Source of the DNA: Stutzerimonas stutzeri
GTDB lineage: Bacteria; Pseudomonadota; Gammaproteobacteria; Pseudomonadales; Pseudomonadaceae
Assembly: GCF_024448985.1 (NCBI RefSeq)
Contig: NZ_JAMOII010000006.1
Span: forward strand, 105,132 to 169,131
Length of the DNA stretch: 64,000 nt
Reading direction: 5' to 3'
Of this stretch, positions 1-64,000 are shown one piece after another. Within the stretch, counting starts at the first letter, position 1; the number at the start of each line of letters is the position of its first letter. A program made the translations under genes and the position numbers. A model generated the notes under the pieces. That model ran no database searches, was not told where the DNA came from, and worked only from the letters and a program-made list of their open reading frames with translations.

Positions 1-747
1 ATCGGAACGATCAACGATATTGCTGCGATCGGTGAACTCACCCGCTCGCGCGGTGTGCTGTTCCATGTCGACGCCGCTCAGTCCACCGGCAAGGTGGAAA
101 TAGACCTGGAGAAGATGAAGGTCGACCTGATGTCCTTCTCCGCACACAAGACCTATGGCCCCAAAGGGGTCGGTGCGCTCTATGTTCGCCGCAAGCCACG
201 TGTGCGCCTCGAAGCGCAGATGCATGGTGGTGGCCATGAGCGCGGCATGCGCTCGGGCACACTGGCAGCACACCAGTCGGTGGGCATGGGCGAGGCGTTC
301 CGCATTGCCAGAGAGGAAATGGCTACCGAGAACGAGCGCATCACTCAGCTGCGTGACCGCTTCTTCAAGCAGGTCGAGCACCTGGAAGAGTTGTATGTAA
401 ACGGCAGCATGACGGCGCGGGTTCCGCACAACCTGAATCTGAGTTTCAACTACGTCGAGGGCGAGTCGCTGATCATGGCGCTCAAGGATCTGGCGGTTTC
501 CTCCGGCTCTGCCTGTACCTCTGCCTCACTGGAGCCGTCCTATGTGCTCCGCGCGCTGGGCCGCAACGACGAACTTGCGCACAGCTCGATCCGTTTTACT
601 TTCGGCCGCTTCACTACTGAAGAAGAAGTCGACTACGCCGCGCAGAAAGTCAGCGAGGCGGTTATCAAGTTGCGTGAGCTATCGCCCCTGTGGGACATGT
701 TCAAAGACGGCGTCGATATCTCGAAAGTCGAGTGGGCTGCCCACTGA
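1..747 (+). CDS. iscS: Cysteine desulfurase IscS (3' part; start lies left of the window)
   Basis: PLP enzyme that takes sulfur from cysteine and passes it to IscU for Fe-S cluster assembly. The reading frame is open from base 1, so about 248 C-terminal residues are present; the family has about 404. The PLP-binding region is visible as HVDAAQ followed by [12 protein letters not shown], whose lysine (codon 148-150) should carry the cofactor. The mobile sulfur-carrier cysteine sits in the loop [13 protein letters not shown]. It is followed 42 bases later by iscU, in the usual isc order. The upstream regulator iscR, if present, is outside the window. No truncation or frameshift is seen in the part available. 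Confidence 0.97.
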
Positions 748-789
748 TCCACCGAGCTCCGCATAGCCTGATTCAAAGAGGATTGCACC

Positions 790-1182
790 ATGGCATACAG
801 TGACAAGGTCATCGACCATTACGAAAACCCTCGCAATGTCGGCAAATTCGACGCTGAGGACCCATCCATCGGCACCGGCATGGTCGGTGCTCCGGCATGC
901 GGCGACGTGATGCGCCTGCAGATCAAAGTCAACGAGCAGGGCGTCATCGAGGATGCCAAGTTCAAGACCTATGGCTGTGGTTCGGCCATCGCTTCCAGCT
1001 CGCTGGCTACCGAGTGGATGAAGGGCAAGACGCTGGAAGAAGCAGAAACCATCAAGAACACTCAGTTGGCCGAAGAGCTGGCGCTGCCGCCGGTGAAGAT
1101 TCACTGCTCGGTACTGGCGGAAGATGCCATCAAGGCCGCCGTTCGCGACTATCGCGAGAAAAAAGGGTTGCCACAGGTCTAA
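790..1182 (+). CDS. iscU: Fe-S cluster scaffold protein IscU
   Basis: Scaffold on which the [2Fe-2S] cluster is built with sulfur from IscS, then released by the HscA/HscB chaperones. The 130-residue protein has the family length. The three cluster-ligand cysteines are at Cys37 (PACGD), Cys63 (YGCGSA) and Cys106 (HCSVLA). The LPPVK motif recognised by HscA is at 99-103. The start ATG is preceded by AAAGAGGA. It sits between iscS and iscA in the isc operon. Confidence 0.98.
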
Positions 1183-1192
1183 GGAGGTATCG

Positions 1193-1516
1193 ATGGCTAT
1201 CAGCATGACAGCCGCTGCTGCCAATCACGTACGTCGCTCCCTCGAAGGGCGCGGCAAAGGGTTGGGCGTCCGATTGGGTGTGCGCACCACCGGGTGTTCC
1301 GGTCTGGCCTATGTGCTCGAGTTCGTTGACGAGGCGGCAGTAGAGGACTCGGTGTTCGACAGTCACGGCGTGAAGGTCATCATCGATCCGAAAAGTCTCG
1401 TGTACCTCGACGGCACAGAGCTCGACTTCGTTCGGGAAGGGCTGAACGAAGGCTTCAAGTTCAATAATCCCAACGTGCGCGGCGAATGCGGCTGCGGCGA
1501 GAGCTTCAACATCTGA
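1193..1516 (+). CDS. iscA: A-type Fe-S carrier IscA
   Basis: A-type carrier that receives clusters or iron and delivers them to apo-proteins. I chose the ATG at 1193 because AAGGAGG lies just upstream and the resulting 107-residue protein begins [10 protein letters not shown], as in the family; the open frame extends further upstream but into iscU. The three conserved cysteines are Cys35 (TTGCSG), Cys99 and Cys101 (GECGCGESF). It lies 10 bases after iscU and 7 bases before hscB. Confidence 0.97.
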
Positions 1517-1523
1517 GGACGCT

Positions 1524-2045
1524 GTGGGAACTCTCTGTCACTACGCGCTGTTCGAGTTGCAGCCGGCTTTCGATATTGATGTCGAGGCGCTCTCGTCCCG
1601 TTATCGCGAGCTTGCACGCAAGGTTCATCCGGATCGGTTCGCTGATGCTGGAGAGAAAGAGCAGCGTTACGCCATAGAGCGCTCGGCGAATCTGAACGAG
1701 GCCTATCAGACGTTGAAAAGCCCGTCGCGCCGGGCCCGTTATCTGCTGACGCTGGAGGGGCGAGATATGCCGCTTGAGGCTACCGTCCAAGATTCCGCCT
1801 TTCTGATGCAGCAGATGCAGTGGCGAGAAGAGCTCGAAGAGTTGTATGACGATGGGGATCTCGATGGCGTCGTGTCCTTCAAGGCTCGCCTGAAAGCCGC
1901 TCAGCAGCATCTCAATGATTCGTTCGCCCACATATGGCGCGATGAATCGCAGCGCGAGGAGGCGGAACGGCTGGTGCGCCGAATGCAGTTTCTCGACAAG
2001 CTGTCGCAGGAAGTGCGCCAGTTGGAAGAGCGCCTCGACGATTAA
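1524..2045 (+). CDS. hscB: Fe-S co-chaperone HscB (J-domain protein)
   Basis: J-domain co-chaperone that brings IscU to HscA and stimulates its ATPase. The 173 residues match the family length (about 171). The N-terminal J domain carries the HPD motif in KVHPDRFAD, and the C-terminal half is the helical IscU-binding domain. Translation appears to begin at GTG 1524, seven bases after the iscA stop. It is followed by hscA after 41 bases. Confidence 0.96.
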
Positions 2046-2086
2046 CCCCGCGTAGCGCCAGGCGCTGCGCCCGATATCAGACAGAC

Positions 2087-3949
2087 ATGGCCTTACTTCA
2101 GATAGCTGAACCCGGACAAAGCCCGCAGCCTCACCAGCGCCGCCTGGCAGTTGGCATCGATCTCGGAACCACCAATTCTCTCGTGGCGGCCCTGCGCAGT
2201 GGCGTTACTTCGCCACTGGCCGACGCCGACGGCGAGGTGATTCTGCCTTCCGCGGTGCGTTATCACGCTGATCGCGTTGAGGTGGGGCGCGCAGCTAAGG
2301 GGGCGGCCGCCAGTGACCCGTTGAATACCATTGTGTCGGTCAAGCGTCTGTTGGGCCGCGGTATAGGCGATGTGAAACAGCTCGGTGAGCAGTTGCCTTA
2401 TCGGTTCAGCGAAGGGCAATCGCAGATGCCGTTTATCGAGACGGTTCAGGGCGCTAAGAGTCCGGTTGAGGTATCTGCCGAAATTCTTCGCGCCTTGCGC
2501 GAGCGCGCTGAAGCCGTGCTGGGTGGCGAGCTGGTTGGCGCTGTGGTCACGGTTCCGGCGTATTTCGATGATGCGCAACGGCAAGCCACTAAAGACGCCG
2601 CGCGGCTGGCCAATCTCAATGTGCTGCGTTTACTCAACGAGCCGACCGCCGCTGCCGTTGCTTATGGTCTTGATCGCGAGGCCGAGGGCGTCGTGGCTAT
2701 CTATGATCTGGGTGGCGGGACCTTCGATATCTCTATTCTGCGCCTGACGAAAGGTGTGTTCGAGGTGCTGGCGACCGGGGGTGATACCGCGCTTGGCGGT
2801 GATGACTTCGACCATGCGGTCGCCGGCTGGATTCTCGCCCAGGCGGGGGCATCCGCGGATCTAGATCCAGGCGCGCAGCGCGCATTATTAAAAGTCGCCT
2901 GTGACACCAAGGAGCGGCTCAGCGATGCCGAGTCCGTCGAGGTGCGTTATGGCGGTTGGCAGGGCGTTCTGACGCGCGCGACCTTCAACGAGCTCATCGA
3001 TCCGATGATTGCTCGCAGCCTTAAGTCCTGCCGGCGCGCGTTACGGGATTCGGCTGTCGAGTTGGAAGATGTTCATGCTGTAGTCATGGTCGGCGGCTCC
3101 ACTCGGGTGCCGAGAGTCCGTGAACGGGTTGGCGAGATGTTCGGTCGAGATCCGCTGACCGATATCGATCCCGATCAGGTCGTTGCCATCGGCGCGGCGA
3201 TCCAGGCCGAAACCCTTGCAGGCAACAATCGTGATGGCGAGGAGCTTCTGCTGCTCGACGTGATCCCGTTGTCTCTGGGGCTGGAGACCATGGGTGGTCT
3301 GATGGAGAAGATTATCCCGCGCAACACCACGATCCCGGTTGCGCGTGCGCAGGAATTCACCACCTACAAGGATGGTCAGTCGGCCATGATGATTCACGTC
3401 CTGCAGGGGGAGCGCGAGCTGATCGCCGACTGCCGCTCGCTGGCTCGCTTCGAGTTGCGTGGCATACCTTCGATGGTGGCGGGCGCGGCGAAGATTCGCG
3501 TGACCTTTCAGGTCGATGCCGACGGGCTGCTCAGCGTATCGGCTCGTGAATTGGCATCCGGTGTCGAGTCGAGCATTCAGGTGAAGCCCTCGTATGGGCT
3601 GACCGATGGCGAAATCACCCGCATGCTGGAAGATTCTTTTAACAAGGCCGGCGAAGACAAGGCCGCTCGGGCGCTACGTGAACAGCTGGTCGATGCGCAG
3701 CGGCTGCTCGAGGCGGTCGACGCTGCCTTGGCTGCAGATGGCGACCGTCTGCTCAGCGATGAGGAGCGCGTCGCGATCGAATCGCAGATGCAGGCGCTGC
3801 GTGAGCTGCTTGATAGTCACGACGGCATTGCCATCGAGCGCCAAATCAAGCGCCTGAGCCAGATTACCGATGCCTTTGCCGCGCGCAGGCTAGATTCCAC
3901 CGTCAAGGCTGCACTGGCTGGACGGCGGCTTAACGATATCGAGGAATGA
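2087..3949 (+). CDS. hscA: Fe-S chaperone HscA (Hsp70 family)
   Basis: Specialised Hsp70 that uses ATP to release the cluster from IscU. The protein has 620 residues (E. coli about 616). The nucleotide-binding domain is recognisable from [13 protein letters not shown] near the N-terminus, the phosphate-2 region [11 protein letters not shown] and [11 protein letters not shown]; the substrate-binding domain follows. The short linker and the beta domain containing IPRNTTIPV are typical. Its stop codon lies in the RBS region of fdx, so the two are probably translated together. Confidence 0.97.
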
Positions 3950-3954
3950 CCCAG

Positions 3955-4293
3955 ATGCCGCAGATTGTTTTCCTGCCCCATGCCGATCATTGTCCGGAAG
4001 GGGCTGTGGTGGATGCGCAGCCCGGTGAAACGGTGCTCGATGCCGCGCTGCGAAACGGTATCGATATTGAGCATGCCTGTGAAAAATCCTGTGCATGTAC
4101 CACCTGCCACGTTGTGATCCGTGAAGGATTTGCCTCTCTGGAAGCTTCCGATGAGCTGGAAGACGACATGCTGGACAAGGCCTGGGGACTCGAGCCCAAC
4201 TCTCGGCTGTCCTGTCAGGCCGCCGTTGCGGATGCCGATCTGGTGGTCGAGATTCCGAAGTACACCATCAATCAAGTTTCCGAAGGCCATTGA
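3955..4293 (+). CDS. fdx: [2Fe-2S] ferredoxin of the isc operon
   Basis: Electron carrier for Fe-S assembly. Two in-frame ATGs exist, at 3946 and 3955. I prefer 3955: GAGGA (3941-3945) directly abuts the first ATG but is 9 bases from the second, and the 112-residue product then has ligands at Cys42, Cys48, Cys51 and Cys87, the same numbering as the E. coli isc ferredoxin. An additional Cys46 is present, as in the family. The gene follows hscA immediately and precedes iscX by 14 bases. Confidence 0.95.
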   Translation: MPQIVFLPHADHCPEGAVVDAQPGETVLDAALRNGIDIEHACEKSCACTTCHVVIREGFASLEASDELEDDMLDKAWGLEPNSRLSCQAAVADADLVVEIPKYTINQVSEGH

Positions 4294-4307
4294 AGGCGAG
4301 GTGAACC

Positions 4308-4505
4308 ATGGCGCTTAAATGGGCCGATGTGCTGGACATCGCAATCGAACTGGCCGAATGCAAACCGGATGTGGATCCTCGCTATGTGAATTTCGTCGAG
4401 CTGCATCGTTGGGTGGTTGAGCTGCCGGATTTCTCGGACGATCCGAATCGCGGTGGCGAGAAGGTGCTCGAAGCCATACAGGCTGCCTGGATCGAAGAAA
4501 TCTAG
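4308..4505 (+). CDS. iscX: IscX (YfhJ), small acidic isc operon protein
   Basis: Small acidic protein of 65 residues that binds IscS and is thought to act as an iron donor or regulator of the desulfurase. The sequence has the family signature: MALKWADVLDIAIELAE at the start, then DVDPRYVNFVELHRWV and PDFSDDP. It closes the isc operon; the next gene, ndk, lies 229 bases downstream behind its own promoter. Confidence 0.95.
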   Translation: MALKWADVLDIAIELAECKPDVDPRYVNFVELHRWVVELPDFSDDPNRGGEKVLEAIQAAWIEEI

Positions 4506-4535
4506 ATCAGCAGCAGTTGCAAGCTTTTGGGTAAG

Positions 4536-4591
4536 GTAGGCTCCAGCCACACCGACAGGGCTCTGGTGGGCTGAAGCCCAACCTACGGTGC
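4536..4591. repeat. Intergenic palindromic repeat, GTAGGGTGGGC family, diverged copy A
   Basis: The stretch runs from GTAGGCTCCAGCC to GGGCTGAAGCCCAACCTACGGTGC. The right half is almost identical to the right half of the copy at 20938-21002, while the left arm is degenerate. It lies between iscX and ndk. It resembles a small mobile or REP-like intergenic repeat; it might also help terminate isc transcription, which is inference. Confidence 0.7.
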
Positions 4592-4655
4592 TTGAGGCGT
4601 CCGTTTGGCATTCAAGCTTCCAGCGCTGTTATCGTCTTCCGCTCCTCCAGCGCTC

Positions 4656-4693
4656 TTATATTTTCCTTCCCGACCCGCGTATAATTCGCGGGT
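4656..4693 (+). promoter_or_regulatory. Probable ndk promoter, -10 box inside a perfect palindrome
   Basis: A consensus -10 hexamer TATAAT is at 4680-4685, with a weak upstream TTATAT-like -35 near 4656. The -10 is enclosed by the perfect 7-bp inverted repeat ACCCGCG (4673-4679) and CGCGGGT (4687-4693). The ndk start codon is about 50 bases downstream, with GGAGTTTTCAA as ribosome-binding region. Confidence 0.6.
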
Positions 4694-4734
4694 TTACTCG
4701 TTTGCTTTAACCTGTCGATTTCTGGAGTTTTCAA

Positions 4735-5166
4735 ATGGCCCTGCAACGCACTTTTTCCATCATCAAGCCTGACGCTGTCGCCAAGAACGTAATCGGTGAA
4801 ATCACCTCCCGTTTTGAGAAGGCTGGTCTGCGCGTCGTCGCTTCGAAGATGGTCCAACTGTCCGAGCGTGAAGCTGGCGGTTTCTATGCCGAGCACAGCG
4901 AGCGTGGCTTCTTCAAGGATTTGGTTGCTTTCATGGTTTCCGGCCCTGTCATCGTTCAGGTGCTGGAAGGTGAAGACGCCATCGCCAAGAACCGTGAGCT
5001 GATGGGTGCCACCAACCCGAAGGAAGCCGCTCCGGGCACTATCCGCGCAGATTTCGCTGTCTCCATCGACGAGAACGCCGTTCACGGTTCTGACTCCGAA
5101 GCGTCCGCTGCTCGCGAAATCGCCTATTTCTTCTCCGCCACCGAAGTGTGTGCCCGCATTCGCTGA
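4735..5166 (+). CDS. ndk: Nucleoside diphosphate kinase
   Basis: Transfers the gamma phosphate from ATP to nucleoside diphosphates through a phospho-histidine. The 143-residue length is standard. The catalytic histidine is His117 in NAVHGSDS, and the N-terminal [10 protein letters not shown] is characteristic. It begins a run of conserved genes (rlmN, pilF, rodZ, ispG, hisS) and is only 20 bases from rlmN. Confidence 0.98.
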
Positions 5167-5186
5167 TCAGGCGAAGGTGAATTCAA

Positions 5187-6335
5187 ATGACTGTTACGAC
5201 CGGTAAAGTAAACCTGCTGGGGCTGACCCAGCCTCAGTTGGAAAGCTTCTTCGATTCAATTGGGGAGAAGCGCTTCCGTGCCGGTCAGGTCATGAAGTGG
5301 ATTCACCACTTTGGCGTCGATGATTTCGACGCCATGAGCAATATCGGCAAGGCCCTGCGCGAAAAGCTCAAGGCCTCTGCCGAGATACGCGGCCCGGAAA
5401 TCGTCAGCGAGGACATTTCCAGCGATGGCACCCGCAAGTGGGTGGTTCGCGTCGCCTCGGGCAGTTGTGTCGAAACCGTATACATTCCGCAGAACGGGCG
5501 GGGCACGCTGTGCGTCTCTTCGCAGGCTGGCTGCGCGCTGGACTGCAGTTTCTGCTCTACCGGCAAACAAGGTTTCAACAGCAACCTCACGGCCGCCGAG
5601 GTGATCGGTCAGGTGTGGATTGCTAACAAGTCGTTCGGCACCATACCGGCGAAAGTCGATCGCGCCATCACTAACGTGGTGATGATGGGCATGGGCGAGC
5701 CTTTGCTGAACTTCGACAACGTCGTCGCCGCCATGCAGATCATGATGGATGATCTGGGATATGGCATTTCCAAGCGCAAGGTGACGCTCTCGACATCTGG
5801 TGTCGTACCGATGATCGATGAACTCTCCAAAGTCATCGACGTGTCGCTGGCGCTGTCGCTGCATGCGCCGAACGATGCGCTGCGTGACCAGTTGGTGCCT
5901 ATCAACAAGAAGTACCCATTGGAGATGCTGCTTGCTGCTTGCCAGCGCTATATCTCGAATCTGGGTGAGAAGCGCGTGCTCACCATCGAGTACACGCTTT
6001 TGCAAGGTGTCAACGATCAGCCCGAGCATGCCGAGCAAATGATCGCGTTGCTGGCGAAAATCCCCTGCAAGATCAATTTGATCCCTTTCAACCCCTTCCC
6101 GCATTCCGGATATGAGAGGCCGAGCAACAACGCCATCCGCCGTTTCCAGGACATCCTGCATAAAGCTGGGCACAATGTAACGGTGCGTACCACTCGCGGC
6201 GAAGATATCGATGCAGCCTGCGGCCAGCTGGTGGGTCAGGTGATGGATCGGACGCGTCGTAGCGAGCGCTATATCGCGGTGCGCGAGTTGCAATCCGAGC
6301 CAGTGACGGCGTCCGTTGCTTCCAACCGTTCCTGA
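5187..6335 (+). CDS. rlmN: Dual-specificity rRNA/tRNA adenine C2-methyltransferase RlmN
   Basis: Radical-SAM enzyme that methylates C2 of A2503 in 23S rRNA and A37 in certain tRNAs. The protein has 382 residues. The radical-SAM cysteines are Cys116, Cys120 and Cys123 in [13 protein letters not shown]-terminal cysteine at 345 (DAACGQL) fits the resolving cysteine of the family, and GMGEPLLN is the SAM-binding region. It lies between ndk and pilF, the usual pseudomonad order. Confidence 0.97.
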
Positions 6336-6351
6336 GGAGGGGATATTGCTG

Positions 6352-7110
6352 ATGACCGTGCGCGTTGCGCTGCTGTTTGTCTTTGCCGGCTTCATGGCTG
6401 GCTGTGTATCTTCCGGGACGGGTAATCCGTTGCAAACCTCTGAAGGGCGCAACGAAGCGCGAGATGCCTATATTCAGCTTGGCATCGGCTATTTGCAGCA
6501 AGGTGAAGGCTCGCGTGCCAAGACGCCGCTGCGTAAGGCGCTCGAGCTGGATCCAGGTAGTGCGGACGCCCATGCGGCGCTGGCTCTCGTATTTCAGAAC
6601 GAGATGGAATACCAGTTGGCCGACGAGCATTACCGTAAGGCACTATCCAGCCGCAACGATGCACGTATCCTGAACAACTACGGCAGTTTCCTGTTCGAGC
6701 AGAAGCGTTATCAAGAAGCCATGGAGCGTTTTGCGAAAGCGTCCGAGGATAACCTCTACCCCGAGCGCTCGCATGTCTTCCAGAACATGGGCATGACTGC
6801 GCTGAAGCTCGGCCAGCGCGAGCAGGCCGAAGCCTATTTCACCCGCGCTCTTCGCCTCGACAGCCGTCAGCCACGGGCTCTTCTCGAACTTGCACTATTG
6901 GCCTACGAGGCCCAGCAGTACGTGCCGGCAAAACGTTATTACGACGGATTCAGTAGTCTTTCCGAGCAAAACGCCCGCAGTTTGCTGCTGGGTATTCGTC
7001 TGGCAAGGATTCATCAGGACCGGGATCAGGCAGCAAGCCTCGGCCTGCAACTCAAGCGCCTGTACCCAGGTACGCCTGAATATCAACAGTTTCTTTCGGA
7101 GCAACGATGA
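6352..7110 (+). CDS. pilF: Type IV pilus pilotin lipoprotein PilF (PilW)
   Basis: TPR lipoprotein needed for outer-membrane insertion and multimerisation of the PilQ secretin. I chose ATG 6352, which gives 252 residues starting with a short lipoprotein signal ending in the lipobox FMAGC; the longer frame from 6316 would add 12 residues before the signal. The body is a series of TPR helices from about residue 35 to 230. A strong AGGAGG lies 11 bases upstream; TTG 6346 is an alternative start. The 3' end overlaps rodZ by 4 bases. Confidence 0.93.
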   Translation: MTVRVALLFVFAGFMAGCVSSGTGNPLQTSEGRNEARDAYIQLGIGYLQQGEGSRAKTPLRKALELDPGSADAHAALALVFQNEMEYQLADEHYRKALSSRNDARILNNYGSFLFEQKRYQEAMERFAKASEDNLYPERSHVFQNMGMTALKLGQREQAEAYFTRALRLDSRQPRALLELALLAYEAQQYVPAKRYYDGFSSLSEQNARSLLLGIRLARIHQDRDQAASLGLQLKRLYPGTPEYQQFLSEQR

Positions 7111-8111
7111 TAGCGCCACATTCAGAAGCCGCTGCCCCGACACTGGCCAACCCAGGCGAGACGCTCCGCGCCGCGCGGGAAAGCAAGGACTGGTCGCTTT
7201 CTTCGGTGGCGAAGCAGCTCAATCTGTCGGAGCGCTCGCTCATCCAGATCGAGGCCGGTGATTTCAGTCAGCTGCCTGGCCATACTTTTGCGCGCGGCTA
7301 CGTTCGGGCATATGCCAAGCTCCTGGGGCTGGATCAGGCTCTGTTAGTGCAGCAGTTCGATCAGCATACTGGTACGGATGCGAGTGGTAGCAGCGTCAAC
7401 AGCCTGGGTCACATTGATCAGCCCGTGCGCTTGTCGCGCAGCATGGTGCGCTTCTTCACGTTTCTTCTGACGCTTGTAATTGGCGCCGGCGCTTTTTTCT
7501 GGTGGCAGGACCGATCGGCTCGTAACGAGTCCGGCCCATCGGTCACGGCACTGGAGCGGATCGAGGTCGAGGCGGCCGACGGTACCACTGAGATTCATTT
7601 GCTGGATCGAGCCGAGGATCCGGTTGAGCTTGCTATCGACGAGCCGACCGATTCAGTGCCGCCTACGGTGAGTGACCAAGGGCAAAGCTCTGAAACTGTA
7701 ACCCTCGCGTCGGACCAGCAGCCGGCAGCCGAGATGCCTGCCGAGATGCCTATTGAAGCACCTGCGGAGCAGGGCGAGCCTGTTTCTTCCGCTGAAGTAT
7801 CCGCGGCGCCTGCCCAATCAGCCGATGTTGCAGTGGCTCCAGTGGCCGAAGCGGAGTCGATCGTGCCGGGAGAAGGCCGCCTGACGCTTGAGTACACCGC
7901 TGACTGCTGGACCCGAGTAACCGATGCGAACGGCAAGGTACTTTACAGCGGGTTGGAAAAGGCTGGCAGCAGTCGCACTTTGGTTGGCGAGACCCCGCTG
8001 GACCTGCACCTGGGCTTTGCCTCCGGTGTGCAAGTCAGCTTCAACGGGGAAGCCGTCAATCTTTCTGGCAAAACGCGTGGCGAGACCGCGCGCCTCAAGC
8101 TCGGACCGTAA
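7107..8111 (+). CDS. rodZ: Cytoskeletal/shape protein RodZ
   Basis: Bitopic membrane protein that links MreB filaments to the cell-wall elongation machinery. Domains in order: an Xre-type helix-turn-helix at about residues 15-80 ([14 protein letters not shown] ... [14 protein letters not shown]), one transmembrane helix at about 112-133 ([18 protein letters not shown]), a long Ala/Pro/Glu-rich periplasmic linker with repeated PAEMP units, and a C-terminal beta domain (DUF4115) from about 250. The start ATG overlaps the pilF stop, implying coupling. Confidence 0.93.
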
Positions 8112-8113
8112 TT

Positions 8114-9226
8114 ATGCACAGTGAATCCCCCATCAAGCGCCGCCACACCCGAAAGATTTGGGTTGGCGGCGTACCGGTCGGTGGCGACGCGCCTATCGCC
8201 GTGCAGAGTATGACCAATACCGAAACCTGCGACGTCGACGCGACTGTCGCACAGATCCAGCGGCTGCAGGATGCGGGTGCGGACATCGTTCGGGTCTCCG
8301 TGCCCTCGATGGATGCGGCTGAGGCGTTCGGCAAGATCAAGCAGCGCGTCGGTTTGCCGCTGGTGGCAGACATCCATTTCGACTATCAGATTGCCCTGCG
8401 GGTCGCTGAGCTTGGCGTCGACTGCCTGCGCATCAACCCCGGCAACATCGGTCGGGAAGATCGTGTGCGGGCCGTGGTCGAAGCCGCACGCGACCGCGGA
8501 ATCCCGATCCGCATTGGCGTTAATGCCGGGTCGCTGGAAAAAGACCTGCAGAAAAAATACGGCGAGCCGACACCCGAGGCATTGGTGGAATCGGCTTTGC
8601 GCCATGTCGAGCATCTCGACCGGCTGAACTTCCCAGACTTCAAGGTCAGCGTAAAGGCTTCCGATGTGTTCATGGCCGTTGCCGCGTACCGGCTGCTGGC
8701 AGACAAGATCGAGCAGCCGTTGCACCTGGGCATCACTGAAGCAGGTGGCTTGCGCTCCGGGACGGTGAAGTCTGCGGTAGGGCTGGGCATGCTGCTGGCC
8801 GAAGGCATCGGCGACACCATCCGTATTTCGCTTGCGGCCGACCCGGTGGAAGAAATCAAGGTCGGTTTCGATATCCTCAAATCGCTGCGTCTGCGTTCGC
8901 GTGGCATCAACTTCATCGCCTGCCCGAGCTGCTCGCGGCAGAACTTCGATGTGGTCAAGACCATGAACGAACTCGAAGGGCGGTTGGACGATTTGCTGGT
9001 GCCGATGGACGTGGCGGTGATTGGTTGCGTCGTGAACGGTCCCGGAGAAGCCAAGGAAGCGCATATCGGTCTGACCGGCGGCACGCCCAACAACCTCATC
9101 TATATCGACGGCAAGCCGGCGCAGAAGCTGAACAACGAAAATCTGGTCGACGAGTTGGAACAGCTGATTCGTCGCAAGGCCAGCGAGAAGGCCGAGGCCG
9201 ACGCCGCTCTGATTGTGCGTGGCTGA
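8114..9226 (+). CDS. ispG: 4-hydroxy-3-methylbut-2-enyl-diphosphate synthase IspG (GcpE)
   Basis: [4Fe-4S] enzyme that converts MEcPP to HMBPP in the non-mevalonate isoprenoid pathway. The 370-residue protein shows the TIM-barrel N-terminal domain ([24 protein letters not shown]) and the C-terminal cluster ligands in [10 protein letters not shown] and [12 protein letters not shown]. It starts two bases after rodZ and is followed by hisS after 13 bases. Confidence 0.97.
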
Positions 9227-9239
9227 TTAAGGAACCGAA

Positions 9240-10523
9240 TTGAGCAAGTCCCTGCAAGCCATTCGTGGCATGAACGATATTCTGCCGGCGCAGACGCCGG
9301 TGTGGCGCTATCTGGAATCGACCTTTGCGCGTCTGCTCGACAGCTATGGTTACAGCGAGATCCGCCTGCCCATCCTCGAGTTCACCGACCTGTTCGCCCG
9401 CGGCATCGGCGAGGGAACCGATGTGGTCGATAAGGAGATGTACACCTTCCTCGATCGTAACGAAGAGTCGCTGACCCTGCGCCCCGAGGGCACGGCCGGC
9501 TGCGTCCGCGCCGTGCTCGAACATGGCATGACCGGTGGCGGTCAGGTACAGAAACTCTGGTATGCCGGTCCGATGTTCCGTTATGAGAAGCCGCAGAAGG
9601 GCCGCTATCGTCAGTTCCACCAGATTGGCGTGGAGGTGTTCAATCAGCCCGGCCCCGACGTCGATGCCGAATTGATCGTACTCACGGCCCGACTGTGGAA
9701 GAAGCTCGGCATGTCCGATGCGGTCACGCTGCAGCTGAACAGCCTGGGCTCCAGCGAGGCGCGCGCAACCTATCGAGATGCCCTTGTCGCTTATCTGCAG
9801 CAGCATTTCGAACAGCTAGACGAAGACAGCCAGCGCCGTTTGACCAGTAATCCCTTGCGCATTCTGGATAGCAAGAACGCTCAGACTCAGGCTTTGCTGG
9901 CTGATGCGCCGACATTGCATGACTACCTGGACGACGAGTCGCGTATTCATTTCGAAGGGCTCAAGGCCCGCCTCGAAGCGGCAGGAATCGCCTATGAGAT
10001 CAATCCGAAGCTTGTCCGTGGCCTGGATTACTACGGCCGCACCGTATTCGAGTGGGTGACCGATAAACTGGGGTCGCAAGGCACGGTGTGTGCGGGTGGC
10101 CGCTACGACGGCCTGGTCAGCCAGTTTGGCGGTAAGCCAACGCCGGGCGTGGGCTTTGCAATGGGTATCGAGCGCCTGGTGCTGCTGCTGGAAACGCTTG
10201 AGCTGGTCCCGGAAGAGCTCAACCAGCCGGCGCACGCATTCATCTGTGCGTTCGGCGGGCCGGCGGAGCTTGCGGCACTGGCCCTGGCCGAACGCCTTCG
10301 TGACGCTTTGCCTGGTCTTCGTCTGCTGGTCAACGCCGGCGGCGGCAGCTTCAAAAGTCAGTTCAAGAAGGCTGACAAGAGCGGGGCACGTTTCGCGCTG
10401 ATTCTGGGTGACGACGAACTGGCCGCGCGCGTGGTAGGTTGCAAGCCGCTGCGCGACGACAGCGAACAACAAAGCATTGCCTGGGATGCTCTACCCGAGC
10501 GTCTGGCTGCCTGTCTCGATTGA
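9240..10523 (+). CDS. hisS: Histidine--tRNA ligase
   Basis: Class II aminoacyl-tRNA synthetase for histidine, 427 residues. Motif 2 is around [18 protein letters not shown], the histidine-specific loop is [14 protein letters not shown], and motif 3 is [15 protein letters not shown]; the C-terminal anticodon-binding domain follows. The start is TTG at 9240, preceded by AAGGAA, giving [16 protein letters not shown], the expected N-terminus. Confidence 0.97.
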
Positions 10524-10563
10524 TCGGACAGGTCTGAATTCAGCGATTGAAAGGAGTGACGGT

Positions 10564-11205
10564 GTGACCTCGGGTACCGAAGAAGAACAGCTGGCGCAGA
10601 TCAAGGACTGGTGGCAGCGTAACGGCAAGCCTTTGCTGTTGGGGGGCATACTCGCGCTGGTGCTGGTGTTTGGTTGGCAGTTCTGGCAAAAGCATCAACT
10701 CAATCAGGCACATAACGCCTCGGCCGTCTATCAACAGTTGCTCAATGCCGCGCTGAATGAGGGTGCGGTGGATAACGCCGAAGTGTCGCGCCTGGGCAAT
10801 CTGCTGCAGAAAGAATTTGCCGGCACGCAGTACGCGCAGTACGGCAGCCTCTTCGTAGCCAAAGTGGCGGTGGAGTCCGGCCGTCTCGATGAAGCCGCAA
10901 CAGAGTTGCGGAGCGTGCTGGACAAGCCCGCTGACAAGACGCTCGAAGAACTGGCCCGCCAGCGCCTCGCTCGCATTCTGGCCGCGCAGGATAAGGCTGA
11001 AGAGGGACTCGCATTGCTGCAAGGTGAGGCTCTCGAAGCATTCGCTGCCAGTCGTGAAGAGTTGCGAGGCGATCTGCTGGTCAGGCTGGGGCGGTATGAC
11101 GAAGCCCACGCTGCCTATACCAAGGCCAAAGAAGTGCTGTCACAAGACGCCGCAATCGGCGGTCTGCAGCTGAAACTGGACGACCTGGCTCGTGGAGAGG
11201 CATGA
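10564..11205 (+). CDS. yfgM: YfgM-like membrane-anchored TPR protein (SecYEG ancillary subunit family)
   Basis: A 213-residue inner-membrane protein with a short cytoplasmic N-terminus (EEEQLAQIKDWWQRNGKP), one transmembrane helix at about 25-42 (LLLGGILALVLVFGWQFW) and a periplasmic TPR-like domain. The family (DUF2133/YfgM) associates with SecYEG and periplasmic chaperones. I chose GTG 10564 because AAAGGAG lies 7 bases upstream; an ATG-initiated longer frame would run back into hisS. It sits between hisS and bamB, as in enterics and pseudomonads. Confidence 0.9.
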   Translation: MTSGTEEEQLAQIKDWWQRNGKPLLLGGILALVLVFGWQFWQKHQLNQAHNASAVYQQLLNAALNEGAVDNAEVSRLGNLLQKEFAGTQYAQYGSLFVAKVAVESGRLDEAATELRSVLDKPADKTLEELARQRLARILAAQDKAEEGLALLQGEALEAFAASREELRGDLLVRLGRYDEAHAAYTKAKEVLSQDAAIGGLQLKLDDLARGEA

Positions 11206-11209
11206 ATTG

Positions 11210-12358
11210 ATGCGTTGGAAGACTGCCGCACTGCTGACCCTGGCCGTCCTGACTGCCGGTTGCAGCAGCAATGACAAGAAAGAACCCGAACCCGCCGAGT
11301 TGGTCAAGTTCGATGCCGAGATCGAGCTGAGCAAGCAATGGAATCGTTCGATCGGTGAAGGCCAGGGTGAGACCTACAATCTGCTAACACCTGTCGTCTA
11401 CGGTGATGAGATATTCGCCGCTGACGTCGAAGGGCTCGTCGTAGCGATGGATCGCATGACCGGCAAGGTCAACTGGAAAAGTGATCTGGAGATGCCGATA
11501 TCCGGCGCGGTGGGTGCCGGTTACGGCTTGGTGCTGGTTGGCACCCTGCGTGGCGAAGTCCTGGCGCTCGATGTCTCGACCGGAGAAGAGCGTTGGCGCA
11601 GTCGGGTTAGCAGCGAGATTCTCGCCGCACCCGCCGTCAATGGTGACGTGGTGGTCGTTCAGACTCAGGATGACCGTGTCATCGCGTTGGATATCGACAC
11701 CGGTGAGCAGCGTTGGAGTTACGAAAGCTCCCCGGCGGTGCTTACTCTTCGTGGTACCGGCGCTCCGCTACTGACCAATGAACTGGCCATTGCCGGGCTT
11801 TCCAGCGGCAAAGTCGTGGCGCTGGACACTCGTCGTGGTCTGCCTGTCTGGGAGCAGCGTGTCGCTATTCCGCAAGGCCGCTCCGAACTCGAGCGCGTCG
11901 TCGATATCGATGGCGGTCTGCTGCTTTCCGGCGAAACCTTGTATGTCGCCTCCTTCCAGGGACGCGTCGCTGCGCTGGATCTACAAAGCGGCCGTATTCT
12001 CTGGCAGCGCGATGCCTCCACCTCGTCCGGTGTGGCGATGGGCTACGGTAGCGTCTATCTCAGTCAGGCTGATGGCTCGGTTATCGGAATCGATGAACGT
12101 TCGACTACGGTGCTTTGGACGAACGACGAGCTCGCTCGCCGCCAGCTATCGGCGCCAACCGTGTTTTCCAGCTATGTGGTGGTCGGCGACAAGGAAGGTT
12201 ATCTGCATTTCCTGAGTCAGGTCGATGGTCGCTTCGTGGCACGCACTCGCATCGATAGCAATGGCGTGCGTGCGCGGCCTGTGGTCGAGGGTGACTGGCT
12301 GTATGCCTACGGCAATGGCGGGAAGCTGGTCGCGTTGACTATTCGCCAGGCGGATTGA
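11210..12358 (+). CDS. bamB: Outer-membrane protein assembly factor BamB
   Basis: Lipoprotein of the BAM complex that folds beta-barrel proteins into the outer membrane. From ATG 11210 the 382-residue protein has a lipoprotein signal with lipobox LTAGC and then an eight-bladed PQQ-type beta-propeller with repeated blades such as VVAMDRMTGKVNW, VLALDVSTGEERW and VIALDIDTGEQRW. It follows the YfgM-like gene by 4 bases and precedes der. Confidence 0.95.
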   Translation: MRWKTAALLTLAVLTAGCSSNDKKEPEPAELVKFDAEIELSKQWNRSIGEGQGETYNLLTPVVYGDEIFAADVEGLVVAMDRMTGKVNWKSDLEMPISGAVGAGYGLVLVGTLRGEVLALDVSTGEERWRSRVSSEILAAPAVNGDVVVVQTQDDRVIALDIDTGEQRWSYESSPAVLTLRGTGAPLLTNELAIAGLSSGKVVALDTRRGLPVWEQRVAIPQGRSELERVVDIDGGLLLSGETLYVASFQGRVAALDLQSGRILWQRDASTSSGVAMGYGSVYLSQADGSVIGIDERSTTVLWTNDELARRQLSAPTVFSSYVVVGDKEGYLHFLSQVDGRFVARTRIDSNGVRARPVVEGDWLYAYGNGGKLVALTIRQAD

Positions 12359-12409
12359 CCGCCCGGGTCATTCGTCTGCTGTTCCGCTTGGGCGGAACGC
12401 TTAATATCC

Positions 12410-12440
12410 GGCCGCTGCCTTGCAGCGGCCTTCGTGTTTT
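12410..12440 (+). terminator. Intrinsic terminator between bamB and der
   Basis: A perfect 9-bp stem GGCCGCTGC/GCAGCGGCC with a three-base loop is followed by TTCGTGTTTT. A second 7-bp hairpin (GTTCCGC/GCGGAAC) lies just upstream at 12381-12398. The structure probably ends the bamB transcript, although read-through to der is possible because no clear promoter lies between it and der. Confidence 0.75.
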
Positions 12441-12465
12441 CTGAAATATCGCAGTGGAGAGCCGT

Positions 12466-13947
12466 ATGGTTCCCGTAATCGCCCTGGTGGGCCGCCCGAA
12501 CGTCGGTAAATCCACCCTTTTCAATCGCCTGACCAAAAGCCGTGACGCCATCGTCGCGGAGTACGCCGGTCTGACCCGAGATCGCCAGTACGGTGAGGCC
12601 AAATGGCAGGGCCGCACCTATATCGTTATCGATACCGGTGGTCTGACCGGGGATGAAGAAGGTATCGATGCCAAGATGGCCGAACAGTCGCTGCAAGCCA
12701 TGGAGGAAGCCGATGCGGTGATGTTCATGGTCGACGCGCGCGCCGGCATGACACCGGGTGATCAGATGATCGCCGAGCATCTGCGCAGGATGAATAAGCG
12801 CCACTTCCTGGTGGTGAACAAGGTCGACAGCATCGATCCGGACATCGCACGGGCCGAATTCAGCCCGTTGGGCCTCGGCGATGCGCTGCCGATCGCAGCC
12901 GCCCATGGCCGCGGTATCAGCCATATGCTGGAACAGGCGCTCGGCGCGTTTCCGAAGGACAACGCAGAAGAAACCGAAGGCGACGAGGGTGAGGGCGAGA
13001 CGGTTGCCGAGGGTGAGGAGCTCAAGCGTATACCCGGGCCGAGCGAAAAGGATGGCATCAAGATCGCCATCATCGGTCGCCCCAATGTCGGCAAATCGAC
13101 GCTGGTCAACCGCATGCTTGGTGAAGAGCGAGTCATCGTGTATGACCAGGCCGGCACCACCCGCGACAGCATCTATATTCCCTTCGAGCGTGGCGAGGAG
13201 AAGTACACCCTGATCGACACCGCAGGCGTGCGGCGTCGCGGCAAGATCTTCGAGGCGGTGGAGAAATTCTCCGTGGTCAAGACACTGCAGGCGATCCAGG
13301 ACGCCAACGTGGTGATCTTCGTCATGGATGCGCGCGAAGGCGTGGTCGAGCATGACCTCAACCTGCTCGGCTTCGTGCTGGACAGCGGTCGGGCGCTGGT
13401 CATCGCGCTGAACAAGTGGGACGGCATGGAGCCCGGCGAGAAGGATTACGTGAAGAAGGAACTGGAGCGCCGGCTGTTCTTCGTCGAGTTCGCCGACATC
13501 CATTTCATTTCCGCCAAGCACGGTACCGGCGTTGGCAATCTGTACAAGTCGGTGCAGGCCTCGTTCACTTCTGCCGTTACGCGTTGGCCCACCAGCCACC
13601 TGACCCAGATCCTTGAAGATGCCGTGCGCGAGCATGCGCCGCCGATGGTCGCTGGCCGTCGAATCAAGCTGCGCTATGCCCACCTCGGGGGCGCCAACCC
13701 GCCGCTGATCGTGATTCACGGCAACCAGGTCGACGCGATTCCCAAGTCCTATACGCGCTATCTGGAAAATACCTATCGGCGTGTTCTGAAGCTGGTCGGC
13801 ACACCGATCCGCATCGAGTACAAGGGCGGTGAAAACCCGTTCGAGGGCAAGAAAAACACTCTTACCGATCGTCAGGTAAACAAGAAGCGCCGTCTCATGT
13901 CGCACCACAAGAAGGCCGAGAAGAAGCGCCGGGACAAAAAGCGCTGA
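12466..13947 (+). CDS. der: Ribosome biogenesis GTPase Der (EngA)
   Basis: Double-GTPase needed for 50S subunit maturation. The 493-residue protein has two G domains: Walker A motifs GRPNVGKST at residues 9-17 and again near 203-211, each followed by DTAG/DTGG and NKxD motifs, then a KH-like C-terminal domain and a basic tail ending [15 protein letters not shown] 12466 fits the family N-terminus [16 protein letters not shown]. It ends the long co-directional run starting at iscS. Confidence 0.97.
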
Positions 13948-14289
13948 GTCCATAGGGTCGGTTGCCGTTTCGTCGCGAGCCGCGTTGCTGCGCCAAATCT
14001 CGCCAGGCCGGGCGGCGCTACGCAAGGCGTGGGACGCAGGTAATGCGCTGGGCCGGCGGCCGAGCCAAGTCCCGCAACGCCGCCTGGCGAGATTTGCCGC
14101 GCGACCCTTCGGGCCGGGCCTGTTTTTGCGCGATGCGGCGTTTCTTGACGCTCATTAGGAACGACTAAACGTCGCTTCTCGTGCGATCTCCATGATGGAG
14201 TGAATGCCGCAAGCCCGCCGGGAGCGGGCGCGGCCTTGCCTCGCACAAAAACAGGCTCCGGCGCGGCCGCCCACGAACTGGCAACAGAC
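13948..14289. repeat. Palindrome-rich spacer after der, possible decayed MITE
   Basis: No gene is supported in this 342-base gap. It contains two sets of inverted repeats: AAATCTCGCCAGGC at 13995-14008 against GCCTGGCGAGATTT at 14082-14095, and GCCTGTTTTTG at 14118-14128 against CAAAAACAGGC at 14246-14256. The arms suggest one or two small non-autonomous elements between the convergent genes der and cysE. I cannot assign a family. Confidence 0.55.
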
Positions 14290-15081
14290 CTAGCCCTCGT
14301 CGAATGACTGGTCCATATTCAGGGCTGGTCGTGCGTGCCTCGGCTTGCCAACCTGGCGAGCCGGGTTGCCCACCACGGTTGTGTGGGGCGCAACGGGATG
14401 CAGTACGATGCTGCCCGCGCCGATTTTGGCGCCTTCGCCAATTTCAATATTGCCCAGGACTTTCGCGCCCGCGCCGATCAGCACTCCGCTGCGCACCTTC
14501 GGATGACGGTCGCCGCTTTCCTTGCCGGTTCCGCCCAGCGTCACGCCTTGCAGGATTGAAACGTCGTCGCCCACCTCGGCCGTTTCGCCGATGACGATTC
14601 CCGTACCGTGGTCGAGCATGATTCCGCTGCCCAGCCGGCTGGCCGGATTGATGTCGATGCCCAGACGTTCATTGCAGCGTGCCTGGATGAGCATCGCCAG
14701 CATTCGCTCATCCTGTTGATGCAGCCGATGCCCGATACGGTATGCCTGTAGGGAAAGGAATCCCTTGGAAAACAGGAGCACTTCCAGCGCGGTGTCGAAA
14801 GCAGGATCACGACTGACGATCGCCTGCAGGTCGCGCCAGGCCATTTCGCCCAGCAGCGGAGCCATTCGATGCTCGCTGGCGAAGCGGTCGAACAGCGCAT
14901 TCGCTTGTTCCGACGTATCTGCCAGTGTGCGGCTGACGCGATAGGCGAGTGCGCAGCCGAAATCCGGATGATCGAGCACGACCTGCTGAACAATGCTTTC
15001 CAGGATCGGCTCCTTCCTAAGCGCCTGTTCGGCCTGGTCGCGCAGGTCGTTCCAGGAATGGCTGGCAGGTTGGATAGGCAT
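14290..15081 (-). CDS. cysE: Serine O-acetyltransferase
   Basis: Makes O-acetylserine from serine and acetyl-CoA, the first step of cysteine synthesis. The 263-residue protein starts at the ATG at 15081, preceded by AAGGAG. It has the helical N-terminal SATase domain and the C-terminal left-handed beta-helix with hexapeptide repeats (HGTGIVIGETAEVGDD, GAGAKVLGNIEIGEGAKIGAGS) ending NPARQVG. An upstream extension of the frame to 15423 has no RBS support. It is convergent with der. Confidence 0.93.
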   Translation of the reverse strand: MPIQPASHSWNDLRDQAEQALRKEPILESIVQQVVLDHPDFGCALAYRVSRTLADTSEQANALFDRFASEHRMAPLLGEMAWRDLQAIVSRDPAFDTALEVLLFSKGFLSLQAYRIGHRLHQQDERMLAMLIQARCNERLGIDINPASRLGSGIMLDHGTGIVIGETAEVGDDVSILQGVTLGGTGKESGDRHPKVRSGVLIGAGAKVLGNIEIGEGAKIGAGSIVLHPVAPHTTVVGNPARQVGKPRHARPALNMDQSFDEG

Positions 15082-15261
15082 AGCGGACTCCTTGGTGAGT
15101 ATCAGCAGGCAACGGGCGCTGTGGGACTGGCGTTGCGCGCGGTCGCACCAACTGTACAGCCGAGGTTGTCGTTCTGGACACCCTCGTCTCGAGCGGCCTT
15201 GATCGGCTATGCTGTTTCCCCCTGTCGAAGCCCCGTACGGCAGGCCTGTTGGAAGCCCGTC

Positions 15262-16410
15262 ATGCTCATCAGTAAATTGCCCAACGTCGGCACCACCATC
15301 TTCACCACCATGTCGCAGCTTGCGGCTCAGACCGGTGCGCTGAATCTGTCTCAAGGTTTCCCGGATTTCGATGGGCCCGATGCACTGCGCGAAGCGGTGG
15401 CTCGTCACGTCATGGCCGGACATAACCAGTACGCACCGATGACCGGTTTGCCGGCATTACGCGAGCAGGTGGCGTTGAAAGTCGCACGTCTGTATGGACG
15501 GCAGGTGAGCGCCGATAGCGAAGTCACCATTACGCCGGGCGCGACCCAGGCGATCTTCTGCGCTATTCACGCGGTGGTGCGCCCGGGGGACGAAGTCATC
15601 GTTTTCGATCCCTGCTACGACAGCTACGAGCCGGCAGTGGAACTGGCCGGTGGCATCTGCATTCATCAGCCGCTGAGCCTGCCGAAGTTCACCATCGATT
15701 GGCAGAAGTTGGCCGAAACGATCACGCCACGCACCCGCATGATCGTGCTGAATACGCCGCACAATCCGAGCGGCGCGCTGATCGAAGCCGCAGATCTGGA
15801 CCGTCTGGCCGAGTTGATGCGCGACAGGGATATCTATCTGCTCAGCGATGAGGTCTATGAGCATCTGGTATTCGATGGCCGCGAACACGCCAGTGTGTTG
15901 CGTCACGAAGAGCTGTATCAGCGCGCGTTCGTCGTCAGTTCCTTCGGCAAGACCTACCACGTCACTGGCTGGAAGACTGGCTATGTAGTGGCGCCAGCCG
16001 CGTTGAGCGCCGAACTACGCAAGGTGCATCAATACGTCAGCTTTACCGGCGTCACGCCGCTGCAATGGGCGCTGGCCGACTTCATGGCCGCGCATCCTGA
16101 TCACCTGAGTGAGCTGCCAGCCTTCTACCAGGCAAAGCGGGATCTGTTCTGCGATCTGCTGGCTGGGTCGCGGTTCAGCTTCACTCGCGCGGCGGGCACT
16201 TATTTCCAGCTGGTCGACTATTCGGCGATTCGTCCGGATCTAGACGACGTCGCCATGGCCGAGTGGCTCACGCGTGAACACGGCGTGGCGAGCATCCCGA
16301 TTTCGGTTTTTTATCAGACGCCTCCAGCCCAATCGCGGCTGGTCCGCTTCTGCTTCGCCAAACGAGAGGAGACGCTGCGCCAGGCAGCCGAACGACTATG
16401 CGCGATCTGA
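15262..16410 (+). CDS. Methionine/aromatic aminotransferase (YbdL/KAT-like, class I PLP)
   Basis: PLP aminotransferase of 382 residues. The Schiff-base lysine is Lys230 in SSFGKTYHVTGWKTG, and GATQAIF, NTPHNPSG and LSDEVYEHLVFD are typical of the YbdL/glutamine transaminase K group. It most likely transaminates methionine or its keto acid. The next gene overlaps by 13 bases and encodes an omega-amidase, which removes the alpha-ketoglutaramate formed when glutamine is the amino donor. I chose ATG 15262; the open frame extends upstream without a good start. Confidence 0.87.
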   Translation: MLISKLPNVGTTIFTTMSQLAAQTGALNLSQGFPDFDGPDALREAVARHVMAGHNQYAPMTGLPALREQVALKVARLYGRQVSADSEVTITPGATQAIFCAIHAVVRPGDEVIVFDPCYDSYEPAVELAGGICIHQPLSLPKFTIDWQKLAETITPRTRMIVLNTPHNPSGALIEAADLDRLAELMRDRDIYLLSDEVYEHLVFDGREHASVLRHEELYQRAFVVSSFGKTYHVTGWKTGYVVAPAALSAELRKVHQYVSFTGVTPLQWALADFMAAHPDHLSELPAFYQAKRDLFCDLLAGSRFSFTRAAGTYFQLVDYSAIRPDLDDVAMAEWLTREHGVASIPISVFYQTPPAQSRLVRFCFAKREETLRQAAERLCAI

Positions 16411-17192
16411 ACGACTTGCCCAATCTCGAACTGGCGCTGATCCAGACCACACTCGTCTGGCAGGACGCCAGCGCCAATCGGGCGCGTTTCGATGAGTTGC
16501 TGGAGCAGGCGCGCGGTGCCGATCTGATCGTATTGCCGGAAATGTTCACCACGGCCTTTTCGATGAATTCATCGGAGCTGGCCGAGCCGGAGGAAGGGCC
16601 GACATACACCTGGCTGCGAGAGCAGGCGGCACGTATGGACGCGGTGATCACCGGCAGTGTCATCATCGAGGCCGCGGACGGCAGTCACCGCAATCGCCTA
16701 CTCTGGGCGCGACCGAACGGCGAGATATCGCATTACGACAAACGCCATCTGTTCCGCATGGCTGGCGAGCACAAGCACTACACCGCTGGCGACCAGCAGG
16801 CGCTATTCGAGCTCAATGGTTGGCGTGTGCGACCGTTGATCTGCTACGACCTGCGCTTCCCCGTGTGGAGCCGTGATCCTCACGACACCGATTTGCTGCT
16901 GTATACGGCCAACTGGCCCGCTGCGCGCCGCAATGCCTGGAATCGGCTGCTTCCGGCTCGTGCCATCGAAAATCTTTGCTACGTCGCGGCGGTGAATCGT
17001 GTTGGAAAAGACGGCAATGGCTATCCGTACAGCGGCGACAGCCAGGTGTTGGATTATCTAGGCGATCCGGTGCTGGAGGCGGGTGACTCCGAAGGCGTAT
17101 TCCGTACGACATTGCGCGCACGAGATCTGGCGGTGTTCCGAGAGAAATTCCCTGCGTATCACGACGGCGACGTGTTCGAATTGAAGTTCTAG
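16398..17192 (+). CDS. Omega-amidase / nitrilase-superfamily hydrolase (YafV-like)
   Basis: C-N hydrolase of 264 residues with the Glu-Lys-Cys triad visible at Glu48 (VLPEMF), Lys115 (YDKRHLF) and Cys149 (ICYDLRFPVW). The sequence is closest in style to YafV/omega-amidase, which deaminates alpha-ketoglutaramate to alpha-ketoglutarate. It overlaps the aminotransferase gene, so the pair probably works in methionine salvage or glutamine-dependent keto-acid amination. Confidence 0.87.
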   Translation: MRDLNDLPNLELALIQTTLVWQDASANRARFDELLEQARGADLIVLPEMFTTAFSMNSSELAEPEEGPTYTWLREQAARMDAVITGSVIIEAADGSHRNRLLWARPNGEISHYDKRHLFRMAGEHKHYTAGDQQALFELNGWRVRPLICYDLRFPVWSRDPHDTDLLLYTANWPAARRNAWNRLLPARAIENLCYVAAVNRVGKDGNGYPYSGDSQVLDYLGDPVLEAGDSEGVFRTTLRARDLAVFREKFPAYHDGDVFELKF

Positions 17193-17581
17193 CAGCGCGG
17201 GCCCGGCGTCTTCGTGGTGCTGCGCCGCCAGCGCGCCATCAACCAGCCATAGATCAGCACATTGGCCAGCACCACCACGGAAGCCAGTAGGTATTGCACG
17301 GGTACGCTCAACCAATCCGGGTAGATCAACGGCAGCAAATAATGCTCTACGAAGCTCGCCTCATACCCGGCACTGCCCGCTAGCCGCCGCAGCAGATTCT
17401 CCCAATGGGTCAAAGGGCAGTGGCCGCCCGTCAGCTCTACGAAAATGCCCCACGCTACGGCCGGAAAATGCAGCACCAGGAAGCCGCGCTTCCAGGCGAC
17501 CAGTAGGCCTCCCAACAACACGAAGATGATGAAACCCAGGTGCAGAAGCAACACTGCATCGGCGCCGAGTCGATAAAGCAT
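17189..17581 (-). CDS. DUF2784 integral membrane protein
   Basis: A 130-residue protein with about three or four hydrophobic segments (LLLHLGFIIFVLLGGLLVAW, FPAVAWGIFVELTG, VQYLLASVVVLANVLIYGWL). The motif GHCPLTHWEN in the middle is typical of DUF2784. The function is unknown. It overlaps the end of the convergent omega-amidase gene by 4 bases. Confidence 0.8.
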   Translation of the reverse strand: MLYRLGADAVLLLHLGFIIFVLLGGLLVAWKRGFLVLHFPAVAWGIFVELTGGHCPLTHWENLLRRLAGSAGYEASFVEHYLLPLIYPDWLSVPVQYLLASVVVLANVLIYGWLMARWRRSTTKTPGPRC

Positions 17582-17817
17582 GACGTTTATCCAGCCGTTT
17601 TCCGGAATTTTGAGGCACGCAGTCTGATTGTGTTGTAGAGCCGCCGTGCACGGAACCGGCAGCAGCGCACCGAGCCGAGCCGATCGAACAAGGCTAGAGA
17701 ATGCGGTGCCCGCGTGGCGGCGCGCAATATGCGTGCTGTTTGCTCCAGCGAAGCATAACGCTTGCTACCGAGCTAACCGAGCTAACCGAGCTTCCGGCTA
17801 ACGCACGCCGCGCTGAT

Positions 17818-18549
17818 CTAGCCTCGTTTGCCGCCTACCGTTGCCGAGCGAGAAATCGACTTCGCGCAGCGACGTAGGTCGACGGAACCGACATAGCGAT
17901 TAGCATTGCCCTGTACACACGCGACGCTGTTGTTACGCCATCGCTCCCACTCGCTCACCGGGTACTGGCGATTCCATATGTCGAAGAGGCGCCGGTCCTG
18001 TTTCGACAGGCGCAGACCGTAGCGCTCACTCATATAGAGATAGGTTCTGGCGATGGTGCCACGGCTATAGTCCGGCGGCATCGCGGTGCGTTGCTTGAAA
18101 TTAACTACGAACCGGCAAGCGCCGTACTGGCTCGGCTTCTCGCTGAGCATGCCGAAGCCGTAGTTGCTGCGGTCTCCGTTGACCTCGCCGACCACCGGAA
18201 CCAGATTGTGCAAATCGGCCTCGGCCTTGCTGAAAGTCGGATCGGTCGATGTGCAGCGCTTGCGTCCGCCTTGCTGCCAGCATTGACGTTGATGGCCGAT
18301 CACCCAAGCGGGAACGATGTGTTCCCATTCGACGCGTGCGGCGCGCTTGGGCTGCTTGCGTGGAATGTAGCCACAGCTCGCCAGGTCGATCTGCTTGCCT
18401 TTGAAGGCGCAGCGGCAATAGAAATCCACCGGTCGCTCAGCATAGATGGTCCAGGCGATCTTCTTCGCCGCGTAGAAGGTTCGCGGCGCTTCGGCATGAA
18501 CGACAGTGGATAAAAGAAGGGCAAGCAGAAGCAGGGTGTAACGACGCAT
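17818..18549 (-). CDS. endA: Secreted/periplasmic endonuclease I family nuclease
   Basis: A 243-residue protein with an N-terminal signal peptide (MRRYTLLLLALLLSTVVHAEA). The endonuclease I catalytic region is VEWEHIVPAW, followed by DLHNLVPVVGEVNGDRSNYGF; cysteines at CRCAF, ASCGY, QCW, KRCT and ACVQG fit the disulfides of this family (EndA/Dns/Vvn). It degrades DNA outside the cytoplasm. The gene stands alone; the preceding 236 bases contain a CGAGCTAAC triplication (around 17770-17800) and no gene. Confidence 0.88.
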   Translation of the reverse strand: MRRYTLLLLALLLSTVVHAEAPRTFYAAKKIAWTIYAERPVDFYCRCAFKGKQIDLASCGYIPRKQPKRAARVEWEHIVPAWVIGHQRQCWQQGGRKRCTSTDPTFSKAEADLHNLVPVVGEVNGDRSNYGFGMLSEKPSQYGACRFVVNFKQRTAMPPDYSRGTIARTYLYMSERYGLRLSKQDRRLFDIWNRQYPVSEWERWRNNSVACVQGNANRYVGSVDLRRCAKSISRSATVGGKRG

Positions 18550-18638
18550 GGGAATCTCGACGACTGGCTGAGAGTCGCATCCATGCGGGGCGCGTTATGT
18601 TACCTGAAATTCATAAAAAATCCATATAGAACAATAAG

Positions 18639-19505
18639 TTACATAGTGACACTAAGCCTGCGTCGACCCAGCCGATTGATCCAGAGAGAGGCGAGGATGA
18701 TCAGCCCGCCGACGGCAAGTAGCAGCAGATTTGTCTCCGTACCCCAGATCAACAGATTCAGAACCAGCCCCACCGGTACCGCCAGATTGTTCATCACTGC
18801 CAATGTGCCGGCGTCCACCAGCGTAGCGCCCTTGTTCCAGCAGAATTGACCTAACGCCGTGGCCAGTACACCCATCCATACCAGTACTCCCCATTGGCTT
18901 GCCGTTCCAGGCATTTTTTCGGCATCGCCGAACAGCAGCCAGGCCGGCAGCACGATTACCAATGCACCGAGGAAGAAATAGCCAAAGCGCCGATAGAGCG
19001 GGACATCAGATGGATAGCGTTGCGCCAGGTGCTTATAGCCAACCTGCCCGGCGGCAAAGGTGAAATTGGCCAATTGCATCAATAGGAAACCGCCGAGAAA
19101 ATCGCTGGAAATCCCGTCATAGCGGATCAGGCCCGCACCGAGTACCGCGACCGCCGCGGCCAGCAGCGCCCAAGGATTGAAGCGTCGATTGAGCGCGTCA
19201 TCGATCAGCGTGACATGCAGCGGTGTGAGGACCGTGAACAGCAAAACCTCGGCCACCGTCAGGACGTTGAAGCTCAGATACAGGCACAGGTAGGTCACGC
19301 CGAACTGCAGCGCACCGACCAGCGTTACGCCTGCGATGAAGCCCGGCGCAACGCCGCGCCAACGGGTGAGCGGGAGAAACACGAGTCCGGCGATAACCAC
19401 GCGGGTAAGCACCGCGAAATAACTGTCCACTTGGCCGGCCAGGTAAGCGCCGATCAGGTTGAAAGAAAACGCCCAGAGCAGGGTTACGAAGATCAGGTAA
19501 AGCAT
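18639..19505 (-). CDS. EamA/DMT-family transporter, YigM (biotin transporter) type
   Basis: Ten-helix drug/metabolite transporter of 288 residues with two EamA repeats. The segments LLWAFSFNLIGAYLAGQVD, YFAVLTRVVIAG, LLFTVLTPLHVTLI and GAGLIRYD match what I recall of E. coli YigM, a biotin transporter, more closely than other DMT proteins. The substrate here is inferred; an amino-acid or carboxylate role remains possible. It is followed at a distance by the alcohol dehydrogenase on the same strand, without obvious coupling. Confidence 0.8.
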   Translation of the reverse strand: MLYLIFVTLLWAFSFNLIGAYLAGQVDSYFAVLTRVVIAGLVFLPLTRWRGVAPGFIAGVTLVGALQFGVTYLCLYLSFNVLTVAEVLLFTVLTPLHVTLIDDALNRRFNPWALLAAAVAVLGAGLIRYDGISSDFLGGFLLMQLANFTFAAGQVGYKHLAQRYPSDVPLYRRFGYFFLGALVIVLPAWLLFGDAEKMPGTASQWGVLVWMGVLATALGQFCWNKGATLVDAGTLAVMNNLAVPVGLVLNLLIWGTETNLLLLAVGGLIILASLWINRLGRRRLSVTM

Positions 19506-19615
19506 GCCGGCTCCTCAGCAGAAGGCCGGCGACCTTAGCGGCTCGGCTGCAAAGAGGGAAGACCCAGCGTGCGTTCGGTGGCTGGCGCGCTCGGGCCCGG
19601 CGCGCCAGCGTAGGC

Positions 19616-20671
19616 TCAGGCGGACTTGAGCGAGGCCATGTCGATGACGAAGCGGTATTTCACATCGCTCTTGAGCATGCGCTCGTAGGCTTCGTTGATG
19701 TCTTGCATGCGGATCATCTCGATGTCCGAAACGATGCTGTGCTCTGCGCAGAAATCCAGCATCTCCTGAGTCTCGGCGATACCGCCGATCAACGAGCCGG
19801 CCAGCCGGCGGCGCTTGAAGATCAGCCCGAAGACGTTTGGCGACGGGTGGGGCGATGCCGGTGCGCCCACCAGGGTCATGGTGGCATCGCGCTTGAGCAA
19901 CGCCATGAAGGCATCGAGGTTGTGCGGTGCGGCCACGGTGTTGAGGATGAAGTCGAAGCTGTTCAGATGTGCAGCCATCTCGTCTTTGTTCTTCGATACC
20001 ACGACTTCCGACGCACCCAGGCGCAGGGCGTCTTTCCGCTTGTCCGGCGATGTGGTGAATAGCACGACCTTCGCGCCCATCGCGTTGGCGATTTTCACCG
20101 CCATGTGGCCAAGGCCGCCGAGGCCGACCACACCCACTTTCTGGCCGGGGCCGACTTTCCACTGGCGCAGCGGTGAATAAGTGGTGATGCCGGCACAGAG
20201 CAGGGGCGCGACGGCGGCCAAGTTGGCGGTGTGGCTAATGCGCAGCATGTACTTCTCGTCCACCACGATGCTGTCCGAGTAGCCGCCGAGTGTGTTCTCG
20301 CTGCCGCCGAACGCCGAGCCGTTGTAGGTGCCGATGAAACCGTTCTCGCAGTACTGCTCAAGGCCTTCGCCGCACGACGAACAGCTGCGGCAGCTGTCGA
20401 CCAGGCAGCCGACGCCGGCCAGATCACCGGCTTTGAAGCGCGATACGGCCGAGCCGACCGCGGTAACGCGGCCAACGATCTCGTGGCCTGGTACGGATGG
20501 ATAAAGGGTGTTGTTCCATTCGTTGCGTGCGGTGTGCAGGTCGGAGTGGCAGACACCGCAGTAAAGGATGTCGATCTGTACGTCGTTCGGCCCGACTGCG
20601 CGGCGCGAAAACGAATGAGGGGCGAGCGGTGTGCTCGGGTCGAGGGCGGCGTAACCGATGGCGTTGCTCAT
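19616..20671 (-). CDS. Zinc-dependent NAD(P) alcohol dehydrogenase, YahK/cinnamyl-alcohol type
   Basis: Medium-chain dehydrogenase of 351 residues. Catalytic zinc ligands are in GVCHSDLH and GHEIVG; structural-zinc cysteines are in CRSCSSCGEGLEQYC; the Rossmann dinucleotide motif is VGLGGLGHMAVKIA. This pattern fits the YahK/CAD group of aldehyde reductases. The substrate cannot be read from the sequence. Confidence 0.9.
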   Translation of the reverse strand: MSNAIGYAALDPSTPLAPHSFSRRAVGPNDVQIDILYCGVCHSDLHTARNEWNNTLYPSVPGHEIVGRVTAVGSAVSRFKAGDLAGVGCLVDSCRSCSSCGEGLEQYCENGFIGTYNGSAFGGSENTLGGYSDSIVVDEKYMLRISHTANLAAVAPLLCAGITTYSPLRQWKVGPGQKVGVVGLGGLGHMAVKIANAMGAKVVLFTTSPDKRKDALRLGASEVVVSKNKDEMAAHLNSFDFILNTVAAPHNLDAFMALLKRDATMTLVGAPASPHPSPNVFGLIFKRRRLAGSLIGGIAETQEMLDFCAEHSIVSDIEMIRMQDINEAYERMLKSDVKYRFVIDMASLKSA

Positions 20672-20937
20672 GGCGGCTCCTGTGTTTGCATGTCCGGGCT
20701 GGAGGCCAAGCTTATACCGATGGCGGCGACGTCGTTTGCACGATTCTCGCGATGAATGACAGATTACTGTCGAAAGGATTTGGAAAGTAATGCTGAGATG
20801 GGGTGTCTCGGATGCTCGGCGCTATTGGGAGGCATTGGCCGGGGGTTGGTTCACTTGGTTGCCACCGCTAAGACTATTGACGCGACGCTTTGCGCAAGAG
20901 GGCTGGATGCCGGAAGGGGTGCTTTACAGTTTCGAAA

Positions 20938-21002
20938 GTAGGGTGGGCTTTAACCCGCCGGCAGGGGCAGGTTTTGGTGGGCTGAAGCCCACCCTACGGT
21001 GC
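20938..21002. repeat. GTAGGGTGGGC palindromic repeat, best-preserved copy B
   Basis: Perfect 13-bp inverted arms, GTAGGGTGGGCTT at 20938-20950 and AAGCCCACCCTAC at 20985-20997, enclose a 34-base GC-rich centre. The element ends with CGGTGC, as does the copy at 4536-4591. Confidence 0.8.
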
Positions 21003-21101
21003 TAGACCATGAGGCGACGCTTGACACTCCATAATCGCCCATTCGTAGGTGGGCCGAATACCGGAAGCGGGTTGCTTCACAGGTACGGTCCGTGGTCGAA
21101 A

Positions 21102-21160
21102 GTAGGGTGGGCTTTAGCCCACCGGCTGGAGCGGACTTTGGTGGGCTGAAGCGGAGCCAC
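21102..21160. repeat. GTAGGGTGGGC palindromic repeat, copy C with decayed right arm
   Basis: The left arm GTAGGGTGGGCTT (21102-21114) and part of the centre match copy B, about 100 bases upstream, in the same orientation. The right side reads GTGGGCTGAAGCGGAGCC instead of the expected complement, so this copy has decayed or recombined. Confidence 0.7.
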
Positions 21161-21219
21161 TCTGGGTGTGTCGATGCACATCCATAGCTCGGGAGTGCAC
21201 ATCCTCCGGAGTGGAAAGC

Positions 21220-21241
21220 GGCGAGCCCGTCGGGGCTCGCC
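21220..21241 (-). terminator. Probable leuA terminator hairpin
   Basis: A 9-bp stem GGCGAGCCC (21220-21228) and GGGCTCGCC (21233-21241) with a four-base loop lies 8 bases beyond the leuA stop. On the minus strand it is followed by GCTTTCC, so the U-tract is poor. Confidence 0.55.
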
Positions 21242-21249
21242 GGGCAGGA

Positions 21250-22920
21250 TCAGGCTGCCTTCGCCTCGGCCTCTCGCACCGCACGGTTCAATGCGCTGAA
21301 CAGGGCACGGATGCTGGCCGTGGTGATGTTTTCGTCGATACCAATGCCGTGCAGCGGGCGCTCGCCGTCCAGGCGCACCTCAATATAGGCCGCGGCCCTA
21401 GCATGGCTGCCGGCACCGATGGCGTGCTCGTGGTAGTCCATGATCTCCAGCTTGACCGGCAGTGCCGCGACCAGTGCCTCCAGCGGGCCCTTGCCGATGC
21501 CGCGCAGGTTCAGGGTTGTGCCTTCGTTGATGACCTCCACTTCCAGCGCGCTGGTGCCGTTCTCCTCTTGCAAACGATGGCCCTTGAGCGCGTAGGGCGT
21601 GACGGCTTGCAGGTATTCGGCTTCCAGCAGTGCATAGATCTGCGCGGCGCTCATCTCCAGGCCGAGGCGGTCGGTTTCCTTCTGTACCACCTGGCTGAAC
21701 TCGATCTGCATGCGCCGCGGCAGGCTGATGCCGTATTCCTGCTCGAGCAGATAAGTGATGCCGCCCTTACCGGACTGGCTGTTGACGCGGATCACCGCTT
21801 CGTAGCTGCGGCCGATATCGGCCGGGTCGATCGGCAGGTAGGGCACTTCCCACAGCTCGTCGGCCTTCTGCACGGCGAAGCCCTTGCGGATCGCATCCTG
21901 ATGCGAGCCGGAGAAGGCGGTGTGTACCAGATCGCCGACGTAGGGATGGCGCGGGTGCACCGGCAACTGGTTGCATTCCTCGACCACCTTGCGCACGGCG
22001 TCGATGTCGGAGAAATCCAGCTGCGGATCGACACCCTGGGTGTACATGTTCAGCGCCACTGTCACCAGATCGACGTTGCCGGTGCGCTCGCCATTGCCGA
22101 ACAGGCAGCCTTCGACGCGATCGGCGCCGGCCATCAGGCCCAGCTCGGTGGCGGCCACGCCGGTGCCACGGTCGTTGTGGGTGTGCAGGCTGATCAGCAC
22201 GCTGTCGCGCTTGGCAATGCGGCGACCGAAATATTCGATCTGATCGGCATAGATATTCGGAGTGGCCGCCTCGATGGTGGCCGGCAGGTTGAGGATCAGC
22301 TTCTGCGCCGGCGTCGGCTGGAACACCTCGATAACTGCGTTACACACCTCGACGGCGAAATCGGTCTCGGTGGAGCTGAACACTTCGGGCGAGTATTCGA
22401 AGCGCCAGTTCGTTTCCGGCGCCGCAGCGGCTAAACGCTTGATGACTTGCGCCGCACTGACCGCGATGTTGACCACACCGGCCTTGTCCTGATTGAAGAC
22501 AATGCGGCGGAAGCTCGGCGCTGTGGCGTTGTAGTAGTGGACAATGGCCTGCTTGGCACCTTTGAGCGATTCGAAGGTACGGGTGATCAGATCCTCGCGC
22601 GCCTGGGTCAGCACCTGGATGGTGACGTCATCGGGAATGTGCCCGCCCTCGATCAGCTCGCGGACGAAGTCAAAATCGGTCTGCGAGGCCGAGGGGAAGC
22701 CCACTTCGATTTCCTTTACGCCCACCGCGACCAGCGTCTTGAAGAACCGCATCTTCTTCGCCGCGTCCATCGGCTCGATCAGCGACTGATTACCGTCACG
22801 CAGGTCGGAGCTGAGCCAGATCGGCGCCTGGGTGATGGTCTTCGATGGCCAGGTGCGGTCAGGGATATCAATGGGGGTAAAGGCGCGATATTTTTTCGAC
22901 GGATCTTTGAGCATGGTCAT
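21250..22920 (-). CDS. leuA: 2-isopropylmalate synthase
   Basis: First committed enzyme of leucine biosynthesis, condensing acetyl-CoA with 2-oxoisovalerate. The 556-residue protein has the HMGL-like TIM barrel with [14 protein letters not shown] near the N-terminus and the metal-ligand region [11 protein letters not shown], followed by the C-terminal LeuA dimer/regulatory domain that gives leucine feedback. It is the longer, type-2 form. It is a single gene flanked by repeats on its 3' side. Confidence 0.96.
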
Positions 22921-23214
22921 GGCGTTTCCTTGGGGCTCGCTCGTGGCGACAGCAGTCGGGACCGGTTTTGCCGGCTGGTTATGGTGAAAACTTAGTCCTT
23001 TCTGGTGGAGTCGTGCAACAGTTGAAAAAAAATTGGTATGAACTGCTTTGATGAATAAGTTTGTCGAGATTTACTGCTGGTAATTTCGTTCTTGCTTGCG
23101 CTTGCTTGCTCGAAACTTTTGCGGCTTCATGTCGCAGCCGCTTTGGCAAACCGAGCGTGCGATCATCAGGCACCGGTTCAGCAGAGCCAGGGCACTGTTA
23201 ACAAGGATTTGCCG
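22921..23214. other. Divergent spacer between leuA and the copper-uptake genes
   Basis: This 294-base gap should hold the promoters of leuA (minus) and of the DUF2946/oprC pair (plus). Reading toward leuA, TTGCAC followed after 18 bases by TAAGTT is a weak candidate promoter. I found no convincing leucine-rich leader peptide and no clear CueR or Fur site. Confidence 0.4.
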
Positions 23215-23607
23215 GTGACACGCAAACGGCTTTCGACATCGAGTATCTGGCTTGGCCTGTTCGCCATGCTGATGATCCATGTCGGCCCGTTGTACTCGGC
23301 AGTACAGGCGGCGCAAACCACCGCTGCGCCGATCGGCGAGCACCATCAGCATGCCGGCCATGAGTCCACGCCGGCACACGGTCATCACCGGCAGGCATCG
23401 GGCACTGAACCCGCCTGGTTGGCGGCGCTGGAGCTCTGCGGTTATTGCGAACTGCTGACGCTCAACCCGCCGCTGACGCTTGCCCTCGATCTGGCCTTGC
23501 CTCGGCATGAGCCTGAGCATTTTCTCTCCCTTCCCGACGCGCCGCTGATCCCGGCGCTGCGTCGCAGCAGCGGCTACGCTCGCGCTCCTCCGTATTTCCA
23601 CAGCTGA
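23215..23607 (+). CDS. DUF2946 histidine-rich, copper-associated small protein
   Basis: From GTG 23215 (AAGGA seven bases upstream) the product has 130 residues: an N-terminal hydrophobic signal or anchor (SSIWLGLFAMLMIHVGPLYSA), a histidine-rich stretch with HHQHAGH and HGHHR, and a CGYC pair in ELCGYCELL. DUF2946 proteins usually lie beside TonB-dependent copper receptors, as here, where the receptor follows 51 bases downstream. A copper-binding accessory role is inferred from residues and context. An upstream extension to 23092 is open but unsupported. Confidence 0.78.
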   Translation: MTRKRLSTSSIWLGLFAMLMIHVGPLYSAVQAAQTTAAPIGEHHQHAGHESTPAHGHHRQASGTEPAWLAALELCGYCELLTLNPPLTLALDLALPRHEPEHFLSLPDAPLIPALRRSSGYARAPPYFHS

Positions 23608-23658
23608 TGCCTGGAGCCGTGTTGCACGGCTGTATCCAAACATGAAGTGGAAATTCAC

Positions 23659-25800
23659 ATGACCCGTAATACTCATGGCCGTCAGGCCCGCGCCTGCCTG
23701 TCCTATAGCTTTTCTATCCGATCATCTCGCCTGCGTTGGCAGGCTGCCCATGCCGCTCTGCTGGGCGTGCTGGCCAGCGGCGCGCTCGCGGCCGAGCAGG
23801 GTGATCATGCTCATCACCATGGTTCCGTCGAACTTACGCCGATGGTCATCACTGGCGTCGCCCAGCAGTCGCCGCTGACGGTGGTCACCGATCCGAAGAT
23901 ACCGCGCCAGCCGGTGCCGGCCAGCGATGCGGCCGATTACCTCAAGACCATCCCGGGGTTCTCTGCCATTCGCAGCGGGGGCAGTAACGGCGATCCGGTG
24001 CTAAGGGGGCTATTTGGTTCTCGCCTGCTGCTGCTAACCGACGGTGGTCAGATGATCGGAGCCTGCCCTGCGCGGATGGACGCCCCAAGCTCTTACATTT
24101 CTCCGGAAACTTATGATCTGCTGACCGTGACCAAAGGCCCGCAAACGGTAATCTGGGGGCCGGGTGCGTCGGCCGGGGTGGTGCGCTTCGATCGCGAGCC
24201 CGAGAGTTTCGGTGAGCTTGGGGCGCGTCTGCAGGCCAGCGTACTGGTTGGTTCGAATGGTCGTTTTGACCGGCTGCTCGACGGTGCCGTCGGCGGTGAG
24301 CAGGGCTACCTGCGGGTAACCGGCAATAGCTCGCGTTCGGACGATTACGAAAACGGTAACGGCCTGACCATTCCCTCGCGCTGGGACAAATGGAACAGTG
24401 ATGTGGCGCTGGGCTGGACGCCGGATGCTGACACCTTGATCGAACTAACTGCCGGTCGGGGTGATGGTGAGGCTCGTTATGGCGGCCGCGGTATGGATGG
24501 TTCGCAGTTCAAGCGTGAAAGCCTGGGGCTGCGCGTCGAACGCAGCAATCTCGGCGAGGTGCTCGACAAGATTGAGGCCAAGGTCTACTACAACTACGCC
24601 GACCACATCATGGACAACTTCCGCCTACGCGTACCAGACCCAACCAGCATGATGAGTGGCCCGATGGCTGCACAGGTCGACCGCCGTACCCTCGGCACTC
24701 GAGTGGCCGCCACTTGGAAGTGGGACAGCGTCGAGCTGATCACGGGTATCGATGCCCAGCGCAGCGAACACCGCCAGCGCAGCTCCACGCTGAGCATGAT
24801 GGGGGATTACACCGACGCCGATCAGTATCCGTGGGATAAGGATGCGGTGATGCACAATTACGGTGTATTTGCCGAAGCCACCTGGGGCCTGGCCGAACGT
24901 GATCGGCTCATCTCCGGCGCACGTCTCGATCGCTCCTCGGCCAAGGATTTCCGGCCAAGCTTCAGCAGCATGATGGGCATGGGCATGCCGATCCCCAATC
25001 CGACCGCCGGCGAGACCCGCGCCGATACGTTGCCCAGCGGCTTCGTGCGATACGAGCATGATCTCGATGGCTCGCCGACCACCTTTTATGCCGGTATCGG
25101 CCATGTCCAGCGTTTCCCCGACTACTGGGAACTGTTCTCTGCCGGCCTCAACGGTCCTGCGGGTTCGGAAAACGCATTCGACGGCATCAAGCCGGAGAAG
25201 ACCACGCAGCTCGATATCGGTATCCAATACCAGGGCGAAGCCCTGCAGGCATGGGCTTCAGCCTATGCCGGCCAGATCCGCGATTACATGCTGTTCGACT
25301 ACCGTGGCATGGGCACTCGTGCCGATAACATTGATGCACGCATCATGGGCGGGGAGTTGGGCATGACCTATGCTCTCACCGGTAATTGGAAGACGGATGC
25401 CAGCCTGGCCTATGCGTGGGGCAAGAACAGCTCCGATGGTGAAGCTCTGCCACAGATGCCGCCGCTGGAAGCCAGACTGGGCCTGTCCTATCAACGTGAC
25501 GACTGGAGTATGGGTGCGTTATGGCGCCTGGTCGATGACCAGAGCCGCATCGCCGAAGGCCGCGGCAATGTGGTGGGGCAGGATCTGAACGATAGTGCCG
25601 GGTTTGGCGTGTTCTCGCTCAACGGTGCCTATCAGGTAACCAAACAGGTCAAGCTCAGTTCCGGTGTCGACAATCTGTTCGACAAGAACTACACCGAGCA
25701 TCTCAACTTGGCCGGCGATGCCGGTTTTGGTTTCCCTGCCGACGAGCGCATCAACGAGCCCGGCCGCACTTATTGGGCGCGGGTCGATATGAGCTTCTAA
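23659..25800 (+). CDS. oprC: TonB-dependent outer-membrane copper receptor OprC (NosA-like)
   Basis: Twenty-two-stranded TonB-dependent receptor of 713 residues counted from ATG 23659. After the signal region comes a histidine-rich HAHHH stretch, the plug domain (about 45-175) and the barrel, ending in SF with the terminal aromatic. The copper site known from P. aeruginosa OprC (CxxxM plus HxM) is present: Cys136 and Met140 in GACPARMD, and His316 and Met318 in DHIMDNF, all four offset by seven from the OprC numbering I recall. In denitrifying pseudomonads the related NosA supplies copper for nitrous oxide reductase. Confidence 0.94.
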   Translation: MTRNTHGRQARACLSYSFSIRSSRLRWQAAHAALLGVLASGALAAEQGDHAHHHGSVELTPMVITGVAQQSPLTVVTDPKIPRQPVPASDAADYLKTIPGFSAIRSGGSNGDPVLRGLFGSRLLLLTDGGQMIGACPARMDAPSSYISPETYDLLTVTKGPQTVIWGPGASAGVVRFDREPESFGELGARLQASVLVGSNGRFDRLLDGAVGGEQGYLRVTGNSSRSDDYENGNGLTIPSRWDKWNSDVALGWTPDADTLIELTAGRGDGEARYGGRGMDGSQFKRESLGLRVERSNLGEVLDKIEAKVYYNYADHIMDNFRLRVPDPTSMMSGPMAAQVDRRTLGTRVAATWKWDSVELITGIDAQRSEHRQRSSTLSMMGDYTDADQYPWDKDAVMHNYGVFAEATWGLAERDRLISGARLDRSSAKDFRPSFSSMMGMGMPIPNPTAGETRADTLPSGFVRYEHDLDGSPTTFYAGIGHVQRFPDYWELFSAGLNGPAGSENAFDGIKPEKTTQLDIGIQYQGEALQAWASAYAGQIRDYMLFDYRGMGTRADNIDARIMGGELGMTYALTGNWKTDASLAYAWGKNSSDGEALPQMPPLEARLGLSYQRDDWSMGALWRLVDDQSRIAEGRGNVVGQDLNDSAGFGVFSLNGAYQVTKQVKLSSGVDNLFDKNYTEHLNLAGDAGFGFPADERINEPGRTYWARVDMSF

Positions 25801-25960
25801 TAAAAAACTGCGGTAGCAGGGGCGAGGGGTACCTCGCTCCGGACGTAGGTTCGCACTGAGGTGCGCGATACAGGGCAGCCCGCGGCGCTGGCATCAGGGT
25901 GAAGCAATGGACCATGCCAAAGGCCACCCATGTGCTTCGTGACTCAGCGCTAACCTACAA

Positions 25961-27250
25961 TTAACTTGTCACTTCGGCCGGAGGCTCTTCCGGCTGCTGC
26001 AGCGCCGGTGCGCCACGCTGCGTCAACGACTCGCTCCATCCCCGCATGTCCGCTCCGCTCGGATGCTGGAACACCCGCAGGCCGAATTCCGGCAGGATCG
26101 ATAGCAAGTGGTCGAAAATGTCCGACTGAATCGCCTCGTAAGGCACCCAGCTCACGGTGTTGGTGAAGCAGTAGATCTCTAGCGGTAACCCATCGGCCGT
26201 GGGTGACATCTGACGCACGATGAATGTCATGTTCTGATGAATGCCGGGGTGGCTGCGTACATAACGTTCGACGTAGGCGCGGAAGGTGCCGATGTTAGTG
26301 ATGCGCCGGGTATTCACCGGCTCCTGCCCACGCTCGGCCAGTTTGGTATTCCAGGCATCGATATCGCGCTGCTTCTCGGCCAGATAATCTTCCAGCAAGC
26401 TGAAACGATGCAGGTGTTTGCATTCCTTTTCGCTGAGAAAGTGCACGCTTTGCTGGTCAAGGAAGAGGCTGCGTTTGATCCGGCGGCCGCCACTTTCCTG
26501 CATGCCGCGCCAGTTCTTGAATGAATCGGAAATGAAGCGCTTGGTCGGGATGCTCGTGATGGTCTTGTCCCAGTTCTGCACCTTGACCGTGTGCAGGGCA
26601 ATGTCGATCACGTCGCCATCGGCGTTCAGCTGCGGCATTTCGATCCAGTCGCCGACGCGGATCAGGTCGTTGGAGGTGATCTGCACGCTGGCCACCAGAG
26701 ACAGCAGGGTGTCCTGGAAGATCAACATCAGCACCGCCGCCATGGCACCGAGACCGGACAGCAGGATCAGCGGCGAGCGATCGATCAGGGTGGCGATGAT
26801 CAGGATGGTGGCGATGGCGTAGAGCACGATCTTGACCACTTGCAAGTAGCCCTTGATCGGGTGCAGATGGGCGTCGGAGCGGCGCTGGTAGAGCAGGTTG
26901 ATGATGTCCATCACCGCGCCCAGAGCGAGGGCGATGGTCAGCACGATAAAACCGCCACAGACGTTGCGCACCACGGTCACTGCGGCTTCCGGAAGCCCCG
27001 GCACGGCATTGATACCGACCGACAGCACCAGTGCCGGGACGATATTGGACAGCCGTTTGATGATGCCGAAATCCTGCAATTCGGCATCGCGCGCATGGCG
27101 CAGCAGACCATAGAGCCCACGCACCAGGATGCGCTTGACGATCCAGTTGGACAGCCAGGCGGCAAAGATCAGCGCGGCACAGGCGACCAGCGTTTGCAGT
27201 TCGGGGTGGGCTCTGCGCCAGTCCAGCCAGCCGGCAAACTCGTCAGTCAT
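25961..27250 (-). CDS. YbdG-type mechanosensitive channel (MscS superfamily)
   Basis: A 429-residue membrane protein with about five transmembrane helices, the last the pore-lining helix around LLSGLGAMAAVLMLIFQDTLLSLVASV, followed by the MscS beta domain (RVGDWIEMPQLNADGDV) and a long C-terminal domain. The extra insert after the beta domain (EYCKH-like region with KRSLFLDQQSVHFL) is characteristic of YbdG, a small-conductance channel responding to hyperosmotic stress. It is probably a single gene; the next gene is 110 bases downstream. Confidence 0.88.
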   Translation of the reverse strand: MTDEFAGWLDWRRAHPELQTLVACAALIFAAWLSNWIVKRILVRGLYGLLRHARDAELQDFGIIKRLSNIVPALVLSVGINAVPGLPEAAVTVVRNVCGGFIVLTIALALGAVMDIINLLYQRRSDAHLHPIKGYLQVVKIVLYAIATILIIATLIDRSPLILLSGLGAMAAVLMLIFQDTLLSLVASVQITSNDLIRVGDWIEMPQLNADGDVIDIALHTVKVQNWDKTITSIPTKRFISDSFKNWRGMQESGGRRIKRSLFLDQQSVHFLSEKECKHLHRFSLLEDYLAEKQRDIDAWNTKLAERGQEPVNTRRITNIGTFRAYVERYVRSHPGIHQNMTFIVRQMSPTADGLPLEIYCFTNTVSWVPYEAIQSDIFDHLLSILPEFGLRVFQHPSGADMRGWSESLTQRGAPALQQPEEPPAEVTS

Positions 27251-27360
27251 TCAATACTCCATCGGTACTTGATACAGCGGGACGTGCTGCAAGGAGGCGG
27301 ACCTTAACAAAATCCGCCAGTGCAGTCCCGGCAGTGGATGGGTACGAACTGCCGTTCGGC

Positions 27361-27903
27361 TCAGCGAATGAATTCACGGCTGATGGACTTGAACAGGTCG
27401 GTGCCGGCGCGCTCCATCCATTCGAAGGCAACCATCTCACGCGAGACAATCTGCGCACCGGCCTGGCGCATGCGCTGCAACGCCAGCTCCTTGTCGGAGG
27501 CGCGGCGCGAGCTGACCGCTTCCTCGACCACGAACACCTGGCAGCCGTGTTCCAACAGGTCGAGCACGGTCTGCATGACGCAGACATGGGTTTCGCAGCC
27601 GCAGATCACGAACTGCTTGCGATCCCCGCCGGGACGCTTGAACAGTTCGCCGTCGGCAGCCGAGGAGAATTCCATCTTTTCCAGAATGGAGTCGGCGTCC
27701 ACGCCTTCGCGAAGTACGGCTGCGGTCGGCCCCAGCCCCTTGCTGTACTGCTCGGTGATCAGAGCGGGCACGCCGACCCGCCGCGCGATCTGCTGCAGCC
27801 AGGCGGTGTTCTCGATCATGGCGGCGCTGTCGAGGATGGCCGGCAGCAGGCGCTCCTGGATGTCGATGATCAGCAGGGTGGATTCCGTGGCTTTGATACG
27901 CAT
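27361..27903 (-). CDS. Isochorismatase-family cysteine hydrolase
   Basis: A 180-residue alpha/beta hydrolase of the isochorismatase superfamily. The Asp-Lys-Cys triad is visible as Asp14 (LIIDIQERL), Lys76 (LEKMEFSS) and Cys108 (CETHVCVMQT). The cis-peptide region IcGCETH precedes the nucleophile, as in the family. The substrate is unknown; members without the aryl-carrier domain, like this one, act on nicotinamide-like or carbamoyl substrates. It lies 24 bases from the M23 peptidase gene on the same strand. Confidence 0.85.
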   Translation of the reverse strand: MRIKATESTLLIIDIQERLLPAILDSAAMIENTAWLQQIARRVGVPALITEQYSKGLGPTAAVLREGVDADSILEKMEFSSAADGELFKRPGGDRKQFVICGCETHVCVMQTVLDLLEHGCQVFVVEEAVSSRRASDKELALQRMRQAGAQIVSREMVAFEWMERAGTDLFKSISREFIR

Positions 27904-27927
27904 GTCGGTAGATCCTTTTATTGTGGT

Positions 27928-28752
27928 TCAGGGTTTGAATGCGCCGATGAAAATCGACGGATCGACACGTGTGTCGTTTAGGCTGACGTTCCAGTGCAAA
28001 TGCGGCCCGGTGGCCCGGCCGGTGGCGCCGACCTTGCCCAGTATTTCGCCGCGACCGAGCGGGTCGCCGACCTTCACCCCGATCTCGGACAGGTGGCAGA
28101 ACATGCTGATCAGCCCCTGGCCATGATCGACGAAGACCGTCTTGCCATTGAAAAAATAGTCACCAGTGAGGATCACTTTGCCGGCCGCCGGTGCCTTGAT
28201 CGGCGTACCGGTTCTGGCTGCGAAATCCAGCCCGGAATGCGGGTTGCGCTCCTCGCCATTGAAGAAGCGGCGCAGGCCGAACGGCGACGACAACGGGCCA
28301 TCGACGGGCTTGTCGAACAATAGGTTGCTGGGCTGGTTGGGGCTGAACTGGCGGTAAGCCTCGGTCTGCTCGGCCAGTTCCCGCTCGATGCGCTTGAGGT
28401 CCTCGGGGTTCGGATTGACCTGGCGCTGGTTCTTTAGAGTGATGTGCTGGGCGCGGTATTCGCGGTGCTCGACCTTAAAGCTGCTCGGGCTGCCATTGAC
28501 TTCCACTTGCTGCGTTCCGGGTTTGATCGTGAGCGGGATGCCGAGAATGGCAATCCAACGCTGGCCGTCCTCCCTGATCACCAATGCCGGTTTGTCCTGG
28601 TAGCGCACCTGCGGCACAGTGGGGGTGTCGCCCAGTGCGATTACAGCCACACCGCCTGGCACGGGCTTGTTCAACAGGCGGGTGATGAAGCCCTCGGCGT
28701 GGGCGGGAAGTGTCAGGGCGAGTGAAAGCAGTAGGGCAACGACGCGAGGCAT
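27928..28752 (-). CDS. M23 (LytM-type) murein endopeptidase
   Basis: From the ATG at 28752 the protein has 274 residues with a clear signal peptide (MPRVVALLLSLALTLPAHA). The C-terminal LytM domain holds the zinc ligands in HSGLDFAARTGTP and HLHWNV. It probably cuts peptidoglycan cross-links or activates amidases in the periplasm. A longer frame from 28782 would put ten polar residues in front of the signal and has a poorly placed RBS, so I reject it. Confidence 0.9.
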   Translation of the reverse strand: MPRVVALLLSLALTLPAHAEGFITRLLNKPVPGGVAVIALGDTPTVPQVRYQDKPALVIREDGQRWIAILGIPLTIKPGTQQVEVNGSPSSFKVEHREYRAQHITLKNQRQVNPNPEDLKRIERELAEQTEAYRQFSPNQPSNLLFDKPVDGPLSSPFGLRRFFNGEERNPHSGLDFAARTGTPIKAPAAGKVILTGDYFFNGKTVFVDHGQGLISMFCHLSEIGVKVGDPLGRGEILGKVGATGRATGPHLHWNVSLNDTRVDPSIFIGAFKP

Positions 28753-28848
28753 GAGCGGTTCCGCTTGAAAAGAATGGCTCATCCTCGCGTAAACACCTGA
28801 CGAGGGAAAGCCCAGTGGCTGCTCATGGCTCAGCTGCTAGACGCTCGT

Positions 28849-30225
28849 TCAAAGCAGGGGCAGCGTAACCGGTTCGAGGTGGTTGTCTTCCACTCGTACA
28901 TCCAGCTCGCCTTCACCCAGTCGGGCCTTGAGGCGCTGACCGGGCTGTGTCTGGTCAGCGCGGCGGACGGCATGGCCGTGTTCGTCCAGCAGAATGCTGT
29001 AGCCGCGCGACAGGGTTGCCAGCGGGCTGACGATATTGAGTGTCTGCGCCAGACTTTTCAGCTGCTGGCGTTGGTTTCTTAGCGATTCCTGCATGGCGCG
29101 GGGCATGCGCTCGGACAGATGCGCCAGACGCTGGCGCAACAGCTCTAACGTGCGTCCCGGATGCTGTGCGGCCAGGCGCGTGTCGAGCCGAGCCAGACGC
29201 TCCTGACCCGCGCAGAGACGACGGTCGATGCCGCGCAGCAAGCGCTGTTCGAGGTCGTCGATGCGCTGGGCTTGCTGTTGCAGGCGTTCGCCGGGATGGC
29301 GCAAACGCTTGGTCAGGTTCTCGAGCCGTGAACTGTCGCGGTGAAGCCGGTCCTGCATGCGCAGCAACAGGCGCTGGCGCAGGCTTGTCAGGCGCTGGGA
29401 AATATCCGTGCTGCTGGGCGCCAGCAATTCGGCCGCGGCAGAAGGCGTCGGTGCGCGCACATCGGCGACGAAGTCGGCGATGGAGACGTCGGTCTCGTGG
29501 CCGACGGCGCTGACGATCGGCGTCTGACAGGCGGCCACGGCGCGGGCGATGACTTCTTCGTTGAAGCACCAGAGATCTTCCAGCGAGCCGCCACCGCGGG
29601 CCAGAATCAGCGCATCGAAACCGCCGCGATCGGCCAGCTCTAGGGCGCGCACGATTTGCGGCGTCGCCTCGCGACCCTGAACGGCAGTCGGCACCAGCGT
29701 CAGCGCCACATGAGGTGCGCGGCGGCGAAACACCGAAATGATGTCGCGAATCACCGCGCCAGTCGGCGAGCTGACGATGCCGATGCGCTGCGGATGGGCG
29801 GGGAGGGCGCGTTTGCTGCCAGCGTCGAACAGCCCTTCGGCGGCCAGTTTCTCCTTCAGCGCCTCGAAGGCCAGGCGCAGGGCGCCATCGCCGGCCGGCT
29901 CCAGCGAGTCGAGAATCAGCTGATAATCGCCACGGCCTTCGAACAGCGACACCTTGCCGCGCACCTTGACCGCTAGGCCGTCGCGCAGCGCCTGGCGCAC
30001 CCGCAGGGCGTTCTGGCGGAACAGCGCGCAGCGCACCTGGGCGTTCTTGTCCTTGAGGGTGAAATAGATGTGGCCGGAGGCGGGCCGGGCAAGATTGGAA
30101 ATCTCACCTTCGACCCAGACCTGGGCGAACACGTCTTCCAGCAACAGCCGGGCACGGCCGTTGAGCTGGCTGACGGTGAGGACCTCGCGGTCGAGATTCA
30201 GACGCTGGAAGGGATCTTTGAGCAT
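28849..30225 (-). CDS. xseA: Exodeoxyribonuclease VII large subunit
   Basis: Large subunit of the single-strand DNA exonuclease VII, 458 residues. It has an N-terminal OB fold (LLEDVFAQVWVEGEISNL...GHIYFTLKD), the catalytic domain with VGHETDVSIADFVADVRAPTPSAAAEL and a long C-terminal coiled-coil rich in Gln, Arg and Leu. The ATG at 30225 gives the normal N-terminus; the frame remains open upstream to 30522 but without family similarity. xseB is not in this window. Confidence 0.95.
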   Translation of the reverse strand: MLKDPFQRLNLDREVLTVSQLNGRARLLLEDVFAQVWVEGEISNLARPASGHIYFTLKDKNAQVRCALFRQNALRVRQALRDGLAVKVRGKVSLFEGRGDYQLILDSLEPAGDGALRLAFEALKEKLAAEGLFDAGSKRALPAHPQRIGIVSSPTGAVIRDIISVFRRRAPHVALTLVPTAVQGREATPQIVRALELADRGGFDALILARGGGSLEDLWCFNEEVIARAVAACQTPIVSAVGHETDVSIADFVADVRAPTPSAAAELLAPSSTDISQRLTSLRQRLLLRMQDRLHRDSSRLENLTKRLRHPGERLQQQAQRIDDLEQRLLRGIDRRLCAGQERLARLDTRLAAQHPGRTLELLRQRLAHLSERMPRAMQESLRNQRQQLKSLAQTLNIVSPLATLSRGYSILLDEHGHAVRRADQTQPGQRLKARLGEGELDVRVEDNHLEPVTLPLL

Positions 30226-30376
30226 GGCGGCGATGATACGGGAAAAGGCCGCAAAGAGTGCTGAAGGCCAAAAGGTTGGGCGGAGGGCGTGGCTCCGGCT
30301 CCGACCGGGCGCGATTGACCTGAGCGGCCAGCGCATTAAGCTGCGCGGCTTCCTTATCTGCGCCTTCGTCCATGTC

Positions 30377-30928
30377 ATGAACCACAGCCAAGCCATCGTC
30401 GTGCCACGCATTTCCACCTTTCCTGGGCATGAAGCCAGGGCGCGAAAGATCCTGCGCTGGCTTGTTGAGCGGCGCATCGTCGAGGCGCTGCCGACCACCT
30501 GCGGTCGAGGCGTCGGCGGCATGGCCTATGCGATTGCGTCGGGCGCACGCGCCGTGGTCCGGCATCCGGAGCGGTTGCCGTTCGGTCAGCCGATCAATGG
30601 GCTGGAAATCGTGACCAAGCGCTGCATCTATACGCCGACACGCGATTTTGCCGAGGAGGCCGGCTGTCCGGAATGTCGCCAGGAAATCGGCGAGGCATTG
30701 TTCGAGAGCCTGGAAGACTGGATGCCCGGCCAGACCGACAACTTCACCTGCCCTCAGTGCGGCTTCGAGGACGACATCAACGGTTTTCTTTTCATCCCTG
30801 CCTGCGCCTTTTCCAACCTGGGCTTCATCTTCAATGGTTGGGGCGCTGCCGGACTGCGCGAAGATTTCCTCGATGCGTTCGCCGAGCGCCTGGGCTTCCC
30901 CTGTGCGCTGGTTGAGGTGGACGACTGA
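30377..30928 (+). CDS. Conserved hypothetical protein with two CxxC pairs (probable zinc ribbon)
   Basis: I do not recognise a named function. From ATG 30377 the protein has 183 residues. Cysteine pairs Cys97/Cys100 (CPECRQ) and Cys125/Cys128 (CPQCGFED) would make a zinc ribbon in the middle, and a hydrophobic, aromatic C-terminal part follows (FLFIPACAFSNLGFIFNGW). It is divergent from xseA, and its stop is just before the guaB promoter. The start is uncertain because no good RBS precedes it; the frame is open back to 30068. Confidence 0.7.
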   Translation: MNHSQAIVVPRISTFPGHEARARKILRWLVERRIVEALPTTCGRGVGGMAYAIASGARAVVRHPERLPFGQPINGLEIVTKRCIYTPTRDFAEEAGCPECRQEIGEALFESLEDWMPGQTDNFTCPQCGFEDDINGFLFIPACAFSNLGFIFNGWGAAGLREDFLDAFAERLGFPCALVEVDD

Positions 30929-32485
<1,557 letters not shown>

Positions 32486-32510
32486 TCCAGCCTCGATTAA
32501 CAGGCGCTGG

Positions 32511-32564
32511 GAGCTGGAAGCTGGAAGCTGGAAGTCACGACTTCGGGCCTCTGCTTCCAGCTTC
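32511..32564 (+). repeat. Short tandem repeat and hairpin between guaB and guaA
   Basis: Three head-to-tail GCTGGAA units lie at 32513-32533 and are followed by the complementary CTTCCAGCTTC at 32554-32564, so the transcript can form a stem of about 11 bp. It may modulate the ratio of guaB to guaA expression; no other evidence is visible. Confidence 0.65.
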
Positions 32565-32602
32565 TGGCTTTCAGCTTCAAGCTTTTTCCGAAGGAAAGCC
32601 CC

Positions 32603-34183
32603 ATGTCCCATCCCGACATTCACGCCCACCGCATCCTGATCCTCGACTTCGGTTCGCAGTACACCCAATTGATCGCCCGCCGTGTGCGCGAGCTCGGGGT
32701 CTATTGCGAACTGCATCCCTGGGACATGAGCGACGAGGACATCCGTGCCTTCGCCCCGCGCGGGATCATTCTTGCCGGTGGTCCCGAGTCGGTGCATGAG
32801 GAGGGCAGTCCTCGTGCGCGGCAGGCGGTGTTCGATCTGGGCGTGCCGCTGTTTGGCATCTGCTATGGCATGCAGACCATATCCGAGCAGCTGGGCGGCA
32901 AGGTGCAGGGTTCGGATGTGCGTGAGTTCGGCTATGCGAGGGTCGACCTGGTCGGCAAGTCGAAGCTGTTCGACGGCATCGAGGACCACATGGACGACGA
33001 CGGCGTATTCGGCCTCGACGTCTGGATGAGCCACGGCGACAAGGTCACCGATATCCCGGAAGGCTTCCACATCATCGCCAGCACGCCGAGCTGCCCTATC
33101 GCGGCGATCGGTGACGAGGCCCGCCGCTATTACGGTGTGCAGTTCCACCCGGAAGTGACCCATACCAAGCAGGGCGGGCGCATCCTGTCGCGCTTCTTGT
33201 TGGAAATCTGCGGCTGTGAAGCCCTGTGGACACCTTCGAACATTGTCGAAGATTTGGTTGAGCAGGTCCGCGCCCAAGTGGGCAGCGCCAACGTACTGCT
33301 GGGCCTGTCCGGCGGCGTCGATTCCTCGGTAGTCGCCGCACTGCTGCACAAGGCCATCGGCGAACAGCTGACCTGTGTCTTCGTCGACAACGGCCTGCTG
33401 CGCCTGCATGAAGGCGACCAAGTGATGGCCATGTTCGCCCAGAACATGGGCGTCAAGGTGATCCGTGCCGATGCCGAAGCGCAGTTCCTGGAGAATCTTG
33501 CCGGCGAAGCCGACCCGGAAAAGAAGCGCAAAATCATCGGCCGCACCTTCATCGATGTCTTCGATGCCCAGGCCAGCAAGCTCGAAAACATCCAGTTCCT
33601 CGCCCAGGGCACCATCTACCCGGACGTGATCGAGTCGGCCGGCGCCAAGAGCGGCAAGGCCCACGTGATCAAGTCGCACCACAACGTCGGTGGCCTGCCG
33701 GAGGAGATGAACCTCAAGCTGGTCGAGCCGTTGCGTGAACTGTTCAAGGATGAAGTCCGCAAGATCGGCCTCGAGCTTGGCCTGCCCTATGACATGGTCT
33801 ATCGCCACCCATTCCCGGGCCCGGGCCTGGGAGTGCGCATCCTCGGCGAGGTGAAGAAGGAATACGCCGACCTGCTGCGCCGCGCCGACCATATCTTCAT
33901 CGAAGAGCTGCGCAACTTCGACTGGTACCACAAGACCAGCCAGGCCTTCGTGGTGTTCCAGCCGGTGAAATCGGTAGGTGTGGTCGGCGATGGCCGTCGC
34001 TACGCCTGGGTCGTCGCGCTGCGCGCGGTGGAAACCATCGACTTCATGACAGCGCGCTGGGCACACCTGCCCTACGAGCTGCTCGAGAAGGTCTCCAACC
34101 GCATCATCAACGAAATCGAAGGCATCTCCCGCGTCACCTACGACGTGTCGAGCAAGCCGCCGGCGACGATTGAGTGGGAGTGA
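32603..34183 (+). CDS. guaA: GMP synthase (glutamine-hydrolysing)
   Basis: Converts XMP to GMP with glutamine. The 526-residue protein has an N-terminal class I amidotransferase domain with the nucleophile in FGICYGMQ and catalytic His/Glu in QFHPEVTHT, the ATP pyrophosphatase domain with the P-loop LSGGVDSSV, and the C-terminal dimerisation domain ending PPATIEWE. The second gene of the guaBA operon. Confidence 0.98.
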
Positions 34184-34202
34184 TCGGCTAGCCGATTGAT
34201 CA

Positions 34203-34237
34203 AAGACGAAGCCCCAACCATACCGGGGCTTCGTCTT
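34203..34237. terminator. Bidirectional terminator between guaA and the DUF1206 gene
   Basis: A perfect 13-bp stem AAGACGAAGCCCC (34203-34215) and GGGGCTTCGTCTT (34225-34237) encloses a nine-base loop. It lies between two convergent genes; on the minus strand it is followed by TTGATC and on the plus strand by GCTGGGG, so U-tracts come mainly from the stem ends. Confidence 0.8.
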
Positions 34238-34248
34238 GCTGGGGGCGG

Positions 34249-35085
34249 TTAATGGATGACTGCTGGCATGTCGATACGTCGCCAGATCGCTTCTGAGAAG
34301 CTGTATACGGCGAAGGCCACCAGCCCGAGTCCGATCAGGGATAACCAGAAGGTGCCGAATGGCAGGCTCTGCAGCGCGTTCAGCGCATCGTCCAGGCCAG
34401 GTGGGTCAGTTGGTTCGTAGCGTGCTCCGCCGCTGAAAAGCATGCCGGCAGTGATCAGGAAAGCGACACCACGGGCGATCAGCCCCGCGCGTGAGATCGG
34501 GCGAACCCAGCGCATGATCTCTTCGGAGGCATAGAAATACTTTTCGAACTTGGCTTTCCAGCCTTTGATGATGTGCGCGATACCCACGCCAAGCGGAACC
34601 AATGCAACGGCATAGACCAGATAGTTGGAATGTTTCCAGCCGAGCAGGCTAGAGAGAAAGTCACTACCGGAGCTTCCTCCACCGCCATTGGCGGATTCGC
34701 CAATGGAGCTGCCGAGCAGGCCAAGAGTGAACAGCGTCAGGAGGGTATAAGCCACGGCGCTACCGATCAGCCCTGCTCGAATCAACAGCCCTTTGGCATC
34801 GGTGCCGTGGCCCTCCGGATCAGTGATTGCCTGAGTCAAACGCCATGCGGCATAGGCCAGGAGCCCTACAACCATGATCCAGAGCAAGACCTCGCCAAAG
34901 GGTTGCCCCAACAATTGCTGGACCGCGCCCTTGGTTCCCACGGTATCACCGCTGCCGAGGCCGGCCATGAAGGCAAAGGCGCCGATAATGGTGTAGACGA
35001 CACCTCGTGCGGCGTAACCGCTGCGGGCGAGCCAGACGATGCCTGTGCTGACTTCGTCTTTGGCATGGGCTGCGGTGCTCTGCAT
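34249..35085 (-). CDS. DUF1206 integral membrane protein
   Basis: The 278-residue protein from the ATG at 35085 (AGGAGG just upstream) has three DUF1206 repeats of two transmembrane helices each: WLARSGYAARGVVYTIIGAFA, then LLIRAGLIGSAVAYTLLTLFT, then ISRAGLIARGVAFLITAGMLF. A glycine/serine-rich loop lies near residue 130. The function is unknown. A TTG start at 35100 is open but less likely. Confidence 0.85.
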   Translation of the reverse strand: MQSTAAHAKDEVSTGIVWLARSGYAARGVVYTIIGAFAFMAGLGSGDTVGTKGAVQQLLGQPFGEVLLWIMVVGLLAYAAWRLTQAITDPEGHGTDAKGLLIRAGLIGSAVAYTLLTLFTLGLLGSSIGESANGGGGSSGSDFLSSLLGWKHSNYLVYAVALVPLGVGIAHIIKGWKAKFEKYFYASEEIMRWVRPISRAGLIARGVAFLITAGMLFSGGARYEPTDPPGLDDALNALQSLPFGTFWLSLIGLGLVAFAVYSFSEAIWRRIDMPAVIH

Positions 35086-35286
35086 GGAGCCTCCTGTCAA
35101 CTTCTGATGATTGTTAGATAAGTAGACGAGGCCCGAGCGATAGGGTTCGCTTCGACGTACGGACGGCTGGTTGCGATGGCGTCAGATGTTCGAGGTGCCG
35201 GGAAGCTGTAGCATGACGCAAATGCGAGTTATCTATTTTTTGCTGTAAAGCTAGGTTAGCTCGTAGCTGTTTTTATGGGATTCACG

Positions 35287-36657
35287 ATGACCTATACCCG
35301 AAGAAAGATACTGGTGGGCCTAGCTGGTTTGGGTGCGCTGGGTGTCGTCGGTGGCGGTGCACGCTATTGGCTTGGGCGCCCGGCCGATCCGGCCACCCAC
35401 GACTACGAACTGATTGCCGCTCCACTGGATGTGGAGCTGGTTTCCGGGTATCGGACGCCCGCCTGGTGCTATGGTGGGCAAGCACCTGGCCTTGAGTTGC
35501 GCGCCCGACAGGGTGATTGGTTGCGAGTGCGCTTCATCAACCAACTGCCGGAGCCGACCACCATCCATTGGCACGGCATCCGTCTGCCGTTGAACATGGA
35601 CGGGGTCCCCTATGTGTCGCAGTTGCCCGTTCTGCCGGGTGAGTCGTTCGACTATCTATTTCAGGTGCATGATGCAGGCAGCTTTTGGTACCACCCGCAC
35701 ACCACCAGCGCCGAGCAGCTGGGACGCGGGCTGGTTGGGCCGCTGATCGTCGAGGAGCGCGAACCGAGTGGTTTCCGCCATGAGCGCACCCTGAGCCTGA
35801 AGAGCTGGCATGTGGACAAGCAAGGCGCCTTCACTGATTTCAGCGTACCGCGCGAGGCCGCCCGCGGCGGCACACCGGGCGTCCTCTCGAGCGTCAATGG
35901 CGAGCATGCGCCGACGCTTGAATTACCCGCCGGTCAGGTGGTGCGCTTGCGCATTCTCAACCTCGATAACACCCTGACCTATCGACTGAATCTCTCCGCT
36001 GGCGAAGCACGTATCTATGCGCTCGATGGCAATCCGATCAAGCCGCGTCCGTTCGGTAAGGATTACTGGCTGGGGCCAGGTATGCGCGTGGACCTGGCGT
36101 TGAAGGTGCCGCCTGTAGGGGAGCAGCTGTCGCTGCGCAACGGGCCTCTGCGGCTGGCGACTCTTGCTTCGGTCAGCACTGGAGAGGCCGAAGGAGAGTG
36201 GCCCGCTCCGCTTCCGCCCAACCCGATTGCCGAGCCGGACCTGCAGCAGGCAGAAACCCTGCGCTTCAATTTCGAGTGGGCCGGTACGCTATCCAGCGAT
36301 GCAGGACAGGGCGATTCGTTCACCTTCTGGCAGGTCAACGGTCAGGCTTGGGACATCAACGACAAGACGTGCGCCGATCGGCCCATCGCGACCTTGAAAC
36401 GCAACGGCCATTACATCCTCGAATTACGTAATCTCAGCCAGTATCAGCACCCGGTTCATCTACACGGTATGACTTTCAAGGTCATCTCATCCAATCGTAA
36501 GAAGATCGAACCCTGGTTCACCGACACCTATCTGCTGGGCAAGAACGAAACCGCCCGCGTCGCGCTGGTGGCCGATAACCCGGGCGTTTGGATGTTTCAC
36601 TGCCATGTGATCGACCACATGGAGACCGGGCTGATGGCGGCGATCGAGGTGGTATAG
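35287..36657 (+). CDS. Multicopper oxidase (laccase/CueO-like) with twin-arginine signal
   Basis: A 456-residue periplasmic copper oxidase from ATG 35287. The N-terminus YTRRKILVGLAGLGALG is a twin-arginine signal. Copper ligands: HWHG and HPHT in the first cupredoxin domain, HPVHLHGM and HCHVIDHMETGL in the last; the latter gives the type 1 Cys-His-Met set. It probably oxidises Cu(I), Fe(II) or phenolic substrates; with OprC at 23659 it suggests active copper handling. The longer frame from 35275 adds four residues. Confidence 0.9.
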   Translation: MTYTRRKILVGLAGLGALGVVGGGARYWLGRPADPATHDYELIAAPLDVELVSGYRTPAWCYGGQAPGLELRARQGDWLRVRFINQLPEPTTIHWHGIRLPLNMDGVPYVSQLPVLPGESFDYLFQVHDAGSFWYHPHTTSAEQLGRGLVGPLIVEEREPSGFRHERTLSLKSWHVDKQGAFTDFSVPREAARGGTPGVLSSVNGEHAPTLELPAGQVVRLRILNLDNTLTYRLNLSAGEARIYALDGNPIKPRPFGKDYWLGPGMRVDLALKVPPVGEQLSLRNGPLRLATLASVSTGEAEGEWPAPLPPNPIAEPDLQQAETLRFNFEWAGTLSSDAGQGDSFTFWQVNGQAWDINDKTCADRPIATLKRNGHYILELRNLSQYQHPVHLHGMTFKVISSNRKKIEPWFTDTYLLGKNETARVALVADNPGVWMFHCHVIDHMETGLMAAIEVV

Positions 36658-36726
36658 ACGTTCTTGCAGTTTGAAGTCTAAGCAGGCTGTAGACTCTAGC
36701 CAGCTCTCAGCTCTTAAAACCGAATC

Positions 36727-37239
36727 ATGAAAAAACCACAAATCATCGACCGCTCGCGCGACGAGTATTTCATGCGCGAGGCGCTTGCACTGGCAGCACA
36801 GGGCGTTGCTCTGGGCGAGGTGCCGGTGGGCGCAGTGCTGGTGCAGGACGGTCAGATCATTGGGCGGGGCTTCAACTGTCCGATATCCCGGCACGACCCT
36901 AGTGCTCACGCTGAAATGGTGGCGATCCGCGACGCGTCATCACGCGTGCAGAATTACCGTCTGCCAGGCAGTACGCTATACGTGACGCTGGAGCCCTGCA
37001 GCATGTGCGCGGGACTGATCGTGCACTCGCGCATTCAGCGCGTAGTGTACGGCGCTACGGAGCCCAAGGCGGGCGTCGCGATCAGTCGCGGCCAGTTCTT
37101 TTCTCAGGATTTTCTCAACCATCGGGTGCTGGTCGAAGGTGGCGTGATGGCGGAGCAGTGCAGTGAGACGCTGAGCGACTTCTTCCGGATGCGCCGCAAG
37201 ACGCGTGGTGGCGAGGCTGTGAAGTCGCTGGACGGCTAA
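36727..37239 (+). CDS. tadA: tRNA-specific adenosine deaminase
   Basis: Makes inosine at the wobble position (34) of tRNA-Arg(ACG). The 170-residue protein contains the deaminase zinc motif with His61 and Glu63 (HAEM) and Cys91/Cys94 (PCSMC). The C-terminal helix FFRMRRKTRGGE is typical. It starts 69 bases after the multicopper oxidase and converges with the ABC ATPase gene. Confidence 0.96.
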   Translation: MKKPQIIDRSRDEYFMREALALAAQGVALGEVPVGAVLVQDGQIIGRGFNCPISRHDPSAHAEMVAIRDASSRVQNYRLPGSTLYVTLEPCSMCAGLIVHSRIQRVVYGATEPKAGVAISRGQFFSQDFLNHRVLVEGGVMAEQCSETLSDFFRMRRKTRGGEAVKSLDG

Positions 37240-37255
37240 TCGGCGCGCCTGAAGG

Positions 37256-38365
37256 TCAAATGCCGCTGCTGTAACGGCGCACGCCTGCTTCCGGCAGCTT
37301 TTCATGAGCAGCGATACTGCCCTGCGCGGGAAACACCACCAAGTGATCGGCAGCGATGCCGATACCGACTTCCTGCCCGGTCGGGTAATCGGCATGGCTG
37401 GGAAAAATGCCTTCGAGTTGATTGCCGGTCGGCAATTGCAGGCGATACAGGGTCGAGGCGCCGAGGAAGGTCTTACCGACGATGAGTCCCTTGAGCGCAC
37501 TTTGCGGCGAGTAAACGATGTCATCCGGGCGCAGCAGGACATCCACGGAGCTGCCGGCCGGCATGGTGTAGGCACGGTTGCCGCGAATGACGCCGAGTTC
37601 GGTCTGTACCGTTTCGGGGTCGATCAACTGACCGCGGATGAAATAACCCTGACCAATGAAGCTCGCGACGAAGGGCGTCAGCGGCTCGTGATAAAGGTTG
37701 TACGGCGTGTCCCACTGTTCCAGGCGACCATCTTTGAATACCCCGACCTGATCGCTGACCGCGAAGGCTTCTTCCTGGTCGTGCGTGACGAGGATGGCAC
37801 TGGTGCCGCGAGCTTTGAGGATCTCTCGCACCTCATGACTCAGGCGACGCCGCAGGTCGCCGTCGAGGTTGGAGAAGGGTTCGTCGAGTAGCAAAAGCTC
37901 CGGCTCGGGTGCGAGTGCGCGGGCGAGGGCGACACGCTGCTGCTGGCCACCGGATAGTTCATGCGGATAGCGCTTGCCGAGCGGTGCCAGATGCACAAGG
38001 TCGAGCATTTCACGAACGATACGGGCGTGGTGCGGATGCTTGCGGATGCCGAACGCGATGTTCTCGGCAACGGTCAGGTGCGGGAACAGGGCGTAGTCCT
38101 GGAAAACCATGCCGATCCGGCGCTTCTCCGGCGCGAGCGTGAAGCCTTGTCGCGAAATGACGGCGTCGCCCAGTTGGATCTCGCCTTCGTTGACATGTTC
38201 GAAGCCGGCGATAGCTCGTAGCGTGGTGGTTTTGCCGCAGCCGGATGGCCCTAGCAGGCAGCCAATATCACCGCGCTTGAGGTGCAGGTTGAGGTTCTGC
38301 ACGACGCTTTGGCCGCCATAGCCGCAGTCCAGATTGCGAAGGTGCAGAAGCGGTGGAGAACTCAT
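37256..38365 (-). CDS. ABC transporter ATP-binding protein, FbpC/PotA-like (MOI group)
   Basis: A 369-residue ATPase: Walker [12 protein letters not shown]-loop [10 protein letters not shown], signature [15 protein letters not shown], Walker [14 protein letters not shown]-loop THDQEEAF, then a C-terminal TOBE domain. The pattern is that of ferric-iron (FbpC) or spermidine/putrescine ATPases. No permease or binding protein lies next to it. Its ATG overlaps the argF stop (ATGA), so it is translated with argF. Confidence 0.9.
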
Positions 38366-39282
38366 GCGTGGTGATAGGCCGGCTCGACAAGGAATTCAAG
38401 CAATGCCTTCTGGGCGTGCAAGCGGTTCTCGGCTTGGTTCCAGGCTACCGAGCGAGGATCGTCGAGCAGGTCATGACTGATCTCTTCACCGCGATGGGCG
38501 GGCAGGCAGTGCATGAACAGTACGTCTTCGGCGGCGACGTCGAGCAAGGCACGGTCGACCTGATAAGGGCGGAAGGTGGCGATACGTGCGGCCACTTCAT
38601 CCTCCTGTCCCATCGACGCCCAGACATCGGTGCTGATTAGATGAGCGCCAGCGGCGGCTTCGCGCGGATCGCGGACGAGCTGGACGCGATCACCGGCCTG
38701 CGTCAGCAATTCGGCTTCGGGCTCGTAGCCCTCCGGGCAGGCGATACGCAGCTGAAAGTCGAACTGAATGGCCGCTTCCATATAGGAATTGCACATATTA
38801 TTGCCATCGCCGATCCAGGCTACCGTCTTGCCGGCGATGCTGCCGCGGTGTTCGTGGAAAGTCTGCATGTCGGCCAGCAACTGACAAGGATGCAAATCGT
38901 CGGACAGCCCGTTGATGACTGGTACCGTTGAATGAGCGGCGAACTCAGTGAGCGTGGCATGGGCAAAGGTGCGGATCATGACCGCATCGAGCATGCTGGA
39001 CATGACGATGGCCGAATCACTGACCGGCTCGCCGCGGCCCAGTTGGGTATCGCGGGGCGAAAGAAAGATCGCCTGGCCGCCGAGTTGAATCATGCCGGCC
39101 TCGAAGGACAAACGGGTCCGTGTCGAGGCCTTCTCGAAGATCATCCCCAAGACGCGGTTTTTCAGCGGCTCGAACAGAATGCCGCGCTGGCGCAGATCCT
39201 TCAGCTCGATGCCGCGACGGACCAGGCCGAGTAGCTCCTGGGACGTGCAATCCATCAGTGAGAGAAAGTGTCTTGCGCTCAT
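38362..39282 (-). CDS. argF: Ornithine carbamoyltransferase, anabolic
   Basis: Converts ornithine and carbamoyl phosphate to citrulline in arginine synthesis. The 306-residue protein has the carbamoyl-phosphate motif STRTR in [13 protein letters not shown], the ornithine region [13 protein letters not shown] and the catalytic HCLPAHRG. The length fits the anabolic enzyme. It is transcribed with the following ABC ATPase gene and is divergent from grxD. Confidence 0.96.
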
Positions 39283-39352
39283 ATCAACTACCTTTATTGC
39301 CGCAGTCGAGGCCGGAGAGTTTTCTACGGAAAAGAGAAGGCCTACGACAGGG

Positions 39353-39369
39353 GTCGCACGGGAAGCGAC
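39353..39369 (-). promoter_or_regulatory. Inverted repeat upstream of argF (possible regulator site)
   Basis: GTCGC (39353-39357) and GCGAC (39365-39369) form an inverted repeat with a seven-base centre, about 70 bases before the argF start. Pseudomonas ArgR half-sites contain TGTCGC, so an ArgR site is possible but the match is incomplete. Confidence 0.25.
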
Positions 39370-39475
39370 GAAACGGGAAAGGCGCGATCTTATCCAGAAA
39401 GCCTTCGCGGGCGCAAATCGGCCTGGGCGCGCCAGAAATACGGGCTACAAGCGAACGTTCGCAAGCGATTGGGGA

Positions 39476-39504
39476 TAAAAGCCGAGCCCGCGACTCGGCT
39501 TTTA
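39476..39504. terminator. Terminator-like hairpin in the divergent argF/grxD spacer
   Basis: A perfect 11-bp stem TAAAAGCCGAG (39476-39486) and CTCGGCTTTTA (39494-39504) with a seven-base loop has terminal A/T tracts on both sides, the look of a bidirectional terminator. Yet it lies between two divergent genes, just upstream of a TACAAT (39518-39523) that may be the grxD -10. Confidence 0.65.
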
Positions 39505-39554
39505 TGGCGCTGTTCTGTACAATGCGCGCCAACCGTGACTAGCCGAGGTGCCCC

Positions 39555-39881
39555 ATGGATATCATCGAAACCATCAAAGAGCAGATCGAAAAGAACCCGG
39601 TGCTGCTGTACATGAAAGGCTCGCCCAACGCGCCGCAGTGCGGCTTTTCCGCCCGCGCGACACAGGCCGTTATGGGCTGCGGCGAGAAGTTCGCTTACGT
39701 CGACATCCTGCAGAATCCAGAGATTCGCGCCAACTTGCCGAAGTACGCCAACTGGCCGACCTTCCCCCAGCTGTGGGTCGATGGCGAGCTGGTCGGGGGT
39801 AGCGACATCATCCTCGAGATGTTCGAGAAGGGCGAGCTGCAGCCGCTGATCAAGCAGGCTGTGGAAAAAGCCGGCGCCTGA
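39555..39881 (+). CDS. grxD: Monothiol (CGFS) glutaredoxin GrxD
   Basis: Small Fe-S carrier of 108 residues with the active site CGFS at residues 29-32 (QCGFSARA), the LLYMKGSP start of the fold and the glutathione-binding WPTFPQLW and GGSDI segments. It stores or hands over [2Fe-2S] clusters together with IscU or BolA proteins. The gene is single, with a strong terminator behind it, near the iron-storage pair bfr/bfd. Confidence 0.96.
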   Translation: MDIIETIKEQIEKNPVLLYMKGSPNAPQCGFSARATQAVMGCGEKFAYVDILQNPEIRANLPKYANWPTFPQLWVDGELVGGSDIILEMFEKGELQPLIKQAVEKAGA

Positions 39882-39896
39882 TCGCGATGCGTTGTC

Positions 39897-39921
39897 AAAC
39901 CCGCCAAACGGCGGGTTTTTT
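39897..39921 (+). terminator. Intrinsic terminator of grxD
   Basis: Stem AAACCCGCC (39897-39905) and GGCGGGTTT with a four-base loop AAAC, followed by an uninterrupted T run. This is a textbook intrinsic terminator. Confidence 0.9.
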
Positions 39922-40001
39922 GTGGCTGCAACTCTGTATTTCGAGGCGCTGGAAGCTTCGGTATCGCCACCGGACAAGTCTTGGGGGCCTGCGCCAAAAC
40001 G

Positions 40002-40030
40002 AAAACGAGAGCCGATGGCTCCCGTTTTTT
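40002..40030. terminator. Terminator of bfr (possibly bidirectional)
   Basis: AAAACG-A-GAGCC pairs with GGCTC-C-CGTTTT around a GAT loop, with one mismatch. It lies 16 bases beyond the bfr stop; T runs are present on both sides. Confidence 0.75.
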
Positions 40031-40046
40031 ACAGCATAAGGATGGG

Positions 40047-40517
40047 TTACTCGTCCATCTGGGACTGCAGGTAATTCTCCATACCGACCTTGTCGATCAG
40101 ACTCAGCTGGGTTTCTAGCCAGTCGATGTGCTCTTCCTCTGACTCAAGAATGTCTTCAAGCAATTCGCGGCTACCGTAGTCGCCGACGCTTTCGCAGTAG
40201 GCGATGGCGACCTTGAGATCCTGCACGCCGCCCTGTTCCAGCTTGAGGTCGCAATCGAGCATTTCACGGGTGTTTTCGCCGATCAGCAGCTTGCCCAGGT
40301 CCTGCAGGTTGGGCAGGCCTTCGAGAAAGAGGATGCGCTTGATCAGCTTGTCCGCATGCTTCATCTCGTCGATGGACTCTTCGTACTCGTGCTTGCCGAG
40401 CTTGCCCAGCCCCCAGTCTTCGTACATGCGGGCATGCAAAAAGTACTGGTTGATAGCGACCAGTTCGTTGCCGAGAATTTTGTTCAGGTGCTGGATGACT
40501 AGCTTGTCGCCTTTCAT
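40047..40517 (-). CDS. bfrB: Bacterioferritin (BfrB-like, haem-binding)
   Basis: Iron-storage protein that forms a 24-subunit cage with haem between subunit pairs. The 156-residue protein has the haem-ligand methionine Met52 in [11 protein letters not shown], and ferroxidase ligands Glu18, Glu51 and His54, with further Glu residues in [10 protein letters not shown]. The sequence strongly resembles P. aeruginosa BfrB as I recall it. Its partner bfd lies about 200 bases upstream on the same strand. Confidence 0.95.
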
Positions 40518-40671
40518 GTCGGTGTCCTGCGTCGAATCATGTGCGTATTGCGCGCAGTCTGGCCACGAACATAGGTCCTGTCAAACCTAAGTCATTGAAT
40601 GTTAAAGGGTAAAGCGGAATAAGAATAAGTCTGTTCCGCGACTCGATAGCAACATCTTGATTTGCAGGCAT

Positions 40672-40696
40672 AAAAAAGCCGGGCATGTGCCCGGCT
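40672..40696 (-). terminator. Intrinsic terminator of bfd
   Basis: An AGCCGGGC/GCCCGGCT stem with a four-base loop is followed on the minus strand by TTTTTT. It separates bfd from bfr, so the two genes are probably transcribed independently despite being adjacent. Confidence 0.88.
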
Positions 40697-40714
40697 CGGG
40701 GAAATTAATTTGTA

Positions 40715-40933
40715 TCAGGCGGGTGCGAAGCCGGCCGGATAGGCGAGGGAGGCGTTGGCGCTCTGGATATCGCTCAAGGTCTCGCGAACAACCTGCTTGG
40801 CGACGCAGGCGCATTTTCCGCATTGAGTCGCTACGCCCGTGGCTTCACGCACTTCACGATAGCTGCAGCAGCCATCGTAAATGGCGTCACGGATCTGACC
40901 GTCGGTTACACCCTGGCAAAGACAGACGTACAT
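40715..40933 (-). CDS. bfd: Bacterioferritin-associated ferredoxin Bfd
   Basis: [2Fe-2S] protein that binds bacterioferritin and reduces its core to release stored iron. From the ATG at 40933 it has 72 residues with ligands Cys4, Cys6, Cys38 and Cys41 (MYVCLCQG ... TQCGKCACV). Starts further upstream would add an unrelated hydrophobic stretch. A Fur-box-like site lies about 43 bases upstream, fitting induction under iron starvation. Confidence 0.95.
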   Translation of the reverse strand: MYVCLCQGVTDGQIRDAIYDGCCSYREVREATGVATQCGKCACVAKQVVRETLSDIQSANASLAYPAGFAPA

Positions 40934-40975
40934 AAGAGCTACCCGTTGAGCCTGTTTGATGTCGGCGATGCTAAA

Positions 40976-40994
40976 CAGAATGAGAATGATTGTC
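40976..40994 (-). promoter_or_regulatory. Fur box upstream of bfd
   Basis: The 19-base stretch reading CAGAATGAGAATGATTGTC on the plus strand matches the classical GATAATGATAATCATTATC Fur consensus at 13 of 19 positions, including the core AATGA-AATgATTgTC pattern. Its place just ahead of bfd supports Fur repression. Confidence 0.75.
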
Positions 40995-41145
40995 AAAGCA
41001 TCTCGGCCGAGCGGTTTTTCCCAGACGGTTAGCTTTTGCCTTCCCGATTGCAGGACATTGCCATGGCGAGTCGCTAAAATTGCGAAGTTCTTCGCGCTTT
41101 AGAATCTGGGTCGATCGACCGGGTGGGCGCTAGGCCGGTGCCACC

Positions 41146-42285
41146 ATGCAGTTAAGCGTCCCAACCCTCATCGTCGCCGACATCTATGTGATGCTACTGG
41201 TGGCGCTCCTGATGTTCCTGGCCTGGCGTAGCGGCCGTCGCGAGCCGACGCTCGGTTATCTCTGCCTGACGCTTTTTCTCGGCGTCGTCTCCACGGCGCT
41301 GGGTGCGCTGCGCAATATGGGCATCGACTGGGTGCCCATCGTCTTGGGTAACTCGCTGCTGGTGCTGGCGCTGGCCTTCAATTGGACGGCGATGCGCGTG
41401 TTCGCCGGTCGCCAGCCACACTGGCAAGGGATCGTTGCTGCTCCGCTGATCTGGGCGGGTCTCTGTCTTTTTCCGGCCTTCTTCGAAGCGGATGCGCTGC
41501 GGTTGCGGATCGCTACGCTGTCGCTGTTCACCATCATTTATATAGGCCTGGCCATGGCGGAACTGTGGCGTAGCCGGAAGGTGATTCAGGTGTCCCTGCA
41601 TCCGGCCCTGGTGCTGATGGCGGTACATATTGCGGTCTATACCTTGCGTATCCCATTCGATCATGGCCGTCCCTTCGAGGCGTCCGGGCAGTTCAATTTC
41701 TTCGCTCTGGTGATCTTCGAAACCATGCTCTACGCAGTGGGCATCGCCTTCGTGACGCTGGCGATGGTGCGCGAGCGGGCCGAGTTGGAGCATCGCCAGG
41801 CGTCGCTCAGCGATCCGTTGACTGGAATCGGCAATCGGCGGGCCTTCGTCGAGCATGGCGAGCGGCTGTTGCTGCGTTGTCGCGACGCCGGACAGCAGGT
41901 GACGCTGCTGCTCTGCGACCTGGACCAGTTCAAGCGCCTCAATGACACCTTTGGCCACAAGGTCGGCGACCATGCGCTGATCAGCTTTTGTCAGGTAATG
42001 AAGTCGCGCATGCGCCGGCAGGATGTCTTCGGACGAATAGGCGGTGAAGAGTTTGCCTGCCTGTTGGCGGATGCCAATGCCCGGGTCGCCCGCGACGTGG
42101 CCGAGCGTATCCGCAGCGAGTTCGCCAACTTGCCATTCAGTCAGTCCGGCATCCTCAGTGTCAGCATTGGTGTGAGTGATACGACGCGTGCCGGCTACAG
42201 CCTCGACCGCCTGATGGGCGAGGCAGATCGGGCCCTTTATGAGGCCAAGGCGGCGGGGCGTAATTGTGTCCGGGTGGCCATTTAA
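41146..42285 (+). CDS. Membrane-bound diguanylate cyclase (GGDEF)
   Basis: A 379-residue protein with an N-terminal module of about six transmembrane helices (residues 8-215) and a C-terminal GGDEF domain. The active site is GGEEF in RIGGEEFACLL, and a product-inhibition I-site RRQD lies five residues upstream of it, so both synthesis and feedback control of cyclic di-GMP are expected. The TAA stop at 42283-42285 belongs to the left arm of the MITE-like element that follows. A clear RBS is not visible. Confidence 0.92.
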   Translation: MQLSVPTLIVADIYVMLLVALLMFLAWRSGRREPTLGYLCLTLFLGVVSTALGALRNMGIDWVPIVLGNSLLVLALAFNWTAMRVFAGRQPHWQGIVAAPLIWAGLCLFPAFFEADALRLRIATLSLFTIIYIGLAMAELWRSRKVIQVSLHPALVLMAVHIAVYTLRIPFDHGRPFEASGQFNFFALVIFETMLYAVGIAFVTLAMVRERAELEHRQASLSDPLTGIGNRRAFVEHGERLLLRCRDAGQQVTLLLCDLDQFKRLNDTFGHKVGDHALISFCQVMKSRMRRQDVFGRIGGEEFACLLADANARVARDVAERIRSEFANLPFSQSGILSVSIGVSDTTRAGYSLDRLMGEADRALYEAKAAGRNCVRVAI

Positions 42286-42524
42286 CAGGCCGCTGGAAAA
42301 CTACCTGCGTTGGCAATACTGCGTTAAAAACATACTCGGCAAGCCGCTCGCGGCTAACGCGCTTCAGCGCGGCCCGGAGGGCGAACGAAGTGAGTACTGC
42401 TCATTTAGACCACTAAACTCCGCGTGATTCGCTACGCTCACCCTTCGGGCCACTGCGGCTGTTACTCCGTTGGTCGTTGCGCTTGTCTTGCCTGCCTCGC
42501 CTACGTTTTCCAACAGCCTGTTAA
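42282..42524. mobile_element. MITE-like element with terminal inverted repeats, 243 bp
   Basis: The left end TTAACAGGCCGCTGGAAAAC and the right end, which reads TTAACAGGCTGTTGGAAAAC on the other strand, match at 18 of 20 positions. No transposase or other gene is inside. The left end contains the stop codon of the diguanylate cyclase. Internal sequence includes smaller palindromes (AAGCCGCTCGCGGCT, GCGCTTCAGCGC). Confidence 0.75.
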
Positions 42525-42583
42525 GCCAGCAGCCTGCCGCCGCGGTTTGCTAGACTGCGCCCCTTTTTCCAGGTGACGCTCCC

Positions 42584-43123
42584 ATGGCCCTGCAAGCGAC
42601 TCCCTATAAGGTCGAACTCAACCTGACCGATCTTGATCGCGGCGTTTACGAAAACCTGCGCTTCACCGTGGCGCGTCATCCGTCCGAAACCGAGGAGCGC
42701 CTGGGTATCCGGTTGATCGCCTATGCGCTGTGGTACAGCGAGCAGCTGGCGTTCGGCCGAGGGCTTTCCGATGTGGACGAGCCGGCGCTGTGGGAGAAGA
42801 GCCTGGATGGCCGCGTGTTGCACTGGATTGAAGTCGGCCAACCGGATGCCGAACGCCTGACCTGGTGCTCCCGGCGTGCCGAGCGTGTCAGCCTGGTGGC
42901 CTACGGCAACCTGCGGGTCTGGCAGGGCAAGGTGGTCGATGCGGTGAAGGGGTTGAAGAACCTGTCCATCGCTGCCATCGAGTCGGACAGTCTCGCCGAG
43001 CTGGTCAAGGACCTGCCGCGCAGCCTCCAGTGGGGCGTGATGATCAGTGACGGCACCCTGTTCATCACCGACGAGCGCGGCCAGTTCGAAGTTTCCCTGC
43101 AATGGCTGCTCGGCGAGCGTTGA
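42584..43123 (+). CDS. yaeQ: YaeQ family protein
   Basis: A 179-residue cytoplasmic protein with the YaeQ signature MALQATPYKVELNLTDLDRG, ARHPSETEERLGIRL and IEVGQPDAERLTW. The fold resembles PD-(D/E)XK nucleases, but its activity is unclear; some homologues were reported to suppress RfaH loss. It lies 32 bases from recJ and 60 bases after the MITE. Confidence 0.9.
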   Translation: MALQATPYKVELNLTDLDRGVYENLRFTVARHPSETEERLGIRLIAYALWYSEQLAFGRGLSDVDEPALWEKSLDGRVLHWIEVGQPDAERLTWCSRRAERVSLVAYGNLRVWQGKVVDAVKGLKNLSIAAIESDSLAELVKDLPRSLQWGVMISDGTLFITDERGQFEVSLQWLLGER

Positions 43124-43155
43124 GTTTTTCTGTCCCTTCGAGTTGTTGACCGAAA

Positions 43156-44871
43156 ATGCGTATAGAACACCGATCTTTGCCTGCGACCCTGCCTGACCTG
43201 GGCGACCTGCCGCCTCTGCTGACGCGCCTGTATGCGGCGCGCGGCGTACAGTCGGTGGCCGAACTGGACAAGGGTCTGGCGCAGCTGATTCCCTACAGCC
43301 AATTGAAGGGCATCGATGGGGCCGTGTCGCTATTGGTCGAGGCGCTTGAGCAGCGTCAGCGTATTCTGTTCGTCGGCGATTTCGATGCCGACGGTGCCAC
43401 CGCCAGCACGGTTGGCGTGCTCGGCTTGCGTCAGCTCGGCGCCGCCCACGTGGATTATCTCGTCCCCAATCGCTTCGAATATGGCTACGGCCTGACGCCT
43501 GAAATCGTTGCCGTGGCGCTCAAGCGTCAGCCCGATCTGCTGGTGACGGTGGATAACGGCATTTCCAGCGTGGACGGCGTGGCTGCCGCCAAGGCGGCAG
43601 GGCTCAAGGTGCTAGTGACCGACCATCACCTGCCGGGGCACGAGCTACCGACGGCCGATGCCATCGTCAATCCCAACCAGCCGGAGTGCGCGTTCCCCAG
43701 CAAGTGCATCGCGGGCGTCGGGGTGATCTTCTACGTGCTGTTGGCTCTACGCGCGGCGCTGCGGGAAAAGGGTTGGTTCAACCGCAATGGTTGGGCCGAG
43801 CCGAACCTGGCCGAGCTGCTTGATTTGGTAGCGCTGGGCAGTGTCGCTGACGTCGTGCCGCTGGATGCCAACAACCGCATCCTGGTACATCAAGGTTTGG
43901 CGCGGATCCGCGCGGGGCGGGCGCGCCCCGGCTTGCGTGCGATTCTTGAAGTCGCCGGACGTGACCACAAGCGCATCACTTCAACCGATCTTGGTTTCAT
44001 CCTCGGCCCACGGTTGAACGCGGCGGGGCGCCTGGACGACATGGCGCTGGGCATCGAATGTCTGCTTTGTGAAGACGAAGCACTGGCGCGCGACATGGCC
44101 GTGCAGCTCGACCAGCTCAATCAGGACCGCAAGGGCATCGAGCAGGGCATGCAGCGCGAGGCGCTGGCGCAGCTCAAGGATTTGCCGCACGACGATATGC
44201 CGTTCGGCCTTTGCCTGTTCGAGCCAGATTGGCACCAGGGTGTCATCGGCATCCTCGCTTCGCGGCTGAAAGAACGCTATCACCGGCCCACCATCGCCTT
44301 CGCCGATGCAGGAGAAGGGATTCTGAAAGGCTCGGCGCGCTCGGTGCCGGGCTTCCATATTCGCGATGCGCTGGATGCAGTCGCAGCGCGCCACCCCGGT
44401 CTGATCAGCAAGTTTGGCGGCCATGCGATGGCGGCCGGTCTGTCGTTGCCGCAAGCCAATTTCGATACCTTTGCGGCGGCGTTCGATGCCGAGGTCCGGC
44501 GCCAGTTGTGCGCGGACGATCTCACTGGTCGATTGCTGACCGATGGTCAGCTCAGCATCGAAGAATTTCATCTGGAGCTGGCCAAGGCGCTACGTAATGC
44601 GGGGCCCTGGGGGCAGCATTTCCCCGAGCCGGTATTCCATGGCGTGTTTCAGTTGGTGCAACAGCGCCTGGTCGGCGAAAAGCACCTGAAGTTGGTGCTC
44701 AAGAGCGAATGCGGCTCTCTGACCCTAGATGGCATCGCCTTTAATATCGACCGGGACGTCTGGCCCAACCCAAATGTGCGTTGGGCCGATCTGGCCTACA
44801 AGCTGGACGTCAACGAATTTCGCGGTCGCGAAAGCGTTCAGTTGTTGGTCGCGCATATCGCGGCGCGTTGA
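43156..44871 (+). CDS. recJ: Single-stranded-DNA-specific exonuclease RecJ
   Basis: 5'-3' ssDNA exonuclease for recombination and mismatch repair, 571 residues. DHH-family metal motifs are visible: GDFDADGATAS near residue 74-84 and TDHHLPGHE near 155-163, then the DHHA1 domain with the GGHAMAAGLSL motif and a C-terminal OB domain. It follows yaeQ as in other pseudomonads. Confidence 0.96.
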   Translation: MRIEHRSLPATLPDLGDLPPLLTRLYAARGVQSVAELDKGLAQLIPYSQLKGIDGAVSLLVEALEQRQRILFVGDFDADGATASTVGVLGLRQLGAAHVDYLVPNRFEYGYGLTPEIVAVALKRQPDLLVTVDNGISSVDGVAAAKAAGLKVLVTDHHLPGHELPTADAIVNPNQPECAFPSKCIAGVGVIFYVLLALRAALREKGWFNRNGWAEPNLAELLDLVALGSVADVVPLDANNRILVHQGLARIRAGRARPGLRAILEVAGRDHKRITSTDLGFILGPRLNAAGRLDDMALGIECLLCEDEALARDMAVQLDQLNQDRKGIEQGMQREALAQLKDLPHDDMPFGLCLFEPDWHQGVIGILASRLKERYHRPTIAFADAGEGILKGSARSVPGFHIRDALDAVAARHPGLISKFGGHAMAAGLSLPQANFDTFAAAFDAEVRRQLCADDLTGRLLTDGQLSIEEFHLELAKALRNAGPWGQHFPEPVFHGVFQLVQQRLVGEKHLKLVLKSECGSLTLDGIAFNIDRDVWPNPNVRWADLAYKLDVNEFRGRESVQLLVAHIAAR

Positions 44872-45329
44872 GTGTTGCTTTTTTGATGCGTGGGGCATCC
44901 GCCGCCTGGGTGTCGTGACGACCTTTTCCTCTCACCCTGGCCCTCTTCCTCAGGGAGAGGGGACTGGACCGAGTTCGCATGGCCTATAGCGATGGACCGA
45001 ACCGAGACAGTAAGCAGCCGCACAAATTGTTCTCACGCGAAACGACGGCTCCAGCATAGTCAGGCTAAACACGCAGCCGCTCGAAACAGCATCAATCTAG
45101 CTCCCGCCCTCCGTGGAGAGGGCTGGGGTGTGGGGGCGCGGCAAACCACTACACGGAGCTCGCACTAACACGCGTGTGCTACTAGCCCACAGCTACGTCC
45201 AGCCCACCATCAACCTCGCAACACGCCGTCACCCATTCATACACCAAGCGCAGCCGTGACCAGGCAAGATCGTCGAAACAGTCTGTACTGAGGGATGTCC
45301 AACCCGCATCCAACGCAGTCGAGGTTTCC
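44872..45329. other. 458-base spacer after recJ
   Basis: No gene is supported. It contains a MITE-like stretch (44928-45136, described separately) and, near 45170-45184, the small palindrome ACACGCGTGT. The promoter of the Old Yellow Enzyme gene at 45330 is presumably in its right part but no consensus is obvious. Confidence 0.5.
44928..45136. mobile_element. MITE-like CTCACCCTGGCCCTCT element
   Basis: The left end CCTCTCACCCTGGCCCTCTT and the right end GGAGAGGGCTGGGGTGTGGG form imperfect inverted repeats about 209 bases apart. A CCCTC/GAGGG hairpin is also present at the left end. The terminal motif resembles small non-coding repeats seen widely in pseudomonads. No open frame of note lies inside. 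Confidence 0.5.
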
Positions 45330-46439
45330 ATGACACAGCTTTTCCAACCACTTACTCTGCGCCAGTTGACGTTGCCCAACCGCATTGCTGTTTCGCCCAT
45401 GTGCCAATATTCGGCCAAGGCCGGTATGGCCAACGACTGGCACCTGGTGCATCTGGGTAGCCGCGCGGTAGGCGGTGCGGGCCTGGTCATCATCGAGGCG
45501 ACCGCCGTTATCGCCGACGGGCGTATTTCGCCGGAAGATCTTGGCATCTGGTCTGACGACCATATCGAGCCGCTGCGCCGAATCACGCGCTTCATCCATG
45601 CTCAAGGCTCGGTTGCCGGGATTCAGCTGGCCCATGCCGGACGCAAGGCGAGCACCTGGCAGCCTTGGCTTGGGCGGCACGGCAGCGTTCCGATCGCTGC
45701 TGGCGGCTGGACGCCGGTCGGCCCGTCCACCATCGCCTTCGATCCGGAGCATGCTGTGCCTACTGCGCTGGACGAGGTGGGAATCAAAGGCGTCATTCAG
45801 GCCTTCGTGCGCGCCGCTGAACGCGCACTGGCGGCGGGTTTCAAGGTCGCCGAAGTGCACGCCGCCCACGGCTATCTGCTGCATCAGTTCCTGTCGCCTT
45901 TGTCCAACCAGCGCCAGGATGGCTACGGCGGCTCGTTCGACAACCGCATTCGACTGCTGCTGGAAGTGACTCAGGCGGTGAGAAGCGTGTGGCCGGAAGA
46001 GTTGCCGTTGTTCGTTCGCCTGTCCGCCACCGACTGGGTTCAGGACGGCTGGAATCCCGAAGAAACCGTCGAACTGGCCCGCCGCCTGAAAGCCGTAGGC
46101 GTGGATCTGATCGACGTGTCTTCTGGCGGCACCGCCGTCAATGCCGAGATTCCAGTTGGACCCGGTTACCAGACGCAGTTCGCCGAACAGGTCCGACGCG
46201 AGGCGGGTATCGCCACCGGAACGGTCGGCATGATCACCGAAGCGGTCCAGGCCGAGCACATTCTGCGCACCGGGCAGGCCGATTTGATCCTGCTGGCCCG
46301 CGAGTTGTTGCGCGATCCCTACTGGCCGCTGCATGCCGCCGAAGATCTGCGTGACAACTCAGTGCCGTGGCCTGCGCAATACGTGCGCGCCGCCCATCGA
46401 AATACGCCGATTCGGCAGGTTCCCGATTCGCTCGATTGA
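45330..46439 (+). CDS. Old Yellow Enzyme-type NADH:flavin oxidoreductase (XenA/YqjM class)
   Basis: FMN ene-reductase of 369 residues. The thermophilic-like OYE class is shown by Cys25 in SPMCQYS, GIQLAHAGRKAS, the HAAHGYLLHQF catalytic histidine region and SNQRQDGYGGSFDNR. It reduces activated C=C bonds or nitro compounds such as xenobiotics with NAD(P)H. The sequence resembles P. putida XenA. It is a single gene. Confidence 0.92.
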   Translation: MTQLFQPLTLRQLTLPNRIAVSPMCQYSAKAGMANDWHLVHLGSRAVGGAGLVIIEATAVIADGRISPEDLGIWSDDHIEPLRRITRFIHAQGSVAGIQLAHAGRKASTWQPWLGRHGSVPIAAGGWTPVGPSTIAFDPEHAVPTALDEVGIKGVIQAFVRAAERALAAGFKVAEVHAAHGYLLHQFLSPLSNQRQDGYGGSFDNRIRLLLEVTQAVRSVWPEELPLFVRLSATDWVQDGWNPEETVELARRLKAVGVDLIDVSSGGTAVNAEIPVGPGYQTQFAEQVRREAGIATGTVGMITEAVQAEHILRTGQADLILLARELLRDPYWPLHAAEDLRDNSVPWPAQYVRAAHRNTPIRQVPDSLD

Positions 46440-46471
46440 ATCCGGTTCATTCTTTTTTGCAGGAGACACTC

Positions 46472-47254
46472 ATGAAAACCAGCGGTTTGCTCGATCAGTT
46501 GCTTAAGTCCGGTCAGGACCTGCTGCAGAAGCAGCAGGGATCGATTTCGCGGCAATCGAATCCCGGGGGCAGCGGTTCGCTCGGTGGCATTCTCTCGGGA
46601 GCGGGTGGTTCCCTCGGTGGCATTCTAGGTGGCCGCAGTGGCGGCAGTGGCGGCAGTGGCGGCAGTGGCGGCAGTGGCGGGCGTGGCGCGATGGCGGCCG
46701 GAGCACTTGGGATGTTGCTGGGAAGCAAGAGCGGGCGCCGCCTGGGCGGTAAGGCAGTCACTTACGGCGGCTTGGCCGCGCTCGGCATGCTGGCCTACAA
46801 GGCCTATGGCAACTGGCAGGCGCAGCAGGCTGGCGCGGCGCGAACGAGCACCGCGCAGGCCGAGCCGAAGACGGTCGATCGGCTGCCGCCAGAACAGGTG
46901 GAAGAGCACAGCCGCGGCATTCTCCGGGCGCTGGTCGCCGCGGCCAAGGCTGATGGTCATGTTGACGATCAGGAACGCAAGATGATCGAGGCCGAGTTCG
47001 CACAGATGACCGGCGACCCCGAGCTGCAACGCTGGCTGGAAACGGAGCTGAACAAACCGCTGGATCCGGTCGAGGTCGCCGCTGCCGCCACCACGCCGGA
47101 AATGGCCTCGGAAATGTATCTGGCCAGTGTGCTGATGGTCGACGAAGAGCATTTCATGGAACGTGCCTACCTGGACGAGCTGGCCCGTCAGCTCAAGCTC
47201 GACGCAGGGTTGAAAGCCGAACTGGAAAGCCAGGTGCGCGGCGTCTCGGCCTGA
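46472..47254 (+). CDS. DUF533 (YebE/TerB-like) protein
   Basis: A 260-residue protein from ATG 46472 (AGGAG upstream). The N-terminus MKTSGLLDQLLKSGQDLL is followed by a Gly/Ser-rich segment with repeated GGS units, a short hydrophobic stretch (YGGLAALGMLAYKAYG) and an acidic TerB-like helical domain from about 150 (RALVAAAKADGHVDDQERKMIEAE). The function is unknown; the TerB fold occurs in metal and tellurite stress proteins. The frame start at 46367 would overlap the previous gene. Confidence 0.88.
   Translation: MKTSGLLDQLLKSGQDLLQKQQGSISRQSNPGGSGSLGGILSGAGGSLGGILGGRSGGSGGSGGSGGSGGRGAMAAGALGMLLGSKSGRRLGGKAVTYGGLAALGMLAYKAYGNWQAQQAGAARTSTAQAEPKTVDRLPPEQVEEHSRGILRALVAAAKADGHVDDQERKMIEAEFAQMTGDPELQRWLETELNKPLDPVEVAAAATTPEMASEMYLASVLMVDEEHFMERAYLDELARQLKLDAGLKAELESQVRGVSA
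46635..46680 (+). repeat. In-frame 9-bp tandem repeat in the DUF533 gene
   Basis: About five near-perfect copies of GGCAGTGGC encode a run of Gly-Gly-Ser. The unit is a multiple of three, so slippage would change the linker length without breaking the frame. Confidence 0.85.
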
Positions 47255-47263
47255 TGCCGGTCA

Positions 47264-47284
47264 GGGGGCTTGATCATAGCCCCC
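47264..47284 (+). terminator. Hairpin after the DUF533 gene
   Basis: Stem GGGGGCT (47264-47270) and AGCCCCC (47278-47284) with a seven-base loop, 9 bases beyond the stop. A T run (CTGGCTTTTT) follows only about 10 bases later, so it is a moderate terminator candidate. Confidence 0.55.
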
Positions 47285-47341
47285 GCCATTCTGGCTTTTT
47301 AACCGAGCTTGACATTCATCGCGCCAGCGATCCCGCACGGG

Positions 47342-47370
47342 CTGTCAGCCGCAGTCTGCTGCGCTATAAT
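47342..47370 (+). promoter_or_regulatory. Probable prfB promoter
   Basis: A perfect TATAAT at 47365-47370 has CTGTCA 17 bases upstream (47342-47347), a four-of-six match to TTGACA. The prfB start lies 40 bases downstream. Confidence 0.6.
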
Positions 47371-47410
47371 CGTCGGCTTTTCAAAACGTCCGCTTGAGAG
47401 CTGCCTATCT

Positions 47411-48506
47411 ATGGAAATCAACCCGATCCTTAACAGCATCAAGGACCTGTCCGACCGCACCCAGTCAATTCGGGGGTATCTTTGACTACGATCAAAAGCA
47501 TGATCGCCTCGTCGAAGTAAACCGCGAACTCGAAGACCCCAGCGTCTGGAACAACCCCGAATATGCCCAGAATCTGGGCCGTGAGCGCGCCACGCTGGCC
47601 CAGATCGTCGAGACCATCGATGACCTTGAGGGCGGCCTGGCCGACTCGCGCGACCTGCTCGACATGGCCGTCGAAGAAGACGACCAGAGTGCCGTGGACG
47701 ACGTAGCCGCCGAGCTTGAGCGACTGCGCGGTATTCTCGAAGGGCTTGAATTCCGCCGCATGTTCAGCGGCGACATGGACCCCAATAACGCCTACCTTGA
47801 TATCCAAGCCGGCTCCGGCGGCACCGAGGCTCAGGATTGGGCCAACATGCTGCTGCGCATGTACCTGCGCTGGGCCGACAAACACGGCTTCGACGCGACC
47901 ATCATGGAGCTGTCCGAGGGCGAAGTCGCCGGCATCAAGGGCGCCACTTTGCACATCAAGGGCGAATACGCCTTCGGCTGGCTGCGCACCGAGATTGGTG
48001 TGCATCGCCTGGTGCGCAAGAGCCCGTTCGACTCCGGCAATCGTCGCCACACCTCGTTTACCGCAGTATTCGTCTCGCCGGAAATCGACGACAACATCGA
48101 GATCGAGATCAACCCGGCCGACCTGCGCATCGACACCTACCGTTCTTCCGGTGCCGGTGGTCAGCACGTAAACACCACTGACTCGGCCGTGCGGATTACC
48201 CACGTACCGACCAACACTGTGGTCAGCTGCCAGAACGAACGTTCCCAGCACGCCAACAAGGACACCGCCATGAAAATGTTGCGGGCCAAGTTGTACGAGC
48301 AGGAGATGCAGAAGCGCAACGCGGCGTCCCAAGCGCTGGAAGACACCAAGTCGGATATCGGCTGGGGCCACCAGATCCGTTCTTACGTGCTCGACCAGTC
48401 ACGCATCAAGGATTTGCGCACCGGTGTCGAGCGCAGCGATTGCGACAAAGTGCTTGATGGGGATATCGACGAGTATCTCGAAGCGAGCTTGAAACAAGGC
48501 CTTTGA
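47411..48506 (+). CDS. prfB: Peptide chain release factor 2, with programmed +1 frameshift
   Basis: Recognises UGA and UAA stop codons. The gene starts at ATG 47411 ([18 protein letters not shown]...), reads 24 codons to an in-frame TGA at 47483, and continues in the +1 frame from GAC 47484. The joined product has about 364 residues, the family length. The anticodon-like SPF tripeptide is in RKSPFDSGN and the catalytic GGQ is in [15 protein letters not shown]. Single-frame calls that begin at 47394 miss the real N-terminus. The gene precedes lysS, as in most gammaproteobacteria. Confidence 0.97.
47471..47486 (+). promoter_or_regulatory. prfB recoding (autoregulatory frameshift) site
   Basis: The site reads CGG GGG TAT CTT TGA C. 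The G-rich Shine-Dalgarno-like stretch, the slippery CTT and the TGA stop followed by C match the conserved RF2 element. Low RF2 lets the ribosome slip +1 and make more RF2. Confidence 0.95.
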
Positions 48507-48540
48507 CCCGGCCCGTTGTTTTGACGTCGCCACTTAACGT

Positions 48541-48634
48541 GTAGGAGCGAGCTTGCTCGCGAATGGGCGCTCGATAGGCACTGCCCGAGTCGTCCGGCGC
48601 AGGCAGCCTGATTCGCGAGCAAGCTCGCTCCTAC
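48541..48634. repeat. REPIN: paired REP sequences with perfect 23-bp arms
   Basis: Arms at 48541-48563 (starting GTAGGAGCGAGC) and 48612-48634 (ending GCTCGCTCCTAC) are exact inverted copies across all 23 bases with a 48-base centre. This is the Pseudomonas REP doublet (REPIN). It lies between prfB and lysS and could be spread by a RAYT transposase elsewhere in the genome; no RAYT gene is in the window. Confidence 0.92.
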
Positions 48635-48672
48635 AAACAACACACCGCACCACCCGCTAGGCACTTGAAACC

Positions 48673-50175
48673 ATGAGCGAACAACCGCTGAACCAGCACG
48701 CCATCCAAGAGGAAGAAAACAGCCTGATCCTTCAGCGCAAGGAAAAACTGGCCGCCGAGCGCGCCAAGGGCGATGTTTTCCCCAACGACTTCCGTCGCGA
48801 TAACTACTGCAATGACTTGCAGCAGAAATACGCGGACAAGACCAAGGAAGAGCTGGCAGAAGCGGCGATCCCTGTGAAGGTGGCCGGGCGCATCATGCTC
48901 AACCGCGGCGCCTTCATGGTGATCCAGGACATGACCGGGCGCATCCAGGTCTACGTCAACCGCAAGACCTTGCCGGCCGAAACTCTTGACGCGGTGAAGA
49001 CCTGGGATCTGGGCGACATCATTGCCGCCGAGGGCACATTGGCGCGTTCGGGCAAGGGCGACCTCTACGTCGAGATGACCGATGTGCGGTTGCTGACCAA
49101 GTCGCTGCGTCCGCTGCCGGACAAGCATCACGGCCTGACAGATACCGAGCAGCGCTACCGCCAGCGCTACGTCGACCTGATCGTCAACGAGGAAACCCGC
49201 CACACCTTCCGTGTGCGTTCCCAAGTAATCGGCCACATCCGTAAGTTTCTCAACGAGCGCGACTTCCTCGAAGTCGAAACGCCGATGCTGCAGACCATTC
49301 CGGGCGGCGCAGCTGCGAAGCCGTTCGAAACGCATCACAACGCGTTGGATCTGCCGATGTTCCTGCGCATCGCGCCGGAGCTGTACCTCAAGCGGTTGGT
49401 AGTCGGTGGCTTCGAGCGCGTCTTCGAGATCAATCGCAACTTCCGTAACGAAGGCGTTTCGACCCGGCACAATCCCGAGTTCACCATGCTCGAGTTCTAC
49501 CAGGCCTACGCCGATTACGAAGACAACATGGACCTGACCGAGGAGCTGTTCCGCGAGTTGGCGCAGCTCGTTCTGGGCAGTACTGACGTGCCGTACGGCG
49601 ACAAAGTGTTCCATTTCGGCGAGCCGTTTGCGCGTCTGTCAGTATTCGATGCGATCCTGAAATTCAACCCCGAGATCAGCGCCGCTGACCTGCAGGACGT
49701 CGATACCGCTCGAGCTATCGCCAAGAAAGCGGGAGCCAAGGTGCTCGGCTTCGAAGGCCTGGGCAAGCTGCAGGTGATGATTTTCGAGGAACTGGTCGAG
49801 CACAAACTGGAGCAGCCGACGTTCATCACCCGTTATCCGTTCGAAGTGTCCCCGCTGGCCCGTCGCAGCAACGACGACCCAAGCGTTACAGACCGCTTCG
49901 AGCTGTTCATCGGTGGTCGCGAGATCGCCAATGCCTATTCCGAGCTTAACGACGCTGAAGACCAGGCTGAGCGCTTCCACGCGCAGGTGCGTGACAAGGA
50001 TGCCGGTGACGACGAAGCCATGCATTTCGATGCCGACTTCGTACGCGCACTTGAGTACGGCATGCCACCGACAGCGGGCGAGGGCATTGGCATCGACCGC
50101 CTGGTGATGCTGCTGACCAACTCGCCGTCAATCCGCGACGTGATTCTGTTCCCGCATATGCGTCCCGAGGTCTGA
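48673..50175 (+). CDS. lysS: Lysine--tRNA ligase, class II
   Basis: Charges tRNA-Lys. The 500-residue protein has an N-terminal OB-fold anticodon-binding domain (residues about 65-150, with [17 protein letters not shown]) and the class II catalytic core: motif 2 [18 protein letters not shown] and motif 3 [14 protein letters not shown]. The start ATG is at 48673, 38 bases after the REPIN. Confidence 0.97.
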
Positions 50176-50186
50176 CCTCGGCTGTT

Positions 50187-50213
50187 CCCGCTCGGCGAGA
50201 CTTGCCGAGCGGG
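50187..50213 (+). terminator. Hairpin after lysS
   Basis: A perfect 10-bp stem CCCGCTCGGC (50187-50196) and GCCGAGCGGG (50204-50213) with a seven-base loop lies 12 bases beyond the lysS stop. No T run follows, so termination may be factor-assisted. Confidence 0.6.
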
Positions 50214-50463
50214 TAGCCGTTCCCGCTGCGTGCATCTGGCAGTCGCGCTGGAACCGGAGCTGCACCGCACCGAACGCCAACCTCCGCATCACTGCAGTTG
50301 CCGCATGGTGCCTGCACCTATCACCACCGGCTCGATGGCTTCAGATCGGTCACCGGCTGCCGACAACTTTATACCGCCGGCGCGGCTGTTCGCGAACCGG
50401 ACACGGATCGCGAGGGTCCGCTGATGTATAAGTTGAAGGCTACGGATCACTGACGAGGTACGG

Positions 50464-51759
50464 ATGAATACCCGTAACAATCTCGATGAGTACCAAAGCA
50501 CCGTTCGTGCGCTGTCCGACCGCATCGTGGAAGCGCAAACTCCAGTGCGGGTGCTCGATGCTGTGAAGTGGGACGAGCATGTCCGCCAAGGCTTTTTCGC
50601 AGCAAACGGGCGCGAGCTGCCCAAGGTCGACCGCGCTTATTACGAAGGTCGTCCGCTGGCCTTCGACTCCAGCGCTAAGAAGGAAGAGTTCCAAAACATC
50701 GAGCGTGACATTACCCGTCAGCTGGGGCAGTTCAACCCGGTCGGGCAGATCATGCGTCGGATGTGCAAGGAATATCGCATGGTGATCCGCATGCTCGAAG
50801 CGCGTGGAACCGCTGACTTCGGTCTGATTTCTCAGGAGCTTTACGGCGCCGCTTCGGATGCCTTCCATGCCGGCGACCCGACCTTGTCCGACCTCGGCCT
50901 GATGCTGTCGGACTACTTGAACAACATCGCCGACCGGGGTGATCTCAAGGACGAAGCCAAGGTACTGACCGCCCCGCAGGCGGTGGAGATGTTGCAGCGG
51001 CGCTTGGACCTGGTGTTCGGCGAAGGCGAGGGCGTGATCCGCGTGTTCGAGTCCGATGGCATTCTGGCCGACGCCGCAGCCGGCGCCGATTACATCAAGA
51101 TTCGCAGCGATGCGATGTTCAACGAGCGCGACGTACGTGCGCTGGAAGTTCACGAAGGGCTGGTGCACGTCGGCACCACGCTCAATGGACAGAACCAGCC
51201 GATCTGTACTTTCCTCGCCAAGGGACCGCCGTCGTCCACCGTGACTCAGGAAGGCCTGGCGATCCTGATGGAAGTGATCGCCTTCGCGTCCTATCCGACG
51301 CGGCTGCGCAAGCTCACCAACCGCACCCGCGCCATCCACATGGCCGAAGAGGGCGCGGATTTCCTCGATGTGTTCGCCTTCTTCCGCGACCAGGGCTACG
51401 CCGAGGACGAGTGCTACAGCAACGCCAGCCGGGTATTTCGCGGCTCGCTCCCGAATGGTTTGCCCTTCACCAAGGACCTGTCCTACCTGAAGGGTTTCAT
51501 CATGATCTACAACTACATCCAGCTAGCGGTGCGCAAGGGCAAGCTGGAGCAAATCCCGCTGCTGTTCTGCGGCAAGACCACTTTGGAAGACATGCGCACG
51601 CTGCGCCAACTGGTGGAGGAGGGAATGGTGGTTCCGCCCAAATACCTGCCACAGCAATTCCAAGACCTGAACGCGCTTTCAGCCTGGATGTGTTTCTCCA
51701 ACTTCCTCAATCATCTCAGCCTGGACCGCATCGAGGCTGACTACGCCAACATCATCTAA
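50464..51759 (+). CDS. DUF1704 putative metallopeptidase (HExxxH, QEGLA motif)
   Basis: A 431-residue protein labelled in many genomes as a flavohaemoglobin expression-modulating QEGLA protein. It has HExxxH at His230-His235 (EVHEGLVH) and QEGLA at 262-266, whose Glu263 could be a third zinc ligand. The same motifs define DUF1704, a family that includes the eukaryotic tubulin carboxypeptidase MATCAP. A zinc peptidase activity is therefore likely but unproven for the bacterial protein. It is a single gene ending at a strong terminator. Confidence 0.85.
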   Translation: MNTRNNLDEYQSTVRALSDRIVEAQTPVRVLDAVKWDEHVRQGFFAANGRELPKVDRAYYEGRPLAFDSSAKKEEFQNIERDITRQLGQFNPVGQIMRRMCKEYRMVIRMLEARGTADFGLISQELYGAASDAFHAGDPTLSDLGLMLSDYLNNIADRGDLKDEAKVLTAPQAVEMLQRRLDLVFGEGEGVIRVFESDGILADAAAGADYIKIRSDAMFNERDVRALEVHEGLVHVGTTLNGQNQPICTFLAKGPPSSTVTQEGLAILMEVIAFASYPTRLRKLTNRTRAIHMAEEGADFLDVFAFFRDQGYAEDECYSNASRVFRGSLPNGLPFTKDLSYLKGFIMIYNYIQLAVRKGKLEQIPLLFCGKTTLEDMRTLRQLVEEGMVVPPKYLPQQFQDLNALSAWMCFSNFLNHLSLDRIEADYANII

Positions 51760-51771
51760 TCGATACGCAAG

Positions 51772-51801
51772 AAAAAGCCGGAGCATCTGCCCCGGCTTTT
51801 T
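51772..51801. terminator. Bidirectional terminator between the DUF1704 gene and dctM
   Basis: AAAAAGCCGG (51772-51781) and CCGGCTTTTT (51792-51801) form a perfect 10-bp stem around a ten-base loop, with A/T tracts on both sides, between convergent genes. Confidence 0.9.
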
Positions 51802-51819
51802 CGTTCTCAGTGCAGGCAA

Positions 51820-53130
51820 TCAGAACAGCAGGTTTGGCAGATACGTGGCAATCTCTGGGAAGACCATGATGATGCCTAGCCCAATGATGTTGACGATCAC
51901 GAAAGGTATTACCGACCAGTAGATGTCGCGCATGGTAATGCCCGGCGGCACGATGCCCTTCAGGTAGAACAAGTTGAACCCGAACGGCGGCGTCATATAG
52001 CCGATCTCCATGTTGATCACAAAGAGGATGCCGAACCAGATCGGGTCGAAGCCCAGCGATGCCACGATCGGCAAGAACACCGGGAGGGTGATCAGCATGA
52101 TGCCCACCGGGTCGAGCAGCATCCCCATCAGGAACACCACGGCCATCATGGTGATGATGATGCCCCAGCGTCCGCCTGGCAGATCCATCATCAAGCCTTC
52201 GATCAGCGACTGCGCGCCCATTCCCTGATAAGCCGAGCTGAACGCATGGGCTGCGAACAGAATCCAGGCGATCATCCCGGTCAGCTTGAAGGTGCGGATG
52301 GCAGCTTCCTGAACGATTTCCCAGTTGAGCTTGCGGTAAACCGCAGCGGAGATCAGTGCGCCGAGCACGCCCATGGCGGCGGCCTCGGTAGGTGTGGTCA
52401 TGCCGCCGATGATCGAGCCAAGCACCATCACCACGATGCCGATGGGCAGGATTACCGCGCGGACGGCATGTAGCTTGTCGCTCCAGCTTCCGCGTTCCTC
52501 TTTCGGTAGCGCTGGTGCCAGATGCGGCTGGAAAAAGCAGCGACCCAGTACATAGATAACGGTCAGAGCCACCAGCAGGATGCCTGGTAGCACACCCGCG
52601 GCGAACATCTTGCCTACCGAGACACCACTGATCATCGCGTAGAGGATCATCATGATGCTCGGCGGAATCAGAATGCCCCAACCACCGCCAGTGTTGATGC
52701 AGCCAAGCACCATGCGCTTGTCATAGCCGCGCTCGAGCATGGCCGGCAACGCGATGGTGCCCATGGCCACTACCGCTGCACCGCTGATGCCGACCATCGC
52801 GCCGAAGACCGCACAGATGCCGAGCGTGCCAACCGCCAGGCCGCCACGCATGCCGCCGCACCACAGATGCATCATGCGATAGAGGTCGCGGGCGACGCCG
52901 GTGCGTTCGAGCAGCATCGCCATGAAGACAAACAGCGGGATGGCCACCAGCGTGAAGCTGCCCATGGTGCCCCACATTTGCGAGGCCACCATGTAGAAGG
53001 CGTCGACGCCCCAGGTGAAATACAGAAACAGGACCGAAACTCCGCCGAGTACGAAGGCCAGCGGCAAACCAAGAATCAGGAAAAAAATAAGCGATAAGAA
53101 GAACAGCAGGGTGGTGATCTCGATGCTCAT
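51820..53130 (-). CDS. dctM: TRAP transporter large permease DctM
   Basis: Large membrane subunit of a sodium-driven tripartite (TRAP) transporter, 436 residues with about 12 transmembrane helices. Family features include GVARDLYRMMHLWCGGMRGG, GGWGILIPPSIMMILYA and the GSIIGGMTTPTEAAAMGV and LDPVGIM segments. Its ATG overlaps the dctQ stop by 4 bases, so the two membrane subunits are coupled. Confidence 0.95.
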   Translation of the reverse strand: MSIEITTLLFFLSLIFFLILGLPLAFVLGGVSVLFLYFTWGVDAFYMVASQMWGTMGSFTLVAIPLFVFMAMLLERTGVARDLYRMMHLWCGGMRGGLAVGTLGICAVFGAMVGISGAAVVAMGTIALPAMLERGYDKRMVLGCINTGGGWGILIPPSIMMILYAMISGVSVGKMFAAGVLPGILLVALTVIYVLGRCFFQPHLAPALPKEERGSWSDKLHAVRAVILPIGIVVMVLGSIIGGMTTPTEAAAMGVLGALISAAVYRKLNWEIVQEAAIRTFKLTGMIAWILFAAHAFSSAYQGMGAQSLIEGLMMDLPGGRWGIIITMMAVVFLMGMLLDPVGIMLITLPVFLPIVASLGFDPIWFGILFVINMEIGYMTPPFGFNLFYLKGIVPPGITMRDIYWSVIPFVIVNIIGLGIIMVFPEIATYLPNLLF

Positions 53131-53672
53131 TCTTGCCCCTCCTTGGATGATTCAGGCAGATCAAGACCAGGCTCGAGATTCAGCGCGACGAGTATGTCTT
53201 CAAGCAGCTTTGCCACACCTTGCAGAAGTAGCAGTCCGACTGCGATTGGGATGGCCGCTTTTATCGGCCAGATCGGAGGATTCCAAGCCGAGTAGGAGGT
53301 TTCCATGCTTTGAATCGACTCCCAGGCCATAGAACTACCGAAATACAGCAGGGCCGCCACGAAGAGGAAAAACATTACAGAGGTGAAGATATCCAGCCAG
53401 GCCTGGGTGCGCCGCGACAGTGCGCTATAGAGCAGATCGACACTGACATGGCCGCGATGGGCCAGGACGTAACCACCGGACAGGACGATGTAGAGGCCGA
53501 ACAGCATTTGCCCGAGCTCGTTAGTCCATGAGGTCGGCGAGGCAAATAGGTATCGCATGAACACTTCGCCAATCAGCAATAGAAAAATGACGAAGATCAG
53601 ATACGCCGCCCAGCGACCGATCACATTGTTCAGCCGCGTAATGCCGTTTATGTACGCATGAATTAAGCGCAT
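53127..53672 (-). CDS. dctQ: TRAP transporter small permease DctQ
   Basis: Small membrane subunit of 181 residues with four transmembrane helices (WAAYLIFVIFLLLIGEVFMRY, LGQMLFGLYIVLSGGYVL, AWLDIFTSVMFFLFVAALLYFG, IWPIKAAIPIAVGLLLLQG). The motif TSWTNELGQ after the first helix is typical of DctQ. It lies between dctP and dctM. Confidence 0.92.
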   Translation of the reverse strand: MRLIHAYINGITRLNNVIGRWAAYLIFVIFLLLIGEVFMRYLFASPTSWTNELGQMLFGLYIVLSGGYVLAHRGHVSVDLLYSALSRRTQAWLDIFTSVMFFLFVAALLYFGSSMAWESIQSMETSYSAWNPPIWPIKAAIPIAVGLLLLQGVAKLLEDILVALNLEPGLDLPESSKEGQE

Positions 53673-53712
53673 CGCTAACTCCAGGACAGCACGGAGAATC
53701 GGGAGCGAACCC

Positions 53713-53767
53713 GCACCGGGCGCCCGTGATGGCAGGATTGAGTGGCGCCATCACGAATGCCGGGTGC
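53713..53767 (-). promoter_or_regulatory. Intercistronic stem-loop between dctP and dctQ
   Basis: Inner arms CGTGATGGC (53725-53733) and GCCATCACG (53747-53755) pair perfectly, and outer arms GCACCGGGC (53713-53721) and GCCGGGTGC (53759-53767) pair with one mismatch. A long hairpin here would protect the dctP part of the mRNA or partly end transcription, so that more binding protein than permease is made. Confidence 0.65.
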
Positions 53768-53785
53768 GCTGGTGAGCTTGTCAGG

Positions 53786-54820
53786 TCAGAGGTAGCCGAG
53801 ATCGCCAAGCATGGTCTTGAGCATCTGTAGCGCCTTGGCCGCGTTTTCGCTGCGCTTGCCTTCGGCGTCCCAAGTCTTCTGCGCGACTTCGGTCAGGCGC
53901 TTCTGAACGTCATCGGGTAGCGTGTTGACCTCAACACCGTGTTCCTTGATGGCGTTGGAGAGGGCAATCTGCTCCTGATACAGGTACTCGTTGGTACGGA
54001 ACCAGAACTGCTCGTCCAGGACCTGCTTGACGACTTTCTGATCTTCCTCGGACAGCGCGTCGAGCGCCTTCTGGCTGACAATGATCACATCGGTACCGGC
54101 AATGTTTAGTGCCGGTTTGACGTGGTACTTGGTCACTTCATAGAAGCTCATGCTCGCCGCACCCTGGGCGGCGCCCCAATGCGCAGCGTCGACCACGCCG
54201 GTGTCCAGCGCAGGATAGAGTTCGCTACCCGGCAGGAAGGTGGTTGAAGCACCGGCTTCACTGAGGAATTTCTGCAGCGCGCCCGAGGAGCGGATCTTCA
54301 GCTTGGTGAAGTCTTCCCAGCTGTTGATTGGCTTCTTCACAACCATCTCGGTGGGGTAAACCTTGTCAGTCGACCAGTACACGTTGTGCTTGGCCGCTTC
54401 CTCGCGAAGCATGTCTTCGAAGCCCATGTGCTTGTGGAAATACGCGGCTTCCCAGACGTTGCGGAAGGCGAAGGGCAGACCGGAGGCGATACCGGCCAAG
54501 ATTATTTTGTCCTGGGCGTAACCGGGGGAGATCGTGCCCATCTGCAAGATACCGCGGCTGACCGCGTTGAAGGTTTCCGTATCTTTGAACAGAGCGCCGG
54601 CCTCGAACAGCTGCAATTGCAGGCGGCCTTCGGTACGTCGTTCGAGCTCAGTCTTCAGGCGAACCAGACTGTCTTTATAGGAGCTGCTGGCGCTCGGCCA
54701 ATGGGACTGGACACGCCATTTGGCGACGTCCTGCGCGGCGGCCATCTGCGGTGCAACCGCACCGATCGCCAGCGCGACCAGGCTAGCGGGTACGAGTAAC
54801 TTCTTGAGCATGGATTTCAT
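53786..54820 (-). CDS. dctP: TRAP transporter substrate-binding protein DctP
   Basis: Periplasmic binding protein of 344 residues with signal peptide MKSMLKKLLVPASLVALAIG...AAAQD. The start at 54820 has AGGA at good spacing; the open frame continues upstream to 54892 without signal features. The DctP fold is marked by KWRVQSHWP, TKLKIRSSG, whose arginine usually binds the substrate carboxylate, and VVDAAHWGAA. A carboxylic acid substrate is expected; the divergent acyl-CoA operon suggests it feeds that pathway. Confidence 0.94.
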   Translation of the reverse strand: MKSMLKKLLVPASLVALAIGAVAPQMAAAQDVAKWRVQSHWPSASSSYKDSLVRLKTELERRTEGRLQLQLFEAGALFKDTETFNAVSRGILQMGTISPGYAQDKIILAGIASGLPFAFRNVWEAAYFHKHMGFEDMLREEAAKHNVYWSTDKVYPTEMVVKKPINSWEDFTKLKIRSSGALQKFLSEAGASTTFLPGSELYPALDTGVVDAAHWGAAQGAASMSFYEVTKYHVKPALNIAGTDVIIVSQKALDALSEEDQKVVKQVLDEQFWFRTNEYLYQEQIALSNAIKEHGVEVNTLPDDVQKRLTEVAQKTWDAEGKRSENAAKALQMLKTMLGDLGYL

Positions 54821-55255
54821 AACGCGTCCTCTTGTTGTAATTGTCTGGCTGACGGCCACTTTCTTGCACTTGCATCGCTCTCTGTTTCGCACAGCAAAAC
54901 TAATTTCTGCATAGTTATCCGAAAGCTAACATAGCGTGCAGCTTTTTCAACCACCAGCAGAGCGCTATCGTCATCTTTCATATCTTTCCCAATATGTCCA
55001 ACCGCTTGGCTGAATGGCGCTATGGCACTTCGACATTGAGCTTAGACGGTTCTGTTTGTGGGTCGTCATAATTCTGCCTGATGGAACTGGATTTCGAATT
55101 GACGCATCGTTTCAGGCATGCCAGCTTCAAAAGGAAGCGGATTCGTCATAAAAACAATCCAGAGGACACGCTATGCGGCTCGACATCAGAACTATCGGGA
55201 AGGAATTGAGGCATGCCTGGACGCCCACCACGACCTTACGCCCGAAACCTGCCCG
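54821..55255. other. Divergent regulatory spacer between the TRAP genes and the acyl-CoA operon
   Basis: This 435-base gap holds the outward promoters for dctPQM and the plus-strand operon. I cannot name a convincing -35/-10 pair or operator. The frame of the thioesterase is open back to 55118, so its 5' part may be coding if translation begins there. No regulator gene lies in the window next to the cluster. Confidence 0.4.
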
Positions 55256-55774
55256 ATGAACGGAGTGGACGTGGATCAGCTGACGAGCGAGGCCCCGAGC
55301 GATCACCAGCCGATTAGCGGAGGCAAGGATTTGCCGGGCTTTCATCAGGTGCTTGGCTATCGTCAGGTGTCTTGGTCTGAAAACGAGGCGGTTATTGAGT
55401 TGGATGTGCAGGCTTGCCATCTGAACATGGCAGGTGTGCTCCATGGCGGGGTGCTGACATCGCTACTTGATGTGGTACTGGCCGAGGCAGGCACCTACTG
55501 TCCTTACCCAGGGCGCGTGCGCAAGGCCATGACGTTGGTACTCAACACGACTTTTACCGGCCAGTGTTCAGGCGGCGTCATCCGCGCCATCGGTAAGCGG
55601 CGTGCCGGTGGCAACCGAATTTTCAACAGTTCCGGCGAAGTACGCGACCAGGATGATCGTCTGCTGGCGATCGGCGAAGCGACTTTCCGCCTGCGCTCCG
55701 GCAGCGAGCATCCGCAAGGGGTGCCATTTTCGTTGCCCTCGCAAAACAACAAGAAGGAGAACGGCGATGTATGA
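55256..55774 (+). CDS. PaaI-type hotdog-fold thioesterase
   Basis: Acyl-CoA thioesterase of about 172 residues from ATG 55256, with the hotdog helix [27 protein letters not shown] and the following strands. It probably removes CoA from a stalled intermediate or product. The start is uncertain: no strong RBS precedes 55256, the frame is open from 55118, and GTG 55271 has a GGAG upstream. It overlaps the acyl-CoA dehydrogenase start by 8 bases and so opens the catabolic operon. Confidence 0.78.
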
Positions 55775-56978
55775 ATTGACTGGTAAAGCGCTCCAGATTC
55801 ATGAACAGCTGACGGCTTTCATGGAAGAGCATGTCTATCCCAACGAACATCTCTTTCATGAACAGGTCGCCACCGCAGCGGATCGCTGGGCGCCGCCGCC
55901 GATCCTCGAAGAGCTCAAGCACAAAGCCAAGGCGCAGGGGCTATGGAACCTGTTCCTGCCAGAGAGTGAGTTTGGCGCCGGGCTGACCAATTTCGAATAC
56001 GCCCATCTTTGCGAAATCATGGGGCGCTCCCACGGCGCTGCTGAGGTCTTCAACTGCTCGGCGCCGGACACCGGCAACATGGAGGTGTTGACGCGCTATG
56101 GCACGCCGGAACAGCAGGAGCAGTGGCTCAAGCCTTTGCTCGATGGCGAGATCCGCTCCTGCTTTTCCATGACGGAACCTGACGTGGCCTCGTCCGACGC
56201 CACCAATATCGCCTGCGAGATCCGCCGCGAAGGTGACGAGTATGTGATCAACGGGCACAAGTGGTGGTCGTCCGGCGCGATGGCAACCTCCTGCAAGATC
56301 GCCATTGTCATGGGTAAGACCGATCCCACGGCCGAGCGCCATCGGCAGCAGTCGATGATCCTCGTGCCGCTGGATACGCCCGGCGTGGAAATCACCCGCG
56401 CGCTCCACGTATTTGGTTACGACCACGCGCCTCACGGTCATGCCGAGATTCACTACAACAATGTCCGCGTCCCGGCGAGCAATATGTTGCTGGGCGAGGG
56501 CCGTGGTTTCGAGATTGCTCAGGGTCGTCTCGGCCCAGGCCGCATCCACCACTGCATGCGCACCATCGGTGTGGCCGAGCGCGCGCTGCAAGCCATGTGC
56601 GAGCGCGTTCATTCCCGCGTGGCGTTCGGCAAGCCGCTGGCGGATTTCGATTCGATCCGCAAGGACATCGCCCGTTCGCGTATCGAAATCGAGCAGACCC
56701 GCCTATTAACGCTCAAAGCGGCGCGCATGATGGACACGGTCGGCAACAAAGTGGCGCGGCAGGAAATTGCCATGATCAAGGCCGCCGCACCGAGCATGGC
56801 GTTGCGGGTGCTTGATCGCGCCATTCAGGTTCACGGCGCCAAGGGCGTCTGCCAGGACAGCTTCCTGGCGGCGGCCTGGGCTCATCAGCGGACCCTGCGG
56901 TTGGCGGACGGCCCGGATGAGGTGCATCTGGACACCATCGCCAAGCTGGAGCTGCAGAACTACTCCAAAAAGCGCTGA
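55767..56978 (+). CDS. Acyl-CoA dehydrogenase-family protein, ACAD11-like
   Basis: FAD-binding ACAD of 403 residues from ATG 55767 with AAGGAG upstream. FAD and substrate motifs are [14 protein letters not shown] and [11 protein letters not shown]; the C-terminal helical domain has VHGAKG. Instead of the usual EGT catalytic glutamate the protein has Asp381-Gly-Pro ([10 protein letters not shown]), the pattern I associate with the ACAD10/11-LvaC group, which acts on 4-phosphoacyl-CoA rather than saturated acyl-CoA. An APH kinase, fused to this domain in ACAD11, is two genes downstream. Confidence 0.85.
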
Positions 56979-57011
56979 GCCTCCGACAAAACCTATAAGA
57001 AGGATGCAGTC

Positions 57012-57779
57012 ATGAATAATCCGCTATTTGATCTGACCGGAAAGGTGGCGCTGATCACCGGTTCCACTCGCGGTATTGGCCGCTCCATCGCCGAAGAGAT
57101 GGCCCGGTGCGGCGCCCGCGTCGTCATTTCCAGCCGCAAGGCCGATGCCTGCGAGGCGGTGGCGGGCGAACTCAACGCTGCCGGCTACGAGGCCATCTCG
57201 GTACCTTGCCACGTAGGCCGCAAGGAAGACCTGCAGCGGTTGGTCGACACCACCCTGCAAACTTGGGGGCGCATCGACGTACTGGTCTGCAACGCGGCCA
57301 CCAACCCTGTCTATGGTCCAACCAGCGAGCTGACCGACGACGCCTGGGACAAGATCATGGACACCAACGTCAAGGGCACCTTCTGGCTGTCCAACATGGT
57401 CCTGCCGCAGATGGCCGAGCGCGGTGAGGGTGCGGTGATCATGCTTTCCAGTATTGCCGGCCTGCGAGGCAATACCGTGATCGGCACCTACGGTGTGTCC
57501 AAGGCAGCCGAAGCGGCGCTGGCACGCAATCTGGCTGCCGAGTGGGGCCCCAAGGGCATTCGCGTCAACGCCATCGCGCCGGGGCTGGTGCGTACCGATT
57601 TTGCAAAGGCACTGCTCGATGATCCGGAGCGGGTACGCCGCGCCGCCGAAAAGACGCCACTACGACGTATCGGCGAGCCGGTGGATATCGCCGGTTTGGC
57701 GGTGTTCCTTGCAGCGCCGGCCAGTGCCTATATCACCGGCCAGGTAATCGTCGCCGATGGCGGCGAAACCGCATGCTGA
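57012..57779 (+). CDS. Short-chain dehydrogenase/reductase (LvaD-like position)
   Basis: Classical SDR of 255 residues: cofactor motif GSTRGIGRSIAEEM near 17, NAATNP, catalytic Ser (MLSSIAG), Tyr-Lys in YGVSKAAE, and the C-terminal GQVIVADGGETAC. It likely interconverts a keto and a hydroxy group of an acyl-CoA. In the lva levulinate operon an SDR holds the comparable role. It lies 33 bases after the ACAD and 10 bases before the kinase gene. Confidence 0.88.
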   Translation: MNNPLFDLTGKVALITGSTRGIGRSIAEEMARCGARVVISSRKADACEAVAGELNAAGYEAISVPCHVGRKEDLQRLVDTTLQTWGRIDVLVCNAATNPVYGPTSELTDDAWDKIMDTNVKGTFWLSNMVLPQMAERGEGAVIMLSSIAGLRGNTVIGTYGVSKAAEAALARNLAAEWGPKGIRVNAIAPGLVRTDFAKALLDDPERVRRAAEKTPLRRIGEPVDIAGLAVFLAAPASAYITGQVIVADGGETAC

Positions 57780-57789
57780 GGGGCCGGTA

Positions 57790-58860
57790 ATGAGCGAACC
57801 GGAACTGATTGAGGTCCTGCCGGCACATCGCTTCGATGAGGTCGCGCTGGCTCGGTATCTGCGCTTGCACGTGCCGGAGATGGGTGAAGAACTGAGCATT
57901 CTTCAGTTCCAGGGTGGTCAGTCCAACCCTACCTATCTATTAGAGAGCGCCGGGCGCCGTTATGTGCTGCGCAAAAAGCCGCCAGGCAAGGTGCTGCCTT
58001 CCGCGCACATGGTCGAGCGCGAATACAAGGTGATCCGCGCGCTGTCCGAGCACACCCGCGTGCCGGTGCCGCGCGTGCATCTGCTGTGCGAGGACGACAG
58101 CATCATCGGCACCGCTTTCTACCTGATGGATCATGTGACAGGCCGGATTTTCAGCCACCCGGCGTTGGAGGGCATGAGCGTCGAGGAACGACAGCCGATC
58201 CATCTCGCCGCTGTCGATACGCTGGCCGAGCTGCATCAGGTGGATGTAGAAGCGGTCGGGCTTGCCGATTTCGGCAAGGCGCAGGGTTATTTCGCCCGGC
58301 AGGTAAAGCGGTGGTCCGGCCAGTATCAGGCGTCCCGCACAGGCGACATGCCTGAAATGGAACGGCTGATGCAGTGGTTGCCTGAGCAAGTGCCGCAGCA
58401 CGATGAGTGCGCTATCGCTCATGGCGATTACCGCCTCGGTAATCTGATCTTCGAGCCGGGGCAGGCGAAGGTAGCGGCAATTCTCGACTGGGAGCTGTCC
58501 ACCGTGGGCCATCCGCTGGCCGATCTCGCTTATTTCTGCCTGCCTTATCACCTGCCAGCCGGTGTCGATGGCCTGCGTGGATTGGTTGGCACCGACTTGC
58601 ACGCGCAGGGCATCCCATCTGAGCAGGAGGTTCTTGAGCGCTACTGTCGGCAGAGCGGGCGCGCTGATGTTGCGCAGTGGCATGTCTTCGTGGCCTTTTC
58701 GCTATTCCGGCTCGCGGCGATTCTGCAAGGCGTTTACGCCCGTGCGTTGCAGGGCAATGCCAGCAATGCCGATGCGCTGCAGGTCGGCCAGCGCGCCGGT
58801 TTGCTTGCAGAAGCCGGCTGGCGCATCGCCCAGAGCGGTGACAAGGGAGCACTGTCATGA
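57790..58860 (+). CDS. APH-family phosphotransferase (LvaA / ACAD10-11 kinase-domain type)
   Basis: Aminoglycoside-phosphotransferase-fold kinase of 356 residues. ATP-site lysines are in YVLRKKPPG; the catalytic motif is HGDYRLGNL with Asp213 and Asn218; the metal aspartate is Asp233 in ILDWELSTVGHPLADLAY. The GQSNPTYLL N-terminal motif is typical of the ACAD10/11 kinase domain. It probably phosphorylates a hydroxyacyl-CoA, not an antibiotic. The stop overlaps the SurE start (ATGA). Confidence 0.86.
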   Translation: MSEPELIEVLPAHRFDEVALARYLRLHVPEMGEELSILQFQGGQSNPTYLLESAGRRYVLRKKPPGKVLPSAHMVEREYKVIRALSEHTRVPVPRVHLLCEDDSIIGTAFYLMDHVTGRIFSHPALEGMSVEERQPIHLAAVDTLAELHQVDVEAVGLADFGKAQGYFARQVKRWSGQYQASRTGDMPEMERLMQWLPEQVPQHDECAIAHGDYRLGNLIFEPGQAKVAAILDWELSTVGHPLADLAYFCLPYHLPAGVDGLRGLVGTDLHAQGIPSEQEVLERYCRQSGRADVAQWHVFVAFSLFRLAAILQGVYARALQGNASNADALQVGQRAGLLAEAGWRIAQSGDKGALS

Positions 58861-59660
58861 CCGGTCCATTGCTGCGGCGCGTGCTGCTGACCAACGATGA
58901 CGGCATCGCCGCACCGGGGCTCGCACTGCTCGAGCGGATCGCTGCGCAACTGGCCGAAGAAGTCTGGGTTGTGGCGCCCGAGCACGACCAGAGCGGCACT
59001 GGCCAGGGCATCTCAGTGCATTCGCCGTTGCGGGTGTATCACCATGGGGAAAGGCGCTTCGCCGTCTCCGGTACACCGTCTGACTGCGTCATGTTCGCGA
59101 TGGCTGAATGGCTGCAGAATTCACCGCCGGAGCTGGTCCTGTCCGGCATCAACAGCGGGGCGAATATCGGCGACTCGGTGCCGTATTCCGGGACCTTGGG
59201 TGCGGTGCTCAGTGCCGACCTGCTGGGGCTACCCGCCATCGGGCTGAGCCAGGCCTTTCTCGACCGCACCAGTATCGACTGGTCCTGTGTCGAAACTTAT
59301 GCTGAAACCACGATCCGTGCGCTCTGGGCGCGTCGGGAGGAGGGCGGTTGCTGCTGGAACCTCAACTTTCCGGCCTGCCCGGCTGATGCGGTCAGCCACT
59401 TGCGGATGACCAAGCAATCACGCGGCTCGATCGCCCGCCCACGGCTGCAGGCGGGCCGGGACGGTCGAGGCTTACCTTACTGGTGGCTCGGTTTCGAGCA
59501 CTCTTCGGCGCACCTCGTCGATCCCGAACTCGATGTCACCGCGCTGCGCGAGAAGCGCATCGCCATCACTCCCTTGCGCGACACCCGGGGCTGGCTCGAG
59601 TGGGGCGAAGAACGGGCCATGGCCGAACTGGCCGTCCATAGCGATTCAGGAGTTCTTTAA
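58857..59660 (+). CDS. SurE-family phosphatase/nucleotidase paralogue
   Basis: A 267-residue SurE-fold metal phosphatase. The metal-binding LLTNDDG is at the N-terminus; SGTGQGIS, SGTPSDCV and the SGINSGANIGDSVPYSGTLGA region complete the family site. The housekeeping surE usually lies with pcm, nlpD and rpoS; here it is inside an acyl-CoA operon, overlapping the kinase gene before it and the ligase gene after it. It may remove a phosphate added by the neighbouring kinase or act on a pathway phosphate ester; the substrate is unknown. Confidence 0.85.
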   Translation: MTGPLLRRVLLTNDDGIAAPGLALLERIAAQLAEEVWVVAPEHDQSGTGQGISVHSPLRVYHHGERRFAVSGTPSDCVMFAMAEWLQNSPPELVLSGINSGANIGDSVPYSGTLGAVLSADLLGLPAIGLSQAFLDRTSIDWSCVETYAETTIRALWARREEGGCCWNLNFPACPADAVSHLRMTKQSRGSIARPRLQAGRDGRGLPYWWLGFEHSSAHLVDPELDVTALREKRIAITPLRDTRGWLEWGEERAMAELAVHSDSGVL

Positions 59661-61342
59661 TGTTCACTCGTCATCACGCGGTCTGGCCCGATGATTTGCC
59701 GAAACATCTGACGGTGCCGGAAACCAGTCTGTTCGCCAATCTGGAAATATCCGCGCGGCGTTTTCCGGACAAGACGGCGATCATCTATTACGACACCCTG
59801 ATCACCTACACCGAGCTGCTGCGTGAAGTGGAAGCGCTGGCCGGCTATCTGCAGGACCTGGGGGTCGCCAAGGGTGATCGGGTGCTGTTGTACATGCAGA
59901 ACTCACCGCAGTTCACCATCGCCTACTACGCGATTCTTCGCGCAGACGCGGTGGTGGTGCCGGTCAACCCGATGAACCACAGCGCCGAGCTGGAGCATTA
60001 CCTGCACGACACCGGCGCTACGGTGAGTCTCTGCGGGCAGGAGCTGACCGGCTTCATCGCGCCGCTGGTCGGCACGGCGCAGCTGCGCCATGTGGTCGTC
60101 GCGGCCTATTCCGAATACGTGCGGCAATCCACCGACCTGGCCCTGCCGGCTGAAGTCCAGGCAGCAGCGGTCACACCGAGCTTCACTGGCGGCATCGGCT
60201 GGAATGAGGCCATCCGTGCTGGCCATACACCGGGCCCCCACACGGCCGGCCCCAACGATCTCTGCGTGTTTCCCTACAGTTCCGGCACTACCGGCGCGCC
60301 GAAGGGTTGCATGCACACCCATCGCTCGGCCATGGCGACGATCATCCACCGCGTGGTCTGGACCAACAGCACCAGTGAATCGGTGATTCTCGCGACGCTG
60401 CCGTACTTCCATGTGACCGGCATGCAGGGCGCCATGAGCGGGCCGATCTATAACGGCGGCACCGCAGTGATCATGACCCGCTGGGACCGCAAGGTGGCGG
60501 CAGAGCTGATCGAGCGGCACAAGGTGACCGGCTGGGTCAACATCGCCACGATGGCCATCGACTTTCTCTCCGATCCGGATCTGGAGCGCTACAACCTGTC
60601 CAGTCTGGTCAGTGTCGGCGGCGGTGGCGCGGCGATGCCCAAGGCGGTGGAGGAGAAGCTGCACCGGCTCACCGGCCTGCGCTACATCGAGGGCTACGGG
60701 TTGTCGGAAACCATCGCGGCCACCCATATCAATCCGGTGCCGCGGCCCAAGGCGCAGTGCCTCGGCATTCCGGTGTTCGATGTCGACAGCCGCGTCATCG
60801 ACCTGAACACTCAGGCCGAACTCGGCCCCAACGAAGTGGGAGAGATCATCAGCTATGGACCACAGCTCTTTGCCGGATACTGGAACCGGCCAGAGGAGAC
60901 CGAGCGCGCCTTCATCGAACTGGACGGCAAGCGCTTTTTCCGCACGGGCGACATGGGCTACTACGACGAGGAGGGCTATTTCTTCCTGGTCGATCGGGTC
61001 AAGCGCATGATCAACGCCTCGGGTTTCAAGGTCTGGCCGTCTGAGGTGGAGAGCCTGATGTACCGCCACCCGGCAATCCAGGAGTGCTGCGTCATTTCGC
61101 GTCCCGACCCCAAGCGCGGCGAGACGGTGAAGGCCTGCGTGGTGCTGCGTGACGGTCAGGTTGGACAGGTTACCGAGCAAGACATCATCGACTGGTGCAA
61201 GGCGGAGATGGCCGCCTACAAGGCGCCTGTCTATGTGGAGTTCGTCCCGTCACTGCCGCGTTCATCCACCGGCAAGCTGATGTGGCGCGCCTTGCAGGAA
61301 GAGGAAAACCGCAAGCATGCCGCCAGCGCGCAAGAGGCCTGA
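59660..61342 (+). CDS. Acyl-CoA synthetase (AMP-forming, ANL family)
   Basis: A 560-residue adenylate-forming ligase. The P-loop motif is PYSSGTTGAPKGCMHTH near 208-224; EGYGLSET and FRTGDMGYYDEEGYFF are the following core motifs, and the catalytic C-terminal lysine is in SSTGKLMW. It presumably activates the operon's carboxylic acid substrate. The start overlaps the surE stop by one base (TAATG). Confidence 0.9.
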   Translation: MFTRHHAVWPDDLPKHLTVPETSLFANLEISARRFPDKTAIIYYDTLITYTELLREVEALAGYLQDLGVAKGDRVLLYMQNSPQFTIAYYAILRADAVVVPVNPMNHSAELEHYLHDTGATVSLCGQELTGFIAPLVGTAQLRHVVVAAYSEYVRQSTDLALPAEVQAAAVTPSFTGGIGWNEAIRAGHTPGPHTAGPNDLCVFPYSSGTTGAPKGCMHTHRSAMATIIHRVVWTNSTSESVILATLPYFHVTGMQGAMSGPIYNGGTAVIMTRWDRKVAAELIERHKVTGWVNIATMAIDFLSDPDLERYNLSSLVSVGGGGAAMPKAVEEKLHRLTGLRYIEGYGLSETIAATHINPVPRPKAQCLGIPVFDVDSRVIDLNTQAELGPNEVGEIISYGPQLFAGYWNRPEETERAFIELDGKRFFRTGDMGYYDEEGYFFLVDRVKRMINASGFKVWPSEVESLMYRHPAIQECCVISRPDPKRGETVKACVVLRDGQVGQVTEQDIIDWCKAEMAAYKAPVYVEFVPSLPRSSTGKLMWRALQEEENRKHAASAQEA

Positions 61343-61406
61343 CGACTGCGTACCGATTGCAGGCCATGCGCCACTGAGCGCCTTCGAGACCAATGGAGAG
61401 GATGCT

Positions 61407-62162
61407 ATGCAAGATTCAACTTCGACGAATCGGAACAATCGGGACGCGGAATGGCAAGTGCGCAAGGACCTCGCCGCGGCCTATCGGCTGGTGGCGCACT
61501 TTGGCTGGGACGACTTGGTGTTCACTCATCTGTCGGCCCGTGTGCCGGGGCCGGAACATCACTTCCTGATCAACCCGTACGGCCTGCTGTTCCAGGAAAT
61601 CACCGCCTCATCGCTGGTGAAGGTCGACCGTGAAGGCCAAATCGTCCAGAGCGGCAGCCTGCACCGGGTCAATCCAGCCGGTTTCACCATTCACAGCGCC
61701 ATTCACATGGGACGCGAAGACGCCGGAGCGGTCATGCACCTGCATGCGGCCGATGGCACGGCGGTCTCGGCGCATCGTGACGGCCTGCTGCCGCTGAGCC
61801 AGACGGCCATGCTCTGTCTGGATCACATTACCTATCATGAATATGAGGGTGTAGCGCTGGACCTCAGCGAGCGTGAGCGGCTGATCGCCGATCTTGGAAG
61901 CAAGCAGATGATGATCTTGCGCAACCATGGGGTGCTTACCGCCGGGGCAACCGTAGCCGAAGCCTTCACTTACCTCTACTTCCTGATGAAGGCGTGCGAG
62001 ATCCAGGTGCGCGCCCAGTCCTGCGGGCCGACCCACATGCCTTCTGCCGCTGCCATCGAGACCACTCGCCAGCAATCGGCTGGACTGGGCAGCGCCGCCA
62101 AGCTGACCTGGCCGGCGCTCTTGCGTCTGCTTGAGGCTAAAGGCCACGTTTACGCGATATAG
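61407..62162 (+). CDS. Class II aldolase/adducin-family protein
   Basis: A 251-residue protein of the class II aldolase/adducin fold. ATG 61407 has GGAGAGGATG upstream. Signature parts are FGWDDLVFTHLSAR, NPYGLLFQEITASSL, AVMHLHAADGTA with metal-ligand histidines, and LRNHGVLTAGAT. Members cleave or decarboxylate sugar-like or hydroxy-keto acids; its role with acyl-CoA genes is not obvious. It lies 64 bases behind the ligase and 73 bases before the dehydrogenase. Confidence 0.85.
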   Translation: MQDSTSTNRNNRDAEWQVRKDLAAAYRLVAHFGWDDLVFTHLSARVPGPEHHFLINPYGLLFQEITASSLVKVDREGQIVQSGSLHRVNPAGFTIHSAIHMGREDAGAVMHLHAADGTAVSAHRDGLLPLSQTAMLCLDHITYHEYEGVALDLSERERLIADLGSKQMMILRNHGVLTAGATVAEAFTYLYFLMKACEIQVRAQSCGPTHMPSAAAIETTRQQSAGLGSAAKLTWPALLRLLEAKGHVYAI

Positions 62163-62235
62163 CTTCGATTGGCGCTATGACCTGTCTGCCGTCGTGCAGA
62201 CCAAATCCTTTCAGAAGAGTGGAAGCTGAGTGCCT

Positions 62236-63165
62236 ATGAAAATCCTGTTTGTTGCCGCCGATCCCAAGCCCGAACGCTGGACCAACTTGATCCAGCAGCA
62301 TCTGCCGAATGCAAAGATTCAGGTCTGGCATCCGGACATGCCGAGCTGCGGCGCCGACTACGCCATCGTCTGGCATCCGCCGGCCGCGTTGTTTGAAAAG
62401 GAGCCGCAGCTCAAGGCCATCTTCAATCTCGGCGCAGGCGTAGACGCCCTGGTCCAGGTGCCGAACCTGCCGCGTGATGTTCCGGTGGTGCGCCTGGAAG
62501 ACGCCGGCATGGCCGTGCAGATGGCCGAGTATGTTGCCTATCACGTGATCGGCATCAGCCGCGACATGGATGCCTACCGCGAGCAACAGACTGCAGGGCA
62601 ATGGAAGTTGCGCCGGCCAATCGAACGCAGCGGGTGGCCAGTGGGCGTGCTCGGGCTGGGGCACATCGGCCAACGTGTCGCCCGCACACTGGCGGGACTG
62701 GACTATCCGGTTTGTGGCTGGGCGCGCTCCACCTACGCCATAGACGGCGTGCGTAGTTTCGCTGGTGAGTCGGAGCTTGACGGATTTCTGGCCGAGACCC
62801 GAGTGCTGGTCAACACGCTGCCATTGACCGACAGCACTCGCGATCTGATCGACTATTCGCTACTGGCCCGGCTCAGACCCGATGCGGTGGTGATCAACGT
62901 CGGTCGCGGTGAGCACCTAGTGGATCAGGATCTCTGCAGCGCCATCGAAGAAGGCCGCGTGGCCCGCGCCGTGCTCGACGTGTTCCGTGAGGAACCGCTA
63001 CCCACAACGCATCCATTCTGGAATATGCCGCAAGTGACCATCACGCCGCATGTCTCGGCGCGCACCCTTCGCGAAGCGACCATCGAGCAGATCGCCGGCA
63101 AGATCGCGGCGCTGGAGAGGGGGCAATCCATAAGCGGCGTTATCGATATCCAGCGCGGCTATTGA
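62236..63165 (+). CDS. D-2-hydroxyacid dehydrogenase, GhrA-like
   Basis: NAD(P)-dependent 2-hydroxyacid dehydrogenase of 309 residues from ATG 62236 (GTG 62230 is an alternative). The Rossmann motif is GVLGLGHIGQRVA, and catalytic residues are in NVGRGEHLV, the glutamate in FREEPL and the histidine in TPHVSA. GhrA members reduce glyoxylate and hydroxypyruvate. It closes the plus-strand operon and suggests that a 2-keto or 2-hydroxy acid is formed. Confidence 0.88.
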   Translation: MKILFVAADPKPERWTNLIQQHLPNAKIQVWHPDMPSCGADYAIVWHPPAALFEKEPQLKAIFNLGAGVDALVQVPNLPRDVPVVRLEDAGMAVQMAEYVAYHVIGISRDMDAYREQQTAGQWKLRRPIERSGWPVGVLGLGHIGQRVARTLAGLDYPVCGWARSTYAIDGVRSFAGESELDGFLAETRVLVNTLPLTDSTRDLIDYSLLARLRPDAVVINVGRGEHLVDQDLCSAIEEGRVARAVLDVFREEPLPTTHPFWNMPQVTITPHVSARTLREATIEQIAGKIAALERGQSISGVIDIQRGY

Positions 63166-63343
63166 GGAGCCTGGCACGGGCTCGCTCCGGTGGGAGGCGC
63201 GGCCCGTGGCGAAAGCGGATTGTCTGCCGGCTAAAGAGCTTCGCCCTGAGGGCGGGCCTCCAACAAAAGCACACTCCGAGCTTCGCGCCGGATTAGCGGG
63301 GTTTTGTCATCCACCGGCCGTACGGCCGGCGTTGCCGGTCCGC

Positions 63344-64000
63344 TCAGTCCGCTATGCCATGCTCGGCTAGGTAGCGATCACGTAGCTCGCGCTTGAGCAC
63401 CTTGCCAATGGCGCTGCGTGGCAGCTCGTCAGTCAGTTCCAGGCGGGCCAGCCGCTGGGTTTTGCCAACACGGCTGTTGAACCCGTCCAGTAGCGCTTGC
63501 GGCGTTTCCGTCGCGCCGGGCTTCAGCACCACGAAGGCCACCGGCGTTTCGCCCCAGCGGGTGGATGGCATCCCGACCACGGTTGCGTCCGCTATCGCAG
63601 GGTGTTCGCGCAGGATCGCTTCGAGATCGCTCGGATACAAATTGAAGCCGCCGGAGATGATCATGTCCTTCTTGCGATCGAGCAGGGTCAGGAAGCCGTC
63701 ATCGTCGAAGCGCCCGATGTCCCCCGTGCGGATGAAGCGCTTGCCGCTGGCGTCGAACCACTCAGCTTCGGCGGTTTTCTCAGGCTTGTTCAGGTAGCCG
63801 ATCATCATCGCTGGCGAGTGCCCGACTACCTCGCCGATAGCGCCAGGGGGCAGCTCGTTGCCCTCATCGTCGATCACGCGAATGTCGTGCCCTTCGGCCG
63901 GCTTGCCGACGGTGTGCAGTTTGTGCGGATATTCATGTGCAGAAAGGATGCAGGTGCCGCCGCCTTCGGTCATCCCGTAAAAATCCATCAGTGCACCCGG
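63344..64000 (-). CDS. Acyl-CoA synthetase (AMP-forming), C-terminal part; start beyond window
   Basis: The 3' 218 codons of a second ANL-family ligase; the frame is open to the window edge, so the ATG at 63988 is internal. Motifs: FYGMTEGGG, IRTGDIGRFDDDGFLTLLDRKKDMIISGGFN and the C-terminal catalytic lysine in SAIGKVLKRELR. It converges with the hydroxyacid operon. Whether it serves the same pathway cannot be told; the 178-base gap between them has no gene. Confidence 0.92.
   Translation of the reverse strand, partial: PGALMDFYGMTEGGGTCILSAHEYPHKLHTVGKPAEGHDIRVIDDEGNELPPGAIGEVVGHSPAMMIGYLNKPEKTAEAEWFDASGKRFIRTGDIGRFDDDGFLTLLDRKKDMIISGGFNLYPSDLEAILREHPAIADATVVGMPSTRWGETPVAFVVLKPGATETPQALLDGFNSRVGKTQRLARLELTDELPRSAIGKVLKRELRDRYLAEHGIAD

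Follow-up and report, generated by a model that had tools for sequence, protein, structure and literature searches.

A route in which a kinase phosphorylates a hydroxyacyl-CoA and an acyl-CoA dehydrogenase (ACAD) eliminates the phosphate was linked to mammalian ACAD10 and ACAD11 only in 2024–2025 (PMC11342911, PMC12440821). For the mouse enzyme, the available text of PMC12440821 gives the ACAD residue numbering and roles used below; in the kinase it assigns catalysis to D220 and N225 and CoA contacts to R176 and R86. In cells fed 4-hydroxyhexanoate, the free phospho-hydroxy acid was measured beside its CoA ester, and the part of PMC11342911 available to us names no enzyme that clears it. According to the same text, the HAD domain of ACAD10 has negligible phosphatase activity on 4-phospho-hexanoyl-CoA; therefore proximity of a phosphatase-like protein does not by itself mean that it acts on a phospho-acyl-CoA. 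In bacteria a closely related described system is the levulinate (lva) operon (2017, as cited in PMC6692424 and PMC12440821). The lva cluster of Pseudomonas citronellolis LA18T is described in the accessible portion of PMC6692424 as missing lvaB and carrying a histidine phosphatase gene instead, adjoining the two genes with the strongest induction by levulinate.

We analysed a 64,000-nucleotide stretch of Stutzerimonas stutzeri DNA (the window), whose end is also the end of its contig (C6). From the ORF list and Pfam/NCBIfam matches, a TRAP importer, DctPQM, with each of its three components above the Pfam cut-off, diverges on the minus strand from eight packed plus-strand genes at 55118–63165 (Table 1). 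Their order is thioesterase, ACAD, SDR, APH-type kinase, SurE, acyl-CoA ligase, class II aldolase and GhrA-like dehydrogenase. All eight, and the back-to-back importer, lie where the first-pass annotation had put them and belong to the families it had claimed. Plus-strand neighbours overlap or are separated by at most about 70 bases, an operon-like arrangement. Both gene groups are probably controlled from the divergent intergenic region between them, which would be longer with the shorter starts given below; it contains a single weak promoter-like match, close to chance level. The second ligase gene belongs to the same unit and corresponds to a 521-aa ORF in a relative (L033). The ACAD starts at the ATG at 55767 and not at the 5′ end of its ORF (55602). 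Judged from translations and the lengths of relatives, shorter starts are likely for DctP (about 54820, ahead of a signal peptide), the thioesterase (about 55256; relatives outside the host genus have about 146–151 aa), the kinase (about 57790) and the aldolase (about 61404).

Table 1. Features of the cassette, with positions in the window and supporting matches
Feature	Position	Strand	Support
DctM, TRAP large permease	51820..53130	-	PF06808 294 bits; TIGR00786 332 bits, above cut-off
DctQ, TRAP small permease	53127..53672	-	PF04290 103 bits
DctP, TRAP solute-binding protein	53786..54892	-	PF03480 148 bits; top PDB match 2zzv, E 9e-25
Divergent intergenic region	54893..55117	.	Gene layout
Hotdog (PaaI-like) acyl-CoA thioesterase	55118..55774	+	TIGR00369 52 bits, above cut-off; PF03061
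ACAD10/11/LvaC-type acyl-CoA dehydrogenase (predicted)	55767..56978	+	Residues R254, R259, H262-C-M-R265, D381
SDR, short-chain dehydrogenase/reductase	57012..57779	+	PF13561 224 bits; NCBIfam PRK07231 269 bits
APH-fold kinase, ACAD11 type, predicted hydroxyacyl-CoA kinase	57757..58860	+	PF01636 174 bits; PDB 3dxp, 8v3v
SurE phosphatase, extra copy	58857..59660	+	PF01975 180 bits; TIGR00087 166 bits, above cut-off
AMP-forming acyl-CoA ligase	59660..61342	+	NCBIfam PRK08314 882 bits, above cut-off
Class II aldolase/adducin family protein	61317..62162	+	PF00596 161 bits; PRK07044 358 bits, above cut-off
GhrA-like D-2-hydroxyacid dehydrogenase	62230..63165	+	PF02826 162 bits; NCBIfam GhrA 275 bits, below the 403 cut-off
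Second AMP-forming acyl-CoA ligase, cut by contig end	63344..>64000	-	PF13193, PF00501

We found that R626, R631, H634, the following C and M, R637 and D753 of mouse ACAD11 align with R254, R259, H262, C263, M264, R265 and D381 of the window ACAD, once the published numbering, which differs by one residue from that of the printed chain, is allowed for. These positions are invariant in all 17 aligned rows. Together they mark the phosphate-eliminating type of ACAD, which has the catalytic Asp equivalent to D753 in place of Glu; the ACAD-dead PDB entry 8v3v has N at the position of D381. ACAD11 is the best PDB match (E 1.6e-147), and the ACAD11 entries and 4hr3 score 495–461 bits, whereas the ACAD ranked after them reaches 145 bits. 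With all compared residues kept, the enzyme is predicted to be of the ACAD10/11/LvaC type. In the kinase, D220, N225 and R176 of ACAD11 correspond to D224, N229 and R181 (367-aa ORF numbering), and the kinase-dead entry 8v3u lacks the Asp at the matching place. R86 is unmatched at that number; a conserved Arg, adjoining a conserved Glu, lies two residues earlier. The closest structure is 3dxp, followed by the ACAD11 kinase domain. Because the compared ACAD residues and the kinase equivalents of D220, N225 and R176 are kept, phosphorylation followed by elimination appears well supported by sequence for this pair; the LvaA/LvaC and ACAD10/11 logic put forward in the first-pass annotation thus agrees with the aligned catalytic and phosphate-binding residues and with ACAD11 being among the best PDB matches.

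All eight plus-strand genes and DctPQM are kept in 13 of 13 fetched same-genus loci having the kinase orthologue, so the grouping is not due to chance. In the five fetched non-carrier loci of the genus the same flanks lie 0.1–1.6 kb apart, with no cassette gene detected (5/5). Within the genus the cassette is thus present or absent as one block. ACAD, SDR, kinase and SurE form a wider module, found in Marinobacter, Salinisphaera, Ectothiorhodospiraceae and Halopseudomonas, and kinase and ACAD genes stay near each other in loci of five families. Among 80 named loci, SurE occurs in the nine best-ranked and in none of the other 71. Frequent partners in these nine are the ligase (8/9) and the thioesterase (6/9), and TRAP or Liv-type ABC genes are found at seven of them versus 5/71 other named loci; importers are not enriched near ACAD11-like genes generally (6/48 versus 5/39 ordinary-ACAD loci). 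Among SurE-bearing loci, GhrA is confined to the host genus, and outside that genus the aldolase was found only in some Marinobacter or Marinobacter-like loci. The first-pass annotation had made its reading depend on conservation of the neighbourhood, and this part holds since the neighbourhood is conserved, complete in the carriers fetched from the genus and as a core module beyond it. Its set of eight is kept together in the host genus but not as a conserved core: the aldolase is an optional addition and GhrA a genus-level one.

The sequence itself shows which genes are present, how they are linked, their catalytic residues, the all-or-none distribution of the block and the recurrence of phosphatases. 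On our reading the cassette probably serves the catabolism of a carboxylic acid taken up from outside, which is kept from beta-oxidation by a hydroxyl or keto group, most likely on C4. The TRAP system would import the acid, a ligase would convert it to the CoA ester, the SDR would interconvert keto and hydroxy forms, the kinase would phosphorylate the hydroxyacyl-CoA, and the ACAD, in a reaction that would need FAD with no net oxidation, would eliminate the phosphate to give an enoyl-CoA for beta-oxidation. Side reactions would be controlled by the thioesterase, stripping CoA from phospho-acyl-CoA unusable by the ACAD, and by SurE, removing the phosphate; the cell would thereby regain the acid, the CoA and the phosphate. 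In the host genus, the aldolase and GhrA would probably act further down the route, on a later fragment.

A ring or branched acid, rather than a 4-hydroxy fatty acid, might be the substrate; kinase and ACAD would then remove its hydroxyl, and aldolase and GhrA would act on the keto- or hydroxy-acid product. Consistent with this, the Marinobacter-like locus L062 (G192) has a thiolase, three ACADs (one with PimD as best match, 374 bits, below cut-off) and an aldolase beside the module, and importers differ between lineages (DctP-TRAP, TAXI-TRAP, Liv-ABC). However, every residue with which the ACAD part of ACAD11 holds the 4-phosphate is conserved here, and the cassette has no ring-cleavage or ring-hydroxylating gene, and we consider such a substrate rather unlikely.

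The most telling addition to the kinase/ACAD set is SurE, to which the first-pass annotation assigned no role. SurE is known as a nucleotidase. In a 398-genome sample of the phylum, only six genomes have a SurE of about 60% identity or more, and in all six it lies no more than 4 kb from an ACAD with 79% identity or higher. SurE is kept even at a locus (L087) where kinase and SDR are inverted. Within the genus, 13/13 examined carriers have two SurE genes, and 12/13 examined non-carriers have one. The 19 cassette SurEs form one side of a branch in the tree (support 92/89), and their distances track those of ACAD, SDR and kinase (r 0.94–0.96, 19 loci); for eight spread-out loci r is 0.47–0.76, against 0.54–0.67 for the other three among themselves. 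SurE is an extra copy linked to this module, beside the host's other surE, and may have a clean-up function, taking the phosphate off phospho-hydroxy acids that have stalled. This idea also needs the thioesterase, and its presence at only six of the nine SurE-bearing named loci counts against it.

Alternatively, SurE could be a plain nucleotidase that removes the AMP made by the ligase and pulls activation forward, unrelated to the phospho-intermediate. SurE scores above family cut-offs, its NCBIfam matches are general 5′/3′-nucleotidase models, and the NDDG, Ser and Asn motifs, which we take to be those of the active site, are kept. A ligase adjoins SurE in the window and is present at eight of the nine SurE-bearing named loci, and ligases lie near all six Bacillus-type ComB loci. 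The residue preceding V-x-YSGT is Ser (18) or Ala (1) in the cassette rows versus Asp in 5/10 non-cassette rows, a weak sign against this explanation, and one that is not cassette-specific because the five nearest non-cassette rows have Thr. Other phosphatases also argue against it. In a separate sample, a histidine phosphatase lies within 4 kb at 8/48 ACAD11-like versus 0/39 ordinary-ACAD loci (Fisher test, P-value 0.006). These enzymes go with the kinase and not with the ligase: all eight fall among the 27 loci with a kinase within 4 kb, and in none does a ligase match lie 4 kb or less from the ACAD. Of eight named loci where a histidine phosphatase is no more than 2.5 kb away, seven have no ligase match anywhere in the locus. 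ComB directly follows the kinase in five Bacillus-type loci. A purely nucleotidase role is thus improbable. None of the three kinds of phosphatase occurs within 4 kb in 40/48 ACAD11-like loci, or in 19/27 of those with a kinase, and therefore a phosphatase is not essential to the chemistry.

We tentatively suggest that, in many bacteria using this route, a dedicated phosphatase gene lies next to that of the hydroxyacyl-CoA kinase. At least three unrelated families (SurE, histidine phosphatase, ComB-type) would have supplied this enzyme, which might recycle phospho-hydroxy acids unusable by the ACAD, such as the wrong enantiomer. The HAD domain of ACAD10, reportedly barely active, could then go back to the same need, as a remnant or with a regulatory function, and SurE could serve metabolite repair in carbon catabolism besides acting as a nucleotidase.

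The cassette might also be a rearranged levulinate/4-hydroxyvalerate pathway, in which levulinate is converted to levulinyl-CoA, then to 4-hydroxyvaleryl-CoA and onward. Its kinase, ACAD, SDR and ligase correspond to the lva set and, as far as the accessible portion of PMC6692424 goes, the P. citronellolis cluster likewise has a phosphatase and no lvaB. Against this, there is no room for LvaB beside the window kinase, where SDR and SurE abut, and neither an LvaR-type regulator nor an LvaFG-type symporter is present in the cassette gene content searched. As to LvaB elsewhere, small ORFs next to 102 kinase ORFs of other loci were clustered, and the six largest clusters looked like shadow ORFs. 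The ligase falls into PRK08314, a 'long-chain' subfamily, and the thiolase, FadB-like, MaoC, enoyl-CoA hydratase and PimD-like ACAD genes added in Marinobacter-like and Salinisphaera relatives seem beyond the need of a C5 acid. We doubt that levulinate is the substrate and, by gene content, the cassette is not an lva operon. An ordinary dehydrogenase beside a kinase with an unrelated substrate is very improbable and largely excluded by the ACAD11-type residues, the PDB score gap, the kinase's nearest structures and the proximity of the two genes across families.

What is newly seen is the extra SurE tied to the module and the unrelated phosphatases (histidine phosphatase, ComB) at other ACAD11-type loci. 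Their occurrence in the same place points to a possible clean-up step and gives the extra SurE a concrete candidate substrate. The cassette appears self-contained, with import, activation, hydroxyl removal and perhaps repair, and may prove useful for degrading lactone- or lignocellulose-derived acids.

The first-pass annotation had called the pathway undescribed; its chemistry is already described, but the gene set and substrate are not. With the mouse and human ACAD10/ACAD11 4-hydroxy acid pathway, as given in the available text of PMC12440821 and PMC11342911, the cassette shares the kinase/ACAD type and the catalytic and phosphate-binding residues. Kinase and ACAD are fused in one chain in ACAD10/11 proper and are separate ORFs here, where the operon adds importer, ligases, SDR, thioesterase and SurE, the last instead of the HAD domain of ACAD10. 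Compared with the lva operon, it lacks LvaB, LvaR and LvaFG and has a TRAP importer; a second ligase, the thioesterase, SurE, the aldolase and GhrA are additional. In P. citronellolis LA18T a phosphatase gene likewise lies amid kinase, ACAD and SDR, but it is of the histidine family, and an acetate-type symporter and LvaR-like regulator are present (PMC6692424, accessible portion), both missing from the cassette. Finally, the cassette SurE resembles the 5′/3′-nucleotidase family in scores and motifs and differs in being an extra copy within a catabolic cassette.

The open reading frames named in the first-pass annotation are real, and ORF calls together with family profile matches place them in the families it had claimed. 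Minus-strand genes for DctP, DctQ and DctM diverge from a plus-strand run in the order thioesterase, acyl-CoA dehydrogenase of the ACAD10/11/LvaC type (ACAD), SDR, APH-type kinase, SurE, AMP ligase, class II aldolase and GhrA-like dehydrogenase. Adjoining plus-strand genes overlap or are at most ~70 bases apart in the window, hence the arrangement is operon-like. A second AMP ligase gene, on the minus strand, is cut by the end of the contig, which is also the window end; in the same-genus relative L033 it is a 521-aa ORF. We found no regulator gene in the window cassette; IclR-family genes lie close to the module in Alkalilimnicola and in one Ectothiorhodospiraceae locus. A promoter scan of the divergent region returned a single weak match versus 0.4 expected, and its inverted repeats were unremarkable. 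Where the 2hzk and 4yzz chains read ‘EW’, DctP has His in place of Glu (‘AHW’), a substitution suggesting that the bound acid may differ from that of these two proteins.

An orthologue of the kinase is carried by 14 of 36 other genomes of the genus, in one of them (G004) in pieces on a 3.4-kb contig. All 13 fetched carrier loci contain DctPQM and all eight plus-strand genes; left-flank lysS and MATCAP accompany them in 12 and the second ligase was detected in 11. In the five fetched non-carriers lysS-MATCAP and the right-flank DNA are both present, spaced 0.1–1.6 kb, and no cassette genes were detected. Since these genes are whole in carriers and missing in non-carriers, importer, operon and second ligase act as a single cassette (~13 kb in L033). 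The proposal that the eight genes form the conserved unit was rejected: outside the genus the aldolase and GhrA-like genes are lost, the aldolase not everywhere. The MATCAP gene beside lysS gives a full match (451 bits) to Pfam's microtubule-associated tyrosine carboxypeptidase family, and 12 of 13 non-carriers of the genus that were searched have such a protein. The host has two further ACAD11-type genes (L069 and L070; 64% and 58%, respectively), with no kinase match in the fetched stretches; near the L069 gene are a TRAP permease and, by cluster, a LysR-type regulator.

Locations of individual features (host genome, G000)
Feature	Sequence	Coordinates	Strand	Positions within the locus
MATCAP gene	window	50464-51759	+	
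DctP gene	window	53786-54892	-	
Second APH-type kinase with SDR and histidine phosphatase (L055)	G000:C11	67000-86900		~8900-12200
Further ACAD11-type gene (L069)	G000:C11	107000-121890		
Further ACAD11-type gene (L070)	G000:C1	1-19900		

The top PDB matches of the window ACAD are ACAD11 entries. Aligned residue by residue in the numbering of PMC12440821 (printed chain number + 1), the protein retains R626, R631, H634-C-M-R637 and the catalytic D753; substitutions of R626, H634 and R637 in ACAD11 are described there as halting the reaction at the phospho-intermediate. By alignment with ACAD11 in the same numbering, the window kinase retains D220, N225 and R176, and R86 of that paper is unmatched at that number. 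According to PMC11342911, the domains of ACAD10 can be substituted in vitro by a kinase and an ACAD of bacterial origin. Taken with the kept residues and the ACAD11 matches, this makes a phosphorylate-then-eliminate step in the cassette very likely. We also sought an LvaB-like small gene beside 102 kinase ORFs, and the six largest clusters resembled shadow ORFs.

A sample of 398 genomes from the phylum yielded ACADs in 129 (E <= 1e-100) and SurE relatives in 143 (E <= 1e-35). Six SurEs in this sample have at least ~60% identity, each with an ACAD of at least 79% no more than 4 kb away. Of 80 named loci, the nine best-ranked (four Marinobacter, one Salinisphaera MAG, Alkalilimnicola ehrlichii, two Ectothiorhodospiraceae and Halopseudomonas formosensis) have a SurE gene next to the ACAD, and none was found there in the remaining 71; one locus without SurE, L132, has a partial ACAD also of 74% identity. 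ACAD, SDR, kinase and SurE occur together in all nine, with a related ligase in eight and a thioesterase in six, and SurE is retained even where kinase and SDR are inverted (L087). Genes for thiolase, FadB-like protein, MaoC, enoyl-CoA hydratase and extra ACADs lie close by in some relatives, which fits delivery to beta-oxidation.

Importers of three kinds adjoin this module: DctP-TRAP in the host genus and Marinobacter, TAXI-TRAP (TAXI being the name for Pfam's NMT1_3) in Alkalilimnicola (L086) and Ectothiorhodospiraceae (L087), and Liv-type ABC in Marinobacter, Salinisphaera and genome G247. Importer genes are present at seven of the nine SurE-bearing named loci versus 5/71 others. We compared 48 ACAD11-like loci (40 hand-picked phylum-sample ACAD matches, mostly one per genus, plus eight earlier loci; SurE-bearing loci excluded) with 39 ordinary-ACAD controls (40 minus L238, which is close to a cassette in its own genome and was removed before counting). 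TRAP or Liv genes occur in 6/48 versus 5/39, so importers are no general trait of ACAD11-like loci, and the enrichment is confined to the SurE-bearing group.

In the SurE tree, a branch with support 92/89 separates the 19 cassette SurEs from the other rows, and their distances correlate with the ACAD, SDR and kinase distances (r 0.94–0.96). Loci of family f20 are termed Marinobacter-like because their SurEs group with the named Marinobacter ones. All 13 carriers of the genus in the copy count (own genome included; G004 and G014 outside it) have two SurE genes; 12 of 13 non-carriers examined have a single one, and G008 has a distant second. The cassette SurE is the sole SurE of G247. Active-site motifs are retained in the cassette SurEs. 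Just before the V-x-YSGT motif, 18 cassette rows have Ser and one has Ala; of 10 other SurE rows, five have Asp and the five nearest have Thr, which makes this position at most a weak hint of an altered substrate.

Phosphatases of other families were found as well. When the neighbours in 92 other kinase or ACAD11-type loci were clustered, 12 loci shared a cluster of histidine phosphatases and five Bacillus-type loci a cluster of ComB-type 2-phosphosulpholactate phosphatases, identified by scanning one protein per cluster (PF00300, PF04029). The known substrate of the ComB family is itself a phospho-hydroxy acid. Among the 80 named loci, eight have a histidine phosphatase no more than 2.5 kb from the ACAD (weak matches L117 and L133 included), and ComB occurs in seven, six of Bacillus type plus L123 (7.8 kb away); it is immediately 3' of the kinase in five Bacillus-type loci (L095, L096, L102, L106, L107). 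The SurE-bearing Ectothiorhodospiraceae loci L087 and L089 have a histidine phosphatase too, ~6.4 and ~7.7 kb from the ACAD. The host's second kinase (33% identity) belongs to one of the 12 histidine-phosphatase loci, separate from the cassette in the same genome.

A histidine phosphatase within 4 kb was found in 8/48 ACAD11-like loci versus 0/39 controls, some of which share a genome or genus (Fisher test, P-value 0.006). The profile was made from 12 proteins of earlier-seen loci, of which L054 is also among the 48; with L054 left out the counts are 7/47 versus 0/39 (P-value 0.012). All eight belong to the 27 loci in which a kinase, too, is no more than 4 kb away, and 19 of these 27 are without SurE, histidine phosphatase or ComB over that distance. 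With all ligase matches considered, none of the eight histidine-phosphatase loci has one within 4 kb of the ACAD. This argues against AMP removal as the purpose of the phosphatase, although ligases do occur close to the ComB genes.

Overall, we suggest that the phosphatase may act in clean-up. An imported acid would be ligated to CoA, adjusted between keto and hydroxy forms by the SDR, phosphorylated, relieved of phosphate by elimination and passed to beta-oxidation; a phospho-acyl-CoA that stalls would be taken apart by thioesterase and SurE, so that acid, CoA and phosphate are regained. Waste of this sort is plausible by analogy with ACAD10, since passages of PMC11342911 report ~fourfold less product from the S than from the R form with its kinase, and free phospho-hydroxy acid measured in cells. 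No paper among the matches listed ties SurE or ComB to this pathway (one of these listings is a poor test, since SurE is there confused with an ordinary English word), and a literature search for any four of SurE, an acyl-CoA dehydrogenase, a phosphotransferase, a hydroxy acid and a TRAP importer together gave no match. Only PMC6692424 among the matches listed describes a histidine phosphatase in connection with lva genes: the P. citronellolis levulinate cluster is without lvaB and has a histidine phosphatase, which its authors suggest may dephosphorylate 4-phosphovaleryl-CoA.
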